From the NCBI GenBank assembly GCA_022509025.1, contig JAFLUB010000001.1, positions 1 through 64,000 of the forward strand: a stretch of 64,000 nt of DNA, written 5' to 3'. How positions within the stretch are numbered: position 1 is the stretch's first letter; each line of letters begins with the position of its first letter. This DNA comes from Oscillospiraceae bacterium (lineage in GTDB: Bacteria > Bacillota > Clostridia > UBA1381). Below are positions 1-64,000 of the stretch, in pieces. The notes below the pieces were generated by a model. The model did not search any database. It saw only the letters and a program-made list of their open reading frames with translations, and was not told the DNA's origin. The position numbers and the translations under genes were made by a program.

Positions 1-110
1 CGGTGAGCCTCCGTCATTTTTTCGCTGTCGCTCTAAAATGCCACCTCCCTCCAAAGCGCCAAAGGCGCGTTGCAGGGAGGCTAACGCATGCCATCAACAT
101 ACCGACAAAA
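1..110. repeat. Left-edge intergenic palindromic sequence
   Basis: No gene is seen here. Positions 47-93 form an imperfect hairpin in which CCTCCCT pairs with AGGGAGG, with an inner GCGCC/GGCGC arm. The first 25 bases (GGTGAG, then CCGTC, then ATTTTTTCGC) resemble the right end of the dispersed element at 13171-13314, so this may be another copy cut by the window edge. That relation is an inference from eye alignment. Confidence 0.35.
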
Positions 111-150
111 CTATAATTTAGCTCACCAACAAATTTCAATTTGTTGATAT

Positions 151-187
151 ACAAAAAACGTATGAAAACCAATTAGTTTTCATACGT
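151..187 (-). terminator. Intrinsic terminator of the GerMN gene
   Basis: ACGTATGAAAAC (158-169) and GTTTTCATACGT (176-187) form a perfect 12-base-pair stem with a 6-base loop. Read on the minus strand the stem is followed by a run of T (152-157), just downstream of the stop codon at 211. Confidence 0.85.
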
Positions 188-210
188 CACATTTGCCATA
201 TACAAATATT

Positions 211-732
211 TTACACATAATAATCAGGAATAAACGTTTCGCGCATATCTACGTATCCCATAAATTTTTTCTGGATTTCACCGTCAATGGTGAAGCGCAC
301 ATTCACAATACCATCCAATTCAGTGAGTGAATTCACGATAGAATATATCGTGAGAATTTCCAAATCACGCCCGTCCGGATGCGACTCTACCATACTGTTT
401 TTTATATCCACATATGCAATATTGTCCTTTATTCTGACAGTCATACAACCCTTCTCGTTCGGAATAAGGCGGCGGATTTTCGGATTTTCGTCATGTCCCT
501 CAATCAGAGTATCCAGCACATACTGCGCCATTCTCTTTGTACTTGTCCCGGGTATAGACGTTTTAACAGGCATAAGGCGCATCATATCTGCGTCAACAAA
601 ATATATTTTTACCGTGACAGGTTCCGGATTTACTGAGTGAGGCACAAAAAATGTGCTGATTGCCGCGGCAATTAGCAAAGCGAAAATTATATGTTTTAGT
701 ATAGTATCTTTTCTAATCGTTATAATCTGCAA
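211..732 (-). CDS. GerMN-domain protein, membrane anchored
   Basis: The protein has an N-terminal hydrophobic segment followed by an extracytoplasmic GerMN (sporulation/spore germination) domain of about 130 residues. This is the fold found in GerM of Bacillus, which acts in spore envelope assembly. Visible family features are VKIYFVD near the domain start, LIPNEKG in the middle and the closing strand around INSMVES. The most upstream ATG (745-747) overlaps the Shine-Dalgarno sequence ATGGAGG itself, so it cannot be the start. The TTG at 732, 7 bases after GGAGG, is the better start and gives 173 residues. It ends before a strong terminator. No lipobox is seen. Its substrate is unknown. Confidence 0.7.
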   Translation of the reverse strand: MQIITIRKDTILKHIIFALLIAAAISTFFVPHSVNPEPVTVKIYFVDADMMRLMPVKTSIPGTSTKRMAQYVLDTLIEGHDENPKIRRLIPNEKGCMTVRIKDNIAYVDIKNSMVESHPDGRDLEILTIYSIVNSLTELDGIVNVRFTIDGEIQKKFMGYVDMRETFIPDYYV

Positions 733-780
733 AGTAAAAACCTCCATATATTTAAATATATGAAGGAAGTTTATAGAATA

Positions 781-1032
781 TTACTGATTTTTGCTGAGTT
801 CCAACGCTCTTGCAAGCTGGTCGGGGCATGATGTTCCGCGTCCGTTACAGTTAGTGCCCTTAAGACGTCTGATTATCTCGTCAATATGCATACCCTCAGC
901 AAGCGCGCTTATTCCCTGCGTGTTGCCATTGCAGCCCCTTGTGAAGCGGACATTGCTGACAATTCCGTCATTCACTTCGAAATCAATCTGAGCGCTGCAT
1001 ACGCCCTGGGGCTGGAAACTGTATTTTGCCAT
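781..1032 (-). CDS. TSCPD-domain protein, TIGR03905 type
   Basis: Small protein of 83 residues with conserved cysteines, including the TSCPD signature near residue 66 and cysteines in GVCSAQ, RGCNGN and TNCNGRG. This matches the TIGR03905 family of clostridial proteins related to the C-terminal TSCPD domain of vitamin B12-dependent ribonucleotide reductases; its function is unknown and metal or nucleotide binding is only inferred. The start at 1032 is preceded by GGAGG at a good distance. A longer frame beginning at 1068 runs through the leader hairpin and is unlikely. It is transcribed divergently from the transaldolase gene. Confidence 0.75.
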   Translation of the reverse strand: MAKYSFQPQGVCSAQIDFEVNDGIVSNVRFTRGCNGNTQGISALAEGMHIDEIIRRLKGTNCNGRGTSCPDQLARALELSKNQ

Positions 1033-1110
1033 AATTACTCCTCCGTTTCTCCGCCGGTACAGCGGCATAAATCATAACTTAATTATACATTAATTATTTC
1101 TAATTTTCAA
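1033..1110 (-). promoter_or_regulatory. Promoter and RBS leader hairpin of the TSCPD gene
   Basis: TTGAAA (complement of 1105-1110) and TATAAT (complement of 1082-1087) are 17 bases apart. The predicted transcript starts close to 1075 and opens with GTTATGATTTATG, then a short hairpin CCGCT/GGCGG, then the Shine-Dalgarno GGAGG. The same leader architecture occurs upstream of the genes starting at 13129, 48348 and 54806. Confidence 0.6.
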
Positions 1111-1119
1111 CCGTATCTA

Positions 1120-1148
1120 TTGACTAAACAGGAAAAATTTTATATAAT
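1120..1148 (+). promoter_or_regulatory. SigA-type promoter of transaldolase gene
   Basis: TTGACT (1120-1125) and TATAAT (1143-1148) with a 17-base spacer, about 30 bases before the ribosome-binding site AGGAGG of the downstream gene. Confidence 0.75.
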
Positions 1149-1180
1149 ATATATAATAATTTAATAGGAGGAATTTATAA

Positions 1181-1831
1181 ATGAAACTATTTATAGACAC
1201 AGCAAACGTTGATGAGATAAAACAGGCCAATGACATGGGCGTTATCTGCGGCGTTACAACGAATCCCTCGCTTATAGCAAAGGAAGGCAGAGATTTTGTT
1301 GAGGTTGTTAAAGAGATTACAACTATTGTAGACGGACCAATCAGCGCGGAGGTTATTTCTCTTGACGCTCAGCAAATGGTTGAAGAGGCTAAGCCTCTTG
1401 CGGCTATACACAAGAATATAATTATCAAAATCCCGATGTGCGCAGAGGGTCTTAAGGCTGTTAAACAGCTTAAAAAGCTTGGTATAAAGACCAATGTTAC
1501 TCTTGTTTTCTCAGCTGCGCAGGCTATTCTTGCAGCAAGAGCAGGCGCAACATATGTCAGCCCGTTTCTTGGCAGATTAGACGATATCGGTTCAAACGGT
1601 ATGATTCTTATCGAAGAAATCGCCGATATTTTCAAGCTTCATGATATAAAGACAGAAATCATTGCCGCAAGCATCAGACATCCTATTCACGTTGTTGACG
1701 CGGCAAGAGCAGGCTGTGATATCGCCACTGTACCGTATAAGGTAATAGCTCAGATGATTAATCATCCTCTGACAGACAACGGTATTGACAGATTCCTTAA
1801 GGATTGGGAAACAGTTCCGAAGAGTTTATAA
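1181..1831 (+). CDS. fsa: Transaldolase / fructose-6-phosphate aldolase family (TalC type)
   Basis: At 216 residues this is the short transaldolase class that includes bacterial TalC and fructose-6-phosphate aldolase, a cytoplasmic TIM barrel forming a Schiff base. Seen motifs are the start MKLFIDTAN, the GVTTNPSL loop, the catalytic lysine in IIIKIPM near residue 85, and AASIRHP near residue 165. In the pentose phosphate pathway such enzymes move dihydroxyacetone units between sugar phosphates; sequence alone does not separate transaldolase from aldolase activity. RBS AGGAGG precedes the ATG. It is a single-gene unit between its own promoter (1120) and terminator (1849). Confidence 0.93.
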
Positions 1832-1848
1832 TTAACACAGACATAAAG

Positions 1849-1879
1849 AAGGATGTATCGCGATGATACATCCTTTTTT
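1849..1879 (+). terminator. Intrinsic terminator of transaldolase gene
   Basis: AAGGATGTATC (1849-1859) pairs with GATACATCCTT (1865-1875) and is followed by T residues. Confidence 0.9.
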
Positions 1880-1904
1880 ATGTACATAATCATGGTTAAC
1901 TTAC

Positions 1905-2050
1905 AGTTGATGATAACATAATGTACTGATTTTCTATTACATTTCCATTTGATGTCTTAATACAACAACTGTTCTGAGCATAATTATTCCGCTGCGCGGT
2001 TTACCCATACAGGGTCTGTAGACACAAAGAGGTTATTGTTTAGTAGCCAC
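1905..2050 (-). pseudogene. Duplicated 3' fragment of the cohesin/CuAO gene
   Basis: On the minus strand, ending at a TAA at 1984-1986, the sequence encodes FVSTDPVWVNRAAE, almost the same as the C-terminus of the protein at 5359-6375 (FYVSTDPVWVNRADE). The match continues into the downstream flank (1905-1983 compared with about 5285-5358, including shared ATTACATTTCC/ATTATATTTCC and CAACAAC blocks). No start or remainder of the gene is present. This is a broken copy of the tail of the neighbouring gene. Confidence 0.75.
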
Positions 2051-2091
2051 ATAAAGCAAATATCTCTGTCGCAACCTTCTTCTATTTGTCT

Positions 2092-2340
2092 TTACAAAAA
2101 GAGTTTTCTCATGTATCCGTATGCTAAAAGCTTAAAGAGGGTCTTAGGCGAGTGTTTTCGCCAAATTCTACAATATTTGTTACATATGTTTGTATAGTCT
2201 AATTCATCGCATATTTCTGATAAAAGTACTACTGGATCGTTATCGGGAATTTTACATCCTAAATTTAATGGTAAAACTACCTGATTTATTGCTCTCATTG
2301 TTGTATAATTAACCTGTTTTCTTTTAGATTTATTGTGCAA
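2092..2340 (-). pseudogene. Truncated IS1182-like transposase N-terminus
   Basis: The 82-residue frame has the N-terminal pattern of IS1182-family DDE transposases: a VVLPLNLGCKIPDNDP block, a region equivalent to the divergent helical domain, then TLFKLLAYGYMRKLF. Full transposases in this family exceed 400 residues, so only the N-terminal domain remains and the catalytic DDE region is missing. No convincing Shine-Dalgarno site is seen, and an internal ATG at 2298 could equally be the original start. It lies beside the duplicated gene tail at 1905-2050, consistent with past rearrangement. Confidence 0.7.
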
Positions 2341-2362
2341 ATTAATTATATACTATGAATGC

Positions 2363-2403
2363 AGAAAAGACCCAACCTATTTTCATGGATTTGAGTCTTT
2401 TCT
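2363..2403 (-). terminator. Weak hairpin downstream of DUF6514 gene
   Basis: AGAAAAGAC (2363-2371) pairs with GTCTTTTCT (2395-2403) across a 23-base loop. There is no clear T run on the minus strand, so terminator function is uncertain. Confidence 0.35.
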
Positions 2404-2441
2404 TTTGAGGCTTAACGCAACAACCACTTTCATTCCCCTAT

Positions 2442-2642
2442 TTACTGCTCTAAAAAATCTTCTACTGCATCATACAGATGAATCGGATCAAGATTGTACT
2501 TATTGAAATCATTTACTAAATTTTCTACTGCCGATTTATCAGTTGACACATTGTGAACTGTATACGTATCGGCATAACGTATACCGTAAACAACTACCTC
2601 CATGCTTTCTATTACTTCTTTTTCTCTTGTAACAGCGTACAC
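2442..2642 (-). CDS. DUF6514 family protein
   Basis: Small acidic protein of 66 residues. The pattern VYGIRY, then VSTDKSAVENLV, then a closing LDPIHLYDAVEDFL matches the clostridial DUF6514 family, whose role is unknown. The start codon is GTG at 2642, preceded by AGGAGGGGAG at about 4 bases. A palindrome overlaps its predicted -35 region (2674-2695), which suggests regulation. Confidence 0.7.
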   Translation of the reverse strand: MYAVTREKEVIESMEVVVYGIRYADTYTVHNVSTDKSAVENLVNDFNKYNLDPIHLYDAVEDFLEQ

Positions 2643-2663
2643 TATCTCCCCTCCTTTTTACTA

Positions 2664-2695
2664 ATTATACATAATTTTACCATATTTGGTAAAAT
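2664..2695 (-). promoter_or_regulatory. Promoter with palindromic operator candidate
   Basis: TATAAT (complement of 2664-2669) with a weak -35 TTACCA 17 bases upstream. A perfect dyad, ATTTTACC (2674-2681) and GGTAAAAT (2688-2695) around 6 bases, covers the -35 and spacer, the usual position of a repressor site. Confidence 0.45.
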
Positions 2696-3353
2696 ATTCA
2701 ATATATGAAAATAATTTGTAAATATAGCGTAAAATCCATGAAACAAAAAGGAACTACCATTTAGCCCCAAAAAGGGGGTGTTGCTTAACGCAACACCCCC
2801 ATAAAGATTACTGCTAGTATTATAGCTTGTGAAATAATATTGTGATAGCAATATAAATTTTCCTTATATATGTAAAGTGATATATTAGACACACTATATC
2901 AATCGTTGAATCACTCTATTCTCAAAATGTCTAATGCAAATACAAACAGATCCTCTTATAGCCATAGTTATATCAATAACGCATATTTAAAATCCTTACT
3001 CATGCCTTATTGTAAGTATGTAAGGTGTAGCAATAGAATTGAGGTTGTAGATATTGTTTTTAGCGTGTTGTTGGGGATAGCGTTCGATATAACAGACTAT
3101 CTATAAATTTATTAAAAATGTAATTATAAGTACTGGATTATATTTTTAGGTCTTTAGACATTACTAACACCGCTATAGAGCAATGTCAGTATGTCGCCAA
3201 AATGGCATATATCGTACTGTTCACACAAACGGATAATTAAGTAATACGGTTTATCTGTATATATTTAAAATCTAACTTAATTCATTAATTACTCACCGGA
3301 AAACCATTCATGAAAACAGGCAACATGCATATTATCGTTTATGTTTATCAGTA
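2696..3353. other. Long AT-rich intergenic stretch
   Basis: About 660 bases without a credible gene. The only structure I can support is the hairpin at 2774-2800. Short open frames at 2642-2851 (minus) and 2906-3106 (plus) lack Shine-Dalgarno sites and family resemblance. This is probably decayed sequence next to the transposase remnant. Confidence 0.6.
2774..2800. terminator. GC-rich perfect hairpin
   Basis: GGGGGTGTTGC (2774-2784) and GCAACACCCCC (2790-2800) form a perfect 11-base-pair stem with a 5-base loop. On the minus strand TTTTT follows directly, as in an intrinsic terminator, but no intact gene ends here, so it may be left over from a lost gene. Confidence 0.55.
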
Positions 3354-3794
3354 TTAAACAGTCCTGCTAAACTTCACATACGATTCTACATAATTCCAGT
3401 TGCTGTCATATGCGGTATGTGTAAGGCGCAGACGGTATGAATAATTTGAGTTGCCATAATAAGTTTCGCTAATACCGGCAAATGAATTACCTGTTGCTGA
3501 CCATGTTTTGATTGTATGCCAACCACCGTTATACTCTTGTAGTTCTACAGTCACTGCTGAGTGGTAACCTAATTGTACAGCCGTTGAACCATAACACGTT
3601 AATTTACATAATGAACCTTTTTGAAGATTATTGGACATTTGGACAATCGCAATATTCTGAACAGAGTCAGAAGGAGCGATATTGTTGACTGATGCGTCAG
3701 CACCCGGTACTGCCGCAGTCGCTGTTGCACCAATAACCAACATTAATGCCATACCTAAAGCTGCTACTTTTTTGAATAGATTTGATTTTTTCAT
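3354..3794 (-). CDS. Small secreted protein, DUF6147-like
   Basis: 146 residues starting at MKKSN with a clear signal peptide: basic start, then the hydrophobic LGMALMLVIGATATAA and a likely cleavage after alanine near residue 31. The mature part is about 110 residues, rich in Tyr, Ser and Asn, with YYGNSNYSYRLRLTHTAY, and looks like a small all-beta secreted fold resembling DUF6147 proteins of Clostridia. That family call is tentative. AAGGAGG precedes the ATG at 3794, so the upstream ATG at 3836 is not used. It is the third gene of the sigma/anti-sigma operon and is a plausible target or sensor of that system. Confidence 0.65.
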   Translation of the reverse strand: MKKSNLFKKVAALGMALMLVIGATATAAVPGADASVNNIAPSDSVQNIAIVQMSNNLQKGSLCKLTCYGSTAVQLGYHSAVTVELQEYNGGWHTIKTWSATGNSFAGISETYYGNSNYSYRLRLTHTAYDSNWNYVESYVKFSRTV

Positions 3795-3863
3795 AATAAA
3801 AACCTCCTTAATTGTTTTTTCATAAATAAAACTCAATTAAGGAGAAAATGGGGACAATTTACT

Positions 3864-4553
3864 CTAATTTTGTCCAATTAGCACGCTTTTTGCAATTTTT
3901 ATTAACTCATTTTTTTCAATATTGCCATATAGCATATATGAATGTTGCTCATCACCCCAAATCAAAGTCTTTACACTATCTTTATTTATAAAAATTACAT
4001 CTTTGTCGCTTAAAGTCAATTCTTCGACAAACGCTCCTTCTGTATCAACATTTGATATTGTATCAGCATTTTGTATAGTTAAAATAAAATACTGTTCTTG
4101 ATTTTTAAACAGTAAAAATATATTTTCATTAAGTTGCATATTATCTAATTGTATAAATCCATTTGGAATATACCCAATATTTATGTCATCATCAGAATAA
4201 AAACCTGCTTCACCGTCATCAAAATGATAGTTAGTATTTGGTTCTTCTGATTTCATTATAAAATTCAAAAATTTCGCACGCCACGCGTTCACACTGAATA
4301 CACTTACAGACACAACAACTACTACTATCAGAAGAATACATGCACAGCGCATTAAATACCGTACAAACTTTTTCTTAAAAAGTTTACGTTGTTCATCTCT
4401 GAACAGTTTTCTCATCTTTTGTTCATGTTCCTCCGAAAATATAATATTTTCTGGTTCTTGTAGTTTTGTTCCTATATTTTTATCTGCCTGAATTGCAGCT
4501 TCAGTCAGCAACATATCAAAAACTTCATCAAAAGAGCTGTCATTTCTATTCAT
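3864..4553 (-). CDS. DUF4367-type anti-sigma factor
   Basis: 229 residues: a cytoplasmic N-terminus of about 85 residues, one membrane span (ACILLIVVVVVSVSVFSV, about residues 70-90), and an extracytoplasmic DUF4367-like domain with a predicted membrane-proximal YIPNGF motif. This is the usual build of clostridial ECF anti-sigma factors, which hold the sigma factor at the membrane until a surface signal arrives. Its ATG overlaps the end of the sigma gene by 8 bases and its Shine-Dalgarno GGAGGG lies inside that gene, so translation is probably coupled. Confidence 0.8.
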   Translation of the reverse strand: MNRNDSSFDEVFDMLLTEAAIQADKNIGTKLQEPENIIFSEEHEQKMRKLFRDEQRKLFKKKFVRYLMRCACILLIVVVVVSVSVFSVNAWRAKFLNFIMKSEEPNTNYHFDDGEAGFYSDDDINIGYIPNGFIQLDNMQLNENIFLLFKNQEQYFILTIQNADTISNVDTEGAFVEELTLSDKDVIFINKDSVKTLIWGDEQHSYMLYGNIEKNELIKIAKSVLIGQN

Positions 4554-5103
4554 ATTTATCCCTCCTGTTCAGGCTTCGGATTAGCATATGCTTTGCTCTA
4601 GTCAATCTCTTTTTTACCGTTTCCACATTTATATTCAGGAGTTTGGCAATTTCTTCTCTTTTGTAATTGTGTACACGCCTTAAAATGAATACATCCCGAT
4701 ATATAGGTGGCAAAGCTTCTATTGCTTCTACGATATCATTAATAGTTTCTCTTTTGATTACAATATCCAGAGAATCCGATACTGTTTCACTATCATCGGA
4801 GGACACATATTCTGTGGCATAATCATATTGATTAAGTGGTAGTTTTGCTTTTACCATATCTATAGCTGTATTTCTGCATATAATAACCAAGTAGCTTCTT
4901 GTTTGAGGAATATTATTCTCATTTATCTTATGTAAGTTCCTTATAACTTTCACAAAGGAATCATGGATTGCGTCTTCTGCTAATAACTGGTCGTGTAAGA
5001 TTTGGTATGCTTCTTTATACATCAGATTTTTGTATTTCTCATATAATCGCATTACCTTTTCTCTATCATCATTATTTTCTATATCCATAAAAATGACAAG
5101 CAT
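4546..5103 (-). CDS. ECF-type RNA polymerase sigma factor
   Basis: 185 residues with sigma region 2 (LYEKYKNLMYKEAYQIL, then AEDAIHDSFVKV, about residues 20-60) and region 4 (ALPPIYRDVFILRRVHNYKREEIAKLL, followed by VETVKKRLTRA, about residues 128-175). It belongs to the SigV/SigW-like extracytoplasmic function group and should direct RNA polymerase to its own and related promoters. AGGGGG stands 6 bases before the ATG. It begins a three-gene operon with an anti-sigma factor and a small secreted protein. Confidence 0.9.
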   Translation of the reverse strand: MLVIFMDIENNDDREKVMRLYEKYKNLMYKEAYQILHDQLLAEDAIHDSFVKVIRNLHKINENNIPQTRSYLVIICRNTAIDMVKAKLPLNQYDYATEYVSSDDSETVSDSLDIVIKRETINDIVEAIEALPPIYRDVFILRRVHNYKREEIAKLLNINVETVKKRLTRAKHMLIRSLNRRDKYE

Positions 5104-5247
5104 ATACTACCCCCTCTTTCTTCAGATTAATTGTGGCACAAATTTTTCAATTATACCACATTATATCTAAGATTTCATCATTTGTATATCAAAAATACCA
5201 CGTAATAAAACGTGGTTCGATAAAAGCTGACACCAATAATATATAGA

Positions 5248-5282
5248 ATAGATATCCACCCGCTATGCGAGTGGATATCTAT
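5248..5282 (-). terminator. Hairpin downstream of cohesin/CuAO gene
   Basis: ATAGATATCCAC (5248-5259) pairs with GTGGATATCTAT (5271-5282), with CGC/GCG extending the stem. The T run on the minus strand is weak. It lies between the stop at 5359 and the sigma gene start at 5103. Confidence 0.65.
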
Positions 5283-5358
5283 TGTTGCTCATGCATAATA
5301 ACATTCTATTATATTTCCGTTTATCATCTCAATGCAACAACCACATCTCTGATTGCAA

Positions 5359-6375
5359 TTATTCGTCTGCACGGTTTACCCATACAGGGTCTGTAGATAC
5401 ATAGAAATCATTACCTAAATACTCTGTAGAACCCGATGAGTCAACGCTTTCGTCTATAGCATCAAGAAGAAGCGATGAATTATAACCAATATCTGTTCTA
5501 TATCCATTTGATAGTTCGAATGCGCCTTCTTTACCGTTGATTGAGCGGAATGTCAGTTTCATCACTTTTCCGTCAGTTTTAGCTGCATGTTCTGCGTCGA
5601 TAGTAACATAAACAGCCTTGACCATGTCATCGCTAAACTTATCGTTAGCCACGCCCATAGCATCTTCAAATGTAGAATCACCATTCATAAGCTGCGCGTC
5701 TACAAATTCAAAGTTTTCCTTGTTGTAGCGGACTGTTGCAGTAACACCCGAAACAAATTTACCATCAGGAATATTTGACGCTTCTATGTATATATCAACT
5801 GTTTCACCTTCTGCTACTGTATCTGAACCTGTTGAAAGAGCAAATGCCGGTACACCGTCATAAGAGGCAGGAGCGTCTGCAGTGGTAATATTAATTGTAT
5901 ACGCATCGCCGTCCCATTTTACGTCCGCATTAAGAGCCTCGCTTATCGCGCGCAGAGGAATCATTGTTCTGCCTGTATCCTCCATAATTAACGGAGCAAC
6001 ATCAAGAGCTACAAGAGTTTCGGGAGCTTCAAAGCCGCCTGTTGTGAAAATTGAAGCAAACATATTGCTCATATCATAAACTCTCATTGTGTTGTCATCA
6101 ATAGCAAGATTTATAATAGTATTACGGTCTTTGCTTTCAACTTCAACCTCTCTTTTTTCTCCATCCCATGTAACCTTAGCGCCCATTGCTTCAAAAACGC
6201 CTCTTGCCGGAACAACCGTATGGCCCTCACCGAGTATAACCGGTTCCTGATCGGCAAACATAATCTGTGCATTGTTGATAAATACCTGAGGCGCTTTATC
6301 ATCCGCCATAGCTGCTGTTCCTAAAGCTGAAACTACAGCCGCTGCAGCAACAATACATATTAACTTTTTCTTCAT
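5359..6375 (-). CDS. Secreted CuAO-N-domain protein with cohesin-like domain
   Basis: 338 residues beginning at MKKKLIC with a signal peptide cleaved after AMA. Residues about 28-175 carry two copper-amine-oxidase-N (stalk) repeats, with VVPARGVFEAMGAKVTWDG and MIPLRAISEALNADVKWDG. Residues about 180-320 look like a cohesin-type beta sandwich: VAEGETVDIYIEASNIP, SGVTATVRYNKENFEF, then GKVMKLTFRS. In cellulosome-like systems cohesins bind dockerins, and a dockerin protein lies 3 kb upstream. No SLH, sortase or transmembrane anchor is visible; the CuAO-N repeats may bind the wall. A damaged copy of its tail sits at 1905-2050. The cohesin call rests on pattern only. Confidence 0.72.
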   Translation of the reverse strand: MKKKLICIVAAAAVVSALGTAAMADDKAPQVFINNAQIMFADQEPVILGEGHTVVPARGVFEAMGAKVTWDGEKREVEVESKDRNTIINLAIDDNTMRVYDMSNMFASIFTTGGFEAPETLVALDVAPLIMEDTGRTMIPLRAISEALNADVKWDGDAYTINITTADAPASYDGVPAFALSTGSDTVAEGETVDIYIEASNIPDGKFVSGVTATVRYNKENFEFVDAQLMNGDSTFEDAMGVANDKFSDDMVKAVYVTIDAEHAAKTDGKVMKLTFRSINGKEGAFELSNGYRTDIGYNSSLLLDAIDESVDSSGSTEYLGNDFYVSTDPVWVNRADE

Positions 6376-6419
6376 AAAAATCACCATAGCCTTTCTGCCC
6401 ACAAACAGTAATGAAAATT

Positions 6420-6548
6420 ATTAACGCGCTTATTGTGGGCGGATAAGGCGTTAAGTGGTGATTATGCCCATGTGCGTTTTTCGAAGCATGCGAGAAAAAA
6501 TTCGCGCGGGCAATCAAATCCGGTTAACGTGATTTTTCACGTTAATCC
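6420..6548. repeat. Palindromic intergenic element ending in TTTTTCACGTTA
   Basis: Within the 433-base gap 6376-6808 this segment holds several inverted repeats, the clearest being TTAACGTGA/TTCACGTTAA around 6512-6536. Its TTTTTCACGTTA end matches the ends of the elements at 13171-13314 and 25777-25988. The rest of the gap up to 6760 is plain AT-rich sequence in which I see nothing. Confidence 0.45.
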
Positions 6549-6760
6549 TTCCTTTCTAATCAAAGTAATATAATTGTAACATAAAAATCTGAAATATACA
6601 ATAAAAAAATAAAATTTTATATAGCATTAGCAAAGAAAATGTAGTATATTAATCGAAATATGTACAAATTCTCGAAAATATGGGAATAAACAGGATATAA
6701 ATATATTTTGATGTGATTTGGGTTAATAGGTAAATTGCAATTTATAATTCAAAGAAAGCA

Positions 6761-6791
6761 TAAAAAGAACAGTCCCGAAGGACTGTTCTTT
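6761..6791 (-). terminator. Intrinsic terminator of SLH gene
   Basis: AAAGAACAGTCC (6764-6775) and GGACTGTTCTTT (6780-6791) form a perfect 12-base-pair stem with a CGAA loop; the minus strand continues with T residues. Confidence 0.9.
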
Positions 6792-6808
6792 AAATATTCA
6801 CTATGGAA

Positions 6809-9145
6809 TTATTTTACGAATGTATCATAGAGAATCTTAGCAGCCTGAGCTCTTGTTGCATTGAGCATCGGACCAAACTCTGTTTCTGATACACCATTGA
6901 TGATACCTGCGTCAGCCAATGTCTGAACTGCTGTAGCAGCATAAGCTGAAACCTGATCAGCATCAGCAAATGCATATGATCTGATAGCTGTTAACGGCTT
7001 ATCTGTTGCCTGAGCAGCCTTCATTGTCATAAGAGCCATATCCTGTCTTGTAATCAGGTTGTTCGGACCGAAGTTGCCATCGCCGTAACCTGAAACAATA
7101 CCGAAGTAGCTTGCAACTGATACTGCATGATAATACCAAGCATCTGTCGGAACATCAGCGAATGATGAGTTTGCGCTCATGCTTGTCAGACCAATTGCAC
7201 CAACTAAGATCTGAGCATACTCAGCTCTTGTGATGTTAGCATTCGGATCGAAGATTGTTTCACTTCTACCAGCAACTATGCCCTTTGCTGCAAGAGCTTC
7301 AATAGCTTCTCTTGCCCATTCAACAGAACCAAGGTCTGTGAACTTAGCTGCGCCGGTACCTGACGGATTGCCAACGAAGATGTACTTATTATCGCTGTCG
7401 TCACTTGATGAGTCACTACCGCTATTATCTTTTGAAGGACCGCTGGTAGGACTGATTTTTACAACAACATCCTTTGTTGTCTTCAGTGGTTCTTCAGCTC
7501 CTTCATAGCTGTATGTAGCATATAATGTAACCTCACCATTTACAAGAGCTGTGAATGTGAACTTATTGTCAGCGTCCTTAACCGGTCTGATTGGACCAAT
7601 ATAATCCTGGTCAGAATCATCCTTTAGCAAGACAGCGTATGTACCACCATCAGGTGCATTACCTGACTTAGTAACAGTAAGAGTTACCTTGTCGCCAACC
7701 TTTACACTTGTATTATCAGCCTTAAGTGTTAATGTAGGCGCAGTCGGTGTAGCTGTCGGCTGTGACGGTTTATCGTCTTCTGTTTTACCATCAGTTACAT
7801 TCTCATAGTCACCAGACTCATTCTTGTCGTTGATCTGAGCATAAATGCTTACGCCATCATTGTACTCGAATGTGATACCAGCAAGAATCTCTTCAAGGGT
7901 CATACCGAGTTCATCGTTGTATACACCTGCAAGAAGGTTATCCAACTGCTGCTTTGTCAGCTTAGTACCATTGAAGTATGCAACCCAATCTTCACCGTAT
8001 ACAGCCTCTGAACCGTCCTTCTTAGTAGCAGTAACTACAGCATAAGCCTCATCGCTGAGTTCAGGAACTTCACCCTTAATAATATCTCCAACAAGATTTG
8101 CCCCATGAGCCTTGCTCTCACCTGCAGGAACCTTTATCCATGCAGCAGGAAGCTTTTCATCTTCAGGAACATCACCTAAGTATAACTCACCCTCAGGCAA
8201 TACAAGTGATGACTCTTCAAGCAACTCGAAGATAGCGTCCTCTTTAAGCGCCTCATTAAGGTTAATTGTTATTGTACCTATAAGGTTATCATTCTTATCT
8301 GCTGCTACAGCATTTGCTAATGCAGCTGAAGCGCCATATACCTTTGTTGCCGCATCAATAAACTCTGTCGGCTTAAGGTCTGTGATACCTGTTGTGAATT
8401 CTACATCCTTATAAACTTCAGGCAACTGAATCTTTATTGTGTATCCGTTGATTTTCTCTGCACCAACATATTTTGCATTGATTACAATCTTTGTGGTTGT
8501 ACTTGCAGCCTTATTATACTCAAGCACGATACCCTTTGTTACATCAACCTTATCCTTTGTCGGCGGAAGAGTAACCTCTGGATCTACTGACGGAGGATCT
8601 ATTACTTCCGGTTCATCTGAGTTAGGATCTTTCGGAACCTTTACTGAAGCAGCAGGAAGCTTTTCATCTTCAGGAACATCACCTAAGTATAACTCGCCCT
8701 CAGGCAATACAAGTGATGACTCTTCAAGAAGTGTGAATGTATGTGATGCTGATAACTGCTCATTGAGGTTAATTGTTATTGTACCTATAAGGTTATCATT
8801 CTTATCTGCTGCTACAGCATTTGCTAATGCAGCTGAAGCACCATATACCTTTGTTGCCGCATCAATAAACTCTGTCGGCTTAAGGTCTGCGATACCTGTT
8901 GTGAATTCTACATTCTTATAAACTTCAGGCAACTGAAGCTTTATTGTGTATCCGTTGATTTTTTCTGCGCCAACATATTTTGCATTGATTACAATCTTTG
9001 TGGTTGTACTTGCAGCCTTATTATACTCAAGTACAATACCCTTTTCGATATCCGCTGCGCTTGTGGTTACTGTGAATGCCGCAAATACAGAGAATATCAT
9101 CGATATAGCGCAAATAAACGCTATAATTTTTCTGTTTTTGTTCAT
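6809..9145 (-). CDS. S-layer homology surface protein with duplicated module
   Basis: 778 residues. A signal peptide (residues 1-31) is followed by two nearly identical modules of about 140 residues, roughly residues 34-175 and 203-344, each opening with KGIVLEYNKAASTTTKIVIN and containing INGYTIK, LPEVYK and NLIGTITINLNE. A spacer region, an Ig-like module (LTLKADNTSVKVGDKVTLTV, about 475-570) and a Ser/Asp-rich linker follow. Three SLH domains (about 590-778) close the protein and should hold it on the pyruvylated secondary wall polymer. The duplicated modules resemble a carbohydrate-binding/cohesin-like sandwich, but I cannot name them. RBS AAAGGGG precedes the ATG. The neighbouring dockerin and cohesin-like genes suggest a surface scaffold role. 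Confidence 0.85.
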   Translation of the reverse strand: MNKNRKIIAFICAISMIFSVFAAFTVTTSAADIEKGIVLEYNKAASTTTKIVINAKYVGAEKINGYTIKLQLPEVYKNVEFTTGIADLKPTEFIDAATKVYGASAALANAVAADKNDNLIGTITINLNEQLSASHTFTLLEESSLVLPEGELYLGDVPEDEKLPAASVKVPKDPNSDEPEVIDPPSVDPEVTLPPTKDKVDVTKGIVLEYNKAASTTTKIVINAKYVGAEKINGYTIKIQLPEVYKDVEFTTGITDLKPTEFIDAATKVYGASAALANAVAADKNDNLIGTITINLNEALKEDAIFELLEESSLVLPEGELYLGDVPEDEKLPAAWIKVPAGESKAHGANLVGDIIKGEVPELSDEAYAVVTATKKDGSEAVYGEDWVAYFNGTKLTKQQLDNLLAGVYNDELGMTLEEILAGITFEYNDGVSIYAQINDKNESGDYENVTDGKTEDDKPSQPTATPTAPTLTLKADNTSVKVGDKVTLTVTKSGNAPDGGTYAVLLKDDSDQDYIGPIRPVKDADNKFTFTALVNGEVTLYATYSYEGAEEPLKTTKDVVVKISPTSGPSKDNSGSDSSSDDSDNKYIFVGNPSGTGAAKFTDLGSVEWAREAIEALAAKGIVAGRSETIFDPNANITRAEYAQILVGAIGLTSMSANSSFADVPTDAWYYHAVSVASYFGIVSGYGDGNFGPNNLITRQDMALMTMKAAQATDKPLTAIRSYAFADADQVSAYAATAVQTLADAGIINGVSETEFGPMLNATRAQAAKILYDTFVK
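8127..9041 (-). repeat. Two intragenic direct repeats, 507-base period
   Basis: Blocks of about 410 bases, near 8635-9041 and 8128-8534, are nearly identical at DNA level with a period of 507 bases (169 codons). The near absence of silent changes points to a recent duplication or ongoing gene conversion inside the SLH gene. The units differ mainly around NEQLSASHTF versus NEALKEDAIF. Confidence 0.85.
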
Positions 9146-9251
9146 TATTATGTACCCCTTTCAAAACATCCTATAATATAATTAAGTTATTTAACTACTT
9201 ATGAAAAGATAATTAAATTACTAAATTATCAACCAAGACAATTTATAAGAA

Positions 9252-9869
9252 TTAGTTACCAACTGCTAATGTCTTACCTACATACTGTCTGTCACGGTCA
9301 CCTGATGTGTACTTGAGGATTTCAGTAGCATCACCGGCAGTAATTCTGTTGTTACCGTCACAATATGCGGCCTTATTGAAGTCTTCATCTTTAATCTTTG
9401 TCTTATCACCTGCGCTGTACTGCAGAACTACAGTAGCGTCACCAGCAGTAATTCTGTTGTTACCGTCAGCGTCACCTACGAGTATCTCCTCACCTGCAGA
9501 ACCAATTGTAAATGTACCTGTCTTAACAACAAAGTTGTCATCAACGTAGCTACCTACCATAACAGTGTATGTACCGTCATCTGTCGGAGAGCCCATAAGA
9601 CCCATCTCGCCAAACTTGCCGTCTGCTACCTGATTGATGTAAAGAATGTCTGTGTCTTTAACTTCTTTAACATTTGTCTTCGGAGCGAGAACGAGGATTG
9701 TTGCATCCTTCGCAGCAAACTCTGTTGTGAGTTTCAGATTACCGGTTGTCTCGTCATATGTACCTTCAACGTCACCGGTTACTGATGCAGCCATAGCAGA
9801 AGTTGCAACCGCAGCTGTTACTGCCGCTACTGCCGCGCATGATAGAAATAGTTTTGTAAATTTCTTCAT
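9252..9869 (-). CDS. Secreted dockerin-domain protein
   Basis: 205 residues with a signal peptide (cleavage after AMA, near residue 27). Residues about 30-125 are a small beta-rich domain of unknown type. Residues 130-200 are a type I dockerin: two Ca-binding repeats each with NNRITAGDAT and a following helix. Repeat one keeps Asp-Asp-Asn-Asp at loop positions 1, 3, 5 and 12; repeat two has Tyr instead of Asp at position 1 (YCDGNNR), so one calcium ligand is missing. Dockerins dock to cohesins, and the cohesin-like protein at 5359-6375 is an obvious candidate partner. RBS AAAAGGGG precedes the ATG. No catalytic domain is present, which is unusual for a dockerin protein. Confidence 0.85.
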   Translation of the reverse strand: MKKFTKLFLSCAAVAAVTAAVATSAMAASVTGDVEGTYDETTGNLKLTTEFAAKDATILVLAPKTNVKEVKDTDILYINQVADGKFGEMGLMGSPTDDGTYTVMVGSYVDDNFVVKTGTFTIGSAGEEILVGDADGNNRITAGDATVVLQYSAGDKTKIKDEDFNKAAYCDGNNRITAGDATEILKYTSGDRDRQYVGKTLAVGN

Positions 9870-10079
9870 TTTGATTTACCCCTTTTCTAAAATAAATTTT
9901 TTTGCTTTTTGTTTGAGTGTCTGTTTTCACACGACACGCATACAAGTTACATTCATATACCTACATTATAAACTATGTTAAAGCAAATTTCAATTCTTTT
10001 TTGCATTAAGTTTGTTTTTTGTGAAATATACACAAATAACAAAACTATATTTGTTGCTTTTGCATATATCTACATATGC

Positions 10080-10778
10080 TTAATAATTAACAAGGGTTTC
10101 AACCTCTTCCTTTGAAAGCTCCCGCATCTCACCCGGAGCAAGCTTTTCATCAAGTTTCACTCCTCCTACCGAAACACGCTTCAGGTAGGTTACGCTTTTT
10201 CCGCATCGGGCGCACATACGCTTTACCTGGTGGAATTTGCCCTCCGCAATTTCAATATATACCTCATGGGGATTATCGGTTATTTCCAGAAGCGCAGGAC
10301 GCGCTGTGAACTCCTTAAACTCCATCCCTGCCGCAAATGTTTCAATATCCTCCTCTGCCATCGGCAAATCCACACACGCAAAGTATCTCTTTTTAACATT
10401 CTTTCCCGGAGACATTACCGAATGAGCAAACTGACCGTCATTAGTCAGAATAAGCAGACCCTCCGTGTCTATGTCAAGCCTTCCTACGGGATACACGTCA
10501 AAATGTTTGTATTCCGCAGGGACAAAATCAGTCACGGGCGGATAACGTTTATCCGATACGGCGCTCACATACCCCTTAGGCTTATTCAGCATCAGATAAA
10601 CGTATTTGCGGTAAATAAGCGTTTTTCCGTCCACCTCTACAACACTGTCCTCTCTGACCTGTTCGTCGCATTTTTTACACACTCTTCCGTCTGCAACGAC
10701 AATTCCGCGTTTTACTAAGTCCTTTACCTCACTGCGGCTGGCATATCCGCAGCCGCTTATATATTTGTCTATACGCAT
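10080..10778 (-). CDS. 16S rRNA pseudouridine synthase, RsuA/RluB family
   Basis: 232 residues. An S4 RNA-binding domain (residues 1-60, MRIDKYISGCGYASRSE) precedes a pseudouridine synthase domain with the catalytic Asp in GRLDIDTEGLL (about residue 102) and the later EGKFHQVKRM motif. Such enzymes convert a specific uridine of ribosomal RNA to pseudouridine in the cytoplasm; RsuA acts on 16S rRNA, but paralogues (RluB, RluE, RluF) act on 23S rRNA and the target cannot be read from the sequence. It stands alone, after the terminator of the amino-acid transporter operon. Confidence 0.92.
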   Translation of the reverse strand: MRIDKYISGCGYASRSEVKDLVKRGIVVADGRVCKKCDEQVREDSVVEVDGKTLIYRKYVYLMLNKPKGYVSAVSDKRYPPVTDFVPAEYKHFDVYPVGRLDIDTEGLLILTNDGQFAHSVMSPGKNVKKRYFACVDLPMAEEDIETFAAGMEFKEFTARPALLEITDNPHEVYIEIAEGKFHQVKRMCARCGKSVTYLKRVSVGGVKLDEKLAPGEMRELSKEEVETLVNY

Positions 10779-10803
10779 TGGATTGCTCTCCTTAAATGAA
10801 ACC

Positions 10804-10839
10804 GGGGTGTATCAAGAATTATTTATCTTGATACACCCC
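10804..10839 (-). terminator. Terminator of amino-acid ABC operon
   Basis: GGGGTGTATCAAGA (10804-10817) pairs perfectly with TCTTGATACACCCC (10826-10839), with a loose T run on the minus strand. Confidence 0.85.
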
Positions 10840-10859
10840 CTGATTAAATTTCAACATTA

Positions 10860-11669
10860 TTATTCGTTATACTGGATTGCAAGCTCGTCCATCTTGCCTG
10901 ATGATATCATTTCGGCAAGAGTGGTGTTAATCTTATCAAGAAGCTCTGTGTTGCCCTTCTTTACGGCAATAGCATATTCCTCTGTTTCAAACGCCTCGCT
11001 ATCCTCAACAACCTTCAAGCCGTTCTTTTCAGCAAGCGCCTTACCTGTGGCAGAGTCGATAACAACAGCGTCAAGCTTACCGTTCTTTACCTCCTGAACA
11101 AGGTCAAGACCTCTGTTAGCTCTTGTAATCTTGTCCTCAGGAATCTCTAAATCTTCAGTAACAATAGAATCGCCGGTGTAGCCAAGCACAACACCCACCT
11201 TTTTATTATTCTTTAAATCCTCAGCTTTAGTGATATCGGTATTATCAGCAGCAACTACCATAACCTGAGCAGCAGTGAAATATGTATCAGAGAAGTCAAC
11301 ATTCTTTCTTCTCTCATCATTAGCGGTCATACCTGCGGCAACAAAGTCAACCTTACCGGTGCTTACAGCTGCGATAAGCCCGTCGAACTCCATATCGGCA
11401 ATTTCAAGCTCCATGCCCATATCATCAGCAATCTGCTTTGCAATCGCAACGTCAATACCATCAAATTCACCAACAATACCTGATGTCGTTGTGAACTCGA
11501 ACGGCTGGAATGCGGCATTTGTACCCATTATAATCTTGTTTCCGGCATTATCGTTTGCCACATCAGCATTATTCTCCGCCTTATTTCCTCCTGCACAGCC
11601 GGCAATAGCCGCAACTGACATTACCGCTGCCGCACCAAGAGCAACAGCCTTAAGTAAACCTTTTTTCAT
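10860..11669 (-). CDS. Polar amino-acid ABC transporter substrate-binding lipoprotein
   Basis: 269 residues with a lipoprotein signal peptide: basic start, hydrophobic stretch, lipobox IAGC with the lipidated Cys near residue 25. The mature protein is a type II periplasmic-binding fold of SBP family 3 (GTNAAFQPFEF, EFDGIDVAIAKQIA, then DFSDTYFTAAQVMV). It captures an amino acid outside the membrane and hands it to the permease and ATPase encoded just upstream. Which amino acid cannot be said; glutamine, arginine and cystine binders look alike here. RBS AGGAGG. It is the last gene of the operon 13129-10860. Confidence 0.93.
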   Translation of the reverse strand: MKKGLLKAVALGAAAVMSVAAIAGCAGGNKAENNADVANDNAGNKIIMGTNAAFQPFEFTTTSGIVGEFDGIDVAIAKQIADDMGMELEIADMEFDGLIAAVSTGKVDFVAAGMTANDERRKNVDFSDTYFTAAQVMVVAADNTDITKAEDLKNNKKVGVVLGYTGDSIVTEDLEIPEDKITRANRGLDLVQEVKNGKLDAVVIDSATGKALAEKNGLKVVEDSEAFETEEYAIAVKKGNTELLDKINTTLAEMISSGKMDELAIQYNE

Positions 11670-11732
11670 CTTTTAGTCCTCCTAAAATTCCTTTAAATTT
11701 TGTTTTATATTTAACACCTTAGTGCCAATAAA

Positions 11733-12455
11733 CTACAGTACCTTACTTAAAAATTCCTTTGTTCTGTCATTTTTCGGGTTTGAGAATACCTCCTCGGGAG
11801 TACCCTCCTCCACGACGTATCCGCCGTCCATAAACAGAACTCTCGAACCAACCTCACGCGCAAAGCCCATTTCGTGTGTGACAACAACCATTGTCATTCC
11901 GGCGTTTGCAAGATTCTTCATAACCGTCAGAACCTCACCTACCATTTCAGGGTCGAGAGCCGAAGTAGGCTCGTCAAACAGCATTATATCAGGGTCCATT
12001 GCAAGCGCGCGCGCTATCGCTATTCTCTGCTGCTGTCCTCCGGAAAGCTGCGCCGGATACGCGTCAGCCTTATCGGCAAGACCTACCATCTCCAGAAGCT
12101 CCACTGCACGTTTCTCAGCCTGTTCTTTCGGCATCTTTTTTACCTTAACCGGCGCAAGCGTTATATTATCCTTAACGCTCAGATGCGGGAACAGATTAAA
12201 CTGCTGGAACACCATACCCATTTTCTCACGTATTTTATTAACGTTCGTCTTAGGATTAGTTATGCATTCGCCCTCTATCAGAATCTCTCCGTCAGTCGGC
12301 ACCTCCAGAAGATTCAGACAGCGCAGAAATGTGGATTTTCCCGAACCGGAAGGACCGATTACAACCACCTTTTCACCTTTTTTTATGTGTTGGTCTATAC
12401 CTTTAAGAACCTCGAGATCTCCAAAACTCTTTTTTAATCCCGTAACCTTTATCAT
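11733..12455 (-). CDS. glnQ: Polar amino-acid ABC transporter ATPase
   Basis: 240 residues with all ABC ATPase motifs: Walker [10 protein letters not shown] (about 34-42), Q-loop, signature [15 protein letters not shown] (about 135), Walker [14 protein letters not shown] and the H-loop VTHEM. It matches the GlnQ/HisP group that powers amino-acid import at the inner face of the membrane. Its ATG overlaps the permease stop in an ATGA junction (12452-12455), so translation is likely coupled. The gene symbol is by family only. Confidence 0.93.
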
Positions 12456-13129
12456 CGTTTATCCGCCTTTCTCATTCTCTCTTCGAATTTGTTCAGAATT
12501 ATGCTGATAATTTTAATTACTACATAATATATAACAGCAATTGATAATAGCGGAACAAGATAATCGTACGTGCGTCCCTGCACCTTTCTGGCCGCGCCGA
12601 CAAGGTCTATATTGCTTATCATACCGACAACCGCCGTTTCCTTAATCAGCACCACGAACTCATTACCGAGCGCAGGCAGAATATTTTTCATCGCCTGCGG
12701 CATGATTATGCTTCTCATTGTCTGTCCCGAAGTCATGCCCAAAGAGCGCCCTGCCTCAGTCTGACCGGCATTTACAGAGAGAATTCCGCCCCTCACGATT
12801 TCCGCTATGTACGCGCCGCTGTTTATACCGAACGCAATAGAGCCGATAATCCACGCCGGCACATTTATCGGCGCAAGGATTACAAAGTTGATTATAAGAA
12901 GCTGCACCATTGTCGGCGTGCCGCGTATAACATCTATGTACACTCCCGAAACCGCTCTGAGTATTTTACTCTTACTGAGACGCATAAGTGCCATCAGAAT
13001 ACCTATAATACATCCCAGCATAACAGCAAAAAGCGTTATAAGCATCGTGTATCCCAAACCTCTGACAAACCATAACCAACGCCCGTCTGTCACAAAGGTG
13101 TCTGCCACCCTGCTCAGAAAATCAGCCAT
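12452..13129 (-). CDS. Polar amino-acid ABC transporter permease
   Basis: 225 residues starting at [13 protein letters not shown] lies 6 bases upstream, while the longer frame to 13216 runs into a repeat element and is rejected. About five membrane helices are seen, with the HisM-type inner membrane loop ([22 protein letters not shown]) that contacts the ATPase. It forms the membrane channel for the binding protein and ATPase encoded downstream. It is first in the operon and its RBS is embedded in the recurrent leader hairpin (13130-13170). Confidence 0.92.
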
Positions 13130-13170
13130 GTTAATCCTCCATTCCGCCGCTTTGCGACATAAATCATAAC
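13130..13170 (-). promoter_or_regulatory. RBS leader hairpin of permease gene
   Basis: Minus-strand sequence GTTATGATTTATG, then stem GTCGC/GCGGC with an AAA loop, then GAATGGAGG and the start codon. The first 13 bases are identical to the leader at 1033-1076, although the genes are unrelated. Confidence 0.55.
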
Positions 13171-13314
13171 GTGGAAAAGGCCGGTCGCAAACTTCGTTTG
13201 CTGCTCGCCCATGCAACCGGGAGTCAAGCAGATTGCCCTTTTGAGGAGCGCCGACGTATGCGGATACTTCAAGCTCCGATAAAGGGTGAGATGCGCCGTC
13301 TATTTTTCACGTTA
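13171..13314. repeat. Dispersed structured element, copy A
   Basis: Starts GTGGAAAAGGCCGGTCGC and ends TATTTTTCACG. It is about 80 percent identical by eye to copy B at 25777. Hairpins GCAAAC/GTTTGC (13187-13201) and GGAGC/GCTCC (13245-13277, with an inner GTAT/ATAC) are kept in B with paired substitutions (GCAAAT/ATTTGC and GGAAC/GTTCC). CCCTTT and AAAGGG enclose the second hairpin. The ends form an inverted repeat (ACGTGGAAAA, TTTTTCACGT). There is no coding capacity. It fills the gap between mnmE and the amino-acid permease. Confidence 0.75.
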
Positions 13315-13436
13315 TCATCCCCCATTTTTGTTTATAAGCTATCTACTATAATATCAAAAATTCGGACAGTTGGCAATACTTATTTGAAATTTTCTGCATT
13401 TTTACTGTATAATTATTCATTTAACGGTTATAAAGG

Positions 13437-14807
13437 TTATTTACCCACACAAAATTCATGGAATATGGCTGTAACTATATCATCCGACACGGTTTCACCG
13501 GTAATTTCGCCGAGAGCGTCGATTGCAATATTAAGGTCGATTGAAGCTATATCAGACGGCATATTCATATCAATCGCCTCATATACTCGTACGAGCGCCT
13601 CTTTTGCCTTTATAAGCGCGGTCTTATGGCGCATGTTTGTAATGACTGCACCGTTAGAAGCAGTCATTTCTCCGAGATTATAAACTCGCCTTATTTCTTT
13701 GGCAAGTTCGCTAAGACCCATGCCTGTCATTGCGCTCACTTCAAGCACTATGCTTCCCGCCGCCTTATTCCTCACCGCTTCAGTGTATTTGCTTTGTCCC
13801 AAATCAGCCTTATTTATAAGCACAATACGGTTTTTATGTTTAGTGGCGCAGAGTACCTCGATATCCTCATCGTTAAAAAAAGAAGTACCGTCTATCATTA
13901 CTATGACAAAATCCGCGCTGTCGATAGATTTTCTTGATTTCTCGACGCCTATTTTCTCCACGGTATCGTCCGTTGCGCGGATTCCCGCCGTATCAATCAG
14001 AATAAGCGGTATTCCGTCAAGGTTTATATATTCCTCGATAACATCACGCGTTGTACCGGCAATGTCGGTCACTATCGCCCTGTCCTCCCGTGCAAGGGCG
14101 TTAAGGAGCGAAGACTTACCCACGTTCGGCTTTCCTACAATCGCAGTCCTGATACCTCCGCGTATTATCTTTCCGCTATCGGCGGTGGCAAGAAGATTAT
14201 TAATCTTACTTTCACATTCACGCGCGGTTTTTGCTATGTCCTCTACGGTTATATCCTCAAGGTCTTCATCCGGATAGTCTATTGTTACCTGCATCTGCGC
14301 CGCGAGATTTACAAGGGATTTCCTCACTGACTGTATCTCTCTTGAAAGCGCGCCTTCAAGCTGTGACAGGGCGCTTCGTCCGGCAAGCTCGTTTGTGGCG
14401 TTTATAATGTCAATTACCGCCTCCGCCTGCGACAGGTCTATCCTGCCATTAAGAAATGCGCGTTTCGTGAATTCTCCGGGTTCCGCCATGTATGCTCCTG
14501 CGCGGATAAGAGTATCCATCACTGAATGAGAAGCTATGCTTCCGCCGTGAGTGCTTATTTCCACCACGTCCTCACGCGTAAATGTTCTCGGAGCGCGCAT
14601 TAAAGTGACGAGTACCTCGTCTACCTTATCGCCGCGCTCATTTTTTATAAATCCGTAATGCACGGTGTGTGTTTCACAATCGGCAAGGCGCTTTTTACCA
14701 AAAAACACCTTGTCCGCTATCGCCACCGCGTCAGCGCCGCTTATCCTTATAACGGCTATACCGCCGTTCCCCTGAGGCGTGGAAATTGCCGCTATGGTTC
14801 TTGACAT
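13437..14807 (-). CDS. mnmE: tRNA uridine-5-carboxymethylaminomethyl GTPase MnmE
   Basis: 456 residues, the usual size. An N-terminal tetrahydrofolate-binding domain (TIAAISTPQGNGGIAVIRISG) is followed by a helical domain interrupted by the G domain: G1 GKPNVGKSS (about 225), G3 DTAGIR (about 272), G4 NKAD (about 333). The C-terminus ends FCVGK, preserving the cysteine of the CxGK motif. With MnmG it modifies the wobble uridine of certain tRNAs. MnmG is not in this window; the usual trmE-gidA pairing is absent here. Its own Shine-Dalgarno GGAGAGG lies 44 bases after the PHP gene stop. Confidence 0.97.
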   Translation of the reverse strand: MSRTIAAISTPQGNGGIAVIRISGADAVAIADKVFFGKKRLADCETHTVHYGFIKNERGDKVDEVLVTLMRAPRTFTREDVVEISTHGGSIASHSVMDTLIRAGAYMAEPGEFTKRAFLNGRIDLSQAEAVIDIINATNELAGRSALSQLEGALSREIQSVRKSLVNLAAQMQVTIDYPDEDLEDITVEDIAKTARECESKINNLLATADSGKIIRGGIRTAIVGKPNVGKSSLLNALAREDRAIVTDIAGTTRDVIEEYINLDGIPLILIDTAGIRATDDTVEKIGVEKSRKSIDSADFVIVMIDGTSFFNDEDIEVLCATKHKNRIVLINKADLGQSKYTEAVRNKAAGSIVLEVSAMTGMGLSELAKEIRRVYNLGEMTASNGAVITNMRHKTALIKAKEALVRVYEAIDMNMPSDIASIDLNIAIDALGEITGETVSDDIVTAIFHEFCVGK

Positions 14808-14851
14808 TTTTATCCTCTCCGTTCCATATATAAAGGGTCTAAGGATAAAAC

Positions 14852-15709
14852 CTACAGACCCATTCGTTCTTTTATATTTCTTAAAACACTGTACGGTACA
14901 ATGCCCGTCGAAACCGTTCCTAAGCTCACGTCGGGCTTATTATTCCCATGGAAATCGCTGCCGCCGGAACGCACGAGATTAAGTTTTTTGCATATATCCT
15001 CACACATAAGCGAGAATTTCTCGCTATAGCAGTTATAATAACACTCCATTCCGTCAATACCGTAATCTTTGAGACGGCTCATCAGGCTATACAGCTTATC
15101 ATAGCCCTCTGTTATAAACACGGGATGCGCAAGAATTGCTGTACCTCCCGCCTTCTTTATCATCTGAATACTCTCTTCCGGCGAATACGTTATACGCTCC
15201 GCATAACACGGCTTACCCTTTTTCAGATATTTCGCAAACGCATCACCCGTGCTTTTAGCATAGCCCTTTTTCACCATTTCCCGGGCAATATGCGATCTGC
15301 CTGTGTTGGACAGAGTGGCACCGTTCTTCTGTGAAATGATATCCTCTTCCGTAATATCAAAGCCGTTTTGCTTAACCAGGCGGAGGATTTCACGGTTACG
15401 CGTTTCACGGGCGTTTTGCAGCACATCAAGCTTATTTTTAAATTCCGCGTCTTTTTCATCTGTAAAAAGACCGATTATATGCATTTCCTTACTGTACCGC
15501 GCGCTTATCTCAACGCCCGGTATACCTTCAATGCCATACTCATCACATGCCTTTTTAAATTCCGCAACGCCGTCCATGGTATCATGATCGGTAAGCGCCA
15601 CGGCACAAATACCGTTTTCCTTTGCTTTTCTTACCAGTTCAGACGGTGTAAACGTACCGTCTGATGCGGTGGAATGGGTGTGTAAATCAATTTTCATATT
15701 ATCTGTCAT
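14852..15709 (-). CDS. PHP-domain phosphoesterase (YciV/RNase AM-like)
   Basis: 285 residues. The PHP metal-binding signature [12 protein letters not shown] lies at the start, followed by ALTDHDT (about residue 40), GVEIS and the late GSDFHG. These residues bind the two or three metal ions of this phosphoesterase family, whose YciV/TrpH members release 5' nucleotides from short RNA or act on 3',5'-bisphosphonucleotides. The start at 15709 overlaps the nrdR stop by 11 bases and has AGGGA ahead of it; ATG at 15697 (MKIDLHTH) is an alternative. Confidence 0.88.
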
Positions 15710-16154
15710 TTATAAGTCCCTGCAGCTCAGACATAAATGTTTCTATATCGTCAAAGCTTTTATATACGGATGCGAAACGCACATAGGCAACTTCATCAAG
15801 CTTTTTGAGCTTTTCCATTACCTTTTCTCCAATCATGGTGCTTTCAAATTCCCGCGTCATTGACTGATACAACTCACTTTCGATATCGTCTGCAACCTTC
15901 TCCATATCGGTAAGTGATATAGGACGCTTTTCGCAAGCTGTAATTATCCCTTTCAGTACCTTCTGCCTGTCATAAGGCTGACGGGACTGGTCTTTCTTTA
16001 TAACAACAAGCGAGATTGATTCAAGCTTCTCATATGTAGTAAAACGCTTCTGGCACTTCAGACACTCGCGTCTTCTTCTTATTGAATTACTTTCGTCTGT
16101 CGGTCTGGAATCAATAACCTTACTCTCAGCGAATCCGCAATATGGACATTTCAT
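15699..16154 (-). CDS. nrdR: Transcriptional regulator NrdR
   Basis: 151 residues from MKCPYCGF, the standard length. A zinc ribbon is formed by CPYC and CLKC with the basic RRRREC segment between, followed by an ATP-cone (about residues 48-138). NrdR senses dATP/ATP and represses ribonucleotide reductase genes by binding NrdR boxes. Starting upstream at 16199 would add 15 residues before the ribbon, so 16154 is preferred (AAAGGTGGGAG precedes it). No ribonucleotide reductase gene is in this window. Confidence 0.96.
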
Positions 16155-16215
16155 TTGTTTTTCTCCCACCTTTATATTATTTACAGGATTATTATACAAT
16201 ATACTCCAGAATTTT

Positions 16216-16473
16216 TCAAGTCAATTTTTCAACATCCGCGCTGAAAAGACGTACGAGAACAAGGTCCTCTCCTACCACCTCTATCGCGTCCCACGGAATT
16301 ATAAGTTCTCCTCCGCCCAGGAGTCTTTTTAAAATGCAGCCTCGTCTGGGCACTATTATAGCCTCAATATTACCCGTAATTTCGCTTATCTCCACATCGT
16401 GTATATACCCCAGCCTTTCAGCTGTCTTTATATTCACTACTTCCTTCTGCCGAAGATTATATCCCCGAAACAT
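16216..16473 (-). CDS. YlmC/YmxH family PRC-barrel sporulation protein
   Basis: 85-residue PRC-barrel protein: [20 protein letters not shown], then IIVPRR and a closing [18 protein letters not shown]. This is the YlmC/YmxH family of endospore formers; its role is not settled, although it is linked to sporulation. Its Shine-Dalgarno ACGGAGGTGG lies entirely in the 3' arm of a 16-base-pair inverted repeat (16477-16523), so the site may be masked in long transcripts. Confidence 0.88.
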
Positions 16474-16476
16474 AAA

Positions 16477-16523
16477 ACCACCTCCGTAATATATCGCTCG
16501 TTTGATTATATTACGGAGGTGGT
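16477..16523 (-). promoter_or_regulatory. Hairpin that sequesters the ylmC RBS / terminator of flippase gene
   Basis: ACCACCTCCGTAATAT (16477-16492) and ATATTACGGAGGTGGT (16508-16523) are perfect 16-base inverted repeats with a 15-base loop. On the minus strand the second arm contains the ylmC Shine-Dalgarno and is followed by TTTT, then the ATG. It lies 8 bases after the flippase stop, so it can act as that gene's terminator and as a translational lid on ylmC. Confidence 0.7.
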
Positions 16524-16530
16524 CTCAATA

Positions 16531-17955
16531 TTATCTTTTTATAAATGAAATAAGCACTCTATGTTGTCTGAATATCAGAAGTCCCAATATGTATGCTATA
16601 CCCATTATAACGCCTTTTATAAACGCGCTCACAACAAGATATTCAGCTGTAATAAGCCTTGCGCCGAAGCCCGCCAGAGTTACCAGCGCCGCTATACCAA
16701 GCTCCGGTATGAAGCTTTTCAAAAAGCCTAAATAACTCATACCAAGCGTTCTTTTTATAAGGAAATAATATGTAACAAAAAAGTTCAGATTGAACGCTAT
16801 AGTCAGATACAGCGAAATCTTTACAATGTCGCCCATAAATATTCCCGCCGCTATTGCGGACGCGGTAAGCAGTATCGTGAAGAGTCCCGATATGAACATA
16901 TTCTTAGGATTTCCCGCGCTCTGGAATATAGCCTGTGAGCTTCCCGTTATCATCTGCGCCCATATGGAAAGACTCAGCATTGCTATACACGGCACCGATG
17001 CGCCCCACTGATTGCCGAACAGTATGCCGATTATTTCCTCGGAGGCGAAATAGCAGTAAATTCCGATGAACATTCCCAGAAGCGAAAGCACCTTCACTAT
17101 CTCCATATATTTTGTATAAATATACTCCTTGTCGTTCTGATGCGATGACAAAATCGGATGCAGAGTAGGCGTGATTACATTCGTCAGATTATTCTGAGGA
17201 TAAAGCGTAACCTTATACGCCTTGTCATAAAACCCGAGCGCGCTGTCACCTATGTATTTGCCTATCACGAGATTGTCTATATTCTTCGAGAAGTAGTTTA
17301 TGATACTGTATCCCATCTGGAACATCGAGAATGACAGGATTTTCCTGAGTCCTGAAAAGCTGAATTTTATCCTGAATTTTATTCCGGTCGTGCTGTAGTT
17401 CCACAAAAATGAAACCATCGCGTTTACAATCGCCTGCCATACGAGAGCGTAGTACTTATATCCCATAAAGGCAATCACAATAGCCGCGGCGTTACTCGTC
17501 ACGTTTACTATAATCATTCTCACACCGATCGCCATAAATCTTTTCTGCTTCAGCAGATATGAATGCGGCACTATGTTCATTGTATGGAAGAACAGCGAAA
17601 TAGCCAGAAGAGCGCCTATCGGGATATAGACGCTGTTTTCATAAAAATGCGCCATAGGCACAGAAAATACAACAAATACAAGTGAAATCACAATGGCTGC
17701 ATAGAAGTTAAAGGAGAATATATTACTTATATCATCCTCTGTAAGCTCCTTATTCTGTATTATCGCGGGACCTATGCCCATATTCGATATAACAGTAAAG
17801 AATGTCGTGAACACGGTCACTACCGTGACTATTCCGTAGTCCTCAGGAGATAATATACGCGCAAGTATACCGTTAAAAACAATCTGCAGTATAACGCATA
17901 TATAGCTTGCGGAGGCGTTTATTGCCGCCGCCTTTTTTATAGATATATCCTTCAT
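16531..17955 (-). CDS. Polysaccharide flippase, MOP superfamily (Wzx/RfbX-like)
   Basis: 474 residues, hydrophobic throughout with about 12-14 predicted helices. The N-terminal ILSPEDYGIVTVVTVFTTFF segment and later PNILLKQKRFM-like region (HSYLLKQKRFMAIG) fit lipopolysaccharide/teichuronic acid exporters of the MOP family, which flip lipid-linked sugars across the membrane. ATG at 17955 is chosen because GGTGA precedes it; a GTG 18 bases upstream lies ahead of that site. It follows a wall-hydrolase gene and murT-gatD, suggesting export of wall polysaccharide precursors. Confidence 0.88.
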   Translation of the reverse strand: MKDISIKKAAAINASASYICVILQIVFNGILARILSPEDYGIVTVVTVFTTFFTVISNMGIGPAIIQNKELTEDDISNIFSFNFYAAIVISLVFVVFSVPMAHFYENSVYIPIGALLAISLFFHTMNIVPHSYLLKQKRFMAIGVRMIIVNVTSNAAAIVIAFMGYKYYALVWQAIVNAMVSFLWNYSTTGIKFRIKFSFSGLRKILSFSMFQMGYSIINYFSKNIDNLVIGKYIGDSALGFYDKAYKVTLYPQNNLTNVITPTLHPILSSHQNDKEYIYTKYMEIVKVLSLLGMFIGIYCYFASEEIIGILFGNQWGASVPCIAMLSLSIWAQMITGSSQAIFQSAGNPKNMFISGLFTILLTASAIAAGIFMGDIVKISLYLTIAFNLNFFVTYYFLIKRTLGMSYLGFLKSFIPELGIAALVTLAGFGARLITAEYLVVSAFIKGVIMGIAYILGLLIFRQHRVLISFIKR

Positions 17956-18011
17956 TTTAAAATCACCTGTCACACAATTAATTATGAAATATTCTCAACC
18001 ACAATATATAT

Positions 18012-19985
18012 TTACTGGCTTATAGTCGGAGGTATCTGACCGCTGTAAACCGGTACATCAAATGAAAGCACAGCATCACCAAACGACGAGAATATTCTCT
18101 CTATGCTTATCGCCTGCTTAACCGCCCAGCCTATGTCTGTCGCATACTGGTGTTCACCCGGATGTTCGGGATTCCAGAGCATTTTATAAAGCGTGTTCTG
18201 TCTGCCGTCCAAACTGTTTATGTAATGCTCGCTTATCCATTGAGCTCCGCCTCGTATAGCCGCCTCAACACTCGTCCAGCCTTCCGAATATGCCTTACTT
18301 GAACCGCCGCCCAAAGGATTGGAGTCATATGCGTTTATTCCGAACATATTATACACCGTTGTCCCGTTAACCTCAATACCGCGGGCAAGCTTGGAAGTAC
18401 CGTTACCCGATTCAAGGCAGGCGTGAGCAATCAGATATACCTCGCTCACATTAAAATCTCTTCCGGCTTGTATGAACACCTCGCCCATACCTCTGAGTAC
18501 ACCCTTATTTTCAAGATATGCATTCAGAACGTCCGCGCTGACATTATTCGGGCTAGACAAGTCAAGGAACTGGTATTTATACGCGTCTGTATAATAACTG
18601 TTAGGATTCATATATTCCGCCGTTTCCGCCTCGGTCGCGTATTCATGACCACTTGTTCTCCATATCTTCGGCGGAGGGTTAAGTCCCATCTGCAGCCTTA
18701 CAATCTGCGGGAAGGTTATATTATATGAGGTATATGTAACACTTCCTTCCGTGTTTAATGCGGCTACCGCTAATGCTTCATTCTCATCTACCAGATTAAA
18801 CGGGTCCTTTTCCCCGGATTCACTGACGTTTACCGGGAAACTATACGCTATTCCGTTCACGCTTTTAACGGTTATGTTCGCATCACCCGCGCCGATACCA
18901 AGTACGCGCCCTGTCTGATTCACAACAGCGACTCCCTCATTGTCGCTCGACCATGAAAGAGTTTTGTTTTTCGCATTTGACGGCGAAACGGTTACAATTG
19001 CATTTACGCTTTCACCGACAGTTATGCGCATATCATTTTCATTGTGTACGGACAGCGCATTTACGTCAACTGACGGATTCACTACGCTTACAAAGCATTT
19101 ACCCTCAAAACCGCCATCCTCGGTAGTCGCTGTAATCTCCGTCATACCCACTCCGACCGGCTTCACATTTCCCATGCTGTCCACACGGGCAATATTTGTG
19201 TTTTTCGACTTCCATATTACATTTGAATTTGTGGCATCTTCGGGAAAGATACGCGCGGTTAAAAGACGGGACGTATCATTTGTATAAAGAGTTATTGTAC
19301 TTGTGGGCATGAATATACCTGTCACAGGCTGTCTTGCCTCCAAAGTCGCCGAAGAGCTCTTTCCGTATTCGGGAAGAGCAGCAGATATCTGAACCTTTCC
19401 CGCTTTCGCTACGGTTATTTTACCTCCATCGTCTACATCAGCGATTTCATCATCTGATGATTGCCATTCTATTTTTTTATATTTCAGATTGACAGGATAG
19501 ACCTTCGCGCTTATCTTAATCTCGGCTTGCCCGCTGCTCAGGTCAACCGCGCCGTCAGTCCAGCTTAACTTCAGTCCCACATGCGTCTTTTCCCTATGGT
19601 CGAATGTGGAATAGTGCTGCAGAACCATTGCGTAGTCAACGCTATCATCGCCTTCGGTATAATAATCAGAGTTTTCCGTATTTTTATGCGTCAGAACAAG
19701 AAGCAGAACAAATACTGCAACCCCTGCAAGAGCTGAAACTATCAGTCTTGCCCGATGCTTTTTTATACGCGAGACCGCTCTTTTAATCCGCGCCGGGGAA
19801 TCCACGTAGATAAAGCGCGCAAAGCGGGCATCAGAGCAGAGTATCTGCCAAAGCTTTTTAAACGGAAAGCATATAATATGCGCCATCAGCGCCAAAAATT
19901 TTCCTATATATTTTAATATTCTCTTTAAAAAAGAAAACAATTTATTTCTATCCGGTTGTATTTGTGGAGAAAGATTTATTTCCAT
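18012..19985 (-). CDS. Membrane-anchored Ig-like protein with glucosaminidase domain
   Basis: 657 residues. The first 95 residues are basic and cytoplasmic, followed by one membrane span (VSALAGVAVFVLLLVLTH, about 93-110). About residues 130-390 hold three bacterial Ig-like (BIG2) repeats, each with a KxxxWxSSDxxIAxVD-like pattern. The C-terminal 200 residues are a GH73-type N-acetylglucosaminidase: HACLESGNGTSKLA with the candidate catalytic Glu, then YNMFGI and KAYSEGW. It would cleave peptidoglycan glycan strands at the cell surface. It is co-oriented with murT-gatD with only an 18-base gap, so probably part of one wall operon. Confidence 0.88.
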   Translation of the reverse strand: MEINLSPQIQPDRNKLFSFLKRILKYIGKFLALMAHIICFPFKKLWQILCSDARFARFIYVDSPARIKRAVSRIKKHRARLIVSALAGVAVFVLLLVLTHKNTENSDYYTEGDDSVDYAMVLQHYSTFDHREKTHVGLKLSWTDGAVDLSSGQAEIKISAKVYPVNLKYKKIEWQSSDDEIADVDDGGKITVAKAGKVQISAALPEYGKSSSATLEARQPVTGIFMPTSTITLYTNDTSRLLTARIFPEDATNSNVIWKSKNTNIARVDSMGNVKPVGVGMTEITATTEDGGFEGKCFVSVVNPSVDVNALSVHNENDMRITVGESVNAIVTVSPSNAKNKTLSWSSDNEGVAVVNQTGRVLGIGAGDANITVKSVNGIAYSFPVNVSESGEKDPFNLVDENEALAVAALNTEGSVTYTSYNITFPQIVRLQMGLNPPPKIWRTSGHEYATEAETAEYMNPNSYYTDAYKYQFLDLSSPNNVSADVLNAYLENKGVLRGMGEVFIQAGRDFNVSEVYLIAHACLESGNGTSKLARGIEVNGTTVYNMFGINAYDSNPLGGGSSKAYSEGWTSVEAAIRGGAQWISEHYINSLDGRQNTLYKMLWNPEHPGEHQYATDIGWAVKQAISIERIFSSFGDAVLSFDVPVYSGQIPPTISQ

Positions 19986-20003
19986 ACCGAATCCAGTCCT
20001 TTT

Positions 20004-20729
20004 CTACTTTTTAAAACGGTTCACTATATACTCATTAGCCGTTTTTTCCAGGTCGTCATCAAGCGGTGAAAGTCCCTCAAAGCCGGGATTTTTACGTTTC
20101 AGAGCATTAGTCAGGATATAATCGCACAAAGCGGGATTTTTCGGAAGCAGAGGTCCGTGCAGATAGGTCGCAACAACATTTTTATATATAACGCCCTCCG
20201 CGCCGGACTTCTCATCATTTCCGTAACCGTACGCAACTCGTCCCAAAGGCGTATGTTCTCCTATATAGGTCCTGCCACCGTGGTTCTCAAACCCTACTAT
20301 TTTTTCGTCTATAAAGTCTGTCTCAAGCACAATATTTCCTATAAGACGTTTTTTACCCTGTTCCGTATATATATCGAGAATATCCAGGCCCTCTATCGTT
20401 TCATCCTGAAGCTTGTAGTATTTTCCCAGAAGCTGATAGCCTCCGCACACCGCCACAAGGCTGCCGCCGTCCTCAACATAGGATTTTAACGCATCCTTAT
20501 GCTCAAGCAGTCTCGAGCATACAATTTTCTGCTCTCTGTCAGAACCGCCGCCTATAAACACAATATCAATGTCAGACAAATCAAAACCGGTGTCTTCGCA
20601 GGTATACGCTACAACCTCCGCGTCTATACCGCGCCAAACAAGTCTTGACCGCATACATTCAATATTGCCCTTATCGCCGTAAAGATTTAAGAGGTCCGGA
20701 TAAAGATGAAGTATTTTAATTTTCATCAT
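20004..20729 (-). CDS. gatD: Lipid II isoglutaminyl synthase glutaminase subunit GatD
   Basis: 241 residues of the CobB/CobQ-like class I glutamine amidotransferase type. The nucleophile Cys sits in AVCGGYQ (about residue 95) and the His in ATYLHGPLLPKN (about 190). GatD supplies ammonia to MurT, which amidates the alpha-carboxyl of D-glutamate in lipid II. GGGAGG stands 6 bases before the ATG, inside the end of murT, and the two genes overlap at an ATGA junction. The pairing with murT makes the assignment firm. Confidence 0.95.
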   Translation of the reverse strand: MMKIKILHLYPDLLNLYGDKGNIECMRSRLVWRGIDAEVVAYTCEDTGFDLSDIDIVFIGGGSDREQKIVCSRLLEHKDALKSYVEDGGSLVAVCGGYQLLGKYYKLQDETIEGLDILDIYTEQGKKRLIGNIVLETDFIDEKIVGFENHGGRTYIGEHTPLGRVAYGYGNDEKSGAEGVIYKNVVATYLHGPLLPKNPALCDYILTNALKRKNPGFEGLSPLDDDLEKTANEYIVNRFKK

Positions 20730-22051
20730 GCTTCACCTCCCAATCTTTTAAGCACAGCCTCCGTGGAATATAAGGCGGTATAGTTCACCAGCACATATAC
20801 AACCTCACTGTCTGTTCTGAGGCATTCACTGACCGCCTCCGCCATGTCATGCGTTATATGGTTAACGTTTATACCGGCGTACTTGAATCGCAGGCTTATA
20901 TCATAAACGCGTATTCCGGTAGTCGTCAGAGTATTAAGATTTTCATCGGCAATCTTGTCAAAATCCACATCCCACAGCCATGACACATCACGTCCGTCAT
21001 TCGCCTTGTCGTTTATGGCAATTATGACGTCCTTTTTGCGCTTGTCCGTGTTCACCGTGGCTATTGCCTGATTAAATCCCGCGGGATTTTTTGACAAGCT
21101 CAGTATTACAGGCTTATTAAACTTATACTCCTGCATTCTGCCTATCTGCGGCTTGTATGCTGTAAGCAGGGAGGCAAAATCGTTTGTATCCTCGCCAAGC
21201 GCGTTCAATGCGCCGTACACTGCTATGAGGTTATATATGTTATAGAAACCCTTATAATTTATCGACATCGGCTGTCCGTTAATCGTGAATTTCATCGGTG
21301 TGTCAAGCGATACATCTTTTACCTCAAAGTCAATATGCGGGCGCTTGAAACCGCACTTCGGACAATAGAAGTCTCCAAGCTGGCTGTAATGGTAATAGTT
21401 ATAGCTCTGTTCCTCTCCGCATACCGGACAGAAGCGCCCTTCCTTTGTATCGTCAAGCTGAGGCAAAACCTGTTCACTGATTCCGTAATAATAAGCCTCC
21501 GCATTTTCTCCCGCGCCGAACTGCACACAAAGAGGGTCGTCACCGTTCAGGACAAGCTTAACGCCCGGTACCTTATTAATAGCGCGTTTTATTATATCCG
21601 ATGTGATATCAATCTCTCCGTAACGGTCAAGCTGGTCGCGGAAGAGATTTGTTATAACCATGACATCCGGTTTTATATGCTCAAATACGATAGGCGTATA
21701 TGCCTCGTCGATTTCAAGACAAGCATAGTCCGCCTTCAGTTTTCCGAAAATATTCATCTCCTGCAAAACCGTTGTCGCCACACCGCTGAGCATATTAGCG
21801 CCAAGACGGTTGCAAAGTACCTTATAGCCCTTTGCTTCAAGCGCTGACGCCATAAGATTGTTTGTGGTTGTTTTTCCGTTCGTTCCGCAGGTCACAATTA
21901 TTCCTTTGGATATATGCTTTTCGAGACCTCTCACCAAATCGGGACATATTTTAAGCGCGTAATGCCCCGGAGATGACGAAGATTTTTTCCCTATTATTTT
22001 TCCTATAACGGTAAGCGCTTTGCCGAGCCATACCGCAAGCAGTTTTCTCAT
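20726..22051 (-). CDS. murT: Lipid II isoglutaminyl synthase subunit MurT
   Basis: 441 residues. Mur ligase ATP loop GTNGKTTTNN (about 55-64), substrate region DEAYTPIVF, a four-cysteine zinc ribbon (CPVC near 205 and CPKC near 229) that is typical of MurT, and a C-terminal DUF1727 domain. With GatD it converts the D-isoglutamate of the peptidoglycan stem to D-isoglutamine, needed for cross-linking and antibiotic tolerance. It is the first gene after a SigA-type promoter at 22104-22132 and heads the wall gene run 22051-16216. Confidence 0.96.
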   Translation of the reverse strand: MRKLLAVWLGKALTVIGKIIGKKSSSSPGHYALKICPDLVRGLEKHISKGIIVTCGTNGKTTTNNLMASALEAKGYKVLCNRLGANMLSGVATTVLQEMNIFGKLKADYACLEIDEAYTPIVFEHIKPDVMVITNLFRDQLDRYGEIDITSDIIKRAINKVPGVKLVLNGDDPLCVQFGAGENAEAYYYGISEQVLPQLDDTKEGRFCPVCGEEQSYNYYHYSQLGDFYCPKCGFKRPHIDFEVKDVSLDTPMKFTINGQPMSINYKGFYNIYNLIAVYGALNALGEDTNDFASLLTAYKPQIGRMQEYKFNKPVILSLSKNPAGFNQAIATVNTDKRKKDVIIAINDKANDGRDVSWLWDVDFDKIADENLNTLTTTGIRVYDISLRFKYAGINVNHITHDMAEAVSECLRTDSEVVYVLVNYTALYSTEAVLKRLGGEA

Positions 22052-22103
22052 CTCAGTAAATTCCTTTCATTTAGTTGTTCGGACAAATTCCCGCATTGTA
22101 ATG

Positions 22104-22132
22104 ATTATACTACATTTTTTTATCTTTTGCAA
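22104..22132 (-). promoter_or_regulatory. SigA-type promoter of murT
   Basis: TTGCAA (complement of 22127-22132) and TATAAT (complement of 22104-22109) with a 17-base spacer. Confidence 0.75.
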
Positions 22133-22145
22133 CATAAGGTTTTTG

Positions 22146-22174
22146 TTTACAAGCATTCAATATTATGATAATAT
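22146..22174 (+). promoter_or_regulatory. SigA-type promoter of queH
   Basis: TTTACA (22146-22151) and TAATAT (22169-22174), 17-base spacer, divergent from the murT promoter. Confidence 0.7.
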
Positions 22175-22179
22175 TATAA

Positions 22180-22218
22180 ACGTGAAGAACAAACGGTATA
22201 TCTCACCCTTTTTCACGT
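22180..22218 (+). repeat. Short relative of the dispersed element in the queH leader
   Basis: ACGTGAA (22180-22186) and TTCACGT (22212-22218) bracket a core whose complement, AAGGGTGAGAT then CCGT, matches the right end of the 13171 and 25777 elements. It would form the 5' end of the queH transcript. I do not see a preQ1 aptamer in it. Confidence 0.5.
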
Positions 22219-22244
22219 CACAAATTATAAAACGGAGAAATATA

Positions 22245-22871
22245 ATGAAAGAAAATTACCAGATTATACTTAATAAAACAATAGAGGAAATACAGAAAGA
22301 AGGGAAAGTTCCATCGCTTCTCCTGCATAGCTGCTGCGCTCCGTGTTCCAGCTATGTGCTGGAATACCTTTCGGAGTATTTTGATATAACAGTTTTCTAT
22401 TATAATCCTAATATATCGCCGCAGGAGGAATTTCAAAAACGCGTAAATGAGCAAAAGCGTCTCATAAGTGAAATGCCTCTTGGGCGCAGCGTCAGATTTA
22501 TTGAAGGAAATTATGACAGCGCGCGATTTTTTGAAATGGCAAAAGGTCTTGAAGACGTAAAAGAGGGTGGCGAAAGATGCTTTAAATGCTACCGCCTCAG
22601 GCTCGAAGAAACAGCAAAAGCCGCCAGAGAAGGCGGCTTCGATTACTTTACAACAACGCTATCCATAAGTCCTTTAAAAAATGCTCAGAAGTTGAATGAA
22701 ACAGGCAAAGAACTCAGTAATATTTACGATGTCCCGTATCTGTTCTCCGATTTCAAGAAAAAGGAAGGATACAAACGCTCCTGTGAGCTTTCAGAGATTT
22801 ACGGTCTTTACCGCCAGAATTACTGCGGCTGCGTATATTCTAAGGCGGAGGCTATGGCGCGTCAGAAATAA
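22245..22871 (+). CDS. queH: Epoxyqueuosine reductase QueH
   Basis: 208 residues starting at MKENYQ; GGAGA precedes this ATG, and the longer frame to 22020 runs through the promoter. The family's cysteine motifs are all present: HSCCAPCSSY (about residue 30), RCFKCYRLR (about 110) and NYCGCVYS near the end. QueH is an iron-sulfur enzyme that reduces epoxyqueuosine to queuosine in tRNA, replacing QueG in many anaerobes. Its last 10 bases overlap the 3' end of the converging gene at 22862. Confidence 0.95.
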   Translation: MKENYQIILNKTIEEIQKEGKVPSLLLHSCCAPCSSYVLEYLSEYFDITVFYYNPNISPQEEFQKRVNEQKRLISEMPLGRSVRFIEGNYDSARFFEMAKGLEDVKEGGERCFKCYRLRLEETAKAAREGGFDYFTTTLSISPLKNAQKLNETGKELSNIYDVPYLFSDFKKKEGYKRSCELSEIYGLYRQNYCGCVYSKAEAMARQK

Positions 22872-23584
22872 TATCTGATAGTCGCCAGCTGCGCCACCAA
22901 TTCTCGCGCGCATGATACGGGCAGAAGAGTTATCGGTGTGGGCGCGCCTACATGCGTCACATTCATACCGTTTAAATTTGCCATTTGCAGAGAACGCAGA
23001 ACATGAAAATCGCTCGTTATGAACACTACGTTTGCGCCTTTCGTAGGCTCAGCTGAATATTGAAAATTCTCAAATGTATTCCGGGCGTTTTCTTCAGGGA
23101 GTATTCTCTCAGCGCCTATTCCACGGAACGCCAGATAGTCAGCCATCACCTGCGCCTCGGTCGTGACTTCTCCTTTTCCCTGTCCACCTGATACAATAGC
23201 AACGGCGTTGCCGTTTCTGTTCATATACTCCTCAGCCTTTAAAAGACGTTCTTCAAGCACGCGCGACGGAAAATTGCCGTTAAGTCCCGCGCCGAGAACG
23301 ATTATGTAATCTTCGTTATAGTTCGCCGTGTCCATATGTCCGAAAACGCATACAGCGCCCGAATAGATTATAAATACAGCCATACATGTCACGAACGCGC
23401 CACGCAGAATTCTTAGAAATTTGTTATTTTTTATGGCGTCATAAAACACACTCCACAAAATACAAAGAATACCTATTCCCACAATAATCGCTTCGCCCAG
23501 TCCCATTCCGAGCGTCGCGCCGTAATACAGCCCGTCAGCTGACAAAGCCATACCTATAAGAAATAATATTATTATCATTGCCAC
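22862..23584 (-). CDS. YdcF/ElyC-like DUF218 membrane protein
   Basis: 240 residues. Three predicted N-terminal helices (about residues 1-85) lead to a DUF218 domain: IIVLGAGLNGNFPSRVLEERL, IVSGGQG, TEAQVMADYL, ENARNTFENF, then FITSDFHVLRS. Relatives such as ElyC/YdcF/SanA act in envelope biogenesis or undecaprenyl-phosphate handling, but the reaction is unknown. The start is uncertain: GAGGTGG is followed by GTG (23584) after 5 bases and by ATG (23578) after 11; GTG is preferred. It converges with queH. Confidence 0.85.
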   Translation of the reverse strand: MAMIIILFLIGMALSADGLYYGATLGMGLGEAIIVGIGILCILWSVFYDAIKNNKFLRILRGAFVTCMAVFIIYSGAVCVFGHMDTANYNEDYIIVLGAGLNGNFPSRVLEERLLKAEEYMNRNGNAVAIVSGGQGKGEVTTEAQVMADYLAFRGIGAERILPEENARNTFENFQYSAEPTKGANVVFITSDFHVLRSLQMANLNGMNVTHVGAPTPITLLPVSCARELVAQLATIRYYF

Positions 23585-23679
23585 TTTTACCACCTCAGCA
23601 TATATGATATATCAAATAACACCTTGTTGTCAACAAAAATATTCCTTTTAGTTCATTAAATAATTATAAATTTACAAAA

Positions 23680-23710
23680 AATCTGTAAAACACAACGTGT
23701 TTTACAGATT
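23680..23710 (-). terminator. Terminator of mgtE
   Basis: CTGTAAAACAC and GTGTTTTACAG form a long stem with a tiny loop, overlapping the mgtE stop codon, and TTTTTT follows on the minus strand. Confidence 0.85.
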
Positions 23711-25045
23711 GAAAAACTTTGAGGCTATAAAGAAATAAATCAATACCGATGCCGCGTCTACTATTGTCGTAATCAACGGCGCTGCCATTACGGCAGGATC
23801 GAGAGAGCATCGCTTCGCCAGCATCGGAAGCGTACAGCCGATAAATTGAGATATTGTTACTATTCCTACAATAGAAAGACTTATCACAGCGGCAATTTTC
23901 AAATCCCCTTCCGTAATCCATATCCACAGACCGCTTCCTACAGCAAGAATAACGCTTATAATGAGAGCAATCCCCACCTCGGTGAATATTACTCTTAAAA
24001 AGTCACGCAGACGTATTTCGTCCAGACTCATGCCGCGTATAATCATTGTTGAGCTCTGAGCGCCGCAATTTCCGCCCGTACTCATAAGCAACGGTATGAA
24101 TGTAGCCAGAATCGGTATCGCGGCATACGCGGATTCGTATTTTTTTAAAATACCGCCTGTTATCACGCCGGAAAGCATCAGGATAAGCAGCCATAAGATT
24201 CTGTTTCTTGCATGCTTTATATCTGAGGTCTTAAAATACGATTCCTCTGTCGGATTAATCGCCGCCATACGCTCAATATCCTCGGTTGTCTCATCCTGCA
24301 TAACGTCAATAGCATCGTCGAATGTGACAATTCCGACAAGTCTGCCCTCATCATCCGCAACAGGCATAGTAACAAAGTCATATTTGTTCATATCCTTTGC
24401 AACGTTCTCTTTATCATCATGAGTATGAACACATATAACGCTTTTATCCATTATATCGCATATCTTATCGTCAGGCGCGGACAACAAAAGAGTTTTAACG
24501 GAAAGACTGCCTGTAAGCTTCCTGTTATCGTCCGTGACGTAGCAGATGTAAACAGTTTCCGCCTCGCTTATTGTGCGGCGTATACGCTTTATCGCCTCGT
24601 TTACAGTCATCATCGGGCGCAGGCTTATATAATCTGTTGTCATCATCGACCCGGCGCTGTCCTCAGGATAATTAAGTATTTCATTTATCACACGCCGCAT
24701 ATCAGGATCGGTATTTTTGAGTATTCGCTTGACAACATTTGCAGGCATTTCCTCAATAATATCCGCCGCATCGTCCACATAAAGCTCATCAAAGACCTCT
24801 TTAAGTTCACTGTCCGAAAAACCGCGTATCAAAAGCTCCTGACTATCGGTTTGCATAAGAGCAAACGTGTCCGCTGCCAGGTCTTTAGGCAGGAGTCTGA
24901 ACAGAAGCGGTATACTATCATCAGAAATGTCCTCAAACATCGCCGCAATATCCGCCTCATTCATTGTTGAAAGAACATCACGAAGTGATGAATATTTTTT
25001 CTTTTCCAAAAGTGTTTCTATTGTATCTGTTATTACTGCCGGCAT
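23702..25045 (-). CDS. mgtE: Magnesium transporter MgtE
   Basis: 447 residues with the full MgtE plan: N-terminal helical domain (DEADIAAMFEDIS-like repeats, residues 1-130), two CBS domains (about 135-255), a plug helix, and five membrane helices with the pore segment LLMSTGGNCGAQSS (about 325). The cytoplasmic domains sense Mg2+ and close the pore when the ion is plentiful. No M-box leader is seen in the short upstream region. RBS AAGGGGGG precedes the ATG. Confidence 0.96.
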   Translation of the reverse strand: MPAVITDTIETLLEKKKYSSLRDVLSTMNEADIAAMFEDISDDSIPLLFRLLPKDLAADTFALMQTDSQELLIRGFSDSELKEVFDELYVDDAADIIEEMPANVVKRILKNTDPDMRRVINEILNYPEDSAGSMMTTDYISLRPMMTVNEAIKRIRRTISEAETVYICYVTDDNRKLTGSLSVKTLLLSAPDDKICDIMDKSVICVHTHDDKENVAKDMNKYDFVTMPVADDEGRLVGIVTFDDAIDVMQDETTEDIERMAAINPTEESYFKTSDIKHARNRILWLLILMLSGVITGGILKKYESAYAAIPILATFIPLLMSTGGNCGAQSSTMIIRGMSLDEIRLRDFLRVIFTEVGIALIISVILAVGSGLWIWITEGDLKIAAVISLSIVGIVTISQFIGCTLPMLAKRCSLDPAVMAAPLITTIVDAASVLIYFFIASKFFNL

Positions 25046-25166
25046 TATTCATCACCCCCCTTTTTATATAGTATACCCCGATTTTCGGAATGTGTCAATT
25101 TATTAGATGATGATTTTATAAAAAATTTACCCGAAATATATTAAAAAATTTTTTTCAAAAATACTA

Positions 25167-25195
25167 TTGACATTTTTCTGTTTTTCCTGTACAAT
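25167..25195 (+). promoter_or_regulatory. SigA-type promoter of tRNA-Asp
   Basis: TTGACA (25167-25172), 17-base spacer, TACAAT (25190-25195), 19 bases before the tRNA. Confidence 0.85.
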
Positions 25196-25213
25196 AGTAA
25201 AGCAGTTAAATAT

Positions 25214-25290
25214 GGCCCGGTAGTTCAGTTGGTTAGAACGCCAGCCTGTCACGCTGGAGGTCGTGAGTTCGAGCCTCATCCGGGTCGCCA
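25214..25290 (+). tRNA. tRNA-Asp (GTC)
   Basis: Acceptor GGCCCGG pairs with CCGGGTC; D-arm TAGTTCAGTTGGTTAGA; anticodon stem CCAGC/GCTGG with loop CTGTCAC giving anticodon GTC; T-arm GTTCGAG. CCA is encoded at 25288-25290. It is a single tRNA with its own promoter and terminator. Confidence 0.97.
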
Positions 25291-25292
25291 TA

Positions 25293-25332
25293 AAAAAACG
25301 TATCAAAATCAATTGATTTTGATACGTTTTTT
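25293..25332. terminator. Bidirectional terminator between tRNA-Asp and ridA
   Basis: An 18-base-pair perfect stem (25293-25310 and 25315-25332) with an AATT loop and T runs on both strands serves the two converging genes. Confidence 0.92.
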
Positions 25333-25336
25333 GTTT

Positions 25337-25708
25337 TTACAGCTCTACTATACTCTCAATTTCCAGCAGAACATCTTTGGGAAGTCTTGCAACCTCAACG
25401 CACGAACGCGCCGGAAACGGCTCTGTGAAATACTTAGCGTATATTTCATTAATCTTCGCAAAGTCGTTCATGTCCTTTATGAACACAGTTGTTTTTACTA
25501 CGTTGTCAATCTTTCCGCCGGCGGCTTCTATAAGATTCTTCACGTTTGTGAGCGCCTGCTCAGTCTGCGCTTCAACACCCGCTGGGATTTCACCGGTTTC
25601 GGGATTAATCGGAATCTGTCCTGATGTAAACAGCAGATTTCCAACCGTTATAGCCTGTGAATAAGGTCCTATTGCCGCAGGAGCCTTCGTAGTCTTTGTT
25701 TCTTTCAT
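25337..25708 (-). CDS. ridA: RidA family reactive intermediate deaminase
   Basis: 123 residues, the usual size. GPYSQAI near residue 15, SGQIP near 30, the substrate-binding Arg in [12 protein letters not shown] near 103, and a terminal EIE(S)IV are all present. RidA trimers hydrolyse reactive enamine/imine intermediates such as 2-aminoacrylate to ketoacids and ammonia. AGAAAGG precedes the ATG. The repeat copy B lies directly upstream. Confidence 0.95.
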
Positions 25709-25776
25709 TTTTCATTATATCCTTTCTTGCTATATATTTATATAAATTAAAAATTATATACCAATCTTCCATTAAT

Positions 25777-25988
25777 GTGGAAAAGGCCGGTCGCAAATTA
25801 CATTTGCCGCTCGCCCATGCTGCCGGGAATCAAGCAGATTACCATTTTGAGGAACGCAGTCGTATGTTTATACGCGGGGTTCCGAAAAAGGGTGAGATGC
25901 GCCGCTTATTGTGAAACAACAAGGTTCCGGGGTACCCGCACGCAATTTGTAATTGCGTTAGCGGGTCGGGTTCTCATTTTTCACGTTA
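25777..25988. repeat. Dispersed structured element, copy B (extended)
   Basis: The first 138 bases align with copy A (13171-13314), with paired changes in both main hairpins. After GATGCGCCG the sequence is longer than A and adds a second strong hairpin, CCCGC-CGCAATT / AATTGCG-GCGGG (25935-25965), before ending TTTTTCACGTTA. It fills the gap between ridA and the downstream gene, where its hairpins may also end transcription. Confidence 0.75.
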
Positions 25989-27632
25989 GTGGTATAGTCG
26001 CGCTTCAAATGCATTTATATCTGATTGAAGCTCCTCGCGCACGCGATAGAACAGCTTTACTGTCATATCGCCTATTACGGTTTCACACTCAGGTATTTCT
26101 ACATATGCTGTCGCTATATCCGCATAATTTGCAAAGCTTGCAACCGCCTCTGTAACGACTGTCTGTCTGCCCTCTGAAAGGTGCGTCTGCGCCGGGAATA
26201 CAACAAGCACATAGTTAACGTTATAAAGCGCGCTCAAATCGATGTCGCGTGAATCCACCTGAGGCAGCGACACAATATAATCATCGCGTACCGGTTTTAT
26301 TCCCAGTGACGGCTCAACATTTTTCAGTATATCCTCATTAATAGTGAATGAGGATGCAAGCACGCCTAAAATATCCCCCTCGTAAACGGTGCTGTCAAGC
26401 TTTCTTTTCAGCGCGAGAATTTCATCAACGTCACCTCGCGGGACAGGACGCATGGAGAAATCAGGCACAAGCGCAAGATGTTTTATTTCCTGTATATTAT
26501 GAGGTTGTGTACGCGGTATATACACGTTAACAGCGTGCAGGACAGACAAAATCGATATCCCCACAAGCATCCATTCCTTTGTGATATGGCGTATTATTAT
26601 AAGCGTCAACATAACAAGCGAAGGCACGTACAGAAGAAGATGCTGCTGACCGTGGGTCTGAGTTGATAAAAACATGATAAGGCACACTGTTATCTGAATC
26701 CACATAAACACCGTTCGCGCTTCTTTTTTCTTTATACCCGCAGCTACAGAGCAAACGGCGAGTATTACAGTCAGACCAAGCCCCACATACCGTGTGATAA
26801 GCCTGAAATCAGTCATAACCGAAAATTTATATCCCGCGTAAAGGTTTCCGTAATCCTGCATAAGTCTGCTCAGGATAAATCCGCGGAAAAACAGAACAAG
26901 AACAGCCGCGGCAACCAGCGCCGATACTGCCGCCTTATACCATTTTCTTTTAAACAGCACACATTCCGCAATCATAGCAGTCAGAAACGATACAGAGAAA
27001 AACGCGTACCATCTGCGCCACAGCATTACAAAAACCAATAATATTCCTATTAAAATATACCGCCAGATACCGTCATTTTTATCTTTCTTCGGGTAATAGA
27101 GATTAAAGCAGATAAAACATATAAGAAGTCCGCCTATATCAACAAATCCGTTAAACGCAATAGACATCATTATCGGGAAAAGTAATATTATGATTGTAAG
27201 AGCAATCTTCGGCGCTTTGCTGACTTTATACGCAAGCATATAAATCACTATATACGATGGGATAAGATACATATTGACAAGTCCAAGCACATAAACAAGA
27301 CGCGACTCTCCGAAAAACCGCATCAGTACGGCGGACGGTATTCCGGCTATATAATTATAGTCCTGTTGTGCAATTGAGTCATATACCATGCGCCAGAATC
27401 CGCTGCCCCACTTCGCATTAGCGGCAAGGGCACGGGATATATCCCAATATGTCGCATTATCCCAGAAATATATTAATTTACCTGAATTTATATAAAAAAC
27501 CGCAAGAATATTAACCAAAGCGGCAATTATTATAAAAAATATAACATTTTTATGCCATGGTTTTAGAGTAAATTCTTTATTCTCGTCGTATTCCAGATCA
27601 TAATCGTCGTATAAAATTGCTCTGAATTTCAA
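25986..27632 (-). CDS. Polytopic membrane protein, GT-C glycosyltransferase-like
   Basis: 548 residues with about 10-12 membrane helices between residues 28 and 375 and a C-terminal extracytoplasmic tail of about 150 residues. The first large loop contains FWDNATYWDISRALA, an acidic motif placed as in GT-C enzymes (GT39/PMT type) that take sugars from polyprenyl-phosphate donors. I do not recognise a specific family. The start is a TTG at 27632 with GGAGG 8 bases before it. It follows the helicase gene by 14 bases and ends in the copy B repeat. Confidence 0.6.
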   Translation of the reverse strand: MKFRAILYDDYDLEYDENKEFTLKPWHKNVIFFIIIAALVNILAVFYINSGKLIYFWDNATYWDISRALAANAKWGSGFWRMVYDSIAQQDYNYIAGIPSAVLMRFFGESRLVYVLGLVNMYLIPSYIVIYMLAYKVSKAPKIALTIIILLFPIMMSIAFNGFVDIGGLLICFICFNLYYPKKDKNDGIWRYILIGILLVFVMLWRRWYAFFSVSFLTAMIAECVLFKRKWYKAAVSALVAAAVLVLFFRGFILSRLMQDYGNLYAGYKFSVMTDFRLITRYVGLGLTVILAVCSVAAGIKKKEARTVFMWIQITVCLIMFLSTQTHGQQHLLLYVPSLVMLTLIIIRHITKEWMLVGISILSVLHAVNVYIPRTQPHNIQEIKHLALVPDFSMRPVPRGDVDEILALKRKLDSTVYEGDILGVLASSFTINEDILKNVEPSLGIKPVRDDYIVSLPQVDSRDIDLSALYNVNYVLVVFPAQTHLSEGRQTVVTEAVASFANYADIATAYVEIPECETVIGDMTVKLFYRVREELQSDINAFEARLYH

Positions 27633-27646
27633 CCTGCTAACCTCCG

Positions 27647-30600
27647 TCAGTTGAATAGTGAAAGTATATCCTCATCAGAAAGAGATGAGAGCGTATCCGT
27701 ATTCACGCGAACTATATCATCGGCAAGATTCCTCTTGCTTTCCTGCAGCTGCATTATTCTCTCCTCAATCGTACCTTTCGATGCAAGACGAATAACCTGC
27801 ACAGCCTTTGTCTGCCCTATTCTGTATGCTCTGTCAGACGCCTGATCCATAACAGCCGGATTCCACCACGGGTCGTAGTGAATAACAGTGTCCGCGCCGA
27901 TGAGGTTGAGACCTACTCCGCCTGCCTTCAGGGAAATCAGGAACACATCATTTTCTCCGCCATTAAAACGTTTACTAAGCTCAGCTCTTTCCTCCGACGG
28001 TGTTTGTCCGTCAAGATAAAAGTATCCTATCCCCGAATCGCGAAGCGTTTCTTTTATTATTTTAAGCATTGAAGTAAACTGCGAAAACACAAGCACGCGA
28101 TGCCCGGAGTCTTTAGCGCTTTTTACAAGCTCCATTAACAAATTCAGCTTGCCTGACTCCTTATCATAGTTTTCATCAAACAGCATAGGATGACAGCAAA
28201 TCTGTCTCAGGCGCATTATAAGCGATAATATGCGCATTCTTCCCTGTCCGCCCTCGCTTAAAAGTTCTTTCGCTTTACCCTTTGCAACCGACAGATACGC
28301 CATATACATATCCCTTTGTTCGTTTGTAAGCTCGGCGTACATTGTGTTTTCAATCTTCTCCGGAAGCTCCTGTAAAACATCACTTTTCATTCGTCTGAGC
28401 ATAAACGGCTTAATCCTCGCACGGAAGCTGTCCGCGGTCATCCTGTCACCGTCCTTAACCAGCGGCAATTCATATCTTGCGCGGAATTCATGGGATGAAT
28501 ACAAGTATCCCGGCATAATAAAGTCAAATATCGACCACAGCTCCATAAGCGAATTTTCTATCGGCGTGCCCGTAAGCGCGAATTTATGCTCAGCGTTTAT
28601 TTTCTTGACACTTCTCGCGCTCATTGTGCGCGGATTCTTGATATGCTGAGCCTCGTCTATAATAAAATATGAAAACTCCATTTCCTGATACAGCGCTATA
28701 TCACGACGTAAAATAGGATACGATGTTATCACAAACTCATAGTCCTTTATCTTATTCTCTATAACAGCATGCCTATCCTCCTTTGCGCCGTCCACAATTA
28801 TAGATGACGCATCAGGCGTGAACTTATTTATCTCATTCTGCCAGTTATAAAGAAGAGCGCTCGGCGCTACGATAAGAGTCGGTTTCTCCGGCTTTATCCC
28901 GTGGATATACGCTATAACCTGCAATGTTTTTCCCAGACCCATATCATCCGCAAGTATTCCGCCGAATCCCAGCTGTGAAAGCTGTGTGAGCCATTCCATT
29001 CCGTCCTTCTGGTATCCGCGCAGTACTGTTTCCAGTCCGCTTGGTATTACAGGCTTTTTATTTTTTATCTCGTCTATATACTTTATAAAGCTGTTGTTCT
29101 TTTTGACAGACGTTAACGAATTAAGATACAGCGCGTGATATTTCGGTATAGTCTTGCTTCCGTTTCTTAAATCCTCATATGTGAAATCTAACTGATTGAG
29201 GAGATTTAATACATCTCTTCCTGCGCTTTTCTCAAGGTCTATAAAGCTGCCTCCGGGCATTCTGTAAAAACTTCTTTTAAGTTTGACAGCGTTAAGTATT
29301 CCGTTTATCTGCTCATATGTCAGATTGCTTTCAAAGCCCGTTTCCAGCAGGTCTATATGCTGCATATAGCTTACGGACGCGCGTATTTCTATCTTGTTTG
29401 ATATTTTAAGTCCTCTGAAACGGTCGGAATAATGAAGATTGGCTAACGGTTTAAGACGCGGTATTTCATCTGAAAGGAAAAGATATATATCCCTGTCGGA
29501 ATACAGCGACAGCGTACCGTTATTGTTTGCAAAAGACGCAAACGATGATAAAATATCATTTTCAGCCTCATAATCGCGCACAATAATCTTACCGTCCTTA
29601 TGACTGTCAGAAGGCAGCCTTATAGCAAGGTTTCCATAGTTTACGATTACAGCGGCGGTTATTCCGGTTCCAATCGTATCAAAATATATATCAAAAACAG
29701 GTTTTTCGCTTATAATCAGCTCGTCTATCCCCCTCGCTATAACTCCGTGCTTATCCTTTATATCAGGAAGCACATGTGTTGCAAAGAGAACTGAGTTATC
29801 GCCCTTGAAGCTTATCTGAGTTCTGCCCTGTATATCAAGCGAATTATATATAGGCATGAAATATCCGCGCCACTCTTCGTCTGTGTGATATATAGTATTT
29901 TCATAGAAAAACCATTCTCCGTCACGCGTCAGCGCAAAGCCCCTGTCGCTTACAGACATATCTATCTCGCCGTCAAGCGCATTTACGTCTATTATAATAT
30001 CCGGGTTTTCATCAACTATTCTCACCGCGCCAAGAGTGAGTGAATCAAACACAATGCTGTAATCCACGTACCTGAGCAACGGAAAAATTCTCTTTGCCGC
30101 AAGAGAGCCAAACGAGGTTCTGTACGCCGCTTTCATATAAAGCTGCGCGTCAGCGGCGCGGTTCTCATATGTTTCTGCAAGTACCCTGATTATTTCATCC
30201 TGATATTGTGGAAATCTGAAATCCTTCGGATTATACTTCGTGTATCGGTCAAACTTAAACTCGGTACCCGCAAGATAGCTTTCAAGGAAATTCTCTATCC
30301 CGTTAAGCTTTATTCCGTTCACAGTCATTGACATTCCGTAAACAGCACCGCCGCGCGGTTTTCTTGTAATATGCAAAGTGAACTTCGCATGGAGTTCTGA
30401 GCGTTCATTCCTCTTTGCAACAAAATCGTCGCAAAGGCGCTTCGCCAGTCTGTCGTTTTCATCGACAAAGTCCGCTCCCTCCTCCAGTTCCTTAAGGCGC
30501 TGCTTGAGAGCGGCAACAATATGCTTACAGGCAGTATTCATCGTTTCAAAATACGGACAGGTGCAGAAGCATTCGTCCACAGCTTTCTCTGAGAGCTTTA

Positions 30601-30757
30601 CGTTGACATTATAAAGCTCTTCACCGTCCACGACAGCCGTTATTAAATTTTCCTCGCGTTTTCTCAGATGCACTCTGCCCTCATTGAAATATTCAAGACC
30701 TCTCTTGTAAATCGTAGGGGAACAGATTCTCTTAATCATTTCTTCCGTTATACGCAT
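27647..30757 (-). CDS. SWIM zinc-finger SNF2-family helicase
   Basis: 1036 residues. A SWIM zinc finger (CFCTCP...CKHIVA, about residues 45-75) is followed by a long helicase-associated region. The SNF2 ATPase core has Walker A DDMGLGKTLQ (about 610), DEAQHIKN (about 715) and the C-terminal helicase motifs VFSQFTSM and GLNLIGADTVIHYDPWWNPAV near 950. Such bacterial Swi2/Snf2 proteins remodel protein-DNA or RNA polymerase complexes; the exact role here is unknown. ATG at 30757 with AAAGG upstream is preferred over an in-frame GTG at 30778. Confidence 0.93.
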   Translation of the reverse strand: MRITEEMIKRICSPTIYKRGLEYFNEGRVHLRKREENLITAVVDGEELYNVNVKLSEKAVDECFCTCPYFETMNTACKHIVAALKQRLKELEEGADFVDENDRLAKRLCDDFVAKRNERSELHAKFTLHITRKPRGGAVYGMSMTVNGIKLNGIENFLESYLAGTEFKFDRYTKYNPKDFRFPQYQDEIIRVLAETYENRAADAQLYMKAAYRTSFGSLAAKRIFPLLRYVDYSIVFDSLTLGAVRIVDENPDIIIDVNALDGEIDMSVSDRGFALTRDGEWFFYENTIYHTDEEWRGYFMPIYNSLDIQGRTQISFKGDNSVLFATHVLPDIKDKHGVIARGIDELIISEKPVFDIYFDTIGTGITAAVIVNYGNLAIRLPSDSHKDGKIIVRDYEAENDILSSFASFANNNGTLSLYSDRDIYLFLSDEIPRLKPLANLHYSDRFRGLKISNKIEIRASVSYMQHIDLLETGFESNLTYEQINGILNAVKLKRSFYRMPGGSFIDLEKSAGRDVLNLLNQLDFTYEDLRNGSKTIPKYHALYLNSLTSVKKNNSFIKYIDEIKNKKPVIPSGLETVLRGYQKDGMEWLTQLSQLGFGGILADDMGLGKTLQVIAYIHGIKPEKPTLIVAPSALLYNWQNEINKFTPDASSIIVDGAKEDRHAVIENKIKDYEFVITSYPILRRDIALYQEMEFSYFIIDEAQHIKNPRTMSARSVKKINAEHKFALTGTPIENSLMELWSIFDFIMPGYLYSSHEFRARYELPLVKDGDRMTADSFRARIKPFMLRRMKSDVLQELPEKIENTMYAELTNEQRDMYMAYLSVAKGKAKELLSEGGQGRMRILSLIMRLRQICCHPMLFDENYDKESGKLNLLMELVKSAKDSGHRVLVFSQFTSMLKIIKETLRDSGIGYFYLDGQTPSEERAELSKRFNGGENDVFLISLKAGGVGLNLIGADTVIHYDPWWNPAVMDQASDRAYRIGQTKAVQVIRLASKGTIEERIMQLQESKRNLADDIVRVNTDTLSSLSDEDILSLFN

Positions 30758-30797
30758 ACGATAGCCTTTCATGTCCACATACCCGGTTTATCTTATA

Positions 30798-30826
30798 ATT
30801 ATAGCACATTTGGAAGGATTATACAA
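30798..30826 (-). promoter_or_regulatory. SigA-type promoter of SNF2 gene
   Basis: TTGTAT (complement of 30821-30826) and TATAAT (complement of 30798-30803) with a 17-base spacer. Confidence 0.7.
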
Positions 30827-30915
30827 CATTATTTTTAGATAAATTACAGATAGATTTAATTTTTACTGTATGATAGAATGTAAATACTGATTATTTCACG
30901 AAAGGATACATACAC

Positions 30916-31740
30916 ATGGGAATATTTGACGGATTGCTTCTTTTAAGCGACCTTGACGATACATTGCTTACCACGGATAAAAGGATTTCAGAGGAAAACA
31001 CCCGCGCTATAGAGTATTTCAAAAGCGAGGGAGGACTTTTCACGTTCGCCACGGGGCGTGTTCCGATAGGCGCAAAGCTTTTGCTTGATTATATTCGTCC
31101 GAACGCGCCGATGGTATGCTTTAACGGCGCGGCTGTTTATGATTTTAACGATAACAAAATTCTTTGGTCACGTTCTTTAGGCACCGAAGCCGTTAAGGTG
31201 GTTGAATACATAGATAAAATGTTCGATTTCGTTGGTATTGAAATATGCACGGCAGATAAGATATATTTCTCTAAAGTGAACAATGTTGTAATGGATCATC
31301 AAAAAGCAGAAAAACTGCCTGATAATTTTCTTGATTATCATGAAGTAAAGGAAGAATGGATAAAGGTTCTTTTTATGACCGAGGCGGACAGACTGCACGA
31401 GATAAAAGAAGCAATCACCGCGTCACCGTTTACTAAAGACTATTCATTTGTGCAGTCAGATCCACGCTTTTATGAGCTTTTGCCTAAAGGAGTAAGTAAA
31501 GGCGAGGGACTTTTAAGACTGGCGGATTTACTTGGAATAAATCGCACGCACACTATAGGAATCGGCGATAACGAAAATGACATTGAGCTTGTCAGAAACG
31601 CCGGAACAGGCATTGCCGTGGAAAACGCTGTTGAAGAAGTCAAACGCGTCGCTGACTTTATAACAGTTGATAATAATTCACATGCGATTGACGCTGTTGT
31701 TAATGCCATAAAAAAGCACGAAATAAGCACGGAAAAGTGA
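30916..31740 (+). CDS. Cof-type HAD-IIB sugar phosphatase
   Basis: 274 residues. The HAD motif I is SDLDDTLLTTD (about residue 12), motif II lies in TFATGRV (about 44), and motif III/IV is GIGDNENDIELV (about 215) with the type IIB cap in between. These cytoplasmic enzymes dephosphorylate sugar phosphates, FMN or pyridoxal phosphate; the substrate cannot be told. GAAAGG precedes the ATG. It is a single gene diverging from the helicase. Confidence 0.92.
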   Translation: MGIFDGLLLLSDLDDTLLTTDKRISEENTRAIEYFKSEGGLFTFATGRVPIGAKLLLDYIRPNAPMVCFNGAAVYDFNDNKILWSRSLGTEAVKVVEYIDKMFDFVGIEICTADKIYFSKVNNVVMDHQKAEKLPDNFLDYHEVKEEWIKVLFMTEADRLHEIKEAITASPFTKDYSFVQSDPRFYELLPKGVSKGEGLLRLADLLGINRTHTIGIGDNENDIELVRNAGTGIAVENAVEEVKRVADFITVDNNSHAIDAVVNAIKKHEISTEK

Positions 31741-31780
31741 TTTTATAAAGGCGCGAAATTCAATAATGATAACATTATTA

Positions 31781-31817
31781 AAAAACGACAAGATTCACAT
31801 GAAACTTGTCGTTTTTT
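31781..31817 (+). terminator. Terminator of HAD gene
   Basis: AAAAACGACAAG (31781-31792) pairs with CTTGTCGTTTTT (31805-31816), followed by T. The converging giant gene ends at 31848, so it may serve both. Confidence 0.88.
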
Positions 31818-31847
31818 ACTTACCCGATATTATTCACTTTTCATATA

Positions 31848-34800
31848 TTATTCCGGGATTGCAACACTCTCAAGAGGCGAATAATCGCCGTTCCACAGGA
31901 ATGCGCGAATCTCTGCGCCTGTGTCGTGGAGCGCGCCGGTTCCAACGAACTTTGTTTCGCCCGCGCTAATTGTTTCGGGAACATATTTTACCGAAACAAG
32001 CCTGCCATGTTCGTCATATGCCGCGCTGATAAGAATAATCGTCATTTCGTCTGCACCGTCATTTTTAAACGTGACAGTCGCGTTACCGGTACTGTCAACC
32101 TTAAATTTGCCATCATCAGACGGCGGCTCCTCATCGGTTACCTTCACCGTTACAGTTACCGGTCCGGCAGCCAGATAGTTGGTTTCACCGGATGCTGATA
32201 CTGTAATCACCGCGTCTCCTTTCTCGCCTCCTGCTAAAATCTCCAGTGTCTTCCCTTTCACTGAAACTTCCGCGACGGACGCATTGTCAGATACCGCATT
32301 CAGCACTCCGTCACCGGTATAGGTGATAACCGCAGTATTTACCTGCTCTCCTTGATTCAGATCAAATGTGAAGGAACTCGGTTCTACGCTAAGCTTTGCG
32401 GGGGCTTTGACAATTTCAAATTCCTTTTCGGCATTTCCGGTATAGTTTCCTTTAAAACCAAGCTTTGCCGTGGCTATGCCAGCATCCACGTTATCCGAAC
32501 AGGTGAGTGTGTAATCCGATCCCTCTGTTAGCTCCACGCCTTTGAACAGCGCTTTCACTGAGGGTTCAATGGGCGAGCCCGTATATGTGACCGGATCAAT
32601 ATCCATAATCTCTACACGCTCACTTTGGGCTGGCAATACTTCAAAGACTATAATCTCCTCTGCGTCAGAGGCTTCATTCTTCCATGGATAATCCGCGATT
32701 TTTTTGACACTGACCTTATATACACCCGCGTCCTTAGCCACAGCATTGCCAATTTCATCAAGTGAGCAACCTTCTGTTATAGGAGTAAATTCATACCCGT
32801 CTGCTGCCAGAATACCGCTTTGCAGCTGTCCGTTATATTCCAGACTGACGCCTGATGGAGTGCTGTCTGCGGCATATTCCGTTTCTCCCTGAACCTCCAC
32901 AACTACCGTGGATTGCACAGCGTTATAGTTCTGTCCCTGCTCGGCTGACAGCGTTAACCGTGTGATACCGCTACCCACACCCTGAACTGTTAACATGTTG
33001 CCGTCTATCCGCGCTGTTGCCACCCCTTGGTCCTCCGATGTCACGGCAATACTTTCATCATTGTCTCCGCTGTATATAATGCGTACAGATATGGAATCTG
33101 TATCATCTTTTAAGAAGATACCGGTCTTTTCGACCGACAGAATAGCTTCAGCCTGGTCGATGGAATAGGAAATCTGCTTATCCTGTCCGGTTCCGTCCTC
33201 CCAGACAAATCCGTCCGCAATCTTGGCAGTCGCAACATATTCTCCCGCATCTGTCGCTGTATTGCCGGTAATCGTATAATGACCGTTTACTGACGCCGGA
33301 ACGCCGGTCTGGACTCTGCCGTTATAGCGAAGTTCCGATATAGCCTTCGGAATCTGCACCTGTCCATAGCCGTCAACAATCTGAAATGTACCGGAAAGAG
33401 AGCCGAGATAATCGTTGACGCCATCAATATAGATTTTAGCTGTTCCAACTGCGTTGTTGTCCTCATAGCGTATCACATAATCTTTGCCCGGCGTCATGAT
33501 TGAACTATCATAACTCACCTGCGGCAAAGGCATAATCTCATTTTTGTCATATGCCTGTGCAGGAATAGCGCCTATAAACCCATGCTCTTCCAGGTTGTAG
33601 TAAATACGGAATGGCACTGAACTCGTTCCGCTGCAACGGTTGATACCCTTAATCGTCATGTAGGCAGTTCCCGCATTGACGTTATCTGTAAACGTGATAA
33701 CATAGTCGCCCTGCTCAGATTCAGTATTCGGTGCCTCTGTCAGGACAGTTCCGTCCGGAGCTGTAATCTTGATTTCCGGAATGATGGCTGACCCTGTATA
33801 ATACTGGCCTCCCGCCTCATCAATGCCGGTAATATCAATGTCACAGTTATACAGGAAATAATCCGTGTCTCCATACTTCTCCATCAGCTTTTCTAACGCT
33901 GCCGCCGCATCAATTGCGCCGGCGCTGCCTGTGGCATTGCCCCGGTAATTCGGTTTCCCAACCATGGAATGTGCCGTTGACTGGATTATATCCACCACAT
34001 CATCCGGATGAACACCGGGAACCGCCGCAAACATCAGAGCCGCAATACCCGATACTAATGGCGACGCCATGGATGTACCGGAAAATGCCTCATAACCGTC
34101 GCTGCCAATGGTAGAATATATATTGTCGCCCGGAGCCGAAATGTCCTTATATTGATTGTAATCAGACCAGAAGGAGTCGCCGCCATTCTGATCCAAGCTG
34201 GTAACAGAGAAAACGCAGTCCAAATCTGACGGTATGAAGTAAGAGGTCATCGGCATTCCGTTTCGTCCGTTACCGCCTGCGGCCACTGTCAGCACCTGGT
34301 AATTCTCAAGCAAATCGGCAATTGCCTGTTCCATGGCAACGTCAGAATCTTCCTCCAGAAAAGCATATCCGCCCAGACTCATGTTTACCACGCGGAGATC
34401 GTTGAGTTCTCCTGATTCAATAAGAGAGGCAAGGTACATGTATGCTTTTACAATATCGCTGGTATAAGCGTTTTCGCCGATATCATCAAACACCTTAATC
34501 GGCAGTATGTTCGCGTTATAGCTGGCGCCCGCGACACCAATGTTGTTGTCTGCAACAGCGCCTACGATTCCGCAGACATGCGTACCGTGTTCTCCGGGGT
34601 CAGACATAACATGGGATTCATTATAAGCGTCCCACATATGTTCCGTATCAATATTGGCCTTCAGGTCAGGATGATTTACCTCGCATCCGGTATCCAGCAC
34701 GGCAACTGTGACACTGCCTTCTACCTTTGCGGTATTCCACGCTTCATATACGCTAGCGCCGGAGGAACCTCCATTTTCACTGTACGCCTCTAAATAATAC

Positions 34801-37800
34801 TGCATCTCGGATTGCGGATCGTTAGTTTGGGCTAAGGTGCTTATTTCCGGATTTTCTACCGTGTGATAGATATAATTCGGCTGCGCATATATCCCATCCT
34901 GCTTGTTCAGTTGATCAATCAGTTCTTCGGTTTGGCTTTCGTCCGCAACTTCGATGACCGCAATATCAATGCTGTCTGCTCCAATATCCTCCGCAATAAT
35001 CTCCGTAGACAGGATTGGAATATCGAAAGTCTCCTCTTTCTGCTCAGCCGACATCAGAGAAAACGTCGCCGGCTTTTTTTCGTATACAACGAGGATTTCA
35101 CCAGGAACACTTTCCCTCTGCGCCGTTTCCGCTGCGTCCGCATCTCTATCCGGCTTAGCGTTTATAGGTCGGCTGTCAAAAACGATTCCTGGCTGGAACA
35201 GATTCCAAGGTTCAGACGCCTGAATGCTAAAGAATGTCTTCTCTTCTGCTTCAAGTATCCGGAAGCTTGCTGTAGCCGTTCCGGTGACATTTCGTTTGTC
35301 CCGTCCGTTAATGGTGATATTGCATACGCCTGTTTCTGTCTTATCGTCATAGACGACCGTATATTCCGATTCGGGTATGACAACATTTCCGATATGTACG
35401 ACCATATCATCCTGGTATATGCTCTTCCCTGCCGTCTTATTCTTGACACCTTCTATCGTGGCATTCTCCAGAGATGCCGGTGCGATCGTCCAATGAATAT
35501 TCCTCGGCTCTGCGTCTCCCGTATCACTCCATACATATCCGGGCTCGACTTTAGCTATCACCCAGTAGTCGCCCGCGTTTACGCCGACAGACGCTCCCTC
35601 TGCGTTAACCGAAGGACCTTCAAGCGTATATCCCATGCCCGCCGTGACGCCAATCTGTTTGCTTCCGTTATAAACCAGTCCGGTTTTCGGTATCGGCGCC
35701 GCGGGGACGACATTTGCCTTGGAGTTATTGACTACACTTACATAAAAACTGATCTCGTCAGCGGCATATGTGTTATCGCTTTCTTCATCAGCTATGGTGA
35801 TAAAGGTCGTTCCGACTTTACGCGCCGTAATGTCCAATGTATAAGTGGTCTCACTGGCTTTGCTTTCTTGCTTGGTGAGCTTAACATTTGCCACCTTATC
35901 GTCGGAGGACGATAACGTGAGGTCTCCCGCTCCGTGATGGGAAAGCCGGAAGAGAGCTGTTTTCGTGTTACTATCGCCAATATCCAAAATGACATCTTCT
36001 GTATCAGCTTCAATGAACGCCGGCAATTTCGTAATGTGCCATGTTATGGTCTTGGGATCTGTATCGCCATCAGCATTCCACGCATAGCCCTTATTCGGAG
36101 TGGCTGTAACAGTGTATTCTCCGGCATCTGTGGCAACGGCAGTTCCTTTGAGTGTGATATACTCGGGGACTGCTGCCACACCCAATTGAGGCGCTCCGTT
36201 ATAAACGTGATCCGTCCCTCGGGGAATGTCAACAATAATGCGGTCATCTGATACTTCGCCCACATTGACATAGAGAAGCTCATGCGCGTCCGTATAATTC
36301 TTGCCGCCCGTGGCTTCCAGATGCAAGAACGAGAAACCCCGTCCTTTCGGAGAGATGGTCAGCGTATAATGACCGGATTCCACTTCCTTCAATTCGGACA
36401 CTTCTGCAATCGACGTATCCGATATCCGGGCGGTAAGTTTTCCGTCTCCCGGATAAAAGATATCAAGCGTTACAGAATTCTGCGTCAGTTTATCGGAAGC
36501 ATACGCAAGCGAAGCCGCTAAAGGCGCAGTGATACTGCCTTCCGTCGGAATGATATTAAAATGTATTGTTTCGGAGCCCTGAATATATGTATTTCCATTA
36601 TTCTGGCGGGCTTCAATGTTAACAGCGGCTGTTCCCGTTTCAATGTTATCCGCATATGTGACAGTATAGCACTCTTTCGGAATCTCAAAATCTCCCAGCT
36701 TTATGACAGGAGACGGCGTAATCTCAGAGCCGGTATATACCTGATCTGCAATCTTGCTGATATCCGCTTTGGAGAGTTCCACCTTACTGATTTCCCATTG
36801 CACGTTAATCGTTGAAATATCTCCGTCCTTATTCCATGCGTAGCCATCATTAGGGGTGACACGGGCATAGTAGACGCCTGGCAGGGTCTCCTGATGACCT
36901 GTTATAGTATACGCCTTATTCTCCTCAACACCGGTCTGCAGCGAGCCGTTATAGGTCAGCGTTTTTCCGTTCGGAGCATCTATGACATCAAAATCCAGGC
37001 TTCGGAGGATGGAGAACGTGCAGGTCTGCGAGCCCGTCAGGTTGCCGTTATCAGATGGAGTGATATACATATTTGCTATTCCAAGCTCCCTGTTGTTATC
37101 ATATGTAATTGTATAATCGTCTTCCGGTATTATTGCTCCCGCAGCGTTTTTCAGAACAATGTCCTGTGTCAGCTCCTCGCCGTTTGCGTACTGCTTTGCA
37201 GTCAGACCGTTGACCACCAGATCCTCAATGTTAGCGGGAACGATTTGAACTTTCACATCGAGGCCAGCCATGTAATTGATTTTTCCGGTCAGTCTCGCCG
37301 TATAACTGCCGACGTTTTGCGGCACACCATAATTATATGCAACCGAAAAATTCTCCCCCTGCACCAAATCCACGCCGTAAGGATTTTGCAAAACGAAGGT
37401 CGGCTTCTGCACACTGCCGTTGTAAATTAGCGTATAATCTCCAATCAGGGTGCAATCACGTAATGAAATATCCGTAATCTTAAAACTATTTGATGCTTTA
37501 CCGCCATAGTTTCCTTTTCCGGTCACGGTAATGGTTGGATTGGTATTGCTTGCATTTATATTGTTGGAATACGTGACATCATAATCAATGCCCTTTTCCA
37601 GAGTAACACCGTTGTGCTTAACCGTTACCGGAGGCTCGATGGGCTTGCCGGTATAGGTATACGAACCATCTCCATACGTGATAGAGACTGCGCCGCCCGA
37701 CATAGACGGATTGATTATCTGAGTCGAGATACTCCAGGTGTACGTTCGATCGTGACGTTGGATAGTTGTCAATTCACTTTTCCATGCATAGCCGCTTTTC

Positions 37801-40800
37801 AGGGAAATCGTTGCCCTATAAGTACCCGCGTCTGTCGCTTCGATATCACCGTGGATTACAATACCTTCCAGTGTTTGTTCCGGAATATCAACGACTCGAT
37901 ACACTTGACGGTTATAAATCCGCTCACCGTTGACCAGCTTCGGAGGCTCCAGCTTGATATAATCGTCTCCGACTTCAACTTCGATTTTCACTTCATCGGC
38001 ACTACGATAAACGGATTCGTCATTGCTGGAAGCCTTCAAAATCAGATTTACGGTTCCGACATTCTTTGGCGAAAGGGTAATGGTGTAAAATTTCGTGTTA
38101 CCATCTTCGTGATTCAATGTGATCTCGGCAGTGACAGCATTTGAATCGCCGTTGCCCAGCTCCAGCTCTCCATCGCCCTTTACCTCAACCTGTATTGGCA
38201 GCGACTCCTGATCTTTCACCAGACGGATTTTCGTCTCGTCAGTGAGAATCTCCACCTTTTCCAAATCAATGGAAAAGGTATCTTCAACCGTTTTACCATG
38301 ATAATCACTGTTTTCAGGGAATATGGCCTCTACAACATAGTTGCCCTTTTCTGTCGGGCATTCATTCAGCGGTGTACCGTCCTCTGTCTTATAACTGATT
38401 TTGGCATCAGCTATGTTGTGAGTCTTTGACGTGAGGACAACTTCGTTCGGCTCATGTCCGACATACCAGTCATCCAGACTTATGGAGACATCCGCATCAC
38501 CCTTATCCACCGTAAAATCAAAGGTAGCGGTATTGCCTGCATAATTGCCTACCGGCAAAGCCTTTATTGTAGCCTTACCTGCATGATGAGCTGTTGCCAC
38601 ACCTGTTTCCGGATCAATCGAAATTCGTTCCGGGTCAGAGGATTCAAACCGAACCCGTACATCTTTAGGTGTAGTCTCTACTTTAAACTCCACCGTCGGC
38701 TCTTCCGGGGTCAGCTTGACTGAGTTCTTCGTGTCGTCGGTAAAGTTGATATGAACATATGGTTCAATGAGCGCATATGTATAGTTGTTCCAGTCGGCAT
38801 CATAATCGTCAACCACCGCCAAATTGGTGGAATTAACCGCCGCGCGAACCTGATGGCTATAAGCAGGGGCGATACTGGGTGGTGTCGCAAACACGACTTG
38901 CTTATTGGCAGTCGCCGTAAAATGCGTCGCTATGTCGTCATCCTCCGCATCCTGCCGGCGTTTCTCATACTGAATCGGTTCATCTGTCCCGGTGTAGGCG
39001 AGGGACGTCAGGTTTTTCGCTTCTATGCTTGTGGTTTTAAAGTCTTCAATATCGGAAAAATCCTTGTCTGAGAGTTGTGGGCTCACATAACCAATGGTCT
39101 TACCACCACTTATCTCTATATTATCTGCGCTATATGCGGGGAGCGTACTGTTGTTATACGATACGCCGACCCCTTTGCCTGTAATCGTACGCACAAATGC
39201 TTTATCGGATATGGAGAGGGTGCCCTTTCCGGCATTCACGCCGCCGAAAGAATAAATCTGGCTGTTGCCGCCAAACGATATATTGGCATGTGCCTCCGGC
39301 GTTTTTGTCGTATCCACACCAAGCGCTGTATCGGCATTCTCCCACTCTCCCTGAATTCTGGTTAAAACAATTCCGCCGGTGACAGAGATATTACCGTTGT
39401 TTTCCACCAGTAGTCCGCCGTTAGTCTGGAAGAATCCGCCGGTCATGTCGAAGGATTTTTTCACCACAACAGCGTAATGAGTAGACGTAGTCTTACGCCA
39501 ATAGCTGCCAAAGTTGGCAACAACACCGTTCTTCATTTCGATTTCATTCGCATAAATGGCGTAGGAGTGGGTGGACTCCAGCTGCAGAACCCGATCTACG
39601 TCATAAGGCGCTTCAATGATAACCTTGTCTGCATGAACACCATAGGAGTTTTTGCCGGTTGTCGTATCCGGGTCGGTATCATATCCGGCGTCACAATAAA
39701 CAGAACCGCCATTAAATGTGAATGTTCCTGTATTACCGCAGGAAAACGCGTTTCCAAAGTAGGAGACAGCTTGGATATCGCCGTCCTTGATTGTGATATC
39801 ACAAGACGCACCATTTTTAATATCATCGTAATGGACGCCAAAGGAAGGAGATCCTGCCGGTTCATTGGATTTGTCTTTATAAATATCTCCGCGAAATATC
39901 GCCGGCGGCCAGGCCGTCGCATGTACCTCGCCGCCTGTGATTGTAATACTGCTCTTTCCCTTAGAGCCGTGTCCCGCGCCAATGGCTGCGCCAAAGGAGG
40001 ACTCGCAGTTAACGTAGCCGCCGGCTATGACAATGTTGTTCGCCGCTCCGCCGGTGCCTGCGCCAATGGCGGCGCCGTAGTTGTTGGTGAAGCCGCCGTA
40101 ATACTTCGTGTAGTCCGTTGTGGTTGAGCAGCCAATACGCCCTGCATTGAGGGTAATGTTGCTTGTACTATGACCGTCGGAAGAACCTATAGCTGCAGCG
40201 CCTCGTTTTGTTTCCGGATCAGACCATCCGCCATTTACATGCAACCTGCCGGGGCCTTGGATAATGAGCTGTCCCGTATGATCCTCATTCTTTTCGATGC
40301 CGGCGCGATCCTTGCCGCCATAGATACAATTCAAATAGTCCTCGTGAGCCCCTTCGTTCTGGACGTTGATAATGACATCACCCGTTTTGCCCGTTATCTC
40401 GATACCGGCTCTTCCGGGTTCAAGGTCTGCCGCCGTTCCATTCTCAACGTTCTCTTCTGTCAATTGACCGACATAGGCATAAATATGAACGGTATTCAGC
40501 GTCAGATTTGCTCCTTTAGGAGAATCAATGATCAAAGATGTCTTGTGAGGGTCAGAATATATATTATAGCGGTCTTTGATGGTCAAAGGGGTATTCGTCT
40601 TAATTGTTATAATATCCTTTTCCTCGTCATAGGTAAAATCTGTGTCCTTGACCCCGTTGAAAACTACCAAAGATCCCATGCTTGTTATTGCCGCCGTTGC
40701 GTTAAACGCGAAATCTGCCTCCGATATCGGCTGTTCTTCCACGTCCTCAGAACTATTCTCTGCATCATTCGTAGCTTCTAACTCTGAATACTCCGCAGAA

Positions 40801-40922
40801 TCGTCATTCGCCGCGACGGGATTATCTAATATGCCCTGTGCATATGCAGCAGTTGAATTCAACATCAACGCGCATGACAAAACAATGGTCAAAACAGCAT
40901 TCATAACTTTTTTTGCTATCAT
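31848..40922 (-). CDS. Giant secreted Ig-like repeat protein with subtilisin (S8) domain
   Basis: 3024 residues. Signal peptide (1-28). About 75-640: Gly/Asn-rich repeated strands (ITGGEV, IKDGDI) like a right-handed beta helix or Cthe_2159-type carbohydrate-binding head. About 640-1930: tandem Ig-like modules of two kinds, one with YTGxxI(E/T)P and F.I, one with YNGS.Q.GV, DAGEY and GYAWN. About 1940-2020: an I9-like propeptide ending YAQPNYIYH. About 2060-2330: S8 protease with Asp in VAVLDTG (about 2077), His in HGTHVCG (about 2113), and Ser in SGTSMASPL (about 2284). About 2350-2950: more Ig-like repeats. The last 70 residues form a module ending in AFLWNGDYSPL that resembles the end of the galactanase at 53169. 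No SLH or LPXTG anchor. GGAGGG precedes the ATG. Codons look richer in G and C than in neighbours, hinting at transfer. Confidence 0.85.
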   Translation of the reverse strand: MIAKKVMNAVLTIVLSCALMLNSTAAYAQGILDNPVAANDDSAEYSELEATNDAENSSEDVEEQPISEADFAFNATAAITSMGSLVVFNGVKDTDFTYDEEKDIITIKTNTPLTIKDRYNIYSDPHKTSLIIDSPKGANLTLNTVHIYAYVGQLTEENVENGTAADLEPGRAGIEITGKTGDVIINVQNEGAHEDYLNCIYGGKDRAGIEKNEDHTGQLIIQGPGRLHVNGGWSDPETKRGAAAIGSSDGHSTSNITLNAGRIGCSTTTDYTKYYGGFTNNYGAAIGAGTGGAANNIVIAGGYVNCESSFGAAIGAGHGSKGKSSITITGGEVHATAWPPAIFRGDIYKDKSNEPAGSPSFGVHYDDIKNGASCDITIKDGDIQAVSYFGNAFSCGNTGTFTFNGGSVYCDAGYDTDPDTTTGKNSYGVHADKVIIEAPYDVDRVLQLESTHSYAIYANEIEMKNGVVANFGSYWRKTTSTHYAVVVKKSFDMTGGFFQTNGGLLVENNGNISVTGGIVLTRIQGEWENADTALGVDTTKTPEAHANISFGGNSQIYSFGGVNAGKGTLSISDKAFVRTITGKGVGVSYNNSTLPAYSADNIEISGGKTIGYVSPQLSDKDFSDIEDFKTTSIEAKNLTSLAYTGTDEPIQYEKRRQDAEDDDIATHFTATANKQVVFATPPSIAPAYSHQVRAAVNSTNLAVVDDYDADWNNYTYALIEPYVHINFTDDTKNSVKLTPEEPTVEFKVETTPKDVRVRFESSDPERISIDPETGVATAHHAGKATIKALPVGNYAGNTATFDFTVDKGDADVSISLDDWYVGHEPNEVVLTSKTHNIADAKISYKTEDGTPLNECPTEKGNYVVEAIFPENSDYHGKTVEDTFSIDLEKVEILTDETKIRLVKDQESLPIQVEVKGDGELELGNGDSNAVTAEITLNHEDGNTKFYTITLSPKNVGTVNLILKASSNDESVYRSADEVKIEVEVGDDYIKLEPPKLVNGERIYNRQVYRVVDIPEQTLEGIVIHGDIEATDAGTYRATISLKSGYAWKSELTTIQRHDRTYTWSISTQIINPSMSGGAVSITYGDGSYTYTGKPIEPPVTVKHNGVTLEKGIDYDVTYSNNINASNTNPTITVTGKGNYGGKASNSFKITDISLRDCTLIGDYTLIYNGSVQKPTFVLQNPYGVDLVQGENFSVAYNYGVPQNVGSYTARLTGKINYMAGLDVKVQIVPANIEDLVVNGLTAKQYANGEELTQDIVLKNAAGAIIPEDDYTITYDNNRELGIANMYITPSDNGNLTGSQTCTFSILRSLDFDVIDAPNGKTLTYNGSLQTGVEENKAYTITGHQETLPGVYYARVTPNDGYAWNKDGDISTINVQWEISKVELSKADISKIADQVYTGSEITPSPVIKLGDFEIPKECYTVTYADNIETGTAAVNIEARQNNGNTYIQGSETIHFNIIPTEGSITAPLAASLAYASDKLTQNSVTLDIFYPGDGKLTARISDTSIAEVSELKEVESGHYTLTISPKGRGFSFLHLEATGGKNYTDAHELLYVNVGEVSDDRIIVDIPRGTDHVYNGAPQLGVAAVPEYITLKGTAVATDAGEYTVTATPNKGYAWNADGDTDPKTITWHITKLPAFIEADTEDVILDIGDSNTKTALFRLSHHGAGDLTLSSSDDKVANVKLTKQESKASETTYTLDITARKVGTTFITIADEESDNTYAADEISFYVSVVNNSKANVVPAAPIPKTGLVYNGSKQIGVTAGMGYTLEGPSVNAEGASVGVNAGDYWVIAKVEPGYVWSDTGDAEPRNIHWTIAPASLENATIEGVKNKTAGKSIYQDDMVVHIGNVVIPESEYTVVYDDKTETGVCNITINGRDKRNVTGTATASFRILEAEEKTFFSIQASEPWNLFQPGIVFDSRPINAKPDRDADAAETAQRESVPGEILVVYEKKPATFSLMSAEQKEETFDIPILSTEIIAEDIGADSIDIAVIEVADESQTEELIDQLNKQDGIYAQPNYIYHTVENPEISTLAQTNDPQSEMQYYLEAYSENGGSSGASVYEAWNTAKVEGSVTVAVLDTGCEVNHPDLKANIDTEHMWDAYNESHVMSDPGEHGTHVCGIVGAVADNNIGVAGASYNANILPIKVFDDIGENAYTSDIVKAYMYLASLIESGELNDLRVVNMSLGGYAFLEEDSDVAMEQAIADLLENYQVLTVAAGGNGRNGMPMTSYFIPSDLDCVFSVTSLDQNGGDSFWSDYNQYKDISAPGDNIYSTIGSDGYEAFSGTSMASPLVSGIAALMFAAVPGVHPDDVVDIIQSTAHSMVGKPNYRGNATGSAGAIDAAAALEKLMEKYGDTDYFLYNCDIDITGIDEAGGQYYTGSAIIPEIKITAPDGTVLTEAPNTESEQGDYVITFTDNVNAGTAYMTIKGINRCSGTSSVPFRIYYNLEEHGFIGAIPAQAYDKNEIMPLPQVSYDSSIMTPGKDYVIRYEDNNAVGTAKIYIDGVNDYLGSLSGTFQIVDGYGQVQIPKAISELRYNGRVQTGVPASVNGHYTITGNTATDAGEYVATAKIADGFVWEDGTGQDKQISYSIDQAEAILSVEKTGIFLKDDTDSISVRIIYSGDNDESIAVTSEDQGVATARIDGNMLTVQGVGSGITRLTLSAEQGQNYNAVQSTVVVEVQGETEYAADSTPSGVSLEYNGQLQSGILAADGYEFTPITEGCSLDEIGNAVAKDAGVYKVSVKKIADYPWKNEASDAEEIIVFEVLPAQSERVEIMDIDPVTYTGSPIEPSVKALFKGVELTEGSDYTLTCSDNVDAGIATAKLGFKGNYTGNAEKEFEIVKAPAKLSVEPSSFTFDLNQGEQVNTAVITYTGDGVLNAVSDNASVAEVSVKGKTLEILAGGEKGDAVITVSASGETNYLAAGPVTVTVKVTDEEPPSDDGKFKVDSTGNATVTFKNDGADEMTIILISAAYDEHGRLVSVKYVPETISAGETKFVGTGALHDTGAEIRAFLWNGDYSPLESVAIPE

Positions 40923-41040
40923 AACTTTCCCTCCTTCGATTGTTGAACGTTTTGTTAAGCTATCATTTATTTTTATCTTTCAATTCCGATTTGTTGATTT
41001 TCCTCATTATATCATTATCACAGAAACATTTCAACCACTT

Positions 41041-41083
41041 ATAAAAATAAAAAGCAACTCGCCATTAAACTGACAAGTCGCTT
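41041..41083 (-). terminator. Terminator of MATE gene
   Basis: On the minus strand AAGCGACTTGTC pairs with GGCGAGTTGCTT (12 pairs with G-U) around an 8-base loop, followed by TTTTTATTTTT. Confidence 0.75.
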
Positions 41084-41103
41084 GTTTTCTATCTGTTATG
41101 CCC

Positions 41104-42453
41104 TTACTTCCTTTTTTGTGTCCGCAGCAATATCATAAAATAAATGCCGCACAAAATAATTTGTACCACCGTGGATGCGGGGGTAGCAAGACCAATATGG
41201 AACAGTGACACCGCCGCCTGTCTGCTCATAAGCCATGAAACAGGCAATCTTACACAGAACGCTCCGATTATACCTTGAAGCATTACAAATGTTGTGCTTC
41301 CGCATCCGTTGAAATAACCTATGAAACAGAACAGGAATGAAGTCAAAAGACAATCAATAGCATATGCTTTCAGATAATCTGCCGCCGCCATAATGATTTC
41401 TGTATCTTTTGCAAATATGCCTGCCAGTATATTCCCATGGAAAAATGTAAAATACCCCATTATAATTCCCACGGCTAAAGAAGAAGCAATACCGCACCAC
41501 AAAGCTTTTCTCGCTCGCTCCGGATTATCTGCGCCTATATTCTGCGCTACAAAAGCTGACATTGACTGCATATATGCTGACGCAACCAACATCAAAAATC
41601 CGCATAGCTTTTCCGCCACTCCTACACCCGCTGATTCAGTTAGCCCCAGACTGTTTACAATAGCGATAATCGCGAGGAAAGAAATGCTTACAAGCAAATC
41701 CTGAAGTGCAATAGGTATGCCGAGTCTCAGAATCTTCTTAATATAAGTGCCGTTGAGCCGAATATACTTTACAGAAAAAGCAAACGGCAATTCCCGTCTG
41801 CGGATAATAACCAAAGAGAGCATCACGCTTATTGCCTGCGCGAATACTGTGGCAATCGCCGCGCCTGACGCTCCCATACCGAAAATAGCTACAAGCAGTA
41901 AGTCGCCGCCTATATTAAGAACACAAGCTATCGCTACTGTTATAAGCGGCATTTTTGAGTCGCCAATCCCTCTGAAAATACTGCCCACCAGATTGTAGGC
42001 AACAATAAAAACAGAACCTGCGGAACAGATAACTATGTAAGAAACAGTTGCGTCAAAAGCTGCCTCCGGAGCGTGCATTACCTGTGCCAGTAACGGCGCG
42101 GTAATAATAGTTATAACTGTAAGCGCGGCAGCAACTATTCCGAACAATCCTATACCGCTGCCGATAATTTTACCAGCTTCCTGCCTCTCCCCGGCGCCGA
42201 TTCTGTTACCCACAAAAACGGTCAGTCCCATCGCCAATCCTGTAATAACTACGGTAATTGATTGCATAAGCTGACTGCCTGTGGAAACTGCTGATACATA
42301 TACATCCGCAAGATTACCGCCGAACTGACCAACTATCAGCAAGTCAACAGCACCATACATGGTCTGCAAAAACAATGCCAGCAGTACCGGCAAGGCAAAA
42401 CTAATCAGCGGTGCAAAAATTCGTCCTTCAGTAAAATTCTGTGTCTGCTTCAT
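41104..42453 (-). CDS. MATE family efflux transporter
   Basis: 449 residues starting at MKQTQNF; GGGAGG lies 6 bases upstream, whereas the frame start at 42522 falls inside the leader terminator. Twelve helices in two halves are seen, with FALPVLLALFLQTMYGAVDLLIVG at the start, as in NorM/MepA/DinF-type pumps that export drugs or toxic organic cations using Na+ or H+ gradients. A leader peptide and transcription terminator lie just upstream (42469-42599), so expression is probably induced by its substrates or by ribosome stalling. Confidence 0.93.
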   Translation of the reverse strand: MKQTQNFTEGRIFAPLISFALPVLLALFLQTMYGAVDLLIVGQFGGNLADVYVSAVSTGSQLMQSITVVITGLAMGLTVFVGNRIGAGERQEAGKIIGSGIGLFGIVAAALTVITIITAPLLAQVMHAPEAAFDATVSYIVICSAGSVFIVAYNLVGSIFRGIGDSKMPLITVAIACVLNIGGDLLLVAIFGMGASGAAIATVFAQAISVMLSLVIIRRRELPFAFSVKYIRLNGTYIKKILRLGIPIALQDLLVSISFLAIIAIVNSLGLTESAGVGVAEKLCGFLMLVASAYMQSMSAFVAQNIGADNPERARKALWCGIASSLAVGIIMGYFTFFHGNILAGIFAKDTEIIMAAADYLKAYAIDCLLTSFLFCFIGYFNGCGSTTFVMLQGIIGAFCVRLPVSWLMSRQAAVSLFHIGLATPASTVVQIILCGIYFMILLRTQKRK

Positions 42454-42468
42454 AAAAATCCTCCCAAA

Positions 42469-42516
42469 CAAAAAACCGAATAAGATTAACCGCACAAATA
42501 CAGTTGCCTTATCCGG
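42469..42516 (-). terminator. Leader terminator (attenuator) of MATE gene
   Basis: On the minus strand CCGGATAAG (complement of 42508-42516) pairs with CTTATTCGG (complement of 42476-42484), followed by TTTTTT and only 16 bases later by the MATE start codon. A second CCGGATAAG lies upstream (complement of 42567-42575), inside the leader peptide frame, and can compete for the same 3' arm. Confidence 0.75.
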
Positions 42517-42536
42517 TATCATCAGTTACGCTGTGA

Positions 42537-42599
42537 TTACCCTCCGGCAAAAGCTTTATGCGACATCTTATCCGGCGTTACATTTACGAATTGCAACAT
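42537..42599 (-). CDS. Putative 20-residue leader peptide of MATE gene
   Basis: A 20-codon frame, ending TPDKMSHKAFAGG and a TAA, starts at an ATG that touches GGAGG, so the spacing is poor and initiation is uncertain. It contains the first of two CCGGATAAG repeats that define the downstream terminator. A ribosome translating or stalled on it would alter leader folding. Role is inferred from arrangement, as for known antibiotic-resistance leader peptides. Confidence 0.4.
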   Translation of the reverse strand: MLQFVNVTPDKMSHKAFAGG

Positions 42600-42747
42600 C
42601 CTCCGATGAACGTAGAAAGTATATCATAATTGTATTTATAAGTCAATAGAAAATCACTTCATAGATAAACAGGAGTTTATAGTAAATTTGATTTTCTATC
42701 AATTGTTTCTTTTACTTTTAAAACAGTGTCTTCAATGGAACAATCCA

Positions 42748-42915
42748 TTATATGCCAAATAAAACTCCTGCCAAAACTCCAACCGTTTCATCTATCTTTA
42801 TATCATTATCTAAAAATACATCTAATACACGCACTTGGTCAACAACAAACTGAATACATCCGCAGATATTCTCAACAACTTTTTCAATAACGAAAATAAA
42901 AGCTCTGATAGTCAA
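42748..42915 (-). CDS. Possible small hydrophobic ORF, unassigned
   Basis: In the gap between the MATE gene and tRNA-Lys a minus-strand frame stays open from within the tRNA terminator to a TAA at 42748. The only usable start I see is a TTG at 42915, giving 55 residues (IRAFIFVIEKVVENICG near the start and VGVLAGVLFGI at the end). There is no good Shine-Dalgarno and no family match. It may be a gene remnant. The rest of 42600-42957 shows nothing else. Confidence 0.22.
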   Translation of the reverse strand: MTIRAFIFVIEKVVENICGCIQFVVDQVRVLDVFLDNDIKIDETVGVLAGVLFGI

Positions 42916-42957
42916 AATATAGTCAGTTGACCTGTTAGCGGTATAATTCAGAACATC

Positions 42958-42993
42958 AAAAAACCGCTCAAACGTAGTGTTTAAGCGGTTTTT
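42958..42993 (-). terminator. Terminator of tRNA-Lys
   Basis: AAAAACCGCT and AGCGGTTTTT arms (42959-42968 and 42984-42993) form a stem extended by CAAAC/GTGTTT, with TTTTTT on the minus strand. Confidence 0.88.
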
Positions 42994-42995
42994 CG

Positions 42996-43071
42996 TGGTA
43001 CGCGATCAGGGGCTCGAACCCTGGACACCCTGATTAAGAGTCAGGTGCTCTACCAACTGAGCTAATCACGC
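42996..43071 (-). tRNA. tRNA-Lys (CTT)
   Basis: Minus-strand cloverleaf: acceptor GCGTGAT, D-arm TAGCTCAGTTGGTAGAGCA, anticodon stem CTGAC loop CTCTTAA giving anticodon CTT, variable loop, T-arm with GTTCGAGCC. The 3' acceptor ATCGCGT pairs using two G-U pairs, and ACCA is encoded at 42996-42999. Confidence 0.93.
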
Positions 43072-43100
43072 ATATCGTTCTTATCTCAACGACGGATAAT

Positions 43101-43129
43101 ATAATACCATAAGAGAAAAGATTTGTCAA
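43101..43129 (-). promoter_or_regulatory. SigA-type promoter of tRNA-Lys
   Basis: TTGACA (complement of 43124-43129) and TATTAT (complement of 43101-43106), 17-base spacer. Confidence 0.85.
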
Positions 43130-43180
43130 TACTTTTTTGAAAATTTTTATCCGAAAATATCAATTTATATTTATTATTGA

Positions 43181-43221
43181 CAGTCTGAACGCTCCGTATT
43201 CATCACGGAGCATTCAGACTG
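43181..43221 (-). terminator. Long hairpin after the beta-helix gene
   Basis: A 17-base arm (43181-43197) pairs with 43205-43221 with one wobble; loop 7 bases. No strong T run on the minus strand, so it may be a terminator or mRNA stabiliser. Confidence 0.6.
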
Positions 43222-43288
43222 CCGACAAATTTGTCAGATTACGCAATACTACAATATTATAATAGTATAAAGAATTTTTATATTATAT

Positions 43289-44812
43289 TTAAGAAAGTTT
43301 AACGTTTTTGGGTATACTGCCCACCATGCATGGGTTATCTATAACAAGTGAATCCATTATATAATTCTCGTCCCTGATATACACATTAATACTTGGCTTG
43401 TCTGTCATCATACCTGTGTTACCCGATATAATAAGCTTTTTAAGCTTCTGACAGTTTATTTCGATATCGGACCGGGCATAGTTTCGCGTTATAGTTTCAT
43501 CATCATCCTTAAGACTAAAATTATTGTTTAAAATATATACTCCCATATATTCATCACTACGGTCTGAATAACTTGAGAAGCATCTGAGACCTCTTGTTTC
43601 AACATTATTGCATATATACTTTTGCTCAAATCCCGTAGCCAGCTTTATATAAATCGCCTCAGTAGAGCCTGTATGCCTTGCCGATGAATTTTCACCTGTG
43701 TTTTTTATAGTATTATGATACACCATCTCGTATGGTCCCTCTATTCCTGTTTCAACAGCGTTATCTACAATATTATTCTTGACAACTGAACGCTGAAGTG
43801 ACGTTCCCATACCTGCGAAAATCGCCGCGCAGCCCACACCGTTCGTGAGCGCCTGCATATCATTCACTGACGGTTTGCCGAAGCCCACATTTTTACAAAC
43901 ATTATTTTCAATAACATTCACATAGCTGCCTGACACAACCGGACTCCAGTGAGTAATAGCGCCCCATACGCTATCTGTTATCTTGTTATTACGGACAACA
44001 TAGTTATCTACAAATCCGTTAAAACTCACCGCGTTTGCACAGCTGTTATTTATAGTGCAGTTCTCTATAAGTATTCCTGACGAAGGACAATCCGTACCGC
44101 CGACAACGCGTATGCTGTAGCCGCTGTTTGTGTTATCAGAAATCTGATTACCGCAGTTCGTGAAAGTACAGTTTATCACTGCAATATTGGTACAGCCGCG
44201 AAAAACAAGACCGCTGTTTGTGAAATTATTAAATGTGCAGTTATTGAACACAATATTATCGCAGTATTCGAATTTGATTGAATAAAAATCATTGAAATCT
44301 ATATTTTCCACATATATGTTTTTCCTGTTTTTCATTATCTGGTATTCGGGAATATCCTCAGGATACGCATGATTAAACGACGCGCGTTCATCCGCCGCAA
44401 CTTTTAAAACAGTATCGTCAGCGAAAATCTCAGGATAGCCGTCCATTCCCCTCAGGCTGTGAATATCATATTCCCTGCCGCCAACGGTGTTTATTATATT
44501 TTCCTTACCGCTTATAACGCCTTCTATATTATTGCCTGACGGCACTTTTGAAGAACGCGCAAAATCATAAATATCAGTTCCGAGTAAGCATGCGCTCGTA
44601 TCAAAAGAAGAAAAGTCTGATTCAGCGACTTCCTTAGCGGATATCCCAAGAAGCTTTTCATTCTCTGCCTGTATATATAACATATGGTTTTTTATTATAC
44701 TGCCAATCTCCGCAGTGGCATCTGTCGCATCCTCAACTCCTGCCGATACAAAATGAAGACTGACTAACACAATAAGACCAAGCATTGCCAGAACAGCTAT
44801 TATTTTTTTCAT
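43289..44812 (-). CDS. Secreted right-handed parallel beta-helix protein
   Basis: 507 residues starting at MKKIIAVLAM with a signal peptide (about 1-24). From about residue 150 to 480 the sequence shows stacked PbH1-type strands rich in Asn and Cys: NIVFNNCTFNNF, IAVINCTFTNCGN, GILIENCTINNSC, VVKNNIVDNAVETG. This fold is shared with pectate lyases and other polysaccharide-acting enzymes, but no specific catalytic set can be identified, so substrate and activity are open. The Shine-Dalgarno (AGGGAA) is weak. It stands alone between tRNA-Lys and gdhA. Confidence 0.75.
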   Translation of the reverse strand: MKKIIAVLAMLGLIVLVSLHFVSAGVEDATDATAEIGSIIKNHMLYIQAENEKLLGISAKEVAESDFSSFDTSACLLGTDIYDFARSSKVPSGNNIEGVISGKENIINTVGGREYDIHSLRGMDGYPEIFADDTVLKVAADERASFNHAYPEDIPEYQIMKNRKNIYVENIDFNDFYSIKFEYCDNIVFNNCTFNNFTNSGLVFRGCTNIAVINCTFTNCGNQISDNTNSGYSIRVVGGTDCPSSGILIENCTINNSCANAVSFNGFVDNYVVRNNKITDSVWGAITHWSPVVSGSYVNVIENNVCKNVGFGKPSVNDMQALTNGVGCAAIFAGMGTSLQRSVVKNNIVDNAVETGIEGPYEMVYHNTIKNTGENSSARHTGSTEAIYIKLATGFEQKYICNNVETRGLRCFSSYSDRSDEYMGVYILNNNFSLKDDDETITRNYARSDIEINCQKLKKLIISGNTGMMTDKPSINVYIRDENYIMDSLVIDNPCMVGSIPKNVKLS

Positions 44813-45008
44813 AATTATTCCCTGCCTTCCGATGCTCACGGCTAAAGCATTTCCGTATTCATTGTAATTGTATCATTTCTCACATTATTATGCAAGTATT
44901 TTATGATTCAGGTATATTGCCACAAAAGTTGTATTAGGGTAACAACGGCACAGATATGCCAAATACAGGTACCCTCTTGATTTTTTATCATTTTTTTCAA
45001 ATTTTTTG

Positions 45009-45037
45009 TTGCATAATACCAAAAACAGTGGTAGAAT
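45009..45037 (+). promoter_or_regulatory. Promoter of gdhA
   Basis: TTGCAT (45009-45014), 17-base spacer, TAGAAT (45032-45037). The 80-base leader holds an AGAGTGT/ACACTCT hairpin (45058-45091) ahead of the AGGAGG site. Nothing else is seen in the 317-base gap. Confidence 0.6.
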
Positions 45038-45075
45038 ATACTTTAGCAATGTAAAGCAGAGTGTGCATTTGCTGA

Positions 45076-46476
<1,401 letters not shown>

Positions 46477-46498
46477 TTGAAATATAAATTTGAATTTA

Positions 46499-46533
46499 AA
46501 AGAGGACGTATCAATTGACGATACGTCCTCTTT
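46499..46533. terminator. Bidirectional terminator of gdhA and the converging gene
   Basis: AAGAGGACGTATC and GATACGTCCTCTT arms with a 7-base loop, T-rich on both sides, between the stops at 46476 and 46540. Confidence 0.9.
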
Positions 46534-46539
46534 CAATTT

Positions 46540-48348
46540 TTAATCCGTAAAATTCATATACTTAATATATAATTGATTGAAATCTTCATTAGCCGCAAGG
46601 GATATTTCTTTTGAGATGTTCTTTATATGTTCTATGCGTTTATCTGCGTCAGCGCATGAACAATATTTAACACAGCCGCCGAGCGAACTGTTTCCGATAA
46701 TTTTCGTTTTTTCCTTAAACTCCGGTGGTAGTATTCCTATATTGCAAGCCTTTTCTACAGACAATCCGTGACTGAAGCCACCCGCAAGATATACCGTGTC
46801 AATATCATCTGTCCTAACTCCCGAAGAGACAATAAGAACTTCAATTCCCGCTCTCACAGCGGCTTTTGCCATCTGAACCTGACGTATATCGTCCTGTGTA
46901 AAAATAATATCTCCAATTACTTTATATCCGTTTGCGAACCACCCACTATCAAGAAGTCCCGTATTGTCAATTATATTATTTTGAAGAAGCTCTGAAACAA
47001 GCTCAATAATACCTGTTCCGCAAAGACCCACAGGAGGCTTATCCCCTATCGTTTTTAGTGTCCCTTTTTTTAAATCCACACCGCATATCGCTCCGTCTAC
47101 ACTTCCTGTGCCGCACGAGATACGTCCGCCTTCAAACGCAGGGCCTGCCGCGGTTGAAGTGGCAATAATACCGTTACTGTTCCCTATCGCCATTTCTCCG
47201 TTCGTGCCTAAATCTATAAACATATTTACCTTATCCGAAATATCAAAATCGCACATATACAGTCCGCTTACAATATCACCGCCTACAAAAGCGGATATTC
47301 CGCCGTAAATAATTGTCTCTACAGGCGCTACATCACCGTCTGTAACCACATCAAATGTAGTTTTTATCGTTTCAAGATGCTCCGATCTGAACGGATATAT
47401 GCCAAGTGTCCGGCATGAATAATTCATAAGCAGATGAACCATTGTCGTATTACCGGATATAACAACTTTTTTAGTGTCCCCATATCCATTTGTAACTTCC
47501 TTATAACCGTTCAAAAGCGTATAACGGATAAGAGATGCCATTTCTTTTTCTCTTCCGCGGTTAGCAGCGTCAATACGCGACAGAACATCAGTGCCAAAAC
47601 GTCTTTGCGGGTTTATTGTTTTATACACTTTTAGTGTCCCTGTGTCTGTGACAAGTTCAAAAACAACTGTTGTTGTGCCTATATCAATGCATACGGCGCT
47701 GTCACCCTCACGCATTTCGCTTTTATAGTCATATTCGGATAATACGCTATATTTAATACAGCCGGTAATATTCCTTCTCGGACAATCAAGATTAGTACAC
47801 TCAGAGCAATTATGCTCCGCATTGAATATATTCCTGTCATCTGTCAGCTTTAGTATATATCCGAGTGTTTTTGCCGGAGTGTACATAAATGCCTCAGTAA
47901 TATCAACGTCTTTTATATTTGTCTTTTCAAGAATGATTTTTTGCTCACTCAGCGGAAAATCTCCAGGCGCTTCAAGTCTTTTCTTTATACCGAATCCTTC
48001 AATAGCGCCCTCAAGCTTAATTCTTTTCTGAAGCTCCGCGTCCGTTTCAAAAAGATAATCGTCCGCCATAGCGTTTACCAGCATTCCTTTCATACCTTCG
48101 CCCTTATCAAACAGCGATTTTGAGTATTCGCTTATTTTCTCACCGAGTGTAATCAGGCAGTAAGCAGTCATATCCTCAATTTTTACCACAGCAACAGGAG
48201 AAACCAAAGCCTGAACCGGCTGAAGAAGCTCATCAAAATAAGCGCAAACAGTGTCATATATACTGTTTGCGCTATAGCAGCCAAGAGATAGAAGAACTCT
48301 TTCCTTATTTATTTTAACATTAAAATCGCTTACCTCAATTTTTTTCAT
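46540..48348 (-). CDS. ASKHA-domain (DUF4445) protein with MetH-activation-like N-terminus
   Basis: 602 residues from MKKIEVSD. Residues 1-190 resemble the activation domain of B12-dependent methionine synthase (KRLEAPGDFPLSEQ, then TPAKTLGYI). A Cys cluster CSECTNLDCPRR (about 205) could hold a metal or Fe-S centre. From about residue 235 an ASKHA ATPase of the RACo type follows: CIDIGTTTVVFEL, SGNTTMVHL, DLGTNGEMA, CGTGSVDGAICG, LAGGFSHG. RACo proteins reactivate oxidised corrinoid proteins using ATP, but this one lacks their N-terminal 2Fe-2S domain. No corrinoid protein is encoded nearby. GGAG stands before the ATG at 48348. Confidence 0.82.
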   Translation of the reverse strand: MKKIEVSDFNVKINKERVLLSLGCYSANSIYDTVCAYFDELLQPVQALVSPVAVVKIEDMTAYCLITLGEKISEYSKSLFDKGEGMKGMLVNAMADDYLFETDAELQKRIKLEGAIEGFGIKKRLEAPGDFPLSEQKIILEKTNIKDVDITEAFMYTPAKTLGYILKLTDDRNIFNAEHNCSECTNLDCPRRNITGCIKYSVLSEYDYKSEMREGDSAVCIDIGTTTVVFELVTDTGTLKVYKTINPQRRFGTDVLSRIDAANRGREKEMASLIRYTLLNGYKEVTNGYGDTKKVVISGNTTMVHLLMNYSCRTLGIYPFRSEHLETIKTTFDVVTDGDVAPVETIIYGGISAFVGGDIVSGLYMCDFDISDKVNMFIDLGTNGEMAIGNSNGIIATSTAAGPAFEGGRISCGTGSVDGAICGVDLKKGTLKTIGDKPPVGLCGTGIIELVSELLQNNIIDNTGLLDSGWFANGYKVIGDIIFTQDDIRQVQMAKAAVRAGIEVLIVSSGVRTDDIDTVYLAGGFSHGLSVEKACNIGILPPEFKEKTKIIGNSSLGGCVKYCSCADADKRIEHIKNISKEISLAANEDFNQLYIKYMNFTD

Positions 48349-48385
48349 ACTGATCTCCATTCTACTGCCTATCGAATGGCATAAA
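48349..48385 (-). promoter_or_regulatory. RBS leader hairpin of ASKHA gene
   Basis: GTTATTTATGCC, an 8-base loop, GGCA, then GTAGAATGGAG and the ATG. The same order of parts as the leaders at 13130 and 54807, with a different stem sequence. Confidence 0.45.
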
Positions 48386-48466
48386 TAACACAAAAAAGAT
48401 GCACAGACCGCTTTTCAGGAATACTTATGTATGTTTAAATCGAAAACAGCGTACATCCAGCCGTTT

Positions 48467-49240
48467 TTAATAGAACAGATTATTTGCGCGTTCAAATACC
48501 TCCTGAGTAGACGCATAGCAGTCACGATTCATACGCTTTAAAGGAAGTGATGTGTCGCCTGTGAATATGTTTACACCATACTCTGTGCTAAAGGTAATTC
48601 CATACCCGGTCTGAGCTTTAACTTCTCTGTCAAGCTCCGTTGTATAATATCCGTACGGCCATGACAGGCTTGTGACATCTATACTTGTAATATTCTTAAG
48701 CGTTTCGCCGTTGTTTTTAATATCCAGAATTATTTCAAAAAATGAATTCGGAGTATTATATATATTTTCAAGCAACGCCCTGGGCGTATGGTGAATTGCG
48801 TTGGTATGGTTACCAATTTCGACAAGACCGCTGTGCGCCATTTCATGAACCTGATCAGCAATCAGATAACCGTAACGGTTTATATATGAGCCGACAATGT
48901 ACATTGTAGCTTTCGCGTTATATTTTTGAAGTATCGGAAAAACTTCAGTGTAAAAGTTTGAATATCCGTCGTCAAAAGTGAGCAGAAGTATATTTCTTCC
49001 GTCTATTTCAGACATATCCGCCGCTGCAAGCTCGGACGCGGTCATTGTTATATACCCGTTACTTATAAAATATGCGATATCACTATCAAGCATATCAGGT
49101 GATATCGTGTATTCATCCACGCGCGATTCATCGCGTGTTACACGGTGATACATAAGCGCCGCTACATTTGCCGCCGCGTTTGCCGTCACTGTCGACATAG
49201 TTATTATAAAAATTACCATTAAGGCAATTATCTTCTTCAC
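48467..49240 (-). CDS. Polysaccharide deacetylase family protein
   Basis: 257 residues with a signal peptide. The NodB domain has MYHRV at its start, LTFDDGYSNFY (metal-binding and catalytic Asp pair, about residue 90), EIGNHTNAIHH (metal-binding His residues, about 145) and SWPYGYY (about 195). Such enzymes remove acetyl groups from chitin-like or peptidoglycan sugars. The start is set at GTG 49240, 8 bases after GGAGG; an ATG at 49246 is only 2 bases from that site and a frame start at 49330 has none. Confidence 0.88.
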   Translation of the reverse strand: MKKIIALMVIFIITMSTVTANAAANVAALMYHRVTRDESRVDEYTISPDMLDSDIAYFISNGYITMTASELAAADMSEIDGRNILLLTFDDGYSNFYTEVFPILQKYNAKATMYIVGSYINRYGYLIADQVHEMAHSGLVEIGNHTNAIHHTPRALLENIYNTPNSFFEIILDIKNNGETLKNITSIDVTSLSWPYGYYTTELDREVKAQTGYGITFSTEYGVNIFTGDTSLPLKRMNRDCYASTQEVFERANNLFY

Positions 49241-49392
49241 TTCCATTACCTCCATGAGATTGCTATATATGAGATTATTATAACCTGAATTTATAGGCTG
49301 CATAGCAGCCGGCGCCGCATCGTAGCGCATAAAGCAGGTTTCAATGTTCTCTCTGGTGTCAAAAGCTTTGCTTTTGGTAACGCCATGAGGTT

Positions 49393-49421
49393 ATTATAGT
49401 ATATAAACAGCTTTATGTCAA
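49393..49421 (-). promoter_or_regulatory. Consensus SigA promoter of deacetylase gene
   Basis: TTGACA (complement of 49416-49421) and TATAAT (complement of 49393-49398), 17-base spacer, both exact. The leader of about 145 bases carries hairpins AAAAGC/GCTTTT and GGCTGC/GCAGCC. Confidence 0.85.
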
Positions 49422-49464
49422 GATTTGCAGCAAACGGAGATACAAATTGAAATTTGCAACACAA

Positions 49465-49488
49465 AAGGGCTTCCCCGAGGAAGCCCTT
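49465..49488 (-). terminator. Terminator of sugar ABC operon
   Basis: AAGGGCTTCC and GGAAGCCCTT with a CCGA loop, TTTTG on the minus strand. Confidence 0.88.
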
Positions 49489-49504
49489 CATGTATAATAA
49501 TCAA

Positions 49505-51118
49505 TTATTTCTCAGCATCATAGAGTTTTTGCTTCTCGTCAAGTACCTGCTGGTAGCCTGCAGCAAGATAATCAGCGCAAGCAGCCTCGTACTTAGCGTC
49601 AAACTCTTCCGGCTTACAGTTAATAAGCTCTGTCTTATGAACACGCCAGTTATCAAGCAGCGTTGTTGCAGAAGCTGTGAGCGACTCAACAGGCTTTGAG
49701 AAGATATAGTCTGTATATCTGTATTCATCACCTACAAGGAAGTTCTGATACGACTTTTCTATGATAAACTCATAACCATCAGGAGCAAATGACTTAGCCT
49801 GAGCCTGAACGTTAAGGTTCACATCTCCAAGGTCTCTGCCCTCAATTACAAGGCACCACATATCCTTATTACCGTTATAATTAAGTCTGTCCTCGCCTTC
49901 ATAGCCGTCTACAAGTACAGGGATTTCGCCGTCCATTGTATAAGTAACTCCCTCTATACCGTTCTGCATTTCAAACAGATTATTCTCAAGCCACTCGAAA
50001 TACATCATAACAGCCTCAGGATGAGCGCAGTTTGCATTAATACCCGAAACCATACCGAACGGATTTTCACGTCTTGACGGAGTCGGATGACCGAAATTCG
50101 GATCTATAGCGTATGCAGTAAAGATTGTTACATCTGCGTCCGGAACATTCTGCTTTAATGTATTGATTACATCAGGACTCTTTGCAAGATAGTCATCATA
50201 CATACCCGCCTGACCTGATACGAATGCTTCTCTTGCCTTTGACTTATCTATGTCAAGATACCACTCAGGGCTGATAAGACCTTCGTTATAAAGCATATTA
50301 TCCCACTTGAGCTGCTCTTTAGTCGGCTCCCATGTGAGTGACGCAACAGTTATATCGCTGTAGAGAGCATTATCTTCATCTGACAGCGGATATGGTCTGA
50401 AGCGGTAGTTACCATAGTTAGCGTTTCCAAGATCAAATGTCTTAGGAATAGTGTTCTCGCCGCCAAGCTTAGCATCACGGAACTTCTTCAGTATTTCAAC
50501 AAGCTCATCTTCATTTGCCGGCTCGGAAAGGTTGAGCTTATCCATCCAGTCTTTTCTTACAAGCGTTACATAGTTATATGCATCCGGTCTTGTAGCCGCA
50601 AGGAACAGCTTATCGCCGTTTACATATGTGTAATCATTAAGTCCTCTTGTTCTCTCATAGAAGTGAGGAGCATATTTTTCTATCATAGCCTCATCAAGAG
50701 TCTGGAACGCGCCCTGGTCGGCAAATGATACGATTGTCGGATAGTCATAGTTAAATATGATATCAGGTTGATTTTCCTTCTTGCCTGCAAGAAGCTGGTT
50801 AAACACTGTAACCTCTTCCTTACGTGGAATTGAGATAAATGTAACCTTGATATTATGCTTGTCACCGAACTCTGTCTGAACATAATTTGTCCAGTAGTTG
50901 TTTGTCACGTCCGCCTGACCTGCATTTCCTCTGTCATATACCGGGATTTTGATTTCAATCTGTTCCGGATAAACGTAGTTTTCTATGTCTTGACGAGACA
51001 TAATCTCGTTCTTATCCACGTTCGCTACGCCGCCTCCGCCGCAGGAAGTGAGCGCTCCCGACATTGTCACAGCAGTTGCCGCAACAAGAAACATACTTAG
51101 TATTCTTTTGAGTTTCAT
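49505..51118 (-). CDS. Oligosaccharide ABC transporter substrate-binding lipoprotein (LplA/YtcQ-like)
   Basis: 537 residues with a lipobox TSCGG (lipidated Cys near residue 26). The large size, the NQLLAGKKENQPDIIF and VRKDWMDKLNL motifs and the absence of other domains fit the SBP family 1 proteins of the Lpl/Ytc type that carry complex oligosaccharides. It captures sugar outside the cell for the permeases encoded upstream. The neighbouring GH53 galactanase makes galactan fragments a likely cargo; this is inference from position. No ATPase is encoded here; such importers often share MsmX-type ATPases. Confidence 0.9.
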   Translation of the reverse strand: MKLKRILSMFLVAATAVTMSGALTSCGGGGVANVDKNEIMSRQDIENYVYPEQIEIKIPVYDRGNAGQADVTNNYWTNYVQTEFGDKHNIKVTFISIPRKEEVTVFNQLLAGKKENQPDIIFNYDYPTIVSFADQGAFQTLDEAMIEKYAPHFYERTRGLNDYTYVNGDKLFLAATRPDAYNYVTLVRKDWMDKLNLSEPANEDELVEILKKFRDAKLGGENTIPKTFDLGNANYGNYRFRPYPLSDEDNALYSDITVASLTWEPTKEQLKWDNMLYNEGLISPEWYLDIDKSKAREAFVSGQAGMYDDYLAKSPDVINTLKQNVPDADVTIFTAYAIDPNFGHPTPSRRENPFGMVSGINANCAHPEAVMMYFEWLENNLFEMQNGIEGVTYTMDGEIPVLVDGYEGEDRLNYNGNKDMWCLVIEGRDLGDVNLNVQAQAKSFAPDGYEFIIEKSYQNFLVGDEYRYTDYIFSKPVESLTASATTLLDNWRVHKTELINCKPEEFDAKYEAACADYLAAGYQQVLDEKQKLYDAEK

Positions 51119-51172
51119 AGTTTTAATTCCTTTCTTTTATAAATTTTTATTAAAAATGCCTCCGTGCATTTA

Positions 51173-52054
51173 TTAACCCTTAACAGCGCCTATCATAACG
51201 CCCGTTACAAAGTACTTCTGAACAAAAGGATATACCGCTATAATCGGAAGTGTCGCAAACATGATAGTCGCGGATTTTACAACCTCCGCGGCCTGTTGCT
51301 GACCTCCGCCGGCTTCTTGCGAAAGCGCGCCCGTTGAGCCTGACGCATTTACAAGATTATACAGCTTTAACTGAAGCGGCTTTAACCAGTCCGACTGTAT
51401 GAAATATAGAGCGTCTGTAAACGAGTTCCAGCGTCCCACCGCATAGAACAGCGCAAGCGTCGCAAGCACTGATTTTGACAGCGGCAGTACCACCTGAAAC
51501 AGTATTCTGAAATCATCACATCCGTCAAGCTCCGCCGCCTCAATAAGACTTTCGGGAATTGAGTTCTGCATAAACGTTCTTAAAATAATCATATTGTACG
51601 CTGAGAATATCAGAGGAAGCACAAGCACCGCCGCCGTGTCCAGAATATTCAGACCGCTCATCAGCATATAATCGGGAATTGTACCCGCGCTGAAATACAT
51701 CGTCATAAGAAACATAGCAGAAAGTATATGTCTGCCTTTCAGTCTCGGTCTTGACAGGGCGTAAGCCGAGAAAATCGTCACCATCATTCCGAGCAGAGTA
51801 AATACTACCGTCAGAATAATAGTAAATATAAGCGAATGCATCATTGACGGATCACCTAATACCGTCTTATAAGCGTTCAGATTTATATGCTTCGGAATAA
51901 GAAAAACATTGTTCGCATATACATCCGCGTCACCGCTTATCGACATTGCCGCAACATGAATAAACGGAATAATACAAATCAGGGCAAGCAGTGTTATAAA
52001 CGCGTATATAAGCACATCGGCTATTATATCGCCTGTTGATTTTTTTATCTTCAT
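51173..52054 (-). CDS. Sugar ABC transporter permease (LplC/YtcP-like)
   Basis: 293 residues from MKIKKSTG with AAGGAGGG upstream. Six membrane helices are seen, with the MalG-type cytoplasmic EAA loop IEAAELDGCDDFRILFQVVLPLS (about residue 185) that docks the ATPase. It is partner of the permease 13 bases upstream and the binding protein downstream. The end sequence VTGVMIGAVKG is typical of LplC/YtcP proteins. Confidence 0.93.
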   Translation of the reverse strand: MKIKKSTGDIIADVLIYAFITLLALICIIPFIHVAAMSISGDADVYANNVFLIPKHINLNAYKTVLGDPSMMHSLIFTIILTVVFTLLGMMVTIFSAYALSRPRLKGRHILSAMFLMTMYFSAGTIPDYMLMSGLNILDTAAVLVLPLIFSAYNMIILRTFMQNSIPESLIEAAELDGCDDFRILFQVVLPLSKSVLATLALFYAVGRWNSFTDALYFIQSDWLKPLQLKLYNLVNASGSTGALSQEAGGGQQQAAEVVKSATIMFATLPIIAVYPFVQKYFVTGVMIGAVKG

Positions 52055-52067
52055 CGCTCTACCCTCC

Positions 52068-53006
52068 TTATACAATGCCGTCTTCGCCCATGAACTTCGC
52101 TGCCTTATCGGCAATCAGCACGAGCACAACGCCCACCAGTGACTGGAACAAGCCAACCGCCGTGGCAATATTATACTGACTGTTCTGCAAGCCGACACGG
52201 TACACATACGTTGCGATAACATCCGAAAATTGCGTAACCATCGGATTTGATAAGGTATATGGTCTTTCAAGGGAGCTGCCCATAATACGTCCGAGACTCA
52301 TAATGAGCATTACTATAATCGTTGATTTCAGACACGGAAGAGTAATATTCCATATCTGTCTCCATCTTCCCGCTCCGTCAACCGTAGCAGCTTCGTAAAG
52401 CTCAGCGTCTATGCCTGTAATTGCGGCAAGGTAAATGATAGTACCCCAACCCATGCTTTGCCATACGCCTATAAGCACGTACATTACTACCCAATGATAT
52501 TTTTCCGTGAGGAACGGAACAGCCTGACCGCCCATGCGAGTTATCAGTATATTTACATAACCTGAAAGCGGCGCGAACATCTGATATGCCAAGCCCGCAA
52601 TAATAACCCATGAGAGGAAATGCGGAAGATAGAGCACTGTCTGCGTTGTTCTCTTGAACCACTTGCATCGGATTTCATTCAAGAAAATCGCAAGTATAAT
52701 CGGTGCGGGGAAGCCCACAACAAGGTCAAGTATGTTCAGTAAAAGCGTATTCTTTAATGCTATGTAAAAATCTTTTGACCGGAACACCTGCTTGAATACA
52801 TCAAGCCCTATAAATTCCGAACCTGCAAAGCCCTTTATCGGTTTATAGTCCAGAAACGCGATTGAAAGACCCGCTAGCGGCAGGAATTTGAAAATAATAA
52901 CCAGCGCAAACGGTATTACGAGCAATAAATATAACTGCCAGTCCCTTTTAAGGTAATACTTTACGCCCTTTCCTTTCTCCTTAGGAAGTGTTTTTTTCTT
53001 CTTCAT
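52068..53006 (-). CDS. Sugar ABC transporter permease (LplB/YteP-like)
   Basis: 312 residues from MKKKKTLP; GGGGGCGG lies about 9 bases before the ATG and an upstream frame to 53090 crosses the promoter. Six helices and the EAA-type loop LYEAATVDGAGRWRQIWNITLP (about residue 215) are present. First gene of the operon permease, permease, binding protein, under the promoter at 53062-53090. Confidence 0.93.
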   Translation of the reverse strand: MKKKKTLPKEKGKGVKYYLKRDWQLYLLLVIPFALVIIFKFLPLAGLSIAFLDYKPIKGFAGSEFIGLDVFKQVFRSKDFYIALKNTLLLNILDLVVGFPAPIILAIFLNEIRCKWFKRTTQTVLYLPHFLSWVIIAGLAYQMFAPLSGYVNILITRMGGQAVPFLTEKYHWVVMYVLIGVWQSMGWGTIIYLAAITGIDAELYEAATVDGAGRWRQIWNITLPCLKSTIIVMLIMSLGRIMGSSLERPYTLSNPMVTQFSDVIATYVYRVGLQNSQYNIATAVGLFQSLVGVVLVLIADKAAKFMGEDGIV

Positions 53007-53061
53007 TTTAAAAATCCGCCCCCTCTGTTTATTTGTTAGTTTTTGCCATACTATATTATTT

Positions 53062-53090
53062 ATATTATCATTTTTTATGCAACCTGTCAA
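53062..53090 (-). promoter_or_regulatory. SigA-type promoter of sugar ABC operon
   Basis: TTGACA (complement of 53085-53090), 17-base spacer, TAATAT (complement of 53062-53067). Confidence 0.8.
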
Positions 53091-53110
53091 TACAATTTCT
53101 TTTATTGCAC

Positions 53111-53161
53111 AAAAAAACCGACTTTTTATACAATGAAATAATCATTTGCATAAAAGTCGGT
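53111..53161 (-). terminator. Terminator of galactanase gene
   Basis: ACCGACTTTT(T)ATACAATGA and TCATTTGCATAAAAGTCGGT form a stem of about 20 pairs (53117-53161); a run of seven T follows on the minus strand. Confidence 0.9.
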
Positions 53162-53168
53162 TATTCTA

Positions 53169-54806
53169 CTATTTAATTATCGGAGCCAATGTTTCGCCGT
53201 TCCAGAGGAATACTCTGTATGTTCCGTCAGGCTTGTTAAGCTCCAATGTGTCTTCACTGCCGGCAGTCACTTTCTTAGAGTCAATTTTCACACCTGTAAG
53301 CGCGCCGTTTGCATCATATGATGCAACGTAAAGATTTACCTTCTTATCCTCACTCAGACCGTTGTTCACAGTTGCAATTATCTTGTCTGTATCATCAGTA
53401 TATGTGCCTGTAAGCTCCGCTTTCTGAGGGTCATCCTCTCCGGGGTCGTCTTTGCCCGGATCGTCTTTGCCCGGATCGTCCTTTATTGTCGTTCTGAACG
53501 CTTCCACCGCTAAAACTGCCTTACCGTCAAAATCAAACAACGTTGTGTTTTCAACCACGTTTCCGTCAGGCTTATCATCTGACTCTCTAAGCGCCCAGCC
53601 CGAAAGCGACTCATTTTCATTCTGCGGGTCTTCCACATGAATCATACACGGGTCCCAGTAAAGCACGCCAACACAGCGGTTATCATTAACTGTCTGAAGC
53701 TGCTCGAACAGGTCTTTCAGGAAGTCTCTCTGACCTTCCTGTGTAAACGGATATTTCTCATTATAGCCCGGAGCGTTCGCGGTGAGCTGTCCGTCATAAC
53801 CGTTTTTCTTCTTGGCTTTCCAGTTATAGCCTGTTTCCATGATAAGAATGTCCTTACCATATTTTTTTGAGATATTATTACAGAATGACACACACGTTTC
53901 AATAGGATTCTGAGACCACGCCGGATAGTATGACGCGCCTATCACATCAAACTTACCGCCTGCCTTCTGGTAATCATCTATGAACCATGTGAACACACTG
54001 TCTTTTGAACCGTTCGCAAGGTGAATTACTACCTCTGATTCAGGCGATACCTCTTTTACCGCGTCATAGCCACGGTTCAGAATAGCCGCAAGCGCAGACC
54101 AATTCTTGTAGCATTTTATATCATTCGTCTCATCTTTATCACTATCATATACAAGTTCAAATCGTTTACTGTTCATATTCGCGTCAAAAGTGTTCGCAAA
54201 CGGGAAGAACATACCGCCGTTAATCTCATTGCCGAGAGATACATACTTCGGAACAGTACCCTGATTTTTAAGCTTCGTCATTATCTCCTTTGTATAATCA
54301 TAAACCAAATCTCCAAGCTTATCACGTATTTCGGTCATCTGCGCGTTTGACATTGATTTTAAAAATGCGGGATCCTTTACGTCGTAACCCAAGTCATCCT
54401 TTATAGCCTTTACCCATTCAGACGGGATAATCTGACGCTCTCCATTTGACCAGTAATCAGAATAGTTAAACGTAAACTGTATTTCCATTCCGGCTTCTTT
54501 CGCGCGTTTTGAAAGGTCTAAGCAGTCCTTCTCGTCCTGAAATCCTTCCGGTAGATAATATGTACCGTCACCCGTGCCTTTTCCTGGTGTATTGGAAAGA
54601 CGTATACGCGCCATATTCATACCGTTTTCGGCTAAAAACTCAAACGGGTCAACAGGATTGTCGTCAAAATCCTTATACACGCCGCCTAAATCCTCAATGT
54701 AGTTTACCTCTGTCATGTCGCCGCCGGCATAAAAGTCCGCAGCCTGCGCGTGCGCCGCTGTTGCTGTGATAACCGCAACAGCCGCTGCAATAATCATTTT
54801 CTTCAT
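53169..54806 (-). CDS. GH53 endo-beta-1,4-galactanase (arabinogalactanase)
   Basis: 545 residues from MKKMIIAA with a signal peptide cleaved near AQAA. The GH53 barrel (about 25-390) shows FYAGGDMTEV, NMARIRLSNTP, acid/base Glu in SLGNEINGG (about 194) and nucleophile Glu in ILIMETGYNW (about 324), then LYWDP. It cuts beta-1,4-galactan side chains of pectin outside the cell. A DDPGKDDPG linker leads to a C-terminal module ending FLWNGETLAPI, like the end of the giant protein at 31848. The gene has its own promoter (54863), a leader hairpin and a terminator, and lies next to an oligosaccharide importer. Confidence 0.93.
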   Translation of the reverse strand: MKKMIIAAAVAVITATAAHAQAADFYAGGDMTEVNYIEDLGGVYKDFDDNPVDPFEFLAENGMNMARIRLSNTPGKGTGDGTYYLPEGFQDEKDCLDLSKRAKEAGMEIQFTFNYSDYWSNGERQIIPSEWVKAIKDDLGYDVKDPAFLKSMSNAQMTEIRDKLGDLVYDYTKEIMTKLKNQGTVPKYVSLGNEINGGMFFPFANTFDANMNSKRFELVYDSDKDETNDIKCYKNWSALAAILNRGYDAVKEVSPESEVVIHLANGSKDSVFTWFIDDYQKAGGKFDVIGASYYPAWSQNPIETCVSFCNNISKKYGKDILIMETGYNWKAKKKNGYDGQLTANAPGYNEKYPFTQEGQRDFLKDLFEQLQTVNDNRCVGVLYWDPCMIHVEDPQNENESLSGWALRESDDKPDGNVVENTTLFDFDGKAVLAVEAFRTTIKDDPGKDDPGKDDPGEDDPQKAELTGTYTDDTDKIIATVNNGLSEDKKVNLYVASYDANGALTGVKIDSKKVTAGSEDTLELNKPDGTYRVFLWNGETLAPIIK

Positions 54807-54850
54807 AATTAATCTCCATTCCGCCGCCAAGCGGCATAAATTGTTATATT
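54807..54850 (-). promoter_or_regulatory. RBS leader hairpin of galactanase gene
   Basis: TATAACAATTTATG, stem GCCGC/GCGGC with a 3-base loop, then GGAATGGAG and ATG. The clearest example of the leader also seen at 1033, 13130 and 48349. Confidence 0.6.
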
Positions 54851-54862
54851 CATCATTCTTAT

Positions 54863-54891
54863 ATGATAACACATTTTCTGAGAATATACAA
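54863..54891 (-). promoter_or_regulatory. Promoter of galactanase gene
   Basis: TTGTAT (complement of 54886-54891), 17-base spacer, TATCAT (complement of 54863-54868). The leader hairpin begins about 15 bases after it. Confidence 0.6.
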
Positions 54892-54912
54892 TAGTCCGCG
54901 CACAAAATTATT

Positions 54913-56934
54913 TTACTCGGTAAAAATCATAACCACATCATTTTCTGCATCGTAATCCACCGTTATGCCCAGAACTCCGCTGTCCGCAAGACCGCGAAGG
55001 AGATAACAGTTATATCCGTTCACGAACACAGCGCCGTTATAATTAAACGGATTGCCGTCATATAACAGAGCTGACGTGCCGGCAGCTTTTTGTCCCGCTG
55101 TCTCGACAGGCGTAACCTCATTTTTCATTTCCGCGCCCGTAACTGTGTACGGCTTATCAGGAATAATATTCACTGTAAACGTGTCCGCGTCATACTCAAC
55201 ATCAAACTCCTTATCCGTACCACTGAGAAGCATAGCAAGGTCGCGTATTCCGATATAGTTATAGCCGCTGGAATTATACGCGAACAGAGTTTTTGCTTCT
55301 CCGCCGTTTACGGATACGCGCTGCGCTGTCGGGAACAGTACGCCAAGATACGTGCCGTTCTCAAAATAGTCAAGCGCGGTTTCATAGTTAATACCGTATT
55401 CCTTTTCAAAAATATCATCCGTAATTTCCAGAAGATAATCATATGCGCCTTCATCGAACGCGCTCACGAAGCCAAGCTTATGAGTCGCATCCGTATATGT
55501 ATCGCCTCTTATAGAACACGCCTCAATATACTTCTCCACAGCCGCATCCGCGTCCTTCAGATACAGAGCGTAGAGCTGTGCCGCGTCAAACATAGCAAGT
55601 GAATATGTTATGTACACCATACGATGAATAAAGAAAAATCCACATACCTCGTACCAGTTATCACCAAAATAGTTCGCAAGGTATTCATCAAGCTCTTCAT
55701 CACTTAATTCCAGCACTTCCGGGTCGTAGAGTGACATCTCAAAAGCAGCAGATTGCGCGCTCGTGCTAAGCAGCATAAGACTGTTCACAATCGTACGGAA
55801 TTTCATAGCGTCCGCATTATCACCGTAAAACCTGTCATAAAACGAGGTCGCCAAAAGCTCCAGTGTCTGCGAGTCAAATTCAGTTATCGGGAAATAGTCA
55901 TTCTGACCGAAATACGCATCCTCACGGTTAAACTCATCATTTAAGAAGCACTGAAAATGTCCGAACTCGTGTATCATCGTAGTAAAAACACTTTCCTTAT
56001 CACCCGCAACCACTACATCAGAATCCCCATAAGTGGCAAGCGAATACGTCGTTCCGGCATAATAATTACCGCTGTCATCATACGAGAGCAGATTATTTCT
56101 TATAAGGTAATCATATGCCGTCTTAAGTAACGGTGCAATTTCACCAACAAACGAAAGCTCCTGAAGCGGTTTCTCAACCGCAACACTGCCGTCTATATCT
56201 GAAATACCAAAATGGGTCGCATAATTTTTAAATTTATTAATGTGGTAATAGTAATCATACACCTCATTGCAGTAATCCCAAAGCTGCTCTGATGTAGCGC
56301 CGTAATGAGTAAGCGTCTTATCTTCACTGTTTTCAGATTCTTCAGCTTCTTCCGGCTCTTCAATATATCCGCCTATCGTGTCCGCAATTATTTCCTTTAA
56401 AAGCCGCGCAAACTCTACTCCGTCCGCGCCATTATCCAGAAGCTCATAGTATCTGTCATAAAAATCCTTATATGATGAGTCTATTTCCTCGTCTATGCTC
56501 TCTATCATAGCCGTTCTTTCCTCACCCCAGCGCTCTTTAAACTTATCCGCGTAATCGCTTTCAAGAATTGATTTTATAGCAAGGTCAATCTTCTTTTCAT
56601 ATTCCAGAGTATCGTCATAGTTTTTGTCAAGCTCTTCCTTTGAGTAAGATATATCGAAATCATAATTATACTTTTCTATTTCCGCCATATTCAGCTGACG
56701 CGTATCAAACATCAACAGAGACAGGTCCACAAGCGTAAGGTAGTCCTCCACAATTTTGTCATAATTATTTTTCTTCGCTAAATCCGCCTTGAAAGTTTCA
56801 ATTGCGCTGTCTATTTCCTCAGCGTTAACCGCAAGAGGTCTTTTATCAAGCGGTATATCCGACGGAGCGGCAAAAGCCGCCGCGGACGAAATAATTATTG
56901 ATAATGATAATAAAATTGATATAACTCTTTTCAT
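54913..56934 (-). CDS. Secreted M3-like metallopeptidase with CuAO-N-type C-terminus
   Basis: 673 residues from MKRVISIL with a signal peptide cleaved near AFAA. Residues about 30-480 resemble oligoendopeptidases: zinc motif MIHEFGHFQ (about 310) with a further Glu in SQTLELLATSFYDRF about 30 residues on. The last 130 residues look like a copper-amine-oxidase-N stalk repeat (IGIRDLAMLLSGTDKEFDVEYD, YLLRGLADSGV), an unusual partner for an M3-type peptidase and probably a surface-binding part. GGAGTG precedes the ATG. It is 15 bases behind the PadR-controlled membrane gene. Peptide substrate unknown. Confidence 0.75.
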   Translation of the reverse strand: MKRVISILLSLSIIISSAAAFAAPSDIPLDKRPLAVNAEEIDSAIETFKADLAKKNNYDKIVEDYLTLVDLSLLMFDTRQLNMAEIEKYNYDFDISYSKEELDKNYDDTLEYEKKIDLAIKSILESDYADKFKERWGEERTAMIESIDEEIDSSYKDFYDRYYELLDNGADGVEFARLLKEIIADTIGGYIEEPEEAEESENSEDKTLTHYGATSEQLWDYCNEVYDYYYHINKFKNYATHFGISDIDGSVAVEKPLQELSFVGEIAPLLKTAYDYLIRNNLLSYDDSGNYYAGTTYSLATYGDSDVVVAGDKESVFTTMIHEFGHFQCFLNDEFNREDAYFGQNDYFPITEFDSQTLELLATSFYDRFYGDNADAMKFRTIVNSLMLLSTSAQSAAFEMSLYDPEVLELSDEELDEYLANYFGDNWYEVCGFFFIHRMVYITYSLAMFDAAQLYALYLKDADAAVEKYIEACSIRGDTYTDATHKLGFVSAFDEGAYDYLLEITDDIFEKEYGINYETALDYFENGTYLGVLFPTAQRVSVNGGEAKTLFAYNSSGYNYIGIRDLAMLLSGTDKEFDVEYDADTFTVNIIPDKPYTVTGAEMKNEVTPVETAGQKAAGTSALLYDGNPFNYNGAVFVNGYNCYLLRGLADSGVLGITVDYDAENDVVMIFTE

Positions 56935-56949
56935 GTTAAACACTCCTTA

Positions 56950-57810
56950 TTAATAGTCATCGGGAAGTACACCTTTCTTTTTTTCACCGTACTTGTCCCG
57001 CCTGAGACCCATAATCCCTAAAAACACCATGCTAACTTTTCTTCCATCCGTATCTCTGGCATTTATGAGGACATCCGCGTTTTCCATAACCTTGCCATCG
57101 CTAATCCTGAACCATCCGGCAACAAGTGAAAACGGCGGTATTTTTTTACGGCTTTTCACCGCAACCATATAGAATATGAAGCAGAACCATATACAGAAAT
57201 ACTCCACGCCGAACACCATCTCATTTTTGGGCAGAAGCGGCACATACACAGGCGCAATCGGTATTTTCACATCAGGAAAATATGCGTAATGCCACGGTGT
57301 GCTGAATGCGCCGGCGATAAGCAGCACCGCTATAACGGCAGCCCAGCCGGCAAAAAATCCCAGAGTTATCCAGCCAAAATCCCTTAACGTAATCCTTAGC
57401 TCACCGCGGCGCAGATACAGCACATTTATAACCGCAAACAATGCAAGGATTGCGAAAATGACCAGACTCCCGCGTCTTCCGAAATTGATTGTGTAGTTAT
57501 TTATCTTATATATAAGCGGATATCCCAAATAAATGAGTATAGTCACCAATGCCGACCATATCATAAGACCGTATCTTTTATTAAACGGCAGGCGGTAATG
57601 CTTATTGAACATCTCGCCTATCTCACGCGCGTTACCCATTCGCGATGCCGCCATATTCATTGATGTGTCATGGTCATAGCCGAACGCCTCGTATTCCTCT
57701 GCCATTTCCTCGATATGTGACTTTATCTCGTCCCATAAATCCTTATGTACTGATTTATATTGAACCTCGTCGCACATTCTTTCCAGAAAATCATGTATGC
57801 TGAAGCCCAT
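56950..57810 (-). CDS. DUF1700-like membrane protein paired with PadR
   Basis: 286 residues. The N-terminal 75 residues form a soluble helical permease-prefix/DUF1700-type region (LWDEIKSHIEEMAEEYEAFGYDHDTSMNMAASRMGN), followed by about five membrane helices. Genes of this type commonly follow padR and are thought to act with the regulator, but no reaction is known. Its ATG lies 20 bases inside padR with GGAGG before it, so the two are translated together. Confidence 0.75.
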   Translation of the reverse strand: MGFSIHDFLERMCDEVQYKSVHKDLWDEIKSHIEEMAEEYEAFGYDHDTSMNMAASRMGNAREIGEMFNKHYRLPFNKRYGLMIWSALVTILIYLGYPLIYKINNYTINFGRRGSLVIFAILALFAVINVLYLRRGELRITLRDFGWITLGFFAGWAAVIAVLLIAGAFSTPWHYAYFPDVKIPIAPVYVPLLPKNEMVFGVEYFCIWFCFIFYMVAVKSRKKIPPFSLVAGWFRISDGKVMENADVLINARDTDGRKVSMVFLGIMGLRRDKYGEKKKGVLPDDY

Positions 57811-58144
57811 AGTCCTCGCCTCCGATAATAATGCTGTTCATTGCTTTCATGAACGCGCTCCATTCCTTTTGCTTATGCGTGAGCATTTCTCTCCCGGTGT
57901 CGGTTATCTTGTAGTACTTTCGCCGTCTCCCTTCCTCGGTGTCATACCAATATGACTCAACCGCCTCGTCCTTTTCAAGCGCGTGCAGAGTTGGATACAG
58001 CGTACCCTCTTTCATTTCAAATGCGTTTTTGGAACGCTTTTTCAGTTCCTGAGTAATCTGATAACCATACATATCCTGTTTTTCAAGCAGTGTCAGTATC
58101 AATATTGACGTGCTGCCCTTCATCAGCTCTTTATTTATTTTCAC
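57791..58144 (-). CDS. PadR family transcriptional regulator
   Basis: 117 residues. The winged helix has ILTLLEKQDMYGYQITQEL, FEMKEGTLYPTLHALEKDEAVESYW and RRRKYYKITDTGRE, the PadR-s1 pattern; a C-terminal helix gives dimers. The start is GTG at 58144 with GAGGTGG 4 bases before it. A 7-base dyad at 58162-58184 just after the -10 box is the probable autoregulatory operator. It leads an operon with a membrane protein and a secreted metallopeptidase. Confidence 0.92.
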   Translation of the reverse strand: MKINKELMKGSTSILILTLLEKQDMYGYQITQELKKRSKNAFEMKEGTLYPTLHALEKDEAVESYWYDTEEGRRRKYYKITDTGREMLTHKQKEWSAFMKAMNSIIIGGEDYGLQHT

Positions 58145-58161
58145 AATACCACCTCATTCTA

Positions 58162-58184
58162 TATACATTGGATTTCTATGTATA
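58162..58184 (-). promoter_or_regulatory. Candidate PadR operator
   Basis: TATACAT and ATGTATA around 9 bases, a perfect dyad at the predicted transcription start. Confidence 0.55.
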
Positions 58185-58212
58185 TTTTACTACTTTGTAT
58201 ATAGATTGTCAA
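58184..58212 (-). promoter_or_regulatory. SigA-type promoter of padR operon
   Basis: TTGACA (complement of 58207-58212), 17-base spacer, TAAAAT (complement of 58184-58189). Confidence 0.75.
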
Positions 58213-58223
58213 TATATTTTTAC

Positions 58224-58250
58224 AAAAAAAGCTGTGACAAGTGTCACAGC
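58224..58250 (-). terminator. Terminator of the purD-to-TIGR04076 operon
   Basis: GCTGTGAC AAGT GTCACAGC (58231-58250) followed by TTTTTTT on the minus strand. Confidence 0.92.
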
Positions 58251-58273
58251 CGTTCTGACTTTATATTAAATTA

Positions 58274-58588
58274 TCATTCCGCGTCCTCGTCCATTGTTTC
58301 AATCAGGAAGCTGACAGGGCGGAACCCGTCATTACAGGAAATCATAGCAGATTTTTTATTTTTCATCCAGCCGTCATATATATCCTCGCCGCCGTAAGCA
58401 AGCGTCATCACAAACGCTGATATACTCTCCCATGCGCTGTCACAAAACCCGTCCGGTTTCTGCCAGCCGTTCGCTATAAACACCTGTCCTTCTTTCATAT
58501 CACACGGATGCAAAATCGGATTTTCATACTTTTCAATCAAATCCGTATAACACGCTGTTCTCATGACGGATATTTTTATCTTTTTCAT
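58274..58588 (-). CDS. TIGR04076 family protein
   Basis: 104 residues: KIKISVMRTACYTDLIEKY, HPCDMKEGQVF, GFCDSAWESI, LAYGG, then CNDGFRPVSFLIE. This matches TIGR04076, a short Cys-containing family of anaerobes with no known function. GGCGGAGG precedes the ATG. It is the last gene before the operon terminator. Confidence 0.8.
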   Translation of the reverse strand: MKKIKISVMRTACYTDLIEKYENPILHPCDMKEGQVFIANGWQKPDGFCDSAWESISAFVMTLAYGGEDIYDGWMKNKKSAMISCNDGFRPVSFLIETMDEDAE

Positions 58589-58605
58589 TCACTGCCTCCG
58601 CCGTT

Positions 58606-59139
58606 TCAACCCAAAATTGCCTTTGCTTTAAGAATTGCTATAGCCGTTTTCGCGTCGTGAATCTCGTTATCCATAACCATGCGGTAAAGCTCGTCAAGGT
58701 CATATTTCTTCACGTTCAGGAACTCGCCCTCATCAAGATGCTGTCCCACGAACGATAGCCCGCGCGCAAGGTAGATGTTAAGAACCTCTTCGCAGTAGCC
58801 GGGAGTCGCATAGTATGCGCCAAGATGCGTAAACTCCTCCGCGCTGTAGCCTGTTTCTTCGATAAGCTCACGCTTTCCGCATTCGAGCGGATTTTCGCCA
58901 TATTCCAGCTTTCCGGCAGGGATTTCAAGCATCATGCTGCGCGCCGCAATCCTGTACTGGCTCACCATGAATACCTTCCTGTTTTCGTCAACCGCGATAA
59001 CTCCAACACCGCCCGGGTGTGCTATAAGCTCCCTTATCGATGTATTGCCGTCCGGCAGCTCCACATTTTCCACGCGCACCTTTATCACGCGTCCGTCAAA
59101 TATCTGTTCCGTTGATAGTGTCTTTTCCTCAAAATCCAT
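58606..59139 (-). CDS. NUDIX hydrolase, ADP-ribose pyrophosphatase type
   Basis: 177 residues. The Nudix box GKLEYGENPLECGKRELIEETGY (about 85-107) is complete, and a Tyr in GAYYATPGYCEE downstream fits ADP-ribose pyrophosphatases of the NudF type. It would hydrolyse ADP-ribose to AMP and ribose 5-phosphate. The start overlaps the methyltransferase stop by 11 bases. Confidence 0.92.
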   Translation of the reverse strand: MDFEEKTLSTEQIFDGRVIKVRVENVELPDGNTSIRELIAHPGGVGVIAVDENRKVFMVSQYRIAARSMMLEIPAGKLEYGENPLECGKRELIEETGYSAEEFTHLGAYYATPGYCEEVLNIYLARGLSFVGQHLDEGEFLNVKKYDLDELYRMVMDNEIHDAKTAIAILKAKAILG

Positions 59140-60292
59140 AACTTTTTTCCCTTTCCGTGAATCTTTCTACAGCAGGTTTCACACTTAACATCTCTTTCAG
59201 ATTCTCATAATCGCGCTTTGATTTTTCGTTTACCTTTCCTGTGTAAACTGCGCGTATCATAATATTTTTCGGTGTTTCCAGAGGTGAAATATATTCAATC
59301 ATACTCACCTTGTACCCCGCCCCTTCAAGGTAAGCCGCGCGTATACCGTCGGTCAGCGTGTCAGCAAGGCGCGCTTTGAGTATTCCATGTCTTGTAATCG
59401 CCTCAAACGGCTCATAGGAATACTGCTTTAAAATATCTTTGTGGCAGCACGGCACAGAAACAATCGCTCTTGACTTTGAGCGTATTCCGAGTGCGAGCGC
59501 CATATCTGTCGCCGTGTCACAAGCGTGGAGCGATATGACTATATCAGGACGTACAGACGGCTCATACTCCGTCAAATCCGCCTTGATAAACTCCATATTA
59601 TTATATCCTAAATTTTTCGCCATGCGCTTTGACGCGTCAATAACAGTCTGGGAATAGTCAACGCCGATAAATCGGCATTTCTTTTTAAGTATTTCCCGCA
59701 TATAAAAATTCATCACGAACGACAGATAGCTTTTTCCGCAGGCTGCGTCGAAAATGACATACTCGTCACGGTCGCCTATTTCCTTCAAAACTCCCTGCAT
59801 AAGCTCCACGAAGTAATCAATCTGATTATATTTTCGTATTTTATCGTTCTTGATTTTCCCGTTCTTTGCAAGTATACCTATTTCAGTAAGCAAATCTGTT
59901 GCAAGCGCGGGATTTACCACATACTCGCGTCCTGTCTGCACAGCGCTCGTTTCATTCACCTGCGAGGTCACGTCCTCGTGACGCATATTAACCTTTTTAT
60001 CGTCCGCATCAATGACTATCCTCGCGCCGCGCTCTGTATAGATTATCTGCGCCGAGTCGTATTTGGGAAACTCGTCCGCGAGTATTTCCCATAGTTCTTC
60101 GCGATTTGTGTTACGCTTTACAGCCTGATAGTCAAGCGTTATTTTATCGCTTTGCAAAATCTTTGCGGGAAAATTTTTCGTGCCTGATTTAAAGTTTATC
60201 GTTATATCGGTGAAAAAATCCCTGTTTTCCTCCATGCGGCTTAAAAGTCCGGAGAAAAACAGATTGATTTTTGATACGGTTTTCTTGTTCAT
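59129..60292 (-). CDS. Class I SAM-dependent methyltransferase (Methyltransf_32-like)
   Basis: 387 residues. The first 150 residues are an accessory domain. Residues about 165-300 form a Rossmann methyltransferase: motif I IFDAACGKSYLSF (about 180), FIGVDYS, then SLHACDTATDMAL (about 250) and VPCCHKDIL, a signature of the Methyltransf_32 group, often thought to act on RNA. Substrate unknown. AAGGAAAAAGGA precedes the ATG. Confidence 0.82.
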   Translation of the reverse strand: MNKKTVSKINLFFSGLLSRMEENRDFFTDITINFKSGTKNFPAKILQSDKITLDYQAVKRNTNREELWEILADEFPKYDSAQIIYTERGARIVIDADDKKVNMRHEDVTSQVNETSAVQTGREYVVNPALATDLLTEIGILAKNGKIKNDKIRKYNQIDYFVELMQGVLKEIGDRDEYVIFDAACGKSYLSFVMNFYMREILKKKCRFIGVDYSQTVIDASKRMAKNLGYNNMEFIKADLTEYEPSVRPDIVISLHACDTATDMALALGIRSKSRAIVSVPCCHKDILKQYSYEPFEAITRHGILKARLADTLTDGIRAAYLEGAGYKVSMIEYISPLETPKNIMIRAVYTGKVNEKSKRDYENLKEMLSVKPAVERFTEREKSYGF

Positions 60293-60303
60293 TCCTTTTT
60301 CCT

Positions 60304-60783
60304 TTACAGCTCTATTGTAAGAGAGCGTCCTGTCGGCTCATATTTACGGTACTTTACGCCTACCATGTCGAACATACGCTTTGACGCCACGTTATCGTCC
60401 GCGCCGTCGTACTTGTCGGACTCGTACACGACCTCGCGTATACCTGACTGTATTATCGCCTTTGCGCATTCATTACAGGGGAACAGCGTCACATACAGCG
60501 TTGCGCCTGCAAGAGAGCCGGAGCTTCGGTTTAAAATAGCATTAAGCTCCGCGTGGCACACGTACATATATTTTGTATCGAGCGGCGCACCCTGACGTTT
60601 CCACGGCATGAGGTCGTCGTCACAGCCCGTTGGCATACCGTTATAGCCCAAAGACAGGATTTTATTCTCGCTGTTCACGATACAGCAGCCCACCTGTGTG
60701 TTTGAGTCCTTACTGCGCTGTGCGCTTAAAAGCGCGATACCCATGAAATATTCGTCCCATGATATGTAGTCGGTCCTTTTCAT
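60304..60783 (-). CDS. dCMP deaminase (ComEB-like)
   Basis: 159 residues from MKRTDYIS; GGGAGGAG precedes the ATG and the longer frame to 60822 overlaps the upstream gene. Zinc-binding CHAELNAI (about 75) and PCNECAKAII (about 103) are present, as in deoxycytidylate deaminases that make dUMP for thymidylate synthesis. ComEB proteins of this group lie near competence genes in Bacillus, which is not so here. Confidence 0.93.
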   Translation of the reverse strand: MKRTDYISWDEYFMGIALLSAQRSKDSNTQVGCCIVNSENKILSLGYNGMPTGCDDDLMPWKRQGAPLDTKYMYVCHAELNAILNRSSGSLAGATLYVTLFPCNECAKAIIQSGIREVVYESDKYDGADDNVASKRMFDMVGVKYRKYEPTGRSLTIEL

Positions 60784-60787
60784 TGTG

Positions 60788-61666
60788 TTACTCCTCCCGT
60801 ACTGTTTCCTGCGGTTCACCAAAGGTATTTGTTGTCTTGTCGAAGGTTATTTCCCCTTCTCCTTTCCGGTGGGAACTATAGGTAAAATTATAGTTTAGAG
60901 TTACTTTGTCATTATTGCTCTCCTTAATCGCTATATTTTTGTATTCCACACCTCTGCCGCCGTTGTATATACTTTCCTCACCATTTATATAATTATAGGC
61001 AATAATCTCACCATACTGGTTAGATGTACCTTTATAATGGTAATTTAGACAGAATATATAATCTCCGTCAATTAAACCGCCTGTAAAGTATTCTACTGTA
61101 TATAATTCCTCGCCGTCCTGCGTATTCTCGTCATTAGCAAACGGCAATCTTATAAGTTTTATCCGCCTTCTATAAGTTAGTTCGACATCTCTTAAAAAAT
61201 AAATCTCATCGCCCGTGACACGTATACTTTCACTTCCAAGCCTGTATACGCGTTCATAACCGCGCGCCTTATCCTTTACAGCGAGATAGTTTATTTTATT
61301 ATCGTCTGTAAACCTATAATATTCCCATACGTTTCCGTTCTTGTCAGGCTTTTCGGTAATAGGAATTATAACCCCCTGTTTACCGGTCATTGACACGGTA
61401 TTGCTGTCACCGTTCCAATAGATTTTCTGTCCGCTCATCTCAGCCAATCTACGCATAGGAAGATATGTAGTGCCGTTATACAAAATGCTTGACGGGGTTT
61501 CGCTTCTGTAATAAATATTCTCGCCCCACTGTATCTCGTCCACTCCGTTTACGTTTATCCGCACGGAGTTAAACAGCGCGTCTATATTTTCCGCAAGTAC
61601 AGGGATTGCAAAAAGCACCGCCGCAATCAGAAATCCGGTTAATACGCCTTTTATATAGTTTTTCAT
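60788..61666 (-). CDS. Secreted CuAO-N-domain protein
   Basis: 292 residues with a signal peptide (hydrophobic LTGFLIAAVLFAIPVLA). A single stalk repeat (YLPMRRLAEMSGQKIYWNG, about 65-95) is followed by about 190 residues rich in Tyr with beta-propeller-like or repeated strand character (YYRFTDDNKINYLA, EIYFLRDVELTY, EIIAYNYINGEE). The stop precedes the dCMP deaminase ATG by 4 bases. Function unknown; probably a surface or wall-binding protein. Confidence 0.7.
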   Translation of the reverse strand: MKNYIKGVLTGFLIAAVLFAIPVLAENIDALFNSVRINVNGVDEIQWGENIYYRSETPSSILYNGTTYLPMRRLAEMSGQKIYWNGDSNTVSMTGKQGVIIPITEKPDKNGNVWEYYRFTDDNKINYLAVKDKARGYERVYRLGSESIRVTGDEIYFLRDVELTYRRRIKLIRLPFANDENTQDGEELYTVEYFTGGLIDGDYIFCLNYHYKGTSNQYGEIIAYNYINGEESIYNGGRGVEYKNIAIKESNNDKVTLNYNFTYSSHRKGEGEITFDKTTNTFGEPQETVREE

Positions 61667-61678
61667 ATATAATACCTA

Positions 61679-62938
61679 TCAATATTTCTTTATACCTATA
61701 TCGCTTCTGTGGAATTCGTCCTTAAACGAGATTTTTCCGACAGCCGCATACGCCTTGTCACGTGCTTCGTCGATATTCGCGCCGACTGCGGTAACGCCTA
61801 AAACACGTCCGCCGCTCGTCACGATTTTACCGTCCTTTACAGCTGTTCCCGCATGGAATACGATAACATCACCCGCATTGTCAAGACCCGAAATCTCATA
61901 GCCCTTTTCATAGCTTACAGGATAACCGCCCGACGCCATAACAACGCATACAGCCGCATTATCCTCCCACTCTATCTCAATCTCGTCAAGACGCTCGTCA
62001 ATTATAGCCTCCATGATTTCAACTAAATCTGTCTTTAATCTCGGCAGTACAACCTGTGTTTCAGGGTCACCGAAACGACAGTTGTATTCAATTACCTTAA
62101 CTCCGTTTGCTGTCATCATAAGACCAAAGTAGAGAACGCCCTTGAACGGTCTGCCCTCTCGGGACATTGCTTTTATTGTCGGCAGGAAGATGTTTTCCAT
62201 ACACTCCTTCTGCTTAGCCTCGTCATAAAGTCTTGACGGTGAGAACGTACCCATACCGCCTGTGTTAAGACCCTCATCATTGTCATAAGCGCGCTTGTGG
62301 TCCTGAGCACTGACCATAGGCTTCACGGTTTTTCCGTCCGTGAACGCAAGTACGCTTACCTCGGGGCCTGTTAAAAATTCCTCGATAACCACACGGCTGC
62401 CGCTCTTACCGAACTTGCCGCCGTCAATCATATCGCGCACTGCTTCCTCTGCCTCAGCCAAGTCCTGCGCGATTATAACGCCCTTACCAAGCGCTAGTCC
62501 GTCAGCCTTTATTACAGTCGGGAACGAGTTCTGTTCCTTTATGTACGCAATTGCCGCCGCGCTGTCGTCAAATACCTCATAAGCCGCGGTCGGGATATTA
62601 TACTTTTTCATAAGCTCCTTTGAGAACGCCTTGCTGCCCTCGATAATCGCAGCATTAGCGCGCGGACCGAATGCGCGGATTCCCTCTTTTTCAAGCGCGT
62701 CCACCATACCCATTGCAAGCGGATCGTCAGGCGCTACCATTACGAGGTCAACCGCCTTTTCCTTTGCGAGCGCTACCATGCCCTGAATATCGGTTGCGCT
62801 TACATTCACGCACTCCGCTAACTCCGCAATACCGCCGTTACCGGGCGCGCAGTAAATCTTGTCCACCTTCGGTGACTGCGCTATTTTCCATACAATCGTA
62901 TGCTCGCGTCCGCCGCTGCCTACTACTAATATTTTCAT
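61679..62938 (-). CDS. purD: Phosphoribosylamine-glycine ligase
   Basis: 419 residues from MKILVVGSGGREHT; GGAGGAAA precedes this ATG, and the frame start at 62977 has none. The ATP-grasp domain has VIKADGLALGKGV (about 150), EEFLTGPEVSV, and EYNCRFGDPETQ (about 285). PurD joins phosphoribosylamine and glycine in purine synthesis. No other pur gene is in this window. Confidence 0.97.
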   Translation of the reverse strand: MKILVVGSGGREHTIVWKIAQSPKVDKIYCAPGNGGIAELAECVNVSATDIQGMVALAKEKAVDLVMVAPDDPLAMGMVDALEKEGIRAFGPRANAAIIEGSKAFSKELMKKYNIPTAAYEVFDDSAAAIAYIKEQNSFPTVIKADGLALGKGVIIAQDLAEAEEAVRDMIDGGKFGKSGSRVVIEEFLTGPEVSVLAFTDGKTVKPMVSAQDHKRAYDNDEGLNTGGMGTFSPSRLYDEAKQKECMENIFLPTIKAMSREGRPFKGVLYFGLMMTANGVKVIEYNCRFGDPETQVVLPRLKTDLVEIMEAIIDERLDEIEIEWEDNAAVCVVMASGGYPVSYEKGYEISGLDNAGDVIVFHAGTAVKDGKIVTSGGRVLGVTAVGANIDEARDKAYAAVGKISFKDEFHRSDIGIKKY

Positions 62939-62979
62939 AAAAATTTCCTCCGTTTCAAACCGAATATAGTCATGCATAC

Positions 62980-64000
62980 TTAATTGCTGCCATATGTCTG
63001 AGTCATTGAATATGCAAACGCGTCAATGTCCTCAACCTCATCTTTTTTATCAAACATTCCTATAGTTCCTCTACCAGCTTTTGTTACTTCGCAGAAATAC
63101 CAATGCTCCGAGTCCATGATGTCATTTTCGGCTGTAAAATATCTCGGCTCGCCTTTTTCGGATACAATAACTCCCAAATACTTACACTGAACAAGACTAT
63201 CCGCATCGTTGAATATGACAACGCCCATTTTAATTCCGTTTTCACCATCAAGACAAGTTACTCCCTCAAAAACAGTATCAGCGTCAATCCCTGCCGACTC
63301 AGCTGCTCCGGCAAGATATTTAACTACTGCGTCATCACCTGAAAGGTCTTCCGGTATTTCATATGTAGTTTCAGACTCCATAGCAATTTCTAAAGCATAA
63401 GCCGCAACTGTCTTGTCCCATACTCCAAATACTATATCCGCAAACTTTGCATATGAGTCTAAGTCTTCATATGAGCCTAAATTTCCATAAATTGTATCAC
63501 TGTTTTCAAAAATATACTGAGGCAAAGTCGACTGTTCAAAATCATAACGTATTAGCTCTTTTTTACTATTCAATGTGTTTGTATCTGTCTCTGTAAATTG
63601 GATTCTATCCTGATTTGTAGGAGCAGGTGTAGATTTAGGAGTAGGCGTAGATTCAGGTGATTTAGTTGGCTCAGCGTTAGTTATTATAACACTTTGTGTT
63701 TCACCATCCCATAAAACATCTGCGTCAAAGCTTTCAGATATAGCTCTTACAGGAACAAGAGTTCTTTCACCTATAATTTGAGCCGGAACATCAAGTTCAA
63801 CGGCTGTTCCGTTTTTGTATAGTGTATTGCTGTCAATTGTAATTTCTACCGTATCGTCTCCCTTTACGGCTGACGCTGTTCTTGTGTCCTGATCCCATGT
63901 CACCTCAGCGCCAAGCGCCTCAAATATTGCGCGCATAGGCACAAGCGTTCTCTCACTCTCTATTATAGGATTTACATCAAAATCAAGCTGTTCCCCGTCA
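62980..64000 (-). CDS. CuAO-N-domain surface protein, N-terminus beyond window
   Basis: The frame is open to the right edge, so the start is outside. The visible part has stalk repeats with LVPMRAIFEALGAEVTWDQ and LVPVRAISESFDADVLWDG (first 90 residues), a Pro/Thr linker with STPTPKSTPAPT, then about 200 residues of an acidic globular domain ending in SMTQTYGSN that I do not recognise. Position just before purD, 41 bases away, suggests co-transcription with the operon downstream. Confidence 0.75.
   Translation of the reverse strand, partial: DGEQLDFDVNPIIESERTLVPMRAIFEALGAEVTWDQDTRTASAVKGDDTVEITIDSNTLYKNGTAVELDVPAQIIGERTLVPVRAISESFDADVLWDGETQSVIITNAEPTKSPESTPTPKSTPAPTNQDRIQFTETDTNTLNSKKELIRYDFEQSTLPQYIFENSDTIYGNLGSYEDLDSYAKFADIVFGVWDKTVAAYALEIAMESETTYEIPEDLSGDDAVVKYLAGAAESAGIDADTVFEGVTCLDGENGIKMGVVIFNDADSLVQCKYLGVIVSEKGEPRYFTAENDIMDSEHWYFCEVTKAGRGTIGMFDKKDEVEDIDAFAYSMTQTYGSN

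Follow-up and report, generated by a model that had tools for sequence, protein, structure and literature searches.

Cohesin-dockerin pairs are best known for plugging enzyme complexes together, and a dual binding mode is part of the cohesin-dockerin background. In the available portion of PMC11557425, an SLH-anchoring scaffoldin is defined by the pairing of an SLH domain with one or more cohesins, and a nonSLH-anchoring scaffoldin as a cohesin combined with a wall-interacting domain such as a Cu-amine-oxidase-like one. As the accessible part of PMC3413522 describes them, SdbA (C. thermocellum) and ScaC, ScaD, and ScaF (A. cellulolyticus) carry cohesins and C-terminal SLH repeats on one secreted chain, and OlpC (C. 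thermocellum) and ScaG (A. cellulolyticus) each have one cohesin after a PF07833 domain.

We analyzed a window of 64,000 nucleotides, the first part of a contig from an Oscillospiraceae bacterium, in which three genes that we call DOC, SLH, and COH lie next to one another. A preliminary description of this DNA had claimed three adjacent minus-strand genes, none with an enzyme, and both points are borne out: the open reading frames are where it placed them, all on the minus strand, and no catalytic family scores above its own Pfam cut-off in DOC, SLH, or COH. The features of the locus are:

5247-5283, minus strand: terminator-like hairpin 3' of COH (17 pairs)
5362-6402, minus strand: COH gene (open reading frame list)
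5545-5838, minus strand: cohesin of COH, Pfam-matched part (Pfam, hhalign)
6764-6791, minus strand: terminator-like hairpin 3' of SLH, between SLH and COH (12 pairs plus a T-rich tail)
6812-9145, minus strand: SLH gene, 778 aa, stop at 6809-6811 (open reading frame list)
6839-6970, 7034-7165, and 7214-7345, minus strand: three SLH repeats (Pfam)
7736-8140, minus strand: middle domain of SLH, residues 336-470 (conserved in genus orthologues)
8195-8548, minus strand: core of cohesin-fold module 2 of SLH, residues 200-317 (AlphaFold model matched to cohesins)
8702-9055, minus strand: core of cohesin-fold module 1 of SLH, residues 31-148 (89% identical to module 2)
9255-9869, minus strand: DOC gene, 205 aa, stop at 9252-9254 (open reading frame list)
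9270-9485, minus strand: dockerin of DOC (PF00404 in Pfam, profile against solved dockerins, two near-identical 24-residue EF-hand-like repeats)
9965-9993, minus strand: promoter-like site TTGAAA-17-TATAAT 5' of DOC (11/12 consensus match; such sites are consensus matches only, 35 in the region against 27.7 expected)

DOC consists of a signal peptide, an Ig/FN3-like beta-sandwich domain, and the C-terminal dockerin; SLH of a signal peptide, two cohesin-fold modules, the middle domain, an Ig-like domain, and three SLH repeats; and COH of a signal peptide, a CuAO-N domain, and a cohesin. By the definitions given above, the SLH protein would count as an SLH-anchoring scaffoldin, its cohesin being recognized by predicted fold and its SLH domain by Pfam, and COH, judged by its Pfam domains, as a nonSLH-anchoring one. 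Like SdbA and ScaC/ScaD/ScaF, the SLH protein carries its cohesins and C-terminal SLH repeats on one secreted chain; unlike in them, its cohesins have in most species diverged beyond what Pfam recognizes, a candidate dockerin gene shares its operon, and neither an enzyme nor a primary scaffoldin was found as its client. COH, with a CuAO-like PF07833 domain followed by one cohesin, has the architecture of OlpC and ScaG as presented in the accessible part of PMC3413522, which agrees with the suggestion in the preliminary description that CuAO-N replaces a classical anchor. The SLH modules also resemble the non-cellulosomal cohesins of C. perfringens (GH84C, GH33) and Archaeoglobus fulgidus, which are the best Foldseek or high VIA matches (2w1n, 2jh2, 2vo8, 2xdh), but the C. 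perfringens cohesins are carried on glycoside hydrolases according to their PDB titles, whereas here there is no enzyme and anchoring is through SLH repeats. By profile, the solved dockerins closest to that of DOC are those of ScaH, which we take to be a protein of R. flavefaciens, and of R. bromii Amy10 and Amy16; these sit on scaffold or amylolytic proteins, whereas DOC carries just an Ig-like domain. The locus departs from known scaffoldins in having a candidate dockerin gene within the operon, in lacking an enzyme, in cohesins that Pfam mostly does not see, and in repeats that are homogenized yet diverging.

Because a terminator-like hairpin stands between SLH and COH and none is listed on the minus strand between DOC and SLH, DOC and SLH look like one unit and COH like a separate one, probably outside the DOC-SLH transcription unit. 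Terminator-like hairpins are in excess in this part of the window as a whole (17 in positions 3000-10300, against 4.1 expected). Rfam has no match in window positions 1-16000, and NCBIfam gives a usable name for none of the three proteins. Among 43 open reading frames of the window, SLH ranks second, DOC fifth, and COH seventh in codon adaptation, with EF-G, EF-Tu, GAPDH, and PPDK of the same genome (genes named from their sequences) as reference; this codon bias suggests that DOC and SLH are made in quantity. Just downstream on the same strand (window 3357-5103) are genes for a small secreted protein, a DUF4367 protein, and an ECF-type sigma factor, the last two at 3867-5103.

The dockerin of DOC is only barely above the cut-off of Dockerin_1 (PF00404; E 8.5e-5, 23.1 bits against 22.9). 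Together with this match it has the two Ca-binding loop-helix repeats of a type I dockerin, loop 2 being without its first Asp. The repeats are 67% identical over 24 residues, loop 1 reading D-A-D-G-N-N-R-I-T-A-G-D and loop 2 Y-C-D-G-N-N-R-I-T-A-G-D, with Tyr at the first ligand Asp, as first described. Because the Y-C-D start of loop 2 also occurs in DOCs from other genera (G036, L133; G049, L159), the Tyr loop is a recurring variant. A profile of 12 DOC orthologues searched against solved structures matches ScaH best (8ajy_B, E 2.6e-8), with 9qf8_A at E 5.9e-7. In the structural model of DOC the dockerin part has pLDDT mostly below 50, and structure comparison was therefore confined to the N-terminal domain, which is modeled with good pLDDT as an Ig-like sandwich (best Foldseek match 4g5a_A, E 5.8e-4).

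COH scores above both relevant Pfam cut-offs, for Cu_amine_oxidN1 (E 2.6e-26) and for Cohesin (PF00963; E 3e-6, 27.9 bits against 24.1), and hhalign aligns its cohesin with cohesins of the genus (prob 94.5, E 8.1e-8). Contrary to the Pfam match, a PDB sequence search with the COH profile returned no cohesin at E up to 1. Translation of COH likely begins at the internal ATG of MKKKLICI, which is the start of most orthologues. A second COH copy, 62% identical, is at G000:C21:15474-16487 (L098), divergent from a gene that we take to encode a diadenylate cyclase, and this context recurs in several genus genomes.

The modules of the SLH protein are more elusive. Pfam finds the three SLH repeats (E 2.8e-39) and, weakly, the Ig-like domain; the two duplicated modules first described are 89% identical. 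Pfam Cohesin (PF00963) does not match the window's two modules, and it matches 4 of 24 SLH-module sequences at an E value of 0.1 or lower; in G003 and G058, the orthologous SLH protein next to DOC scores above the cut-off, with 41.3 and 24.7 bits, respectively. A PDB sequence search with the modules found no cohesin, and hhalign connects them weakly with other cohesins of the genus (prob 17, E 0.0014) and does not link them with the COH cohesin, so that their place in the cohesin family rests on the predicted fold and the G003 and G058 orthologues. A model of residues 200-470, built from the window and L102-L110 sequences only (mean pLDDT 83), has the cohesin 4uyq_A as its best VIA match (Z 12.4, rmsd 2.5, 127 residues aligned, 10% identity); among the 50 VIA matches listed, the first 37 are cohesins (Z 12.4 to 9.9), and the first non-cohesin, an adhesin-like sandwich, follows at Z 9.7. 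With Foldseek, the same model matches 2w1n (E 6.1e-8) and 2jh2_C (E 2.1e-5, TMt 0.71), the C. perfringens cohesins falling between E 6.1e-8 and 4.4e-5. The modules are thus cohesins by predicted fold, and the cohesin fold supposed in the preliminary description is present in COH by Pfam and in SLH by modeling. The own genome has 81 SLH repeat matches, and SLH is therefore one of many SLH proteins there.

The distribution of these genes was followed through 70 genomes of the family, in which the named relatives are uncultured Clostridia MAGs. The DOC profile matches in 50 of the 70, near full length in 43 and in 15 of 17 genera; the SLH profile matches in 28; and COH is near full length (query from position 30 or before to position 300 or beyond) in 40, counted from the search rows listed. 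DOC and the next gene are adjacent, on the same strand and in the same order, in all 12 genus genomes with both in view. At 30 further DOC loci, a same-strand gene comes next in 26 (12 SLH proteins and 14 others); the partner is cut by a contig end in G036 and G065, and G041 and G027 end at DOC. When the 14 non-SLH next genes were scanned, the Cohesin cut-off was passed only in G067, from another genus (E 8.3e-13, with Cu_amine_oxidN1 at E 1.7e-41); the G056 gene is below cut-off (E 0.01), and none of the other 12 matches Cohesin at E 0.1 or lower. In other genera (L144, L146, L147, L149, L151, L152, and L154-L160), DOC is followed by a secreted non-SLH protein of 300-470 aa, most without a recognizable cohesin, and the alignment of these partners is very diverse.

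COH adjoins the DOC pair in only 7 of the 29 genomes that have DOC and COH both near full length (G000, G008, G009, G010, G014, G034, and G047). The window's order DOC-SLH-COH is repeated in G034 and G047, from another genus, and in G013 COH is on the contig of the pair, ∼5.5 kb away. Across genomes, it is DOC together with the gene after it that is conserved as a unit. A fixed three-gene cluster, the form in which the preliminary description presented the locus, was rejected as the unit, both because the terminator-like hairpin sets COH apart and because COH is not next to the pair in 22 of the 29 genomes.

A new observation, as read from the aligned sequences, is that the repeats of DOC and SLH are homogenized inside any one protein but diverge from species to species. 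In 20 species, the two modules of an SLH protein share 66-98% identity (0.79 in the L089 genome), whereas between these species the modules average 28% identity and the SLH repeats 51%. In 12 genus genomes, the module core (columns 38-115 of the module alignment) has 95% amino-acid identity within a protein and 90% at fourfold sites (404 sites), the module flanks have 62% and 66%, and between species the module has 24% and 44%. Within a protein, agreement tends to be highest at the module columns that vary most among species (Spearman -0.21, p 0.03). The identity at silent sites speaks for gene conversion or repeated duplication, rather than for protein-level selection alone. The dockerin halves are 68% identical within a protein versus 25% between species (95th percentile 39%), and the best match of 71 of 80 halves is their own twin; two repeats are present in 40 of 42 DOCs, with a second repeat not seen in two. 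In G043, a single dockerin repeat goes with three modules. A selected set of six dockerins other than DOC from these genomes has halves that are 31-48% identical over 15-21 residues. A literature search found no paper joining cohesin and dockerin with "concerted evolution," and "gene conversion" is absent from the papers among the matches listed; a search for Monoglobus found nothing.

We consider it probable, if some way from certain, that DOC and SLH together make up an operon encoding a cohesin-dockerin assembly of the cell surface that is neither enzymatic nor cellulosomal, and that DOC uses the SLH-anchored cohesins to dock its Ig-like domain. The three SLH repeats would hold the SLH protein on the cell wall with its two N-terminal cohesins outward; secreted DOC would plug its C-terminal dockerin into these, and its small Ig-like domain would thereby be displayed on the cell. 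COH would be another cohesin anchor, of the OlpC/ScaG type and with CuAO-N instead of SLH repeats, and may take the same or other dockerins. The SLH cohesins, and likewise the DOC dockerin halves, would be kept alike by gene conversion or repeated duplication, and since they are alike within a protein and diverge fast between species, each species would have its own plug and socket. The binding, its stoichiometry, the abundance of the proteins, and the function of the displayed domain are what we infer from these patterns. If true, this two-gene, enzyme-free version would show the cohesin-dockerin interaction as a general means of decorating the cell surface, with a reach, going by near-full-length DOC, of 43 of 70 genomes and 15 of 17 genera in one Clostridia family. 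The ∼20 diverged natural cohesin-dockerin sets with duplicated halves are candidate orthogonal pairs for engineering, and they also make testable why two halves persist in dockerins.

We prefer the SLH modules as the partner of DOC because of operon linkage and the shared mode of evolution. The main rival, which we regard as unlikely, is that the DOC dockerin binds the COH cohesin and that the SLH modules bind, for example, another surface protein or a glycan. In ∼65 correlation tests in all, with nominal p values and distances near saturation, dockerin distance tracks that of the COH cohesin given CuAO-N across 15 species (r 0.41, and never below 0.31 when any one species is left out) and in ten genus genomes (r 0.48, nominal p 0.0075), and within the genus it does not track CuAO-N itself (r -0.20). 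The COHs of G023 in one of these covariation sets, and of G016, G022, G023, and G049 in another, were left out. However, the N-terminal domain of DOC also tracks the COH cohesin (r 0.32, 20-species set), so leftover phylogeny may explain the covariation, and in ten genomes of other genera the dockerin correlation is weaker (r 0.19, nominal p 0.10); we regard it as suggestive. Between the dockerin and the SLH modules, co-divergence has nominal p 0.04 in 12 species and 0.001 in 20 species (r 0.26 given the SLH repeats), but it is carried by the pair G002-G005, and r is 0.02 or 0.04 once G002 or G005, respectively, is left out; pairwise co-divergence of dockerin and SLH modules is thus not shown, and we dropped it as evidence. 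The covariation tests conflict as to which cohesin is the partner of DOC. Gene order is divided too: the gene after DOC in G067 encodes Cohesin plus CuAO-N, and COH adjoins the pair in the seven genomes named above, but in the other 22 DOC and its next gene stay paired with no COH adjoining, and G005 and G011 have DOC where near-full-length COH was not found.

If the SLH cohesins are the partner of DOC, a more elaborate arrangement can be imagined, although we think it improbable: an enzyme-free, self-assembling network in which each dockerin half of DOC grips a cohesin, stapling neighboring two-cohesin SLH proteins into a lattice, while gene conversion matches the repeats of both partners within the cell and phages, the host, or similar outside pressure drives a species-specific lock and key.

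More improbable still is a cellulosome-like system, in which the SLH and COH cohesins take dockerin-bearing enzymes encoded elsewhere and DOC is one non-catalytic client. Both architectures fit the SLH-anchoring and nonSLH-anchoring scaffoldins as set out in the available portion of PMC11557425, and other dockerins do exist: a whole-genome search found further ones in the own genome (87.6% complete), and G005 has 14 dockerin matches. However, Pfam scans found no catalytic domain in three further proteins of the own genome, two with a dockerin and one with a cohesin, nor any enzyme domain in the four scanned of the 14 in G005, and these dockerins differ in type from that of DOC, 13 protein ends in G005 sharing one type; several dockerin types can therefore coexist in a genome.

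The least probable reading, that the SLH modules are cohesin-fold adhesion domains (MSCRAMM/pilin-like fold) and the DOC dockerin is a relict or self-associating, can draw on VIA matches of the module model to UafA (Z 9.6), SpaD (9.4), ClfA (8.9), and Cnm (8.9), on the Tyr that weakens the site in Ca loop 2, and on the two DOCs without a visible second repeat, but cohesins outrank all adhesins (best Z 12.4 versus 9.7), orthologous modules in G003 and G058 are above the Pfam Cohesin cut-off, and 40 of 42 DOCs retain two dockerin repeats.

Several other dockerin and cohesin arrangements occur in these genomes. The uniform dockerin type of G005 (FLAGDIV...YDLNRDGK; L112-L124) is found at the end of about a dozen large surface proteins, and beta-helix or Cthe_2159 domains occur in some of them. 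G004, which is 8% contaminated, has three copies of a trio (L125, L126, L127) comprising a large protein, an SLH protein with a cohesin match, and a small dockerin-ending protein. Frames with a dockerin between two cohesins are found in G012:C21, G008:C45, and G014:C55 (L130, L131). The own genome also has an open frame of 17,651 codons (L004-L006; G000:C23, from 657, minus strand) with a weak dockerin-like end (E 0.041) and a repeat text that is presumably RCC1-like.

Follow-up and report, generated by a model that had tools for sequence, protein, structure and literature searches.

A gene on the minus strand of the window, a 64,000-nucleotide stretch of a contig from an uncultured Oscillospiraceae bacterium, was found to encode a secreted modular protein of 3,024 residues with an internal pro-subtilisin (positions 31848–40922). 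A signal peptide, a head, a first stalk, a prodomain, an S8 protease domain, a second stalk and an FLWN tail follow one another in this order, and the cassette in the middle has a zymogen fold with a complete catalytic triad. The best-supported account, given a probability of roughly two in three, is that a pro-subtilase splits the giant chain in which it is secreted. Its parts are familiar. The protein is an unusual variant of a known self-maturing protease rather than a new system.

The gene begins with an ATG, has a GGAGG ribosome-binding site upstream and continues as one uninterrupted frame of 3,024 codons, the first base of residue i lying at window position 40922−3(i−1). An origin of this frame in an error of assembly or gene calling that joined an adhesin to a subtilase is extremely unlikely. 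The gene is rich in repeats and breaks the assembly of its ortholog in genome G046, which belongs to another genus; however, the frame is unbroken, base composition is similar along the whole gene, and G046 carries both termini, each at the end of a contig and in matching orientation, with 84–88% DNA identity at both. An assembly chimera was rejected on these grounds.

The N-terminal signal peptide proposed in the first-pass annotation was assigned to residues 1–29 (40836–40922, minus strand), with the cut falling between NSTAAYA and QG, and an alignment with locus L048 of G046 shows it to be conserved there. It should be noted that Cys17, following IVLS (IVLSC; window about 40872–40874), resembles a weak lipobox and is also kept in G046. 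Judged by eye, the sequence favours Sec export with cleavage by SPase I, and a lipoprotein anchor is unlikely. A domain search of the whole protein recognised no wall anchor (LPXTG, SLH or CWB2) in either half, as had been annotated; the sole sorting-like motif, IPKTG at residue 1744, is internal and there is no C-terminal sorting signal. With no anchor recognised on either half, the sequence is silent as to which part, if either, leaves the cell.

The S8 subtilisin domain with its C-terminal helix occupies residues 2036–2345 (33888–34817, minus strand), as judged from Pfam, PDB relatives, AlphaFold2 and Foldseek. Peptidase_S8 (PF00082) matched residues 2070–2318 (E 1.9e-43, 149 bits), and the closest solved sequences were thermitase and subtilisins, with E values down to 2.8e-29. 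Asp2077 (codon 34692–34694), His2112 (34587–34589) and Ser2284 (34071–34073) were located by motif and alignment and are invariant across 36 aligned subtilases; the annotated triad was therefore complete, with its Asp and Ser correctly placed and its His displaced by one residue, from 2112 to 2113. The DTG, HGT and GTSM motifs of the family are all present, together with the oxyanion Asn, which was assigned to Asn2218 by the AAxGN motif and is placed one column off by MAFFT. The named S8 equivalogs in NCBIfam (mycosin, PatA, PrtP and others) all scored well below their cut-offs, mycosin giving 157.8 against 278.75. A scan of genome contigs that used the S8 region of this one sequence as query yielded no relative, and none was found among viral contigs.

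Immediately ahead of the catalytic domain, both Pfam and the structure model place a prodomain with a β-α-β-β-α-β order (residues about 1928–2020; 34863–35141, minus strand). A propeptide of the I9 type had been annotated near residue 1940; a propeptide is present there, but it is of the fervidolysin type, as I9 models gave no match to it and PF22148 (Fervidolysin_NPro-like), in a search with segment 1921–2040 alone, reached 28.0 bits (residues 1928–2016), above its cut-off of 21. A home-made prodomain model also detected it at 2.3e-12, a value obtained with the window sequence among that model's own rows. AlphaFold2 was run on residues 1800–2345 with an alignment of only 36 rows, many of them remote. 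The resulting model has a pLDDT above 90 over much of the S8 domain, mostly 67–90 over the prodomain (about 1938–2020), and 51–58 over the linker of residues 2021–2035 (34818–34862, minus strand) between these two confident domains. Foldseek searches with the model gave E values down to 3e-25, the matches including solved unprocessed pro-subtilisins and fervidolysin (1r6v). Unautoprocessed pro-subtilisin E (3whi) was matched with a TMt of 0.81–0.82, and both it and pro-Tk-subtilisin were aligned over 412–448 columns, which covers both domains. The structure model thus contains the S8 fold and the propeptide that had been proposed at this position, and it agrees with Pfam on an S8 zymogen cassette behind about 1,900 residues of head and stalk.

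Since the S8 domain and prodomain are confidently modelled, the linker is of low confidence and the Foldseek matches include unprocessed pro-subtilisins, self-cleavage at about residues 2021–2035 is likely. A cut just before residue 2034 would give parts computed at about 216 and 105 kDa. No recognisable motif was found at the predicted site, and its position agrees with the start of mature thermitase, a few residues before NDP; this motif begins at residue 2034 here. A reading without self-processing, in which the cassette lacks activity or the chain remains intact and the S8 domain serves as a structural module, is improbable. It draws on the G046 ortholog, whose assembled part comprises residues up to about 80 and from 2315, leaving triad and prodomain outside; a search for the unassembled middle returned only other subtilases and module matches. 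Against it stand the intact triad and oxyanion Asn, the retained prodomain and the purifying selection on the C-terminal part (dN/dS 0.21 over 709 codons between the window gene and the G046 copy).

For the favoured account, splitting by the internal pro-subtilase, we infer the following course of cleavage and fate of the parts. The chain would first be exported, after which the prodomain would fold the subtilisin domain and fill its active site, and the protease would then cut the linker. The N-terminal part would consist of head, stalk 1 and prodomain, and the C-terminal part of protease, stalk 2 and FLWN tail, the two being initially held together by the contact between prodomain and active site. 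Full protease activity would be expected once the prodomain is degraded or gone. Most likely the head would serve to place the protease on fibre, mucus, a surface or a similar target, and would do more than act as a shed adhesin.

It had been suggested that self-cleavage frees the 2,000-residue head as an adhesin, with the protease acting mainly as scissors. The module order and zymogen fold permit this, but it is unlikely and the claim was left unsupported: nothing points to adhesion, and the released part would still bear an inhibitory prodomain. In subtilases the prodomain normally remains attached to the active site once the cut has been made. In another protein of the same class, described below, the N-terminal part carries an SLH anchor, such that the protease and not the head would leave. 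WprA, the cell-wall protease of Bacillus subtilis, is moreover reported to remain in complex with its own N-terminal product, going by the title of a paper cited in PMC2323362. The same title is a precedent for a sub-case of the favoured account, in which the cleaved protein persists as a stable, non-covalent two-chain complex and functions as a single long unit with a nick in its stalk. Stalk modules of the same types on the two sides of the protease also speak for such a unit, but prodomains are commonly degraded by subtilisins, and this outcome is possible without being the expected one.

According to PMC2323362, WprA is processed to CWBP23 and CWBP52. Like the giant protein as predicted here, it is a secreted subtilase precursor from which processing gives a serine protease along with an N-terminal product. 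It differs in that its N-terminal product is 23 kDa and wall-bound, whereas that of the giant protein is predicted at about 216 kDa and would contain an Ig-like stalk, no part that binds the wall having been recognised in it.

In the head, residues about 30–738 (38709–40835, minus strand), no sequence match was found in Pfam or PDB. A single-sequence structure model was all-beta at low confidence (pLDDT 46) and returned no PDB match with E ≤ 0.001. The model was too poor to be relied on for the fold; the beta-helix-like head of the first-pass annotation is unconfirmed and may be regarded as a possibility. In a search of 70 family genomes and a class-wide sample of 391, G046 alone gave a good match to the head, clear at its N-terminus, with two weak others at about 1e-5.

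Stalk 1 (residues 739–1893; 35244–38708, minus strand) and stalk 2 (residues 2346–2935; 32118–33887, minus strand) are built of Ig-like modules of the same three recurring types. Only one module was above the Pfam cut-off (Big_2 at 742–789), and home-made models of the three types gave 7 A-type, 6 B-type and 5 C-type matches, distributed on both sides of the protease. This agrees with the many Ig-like repeats annotated before and after the protease, and it indicates a single continuous stalk into which the pro-S8 cassette is set. The protein ends in an FLWN module of about 90 residues (2936–3024; 31851–32117, minus strand), which also ends a GH53 protein of the window (53169–54905; a weak match, 5.4e-05) and secreted proteins in relatives. 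By these sequence matches it is a general accessory module common to secreted enzymes, and its occurrence at the end of other secreted proteins of these bacteria makes it no evidence of adhesion.

In 117 S8 reading frames from the loci collected, a set in which good matches and long frames are over-represented and which includes a few copies of the window gene, the S8 domain usually lay near the N-terminus; besides the protein of the window, three distinct proteins had it beyond residue 600. A paralog in the same genome (L001) has the ordinary order of signal peptide, prodomain, S8, Ig and tail. Subtilases of the fervidolysin/thermitase type carry their prodomain right after the signal peptide; the giant protein shares with them a fervidolysin-type prodomain directly ahead of S8 but has about 1,900 residues preceding it. 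Large surface or secreted subtilases such as PrtP, C5a peptidase, NalP and SphB1 have many accessory domains behind the protease and a wall anchor or beta-barrel; the giant protein is likewise large and rich in accessory domains, but most of these precede the protease and no anchor was recognised.

A similar arrangement was found in genome G266 of the same class (L130:4124–9694, plus strand), which encodes three SLH domains, a stalk, a PF22148 prodomain, S8 and a SpaA-like domain. It resembles the giant protein in having a large head and stalk ahead of prodomain and S8, and differs in its stalk domains, its SLH wall anchor in the head and its length of about 1,250 residues before the prodomain. 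On sequence grounds, a large head ahead of a pro-subtilase recurs in Clostridia, L130 being an independent case. In three other frames (L126:120–7133, minus strand; L057:502–4236, plus strand; L018:3–1937, plus strand) a segment resembling a fervidolysin-type prodomain was detected at the very C-terminus, with none found before S8. The home-made model gave these iE values of 8.8e-10, 0.0024 and 0.079, respectively, while PF22148 gave E 0.007 for L126 and 0.009 for L057, both below its cut-off; their prodomain order is possibly permuted. L126 also carries RCC1 and Kelch propeller domains ahead of S8. A literature search for self-processing fusions of subtilase and adhesin returned nothing relevant, and such fusions may still exist elsewhere.

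The comparisons also show that the gene has passed by horizontal transfer from one genus to another within the same bacterial family. The block in common with G046 (31780–40962, minus strand) comprises the gene, its ribosome-binding site region and a terminator-like hairpin with a T-run downstream of the stop (31780–31818, minus strand), without the flanking genes. Homology ends at this hairpin on one side and about 40 bases before the start codon on the other. Over the 709 codons compared, dS was 0.49 with 82% amino acid identity, whereas in the flanking SNF2 gene of the same genome pair synonymous sites were saturated and amino acid identity was 55%; vertical inheritance was rejected on this comparison. 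In sister species of the genus, the gene beside the HAD hydrolase is ThiF-like in G015 and G001 and is not the giant gene, and G005 has other genes between HAD and tRNA-Lys. The gene content of window 31740–42996, from the HAD hydrolase to tRNA-Lys, differs in a sister genome (L077).

The codons had been noted as more GC-rich than those of neighbouring genes, and this held: GC is 48.1% against a neighbour mean of 43.7%, and of the larger genes that were compared, the giant gene (1.159) and a MatE gene (1.160) had the poorest codon fit. The MatE gene (41104–42522), in the interval between HAD and tRNA-Lys, is as atypical in codon usage and lies outside the block in common with G046. The GC-rich codons fit horizontal transfer, given that the only ortholog found is in another genus at a dS of 0.49, sharp edges of homology and sister genomes without the gene at this site. 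Upstream of the N-terminal fragment in G046, low-GC genes resembling large serine recombinases were detected (L048:9725–14728), which suggests a mobile element nearby.

A more far-reaching, and doubtful, proposal is that this giant protein is located at the surface, spreads horizontally and has, in the pro-subtilisin cassette of its Ig-like stalk, a latch of its own: the chain would nick itself, the prodomain would hold the halves together, and its loss on the target would free the protease or the 2,000-residue head. The transfer implies that a gene of this kind, 9 kb long, can pass from one genus to another as a unit complete in itself. If the proposed self-splitting is real, a pro-protease cassette can sit in a very long stalk and split the chain after export.
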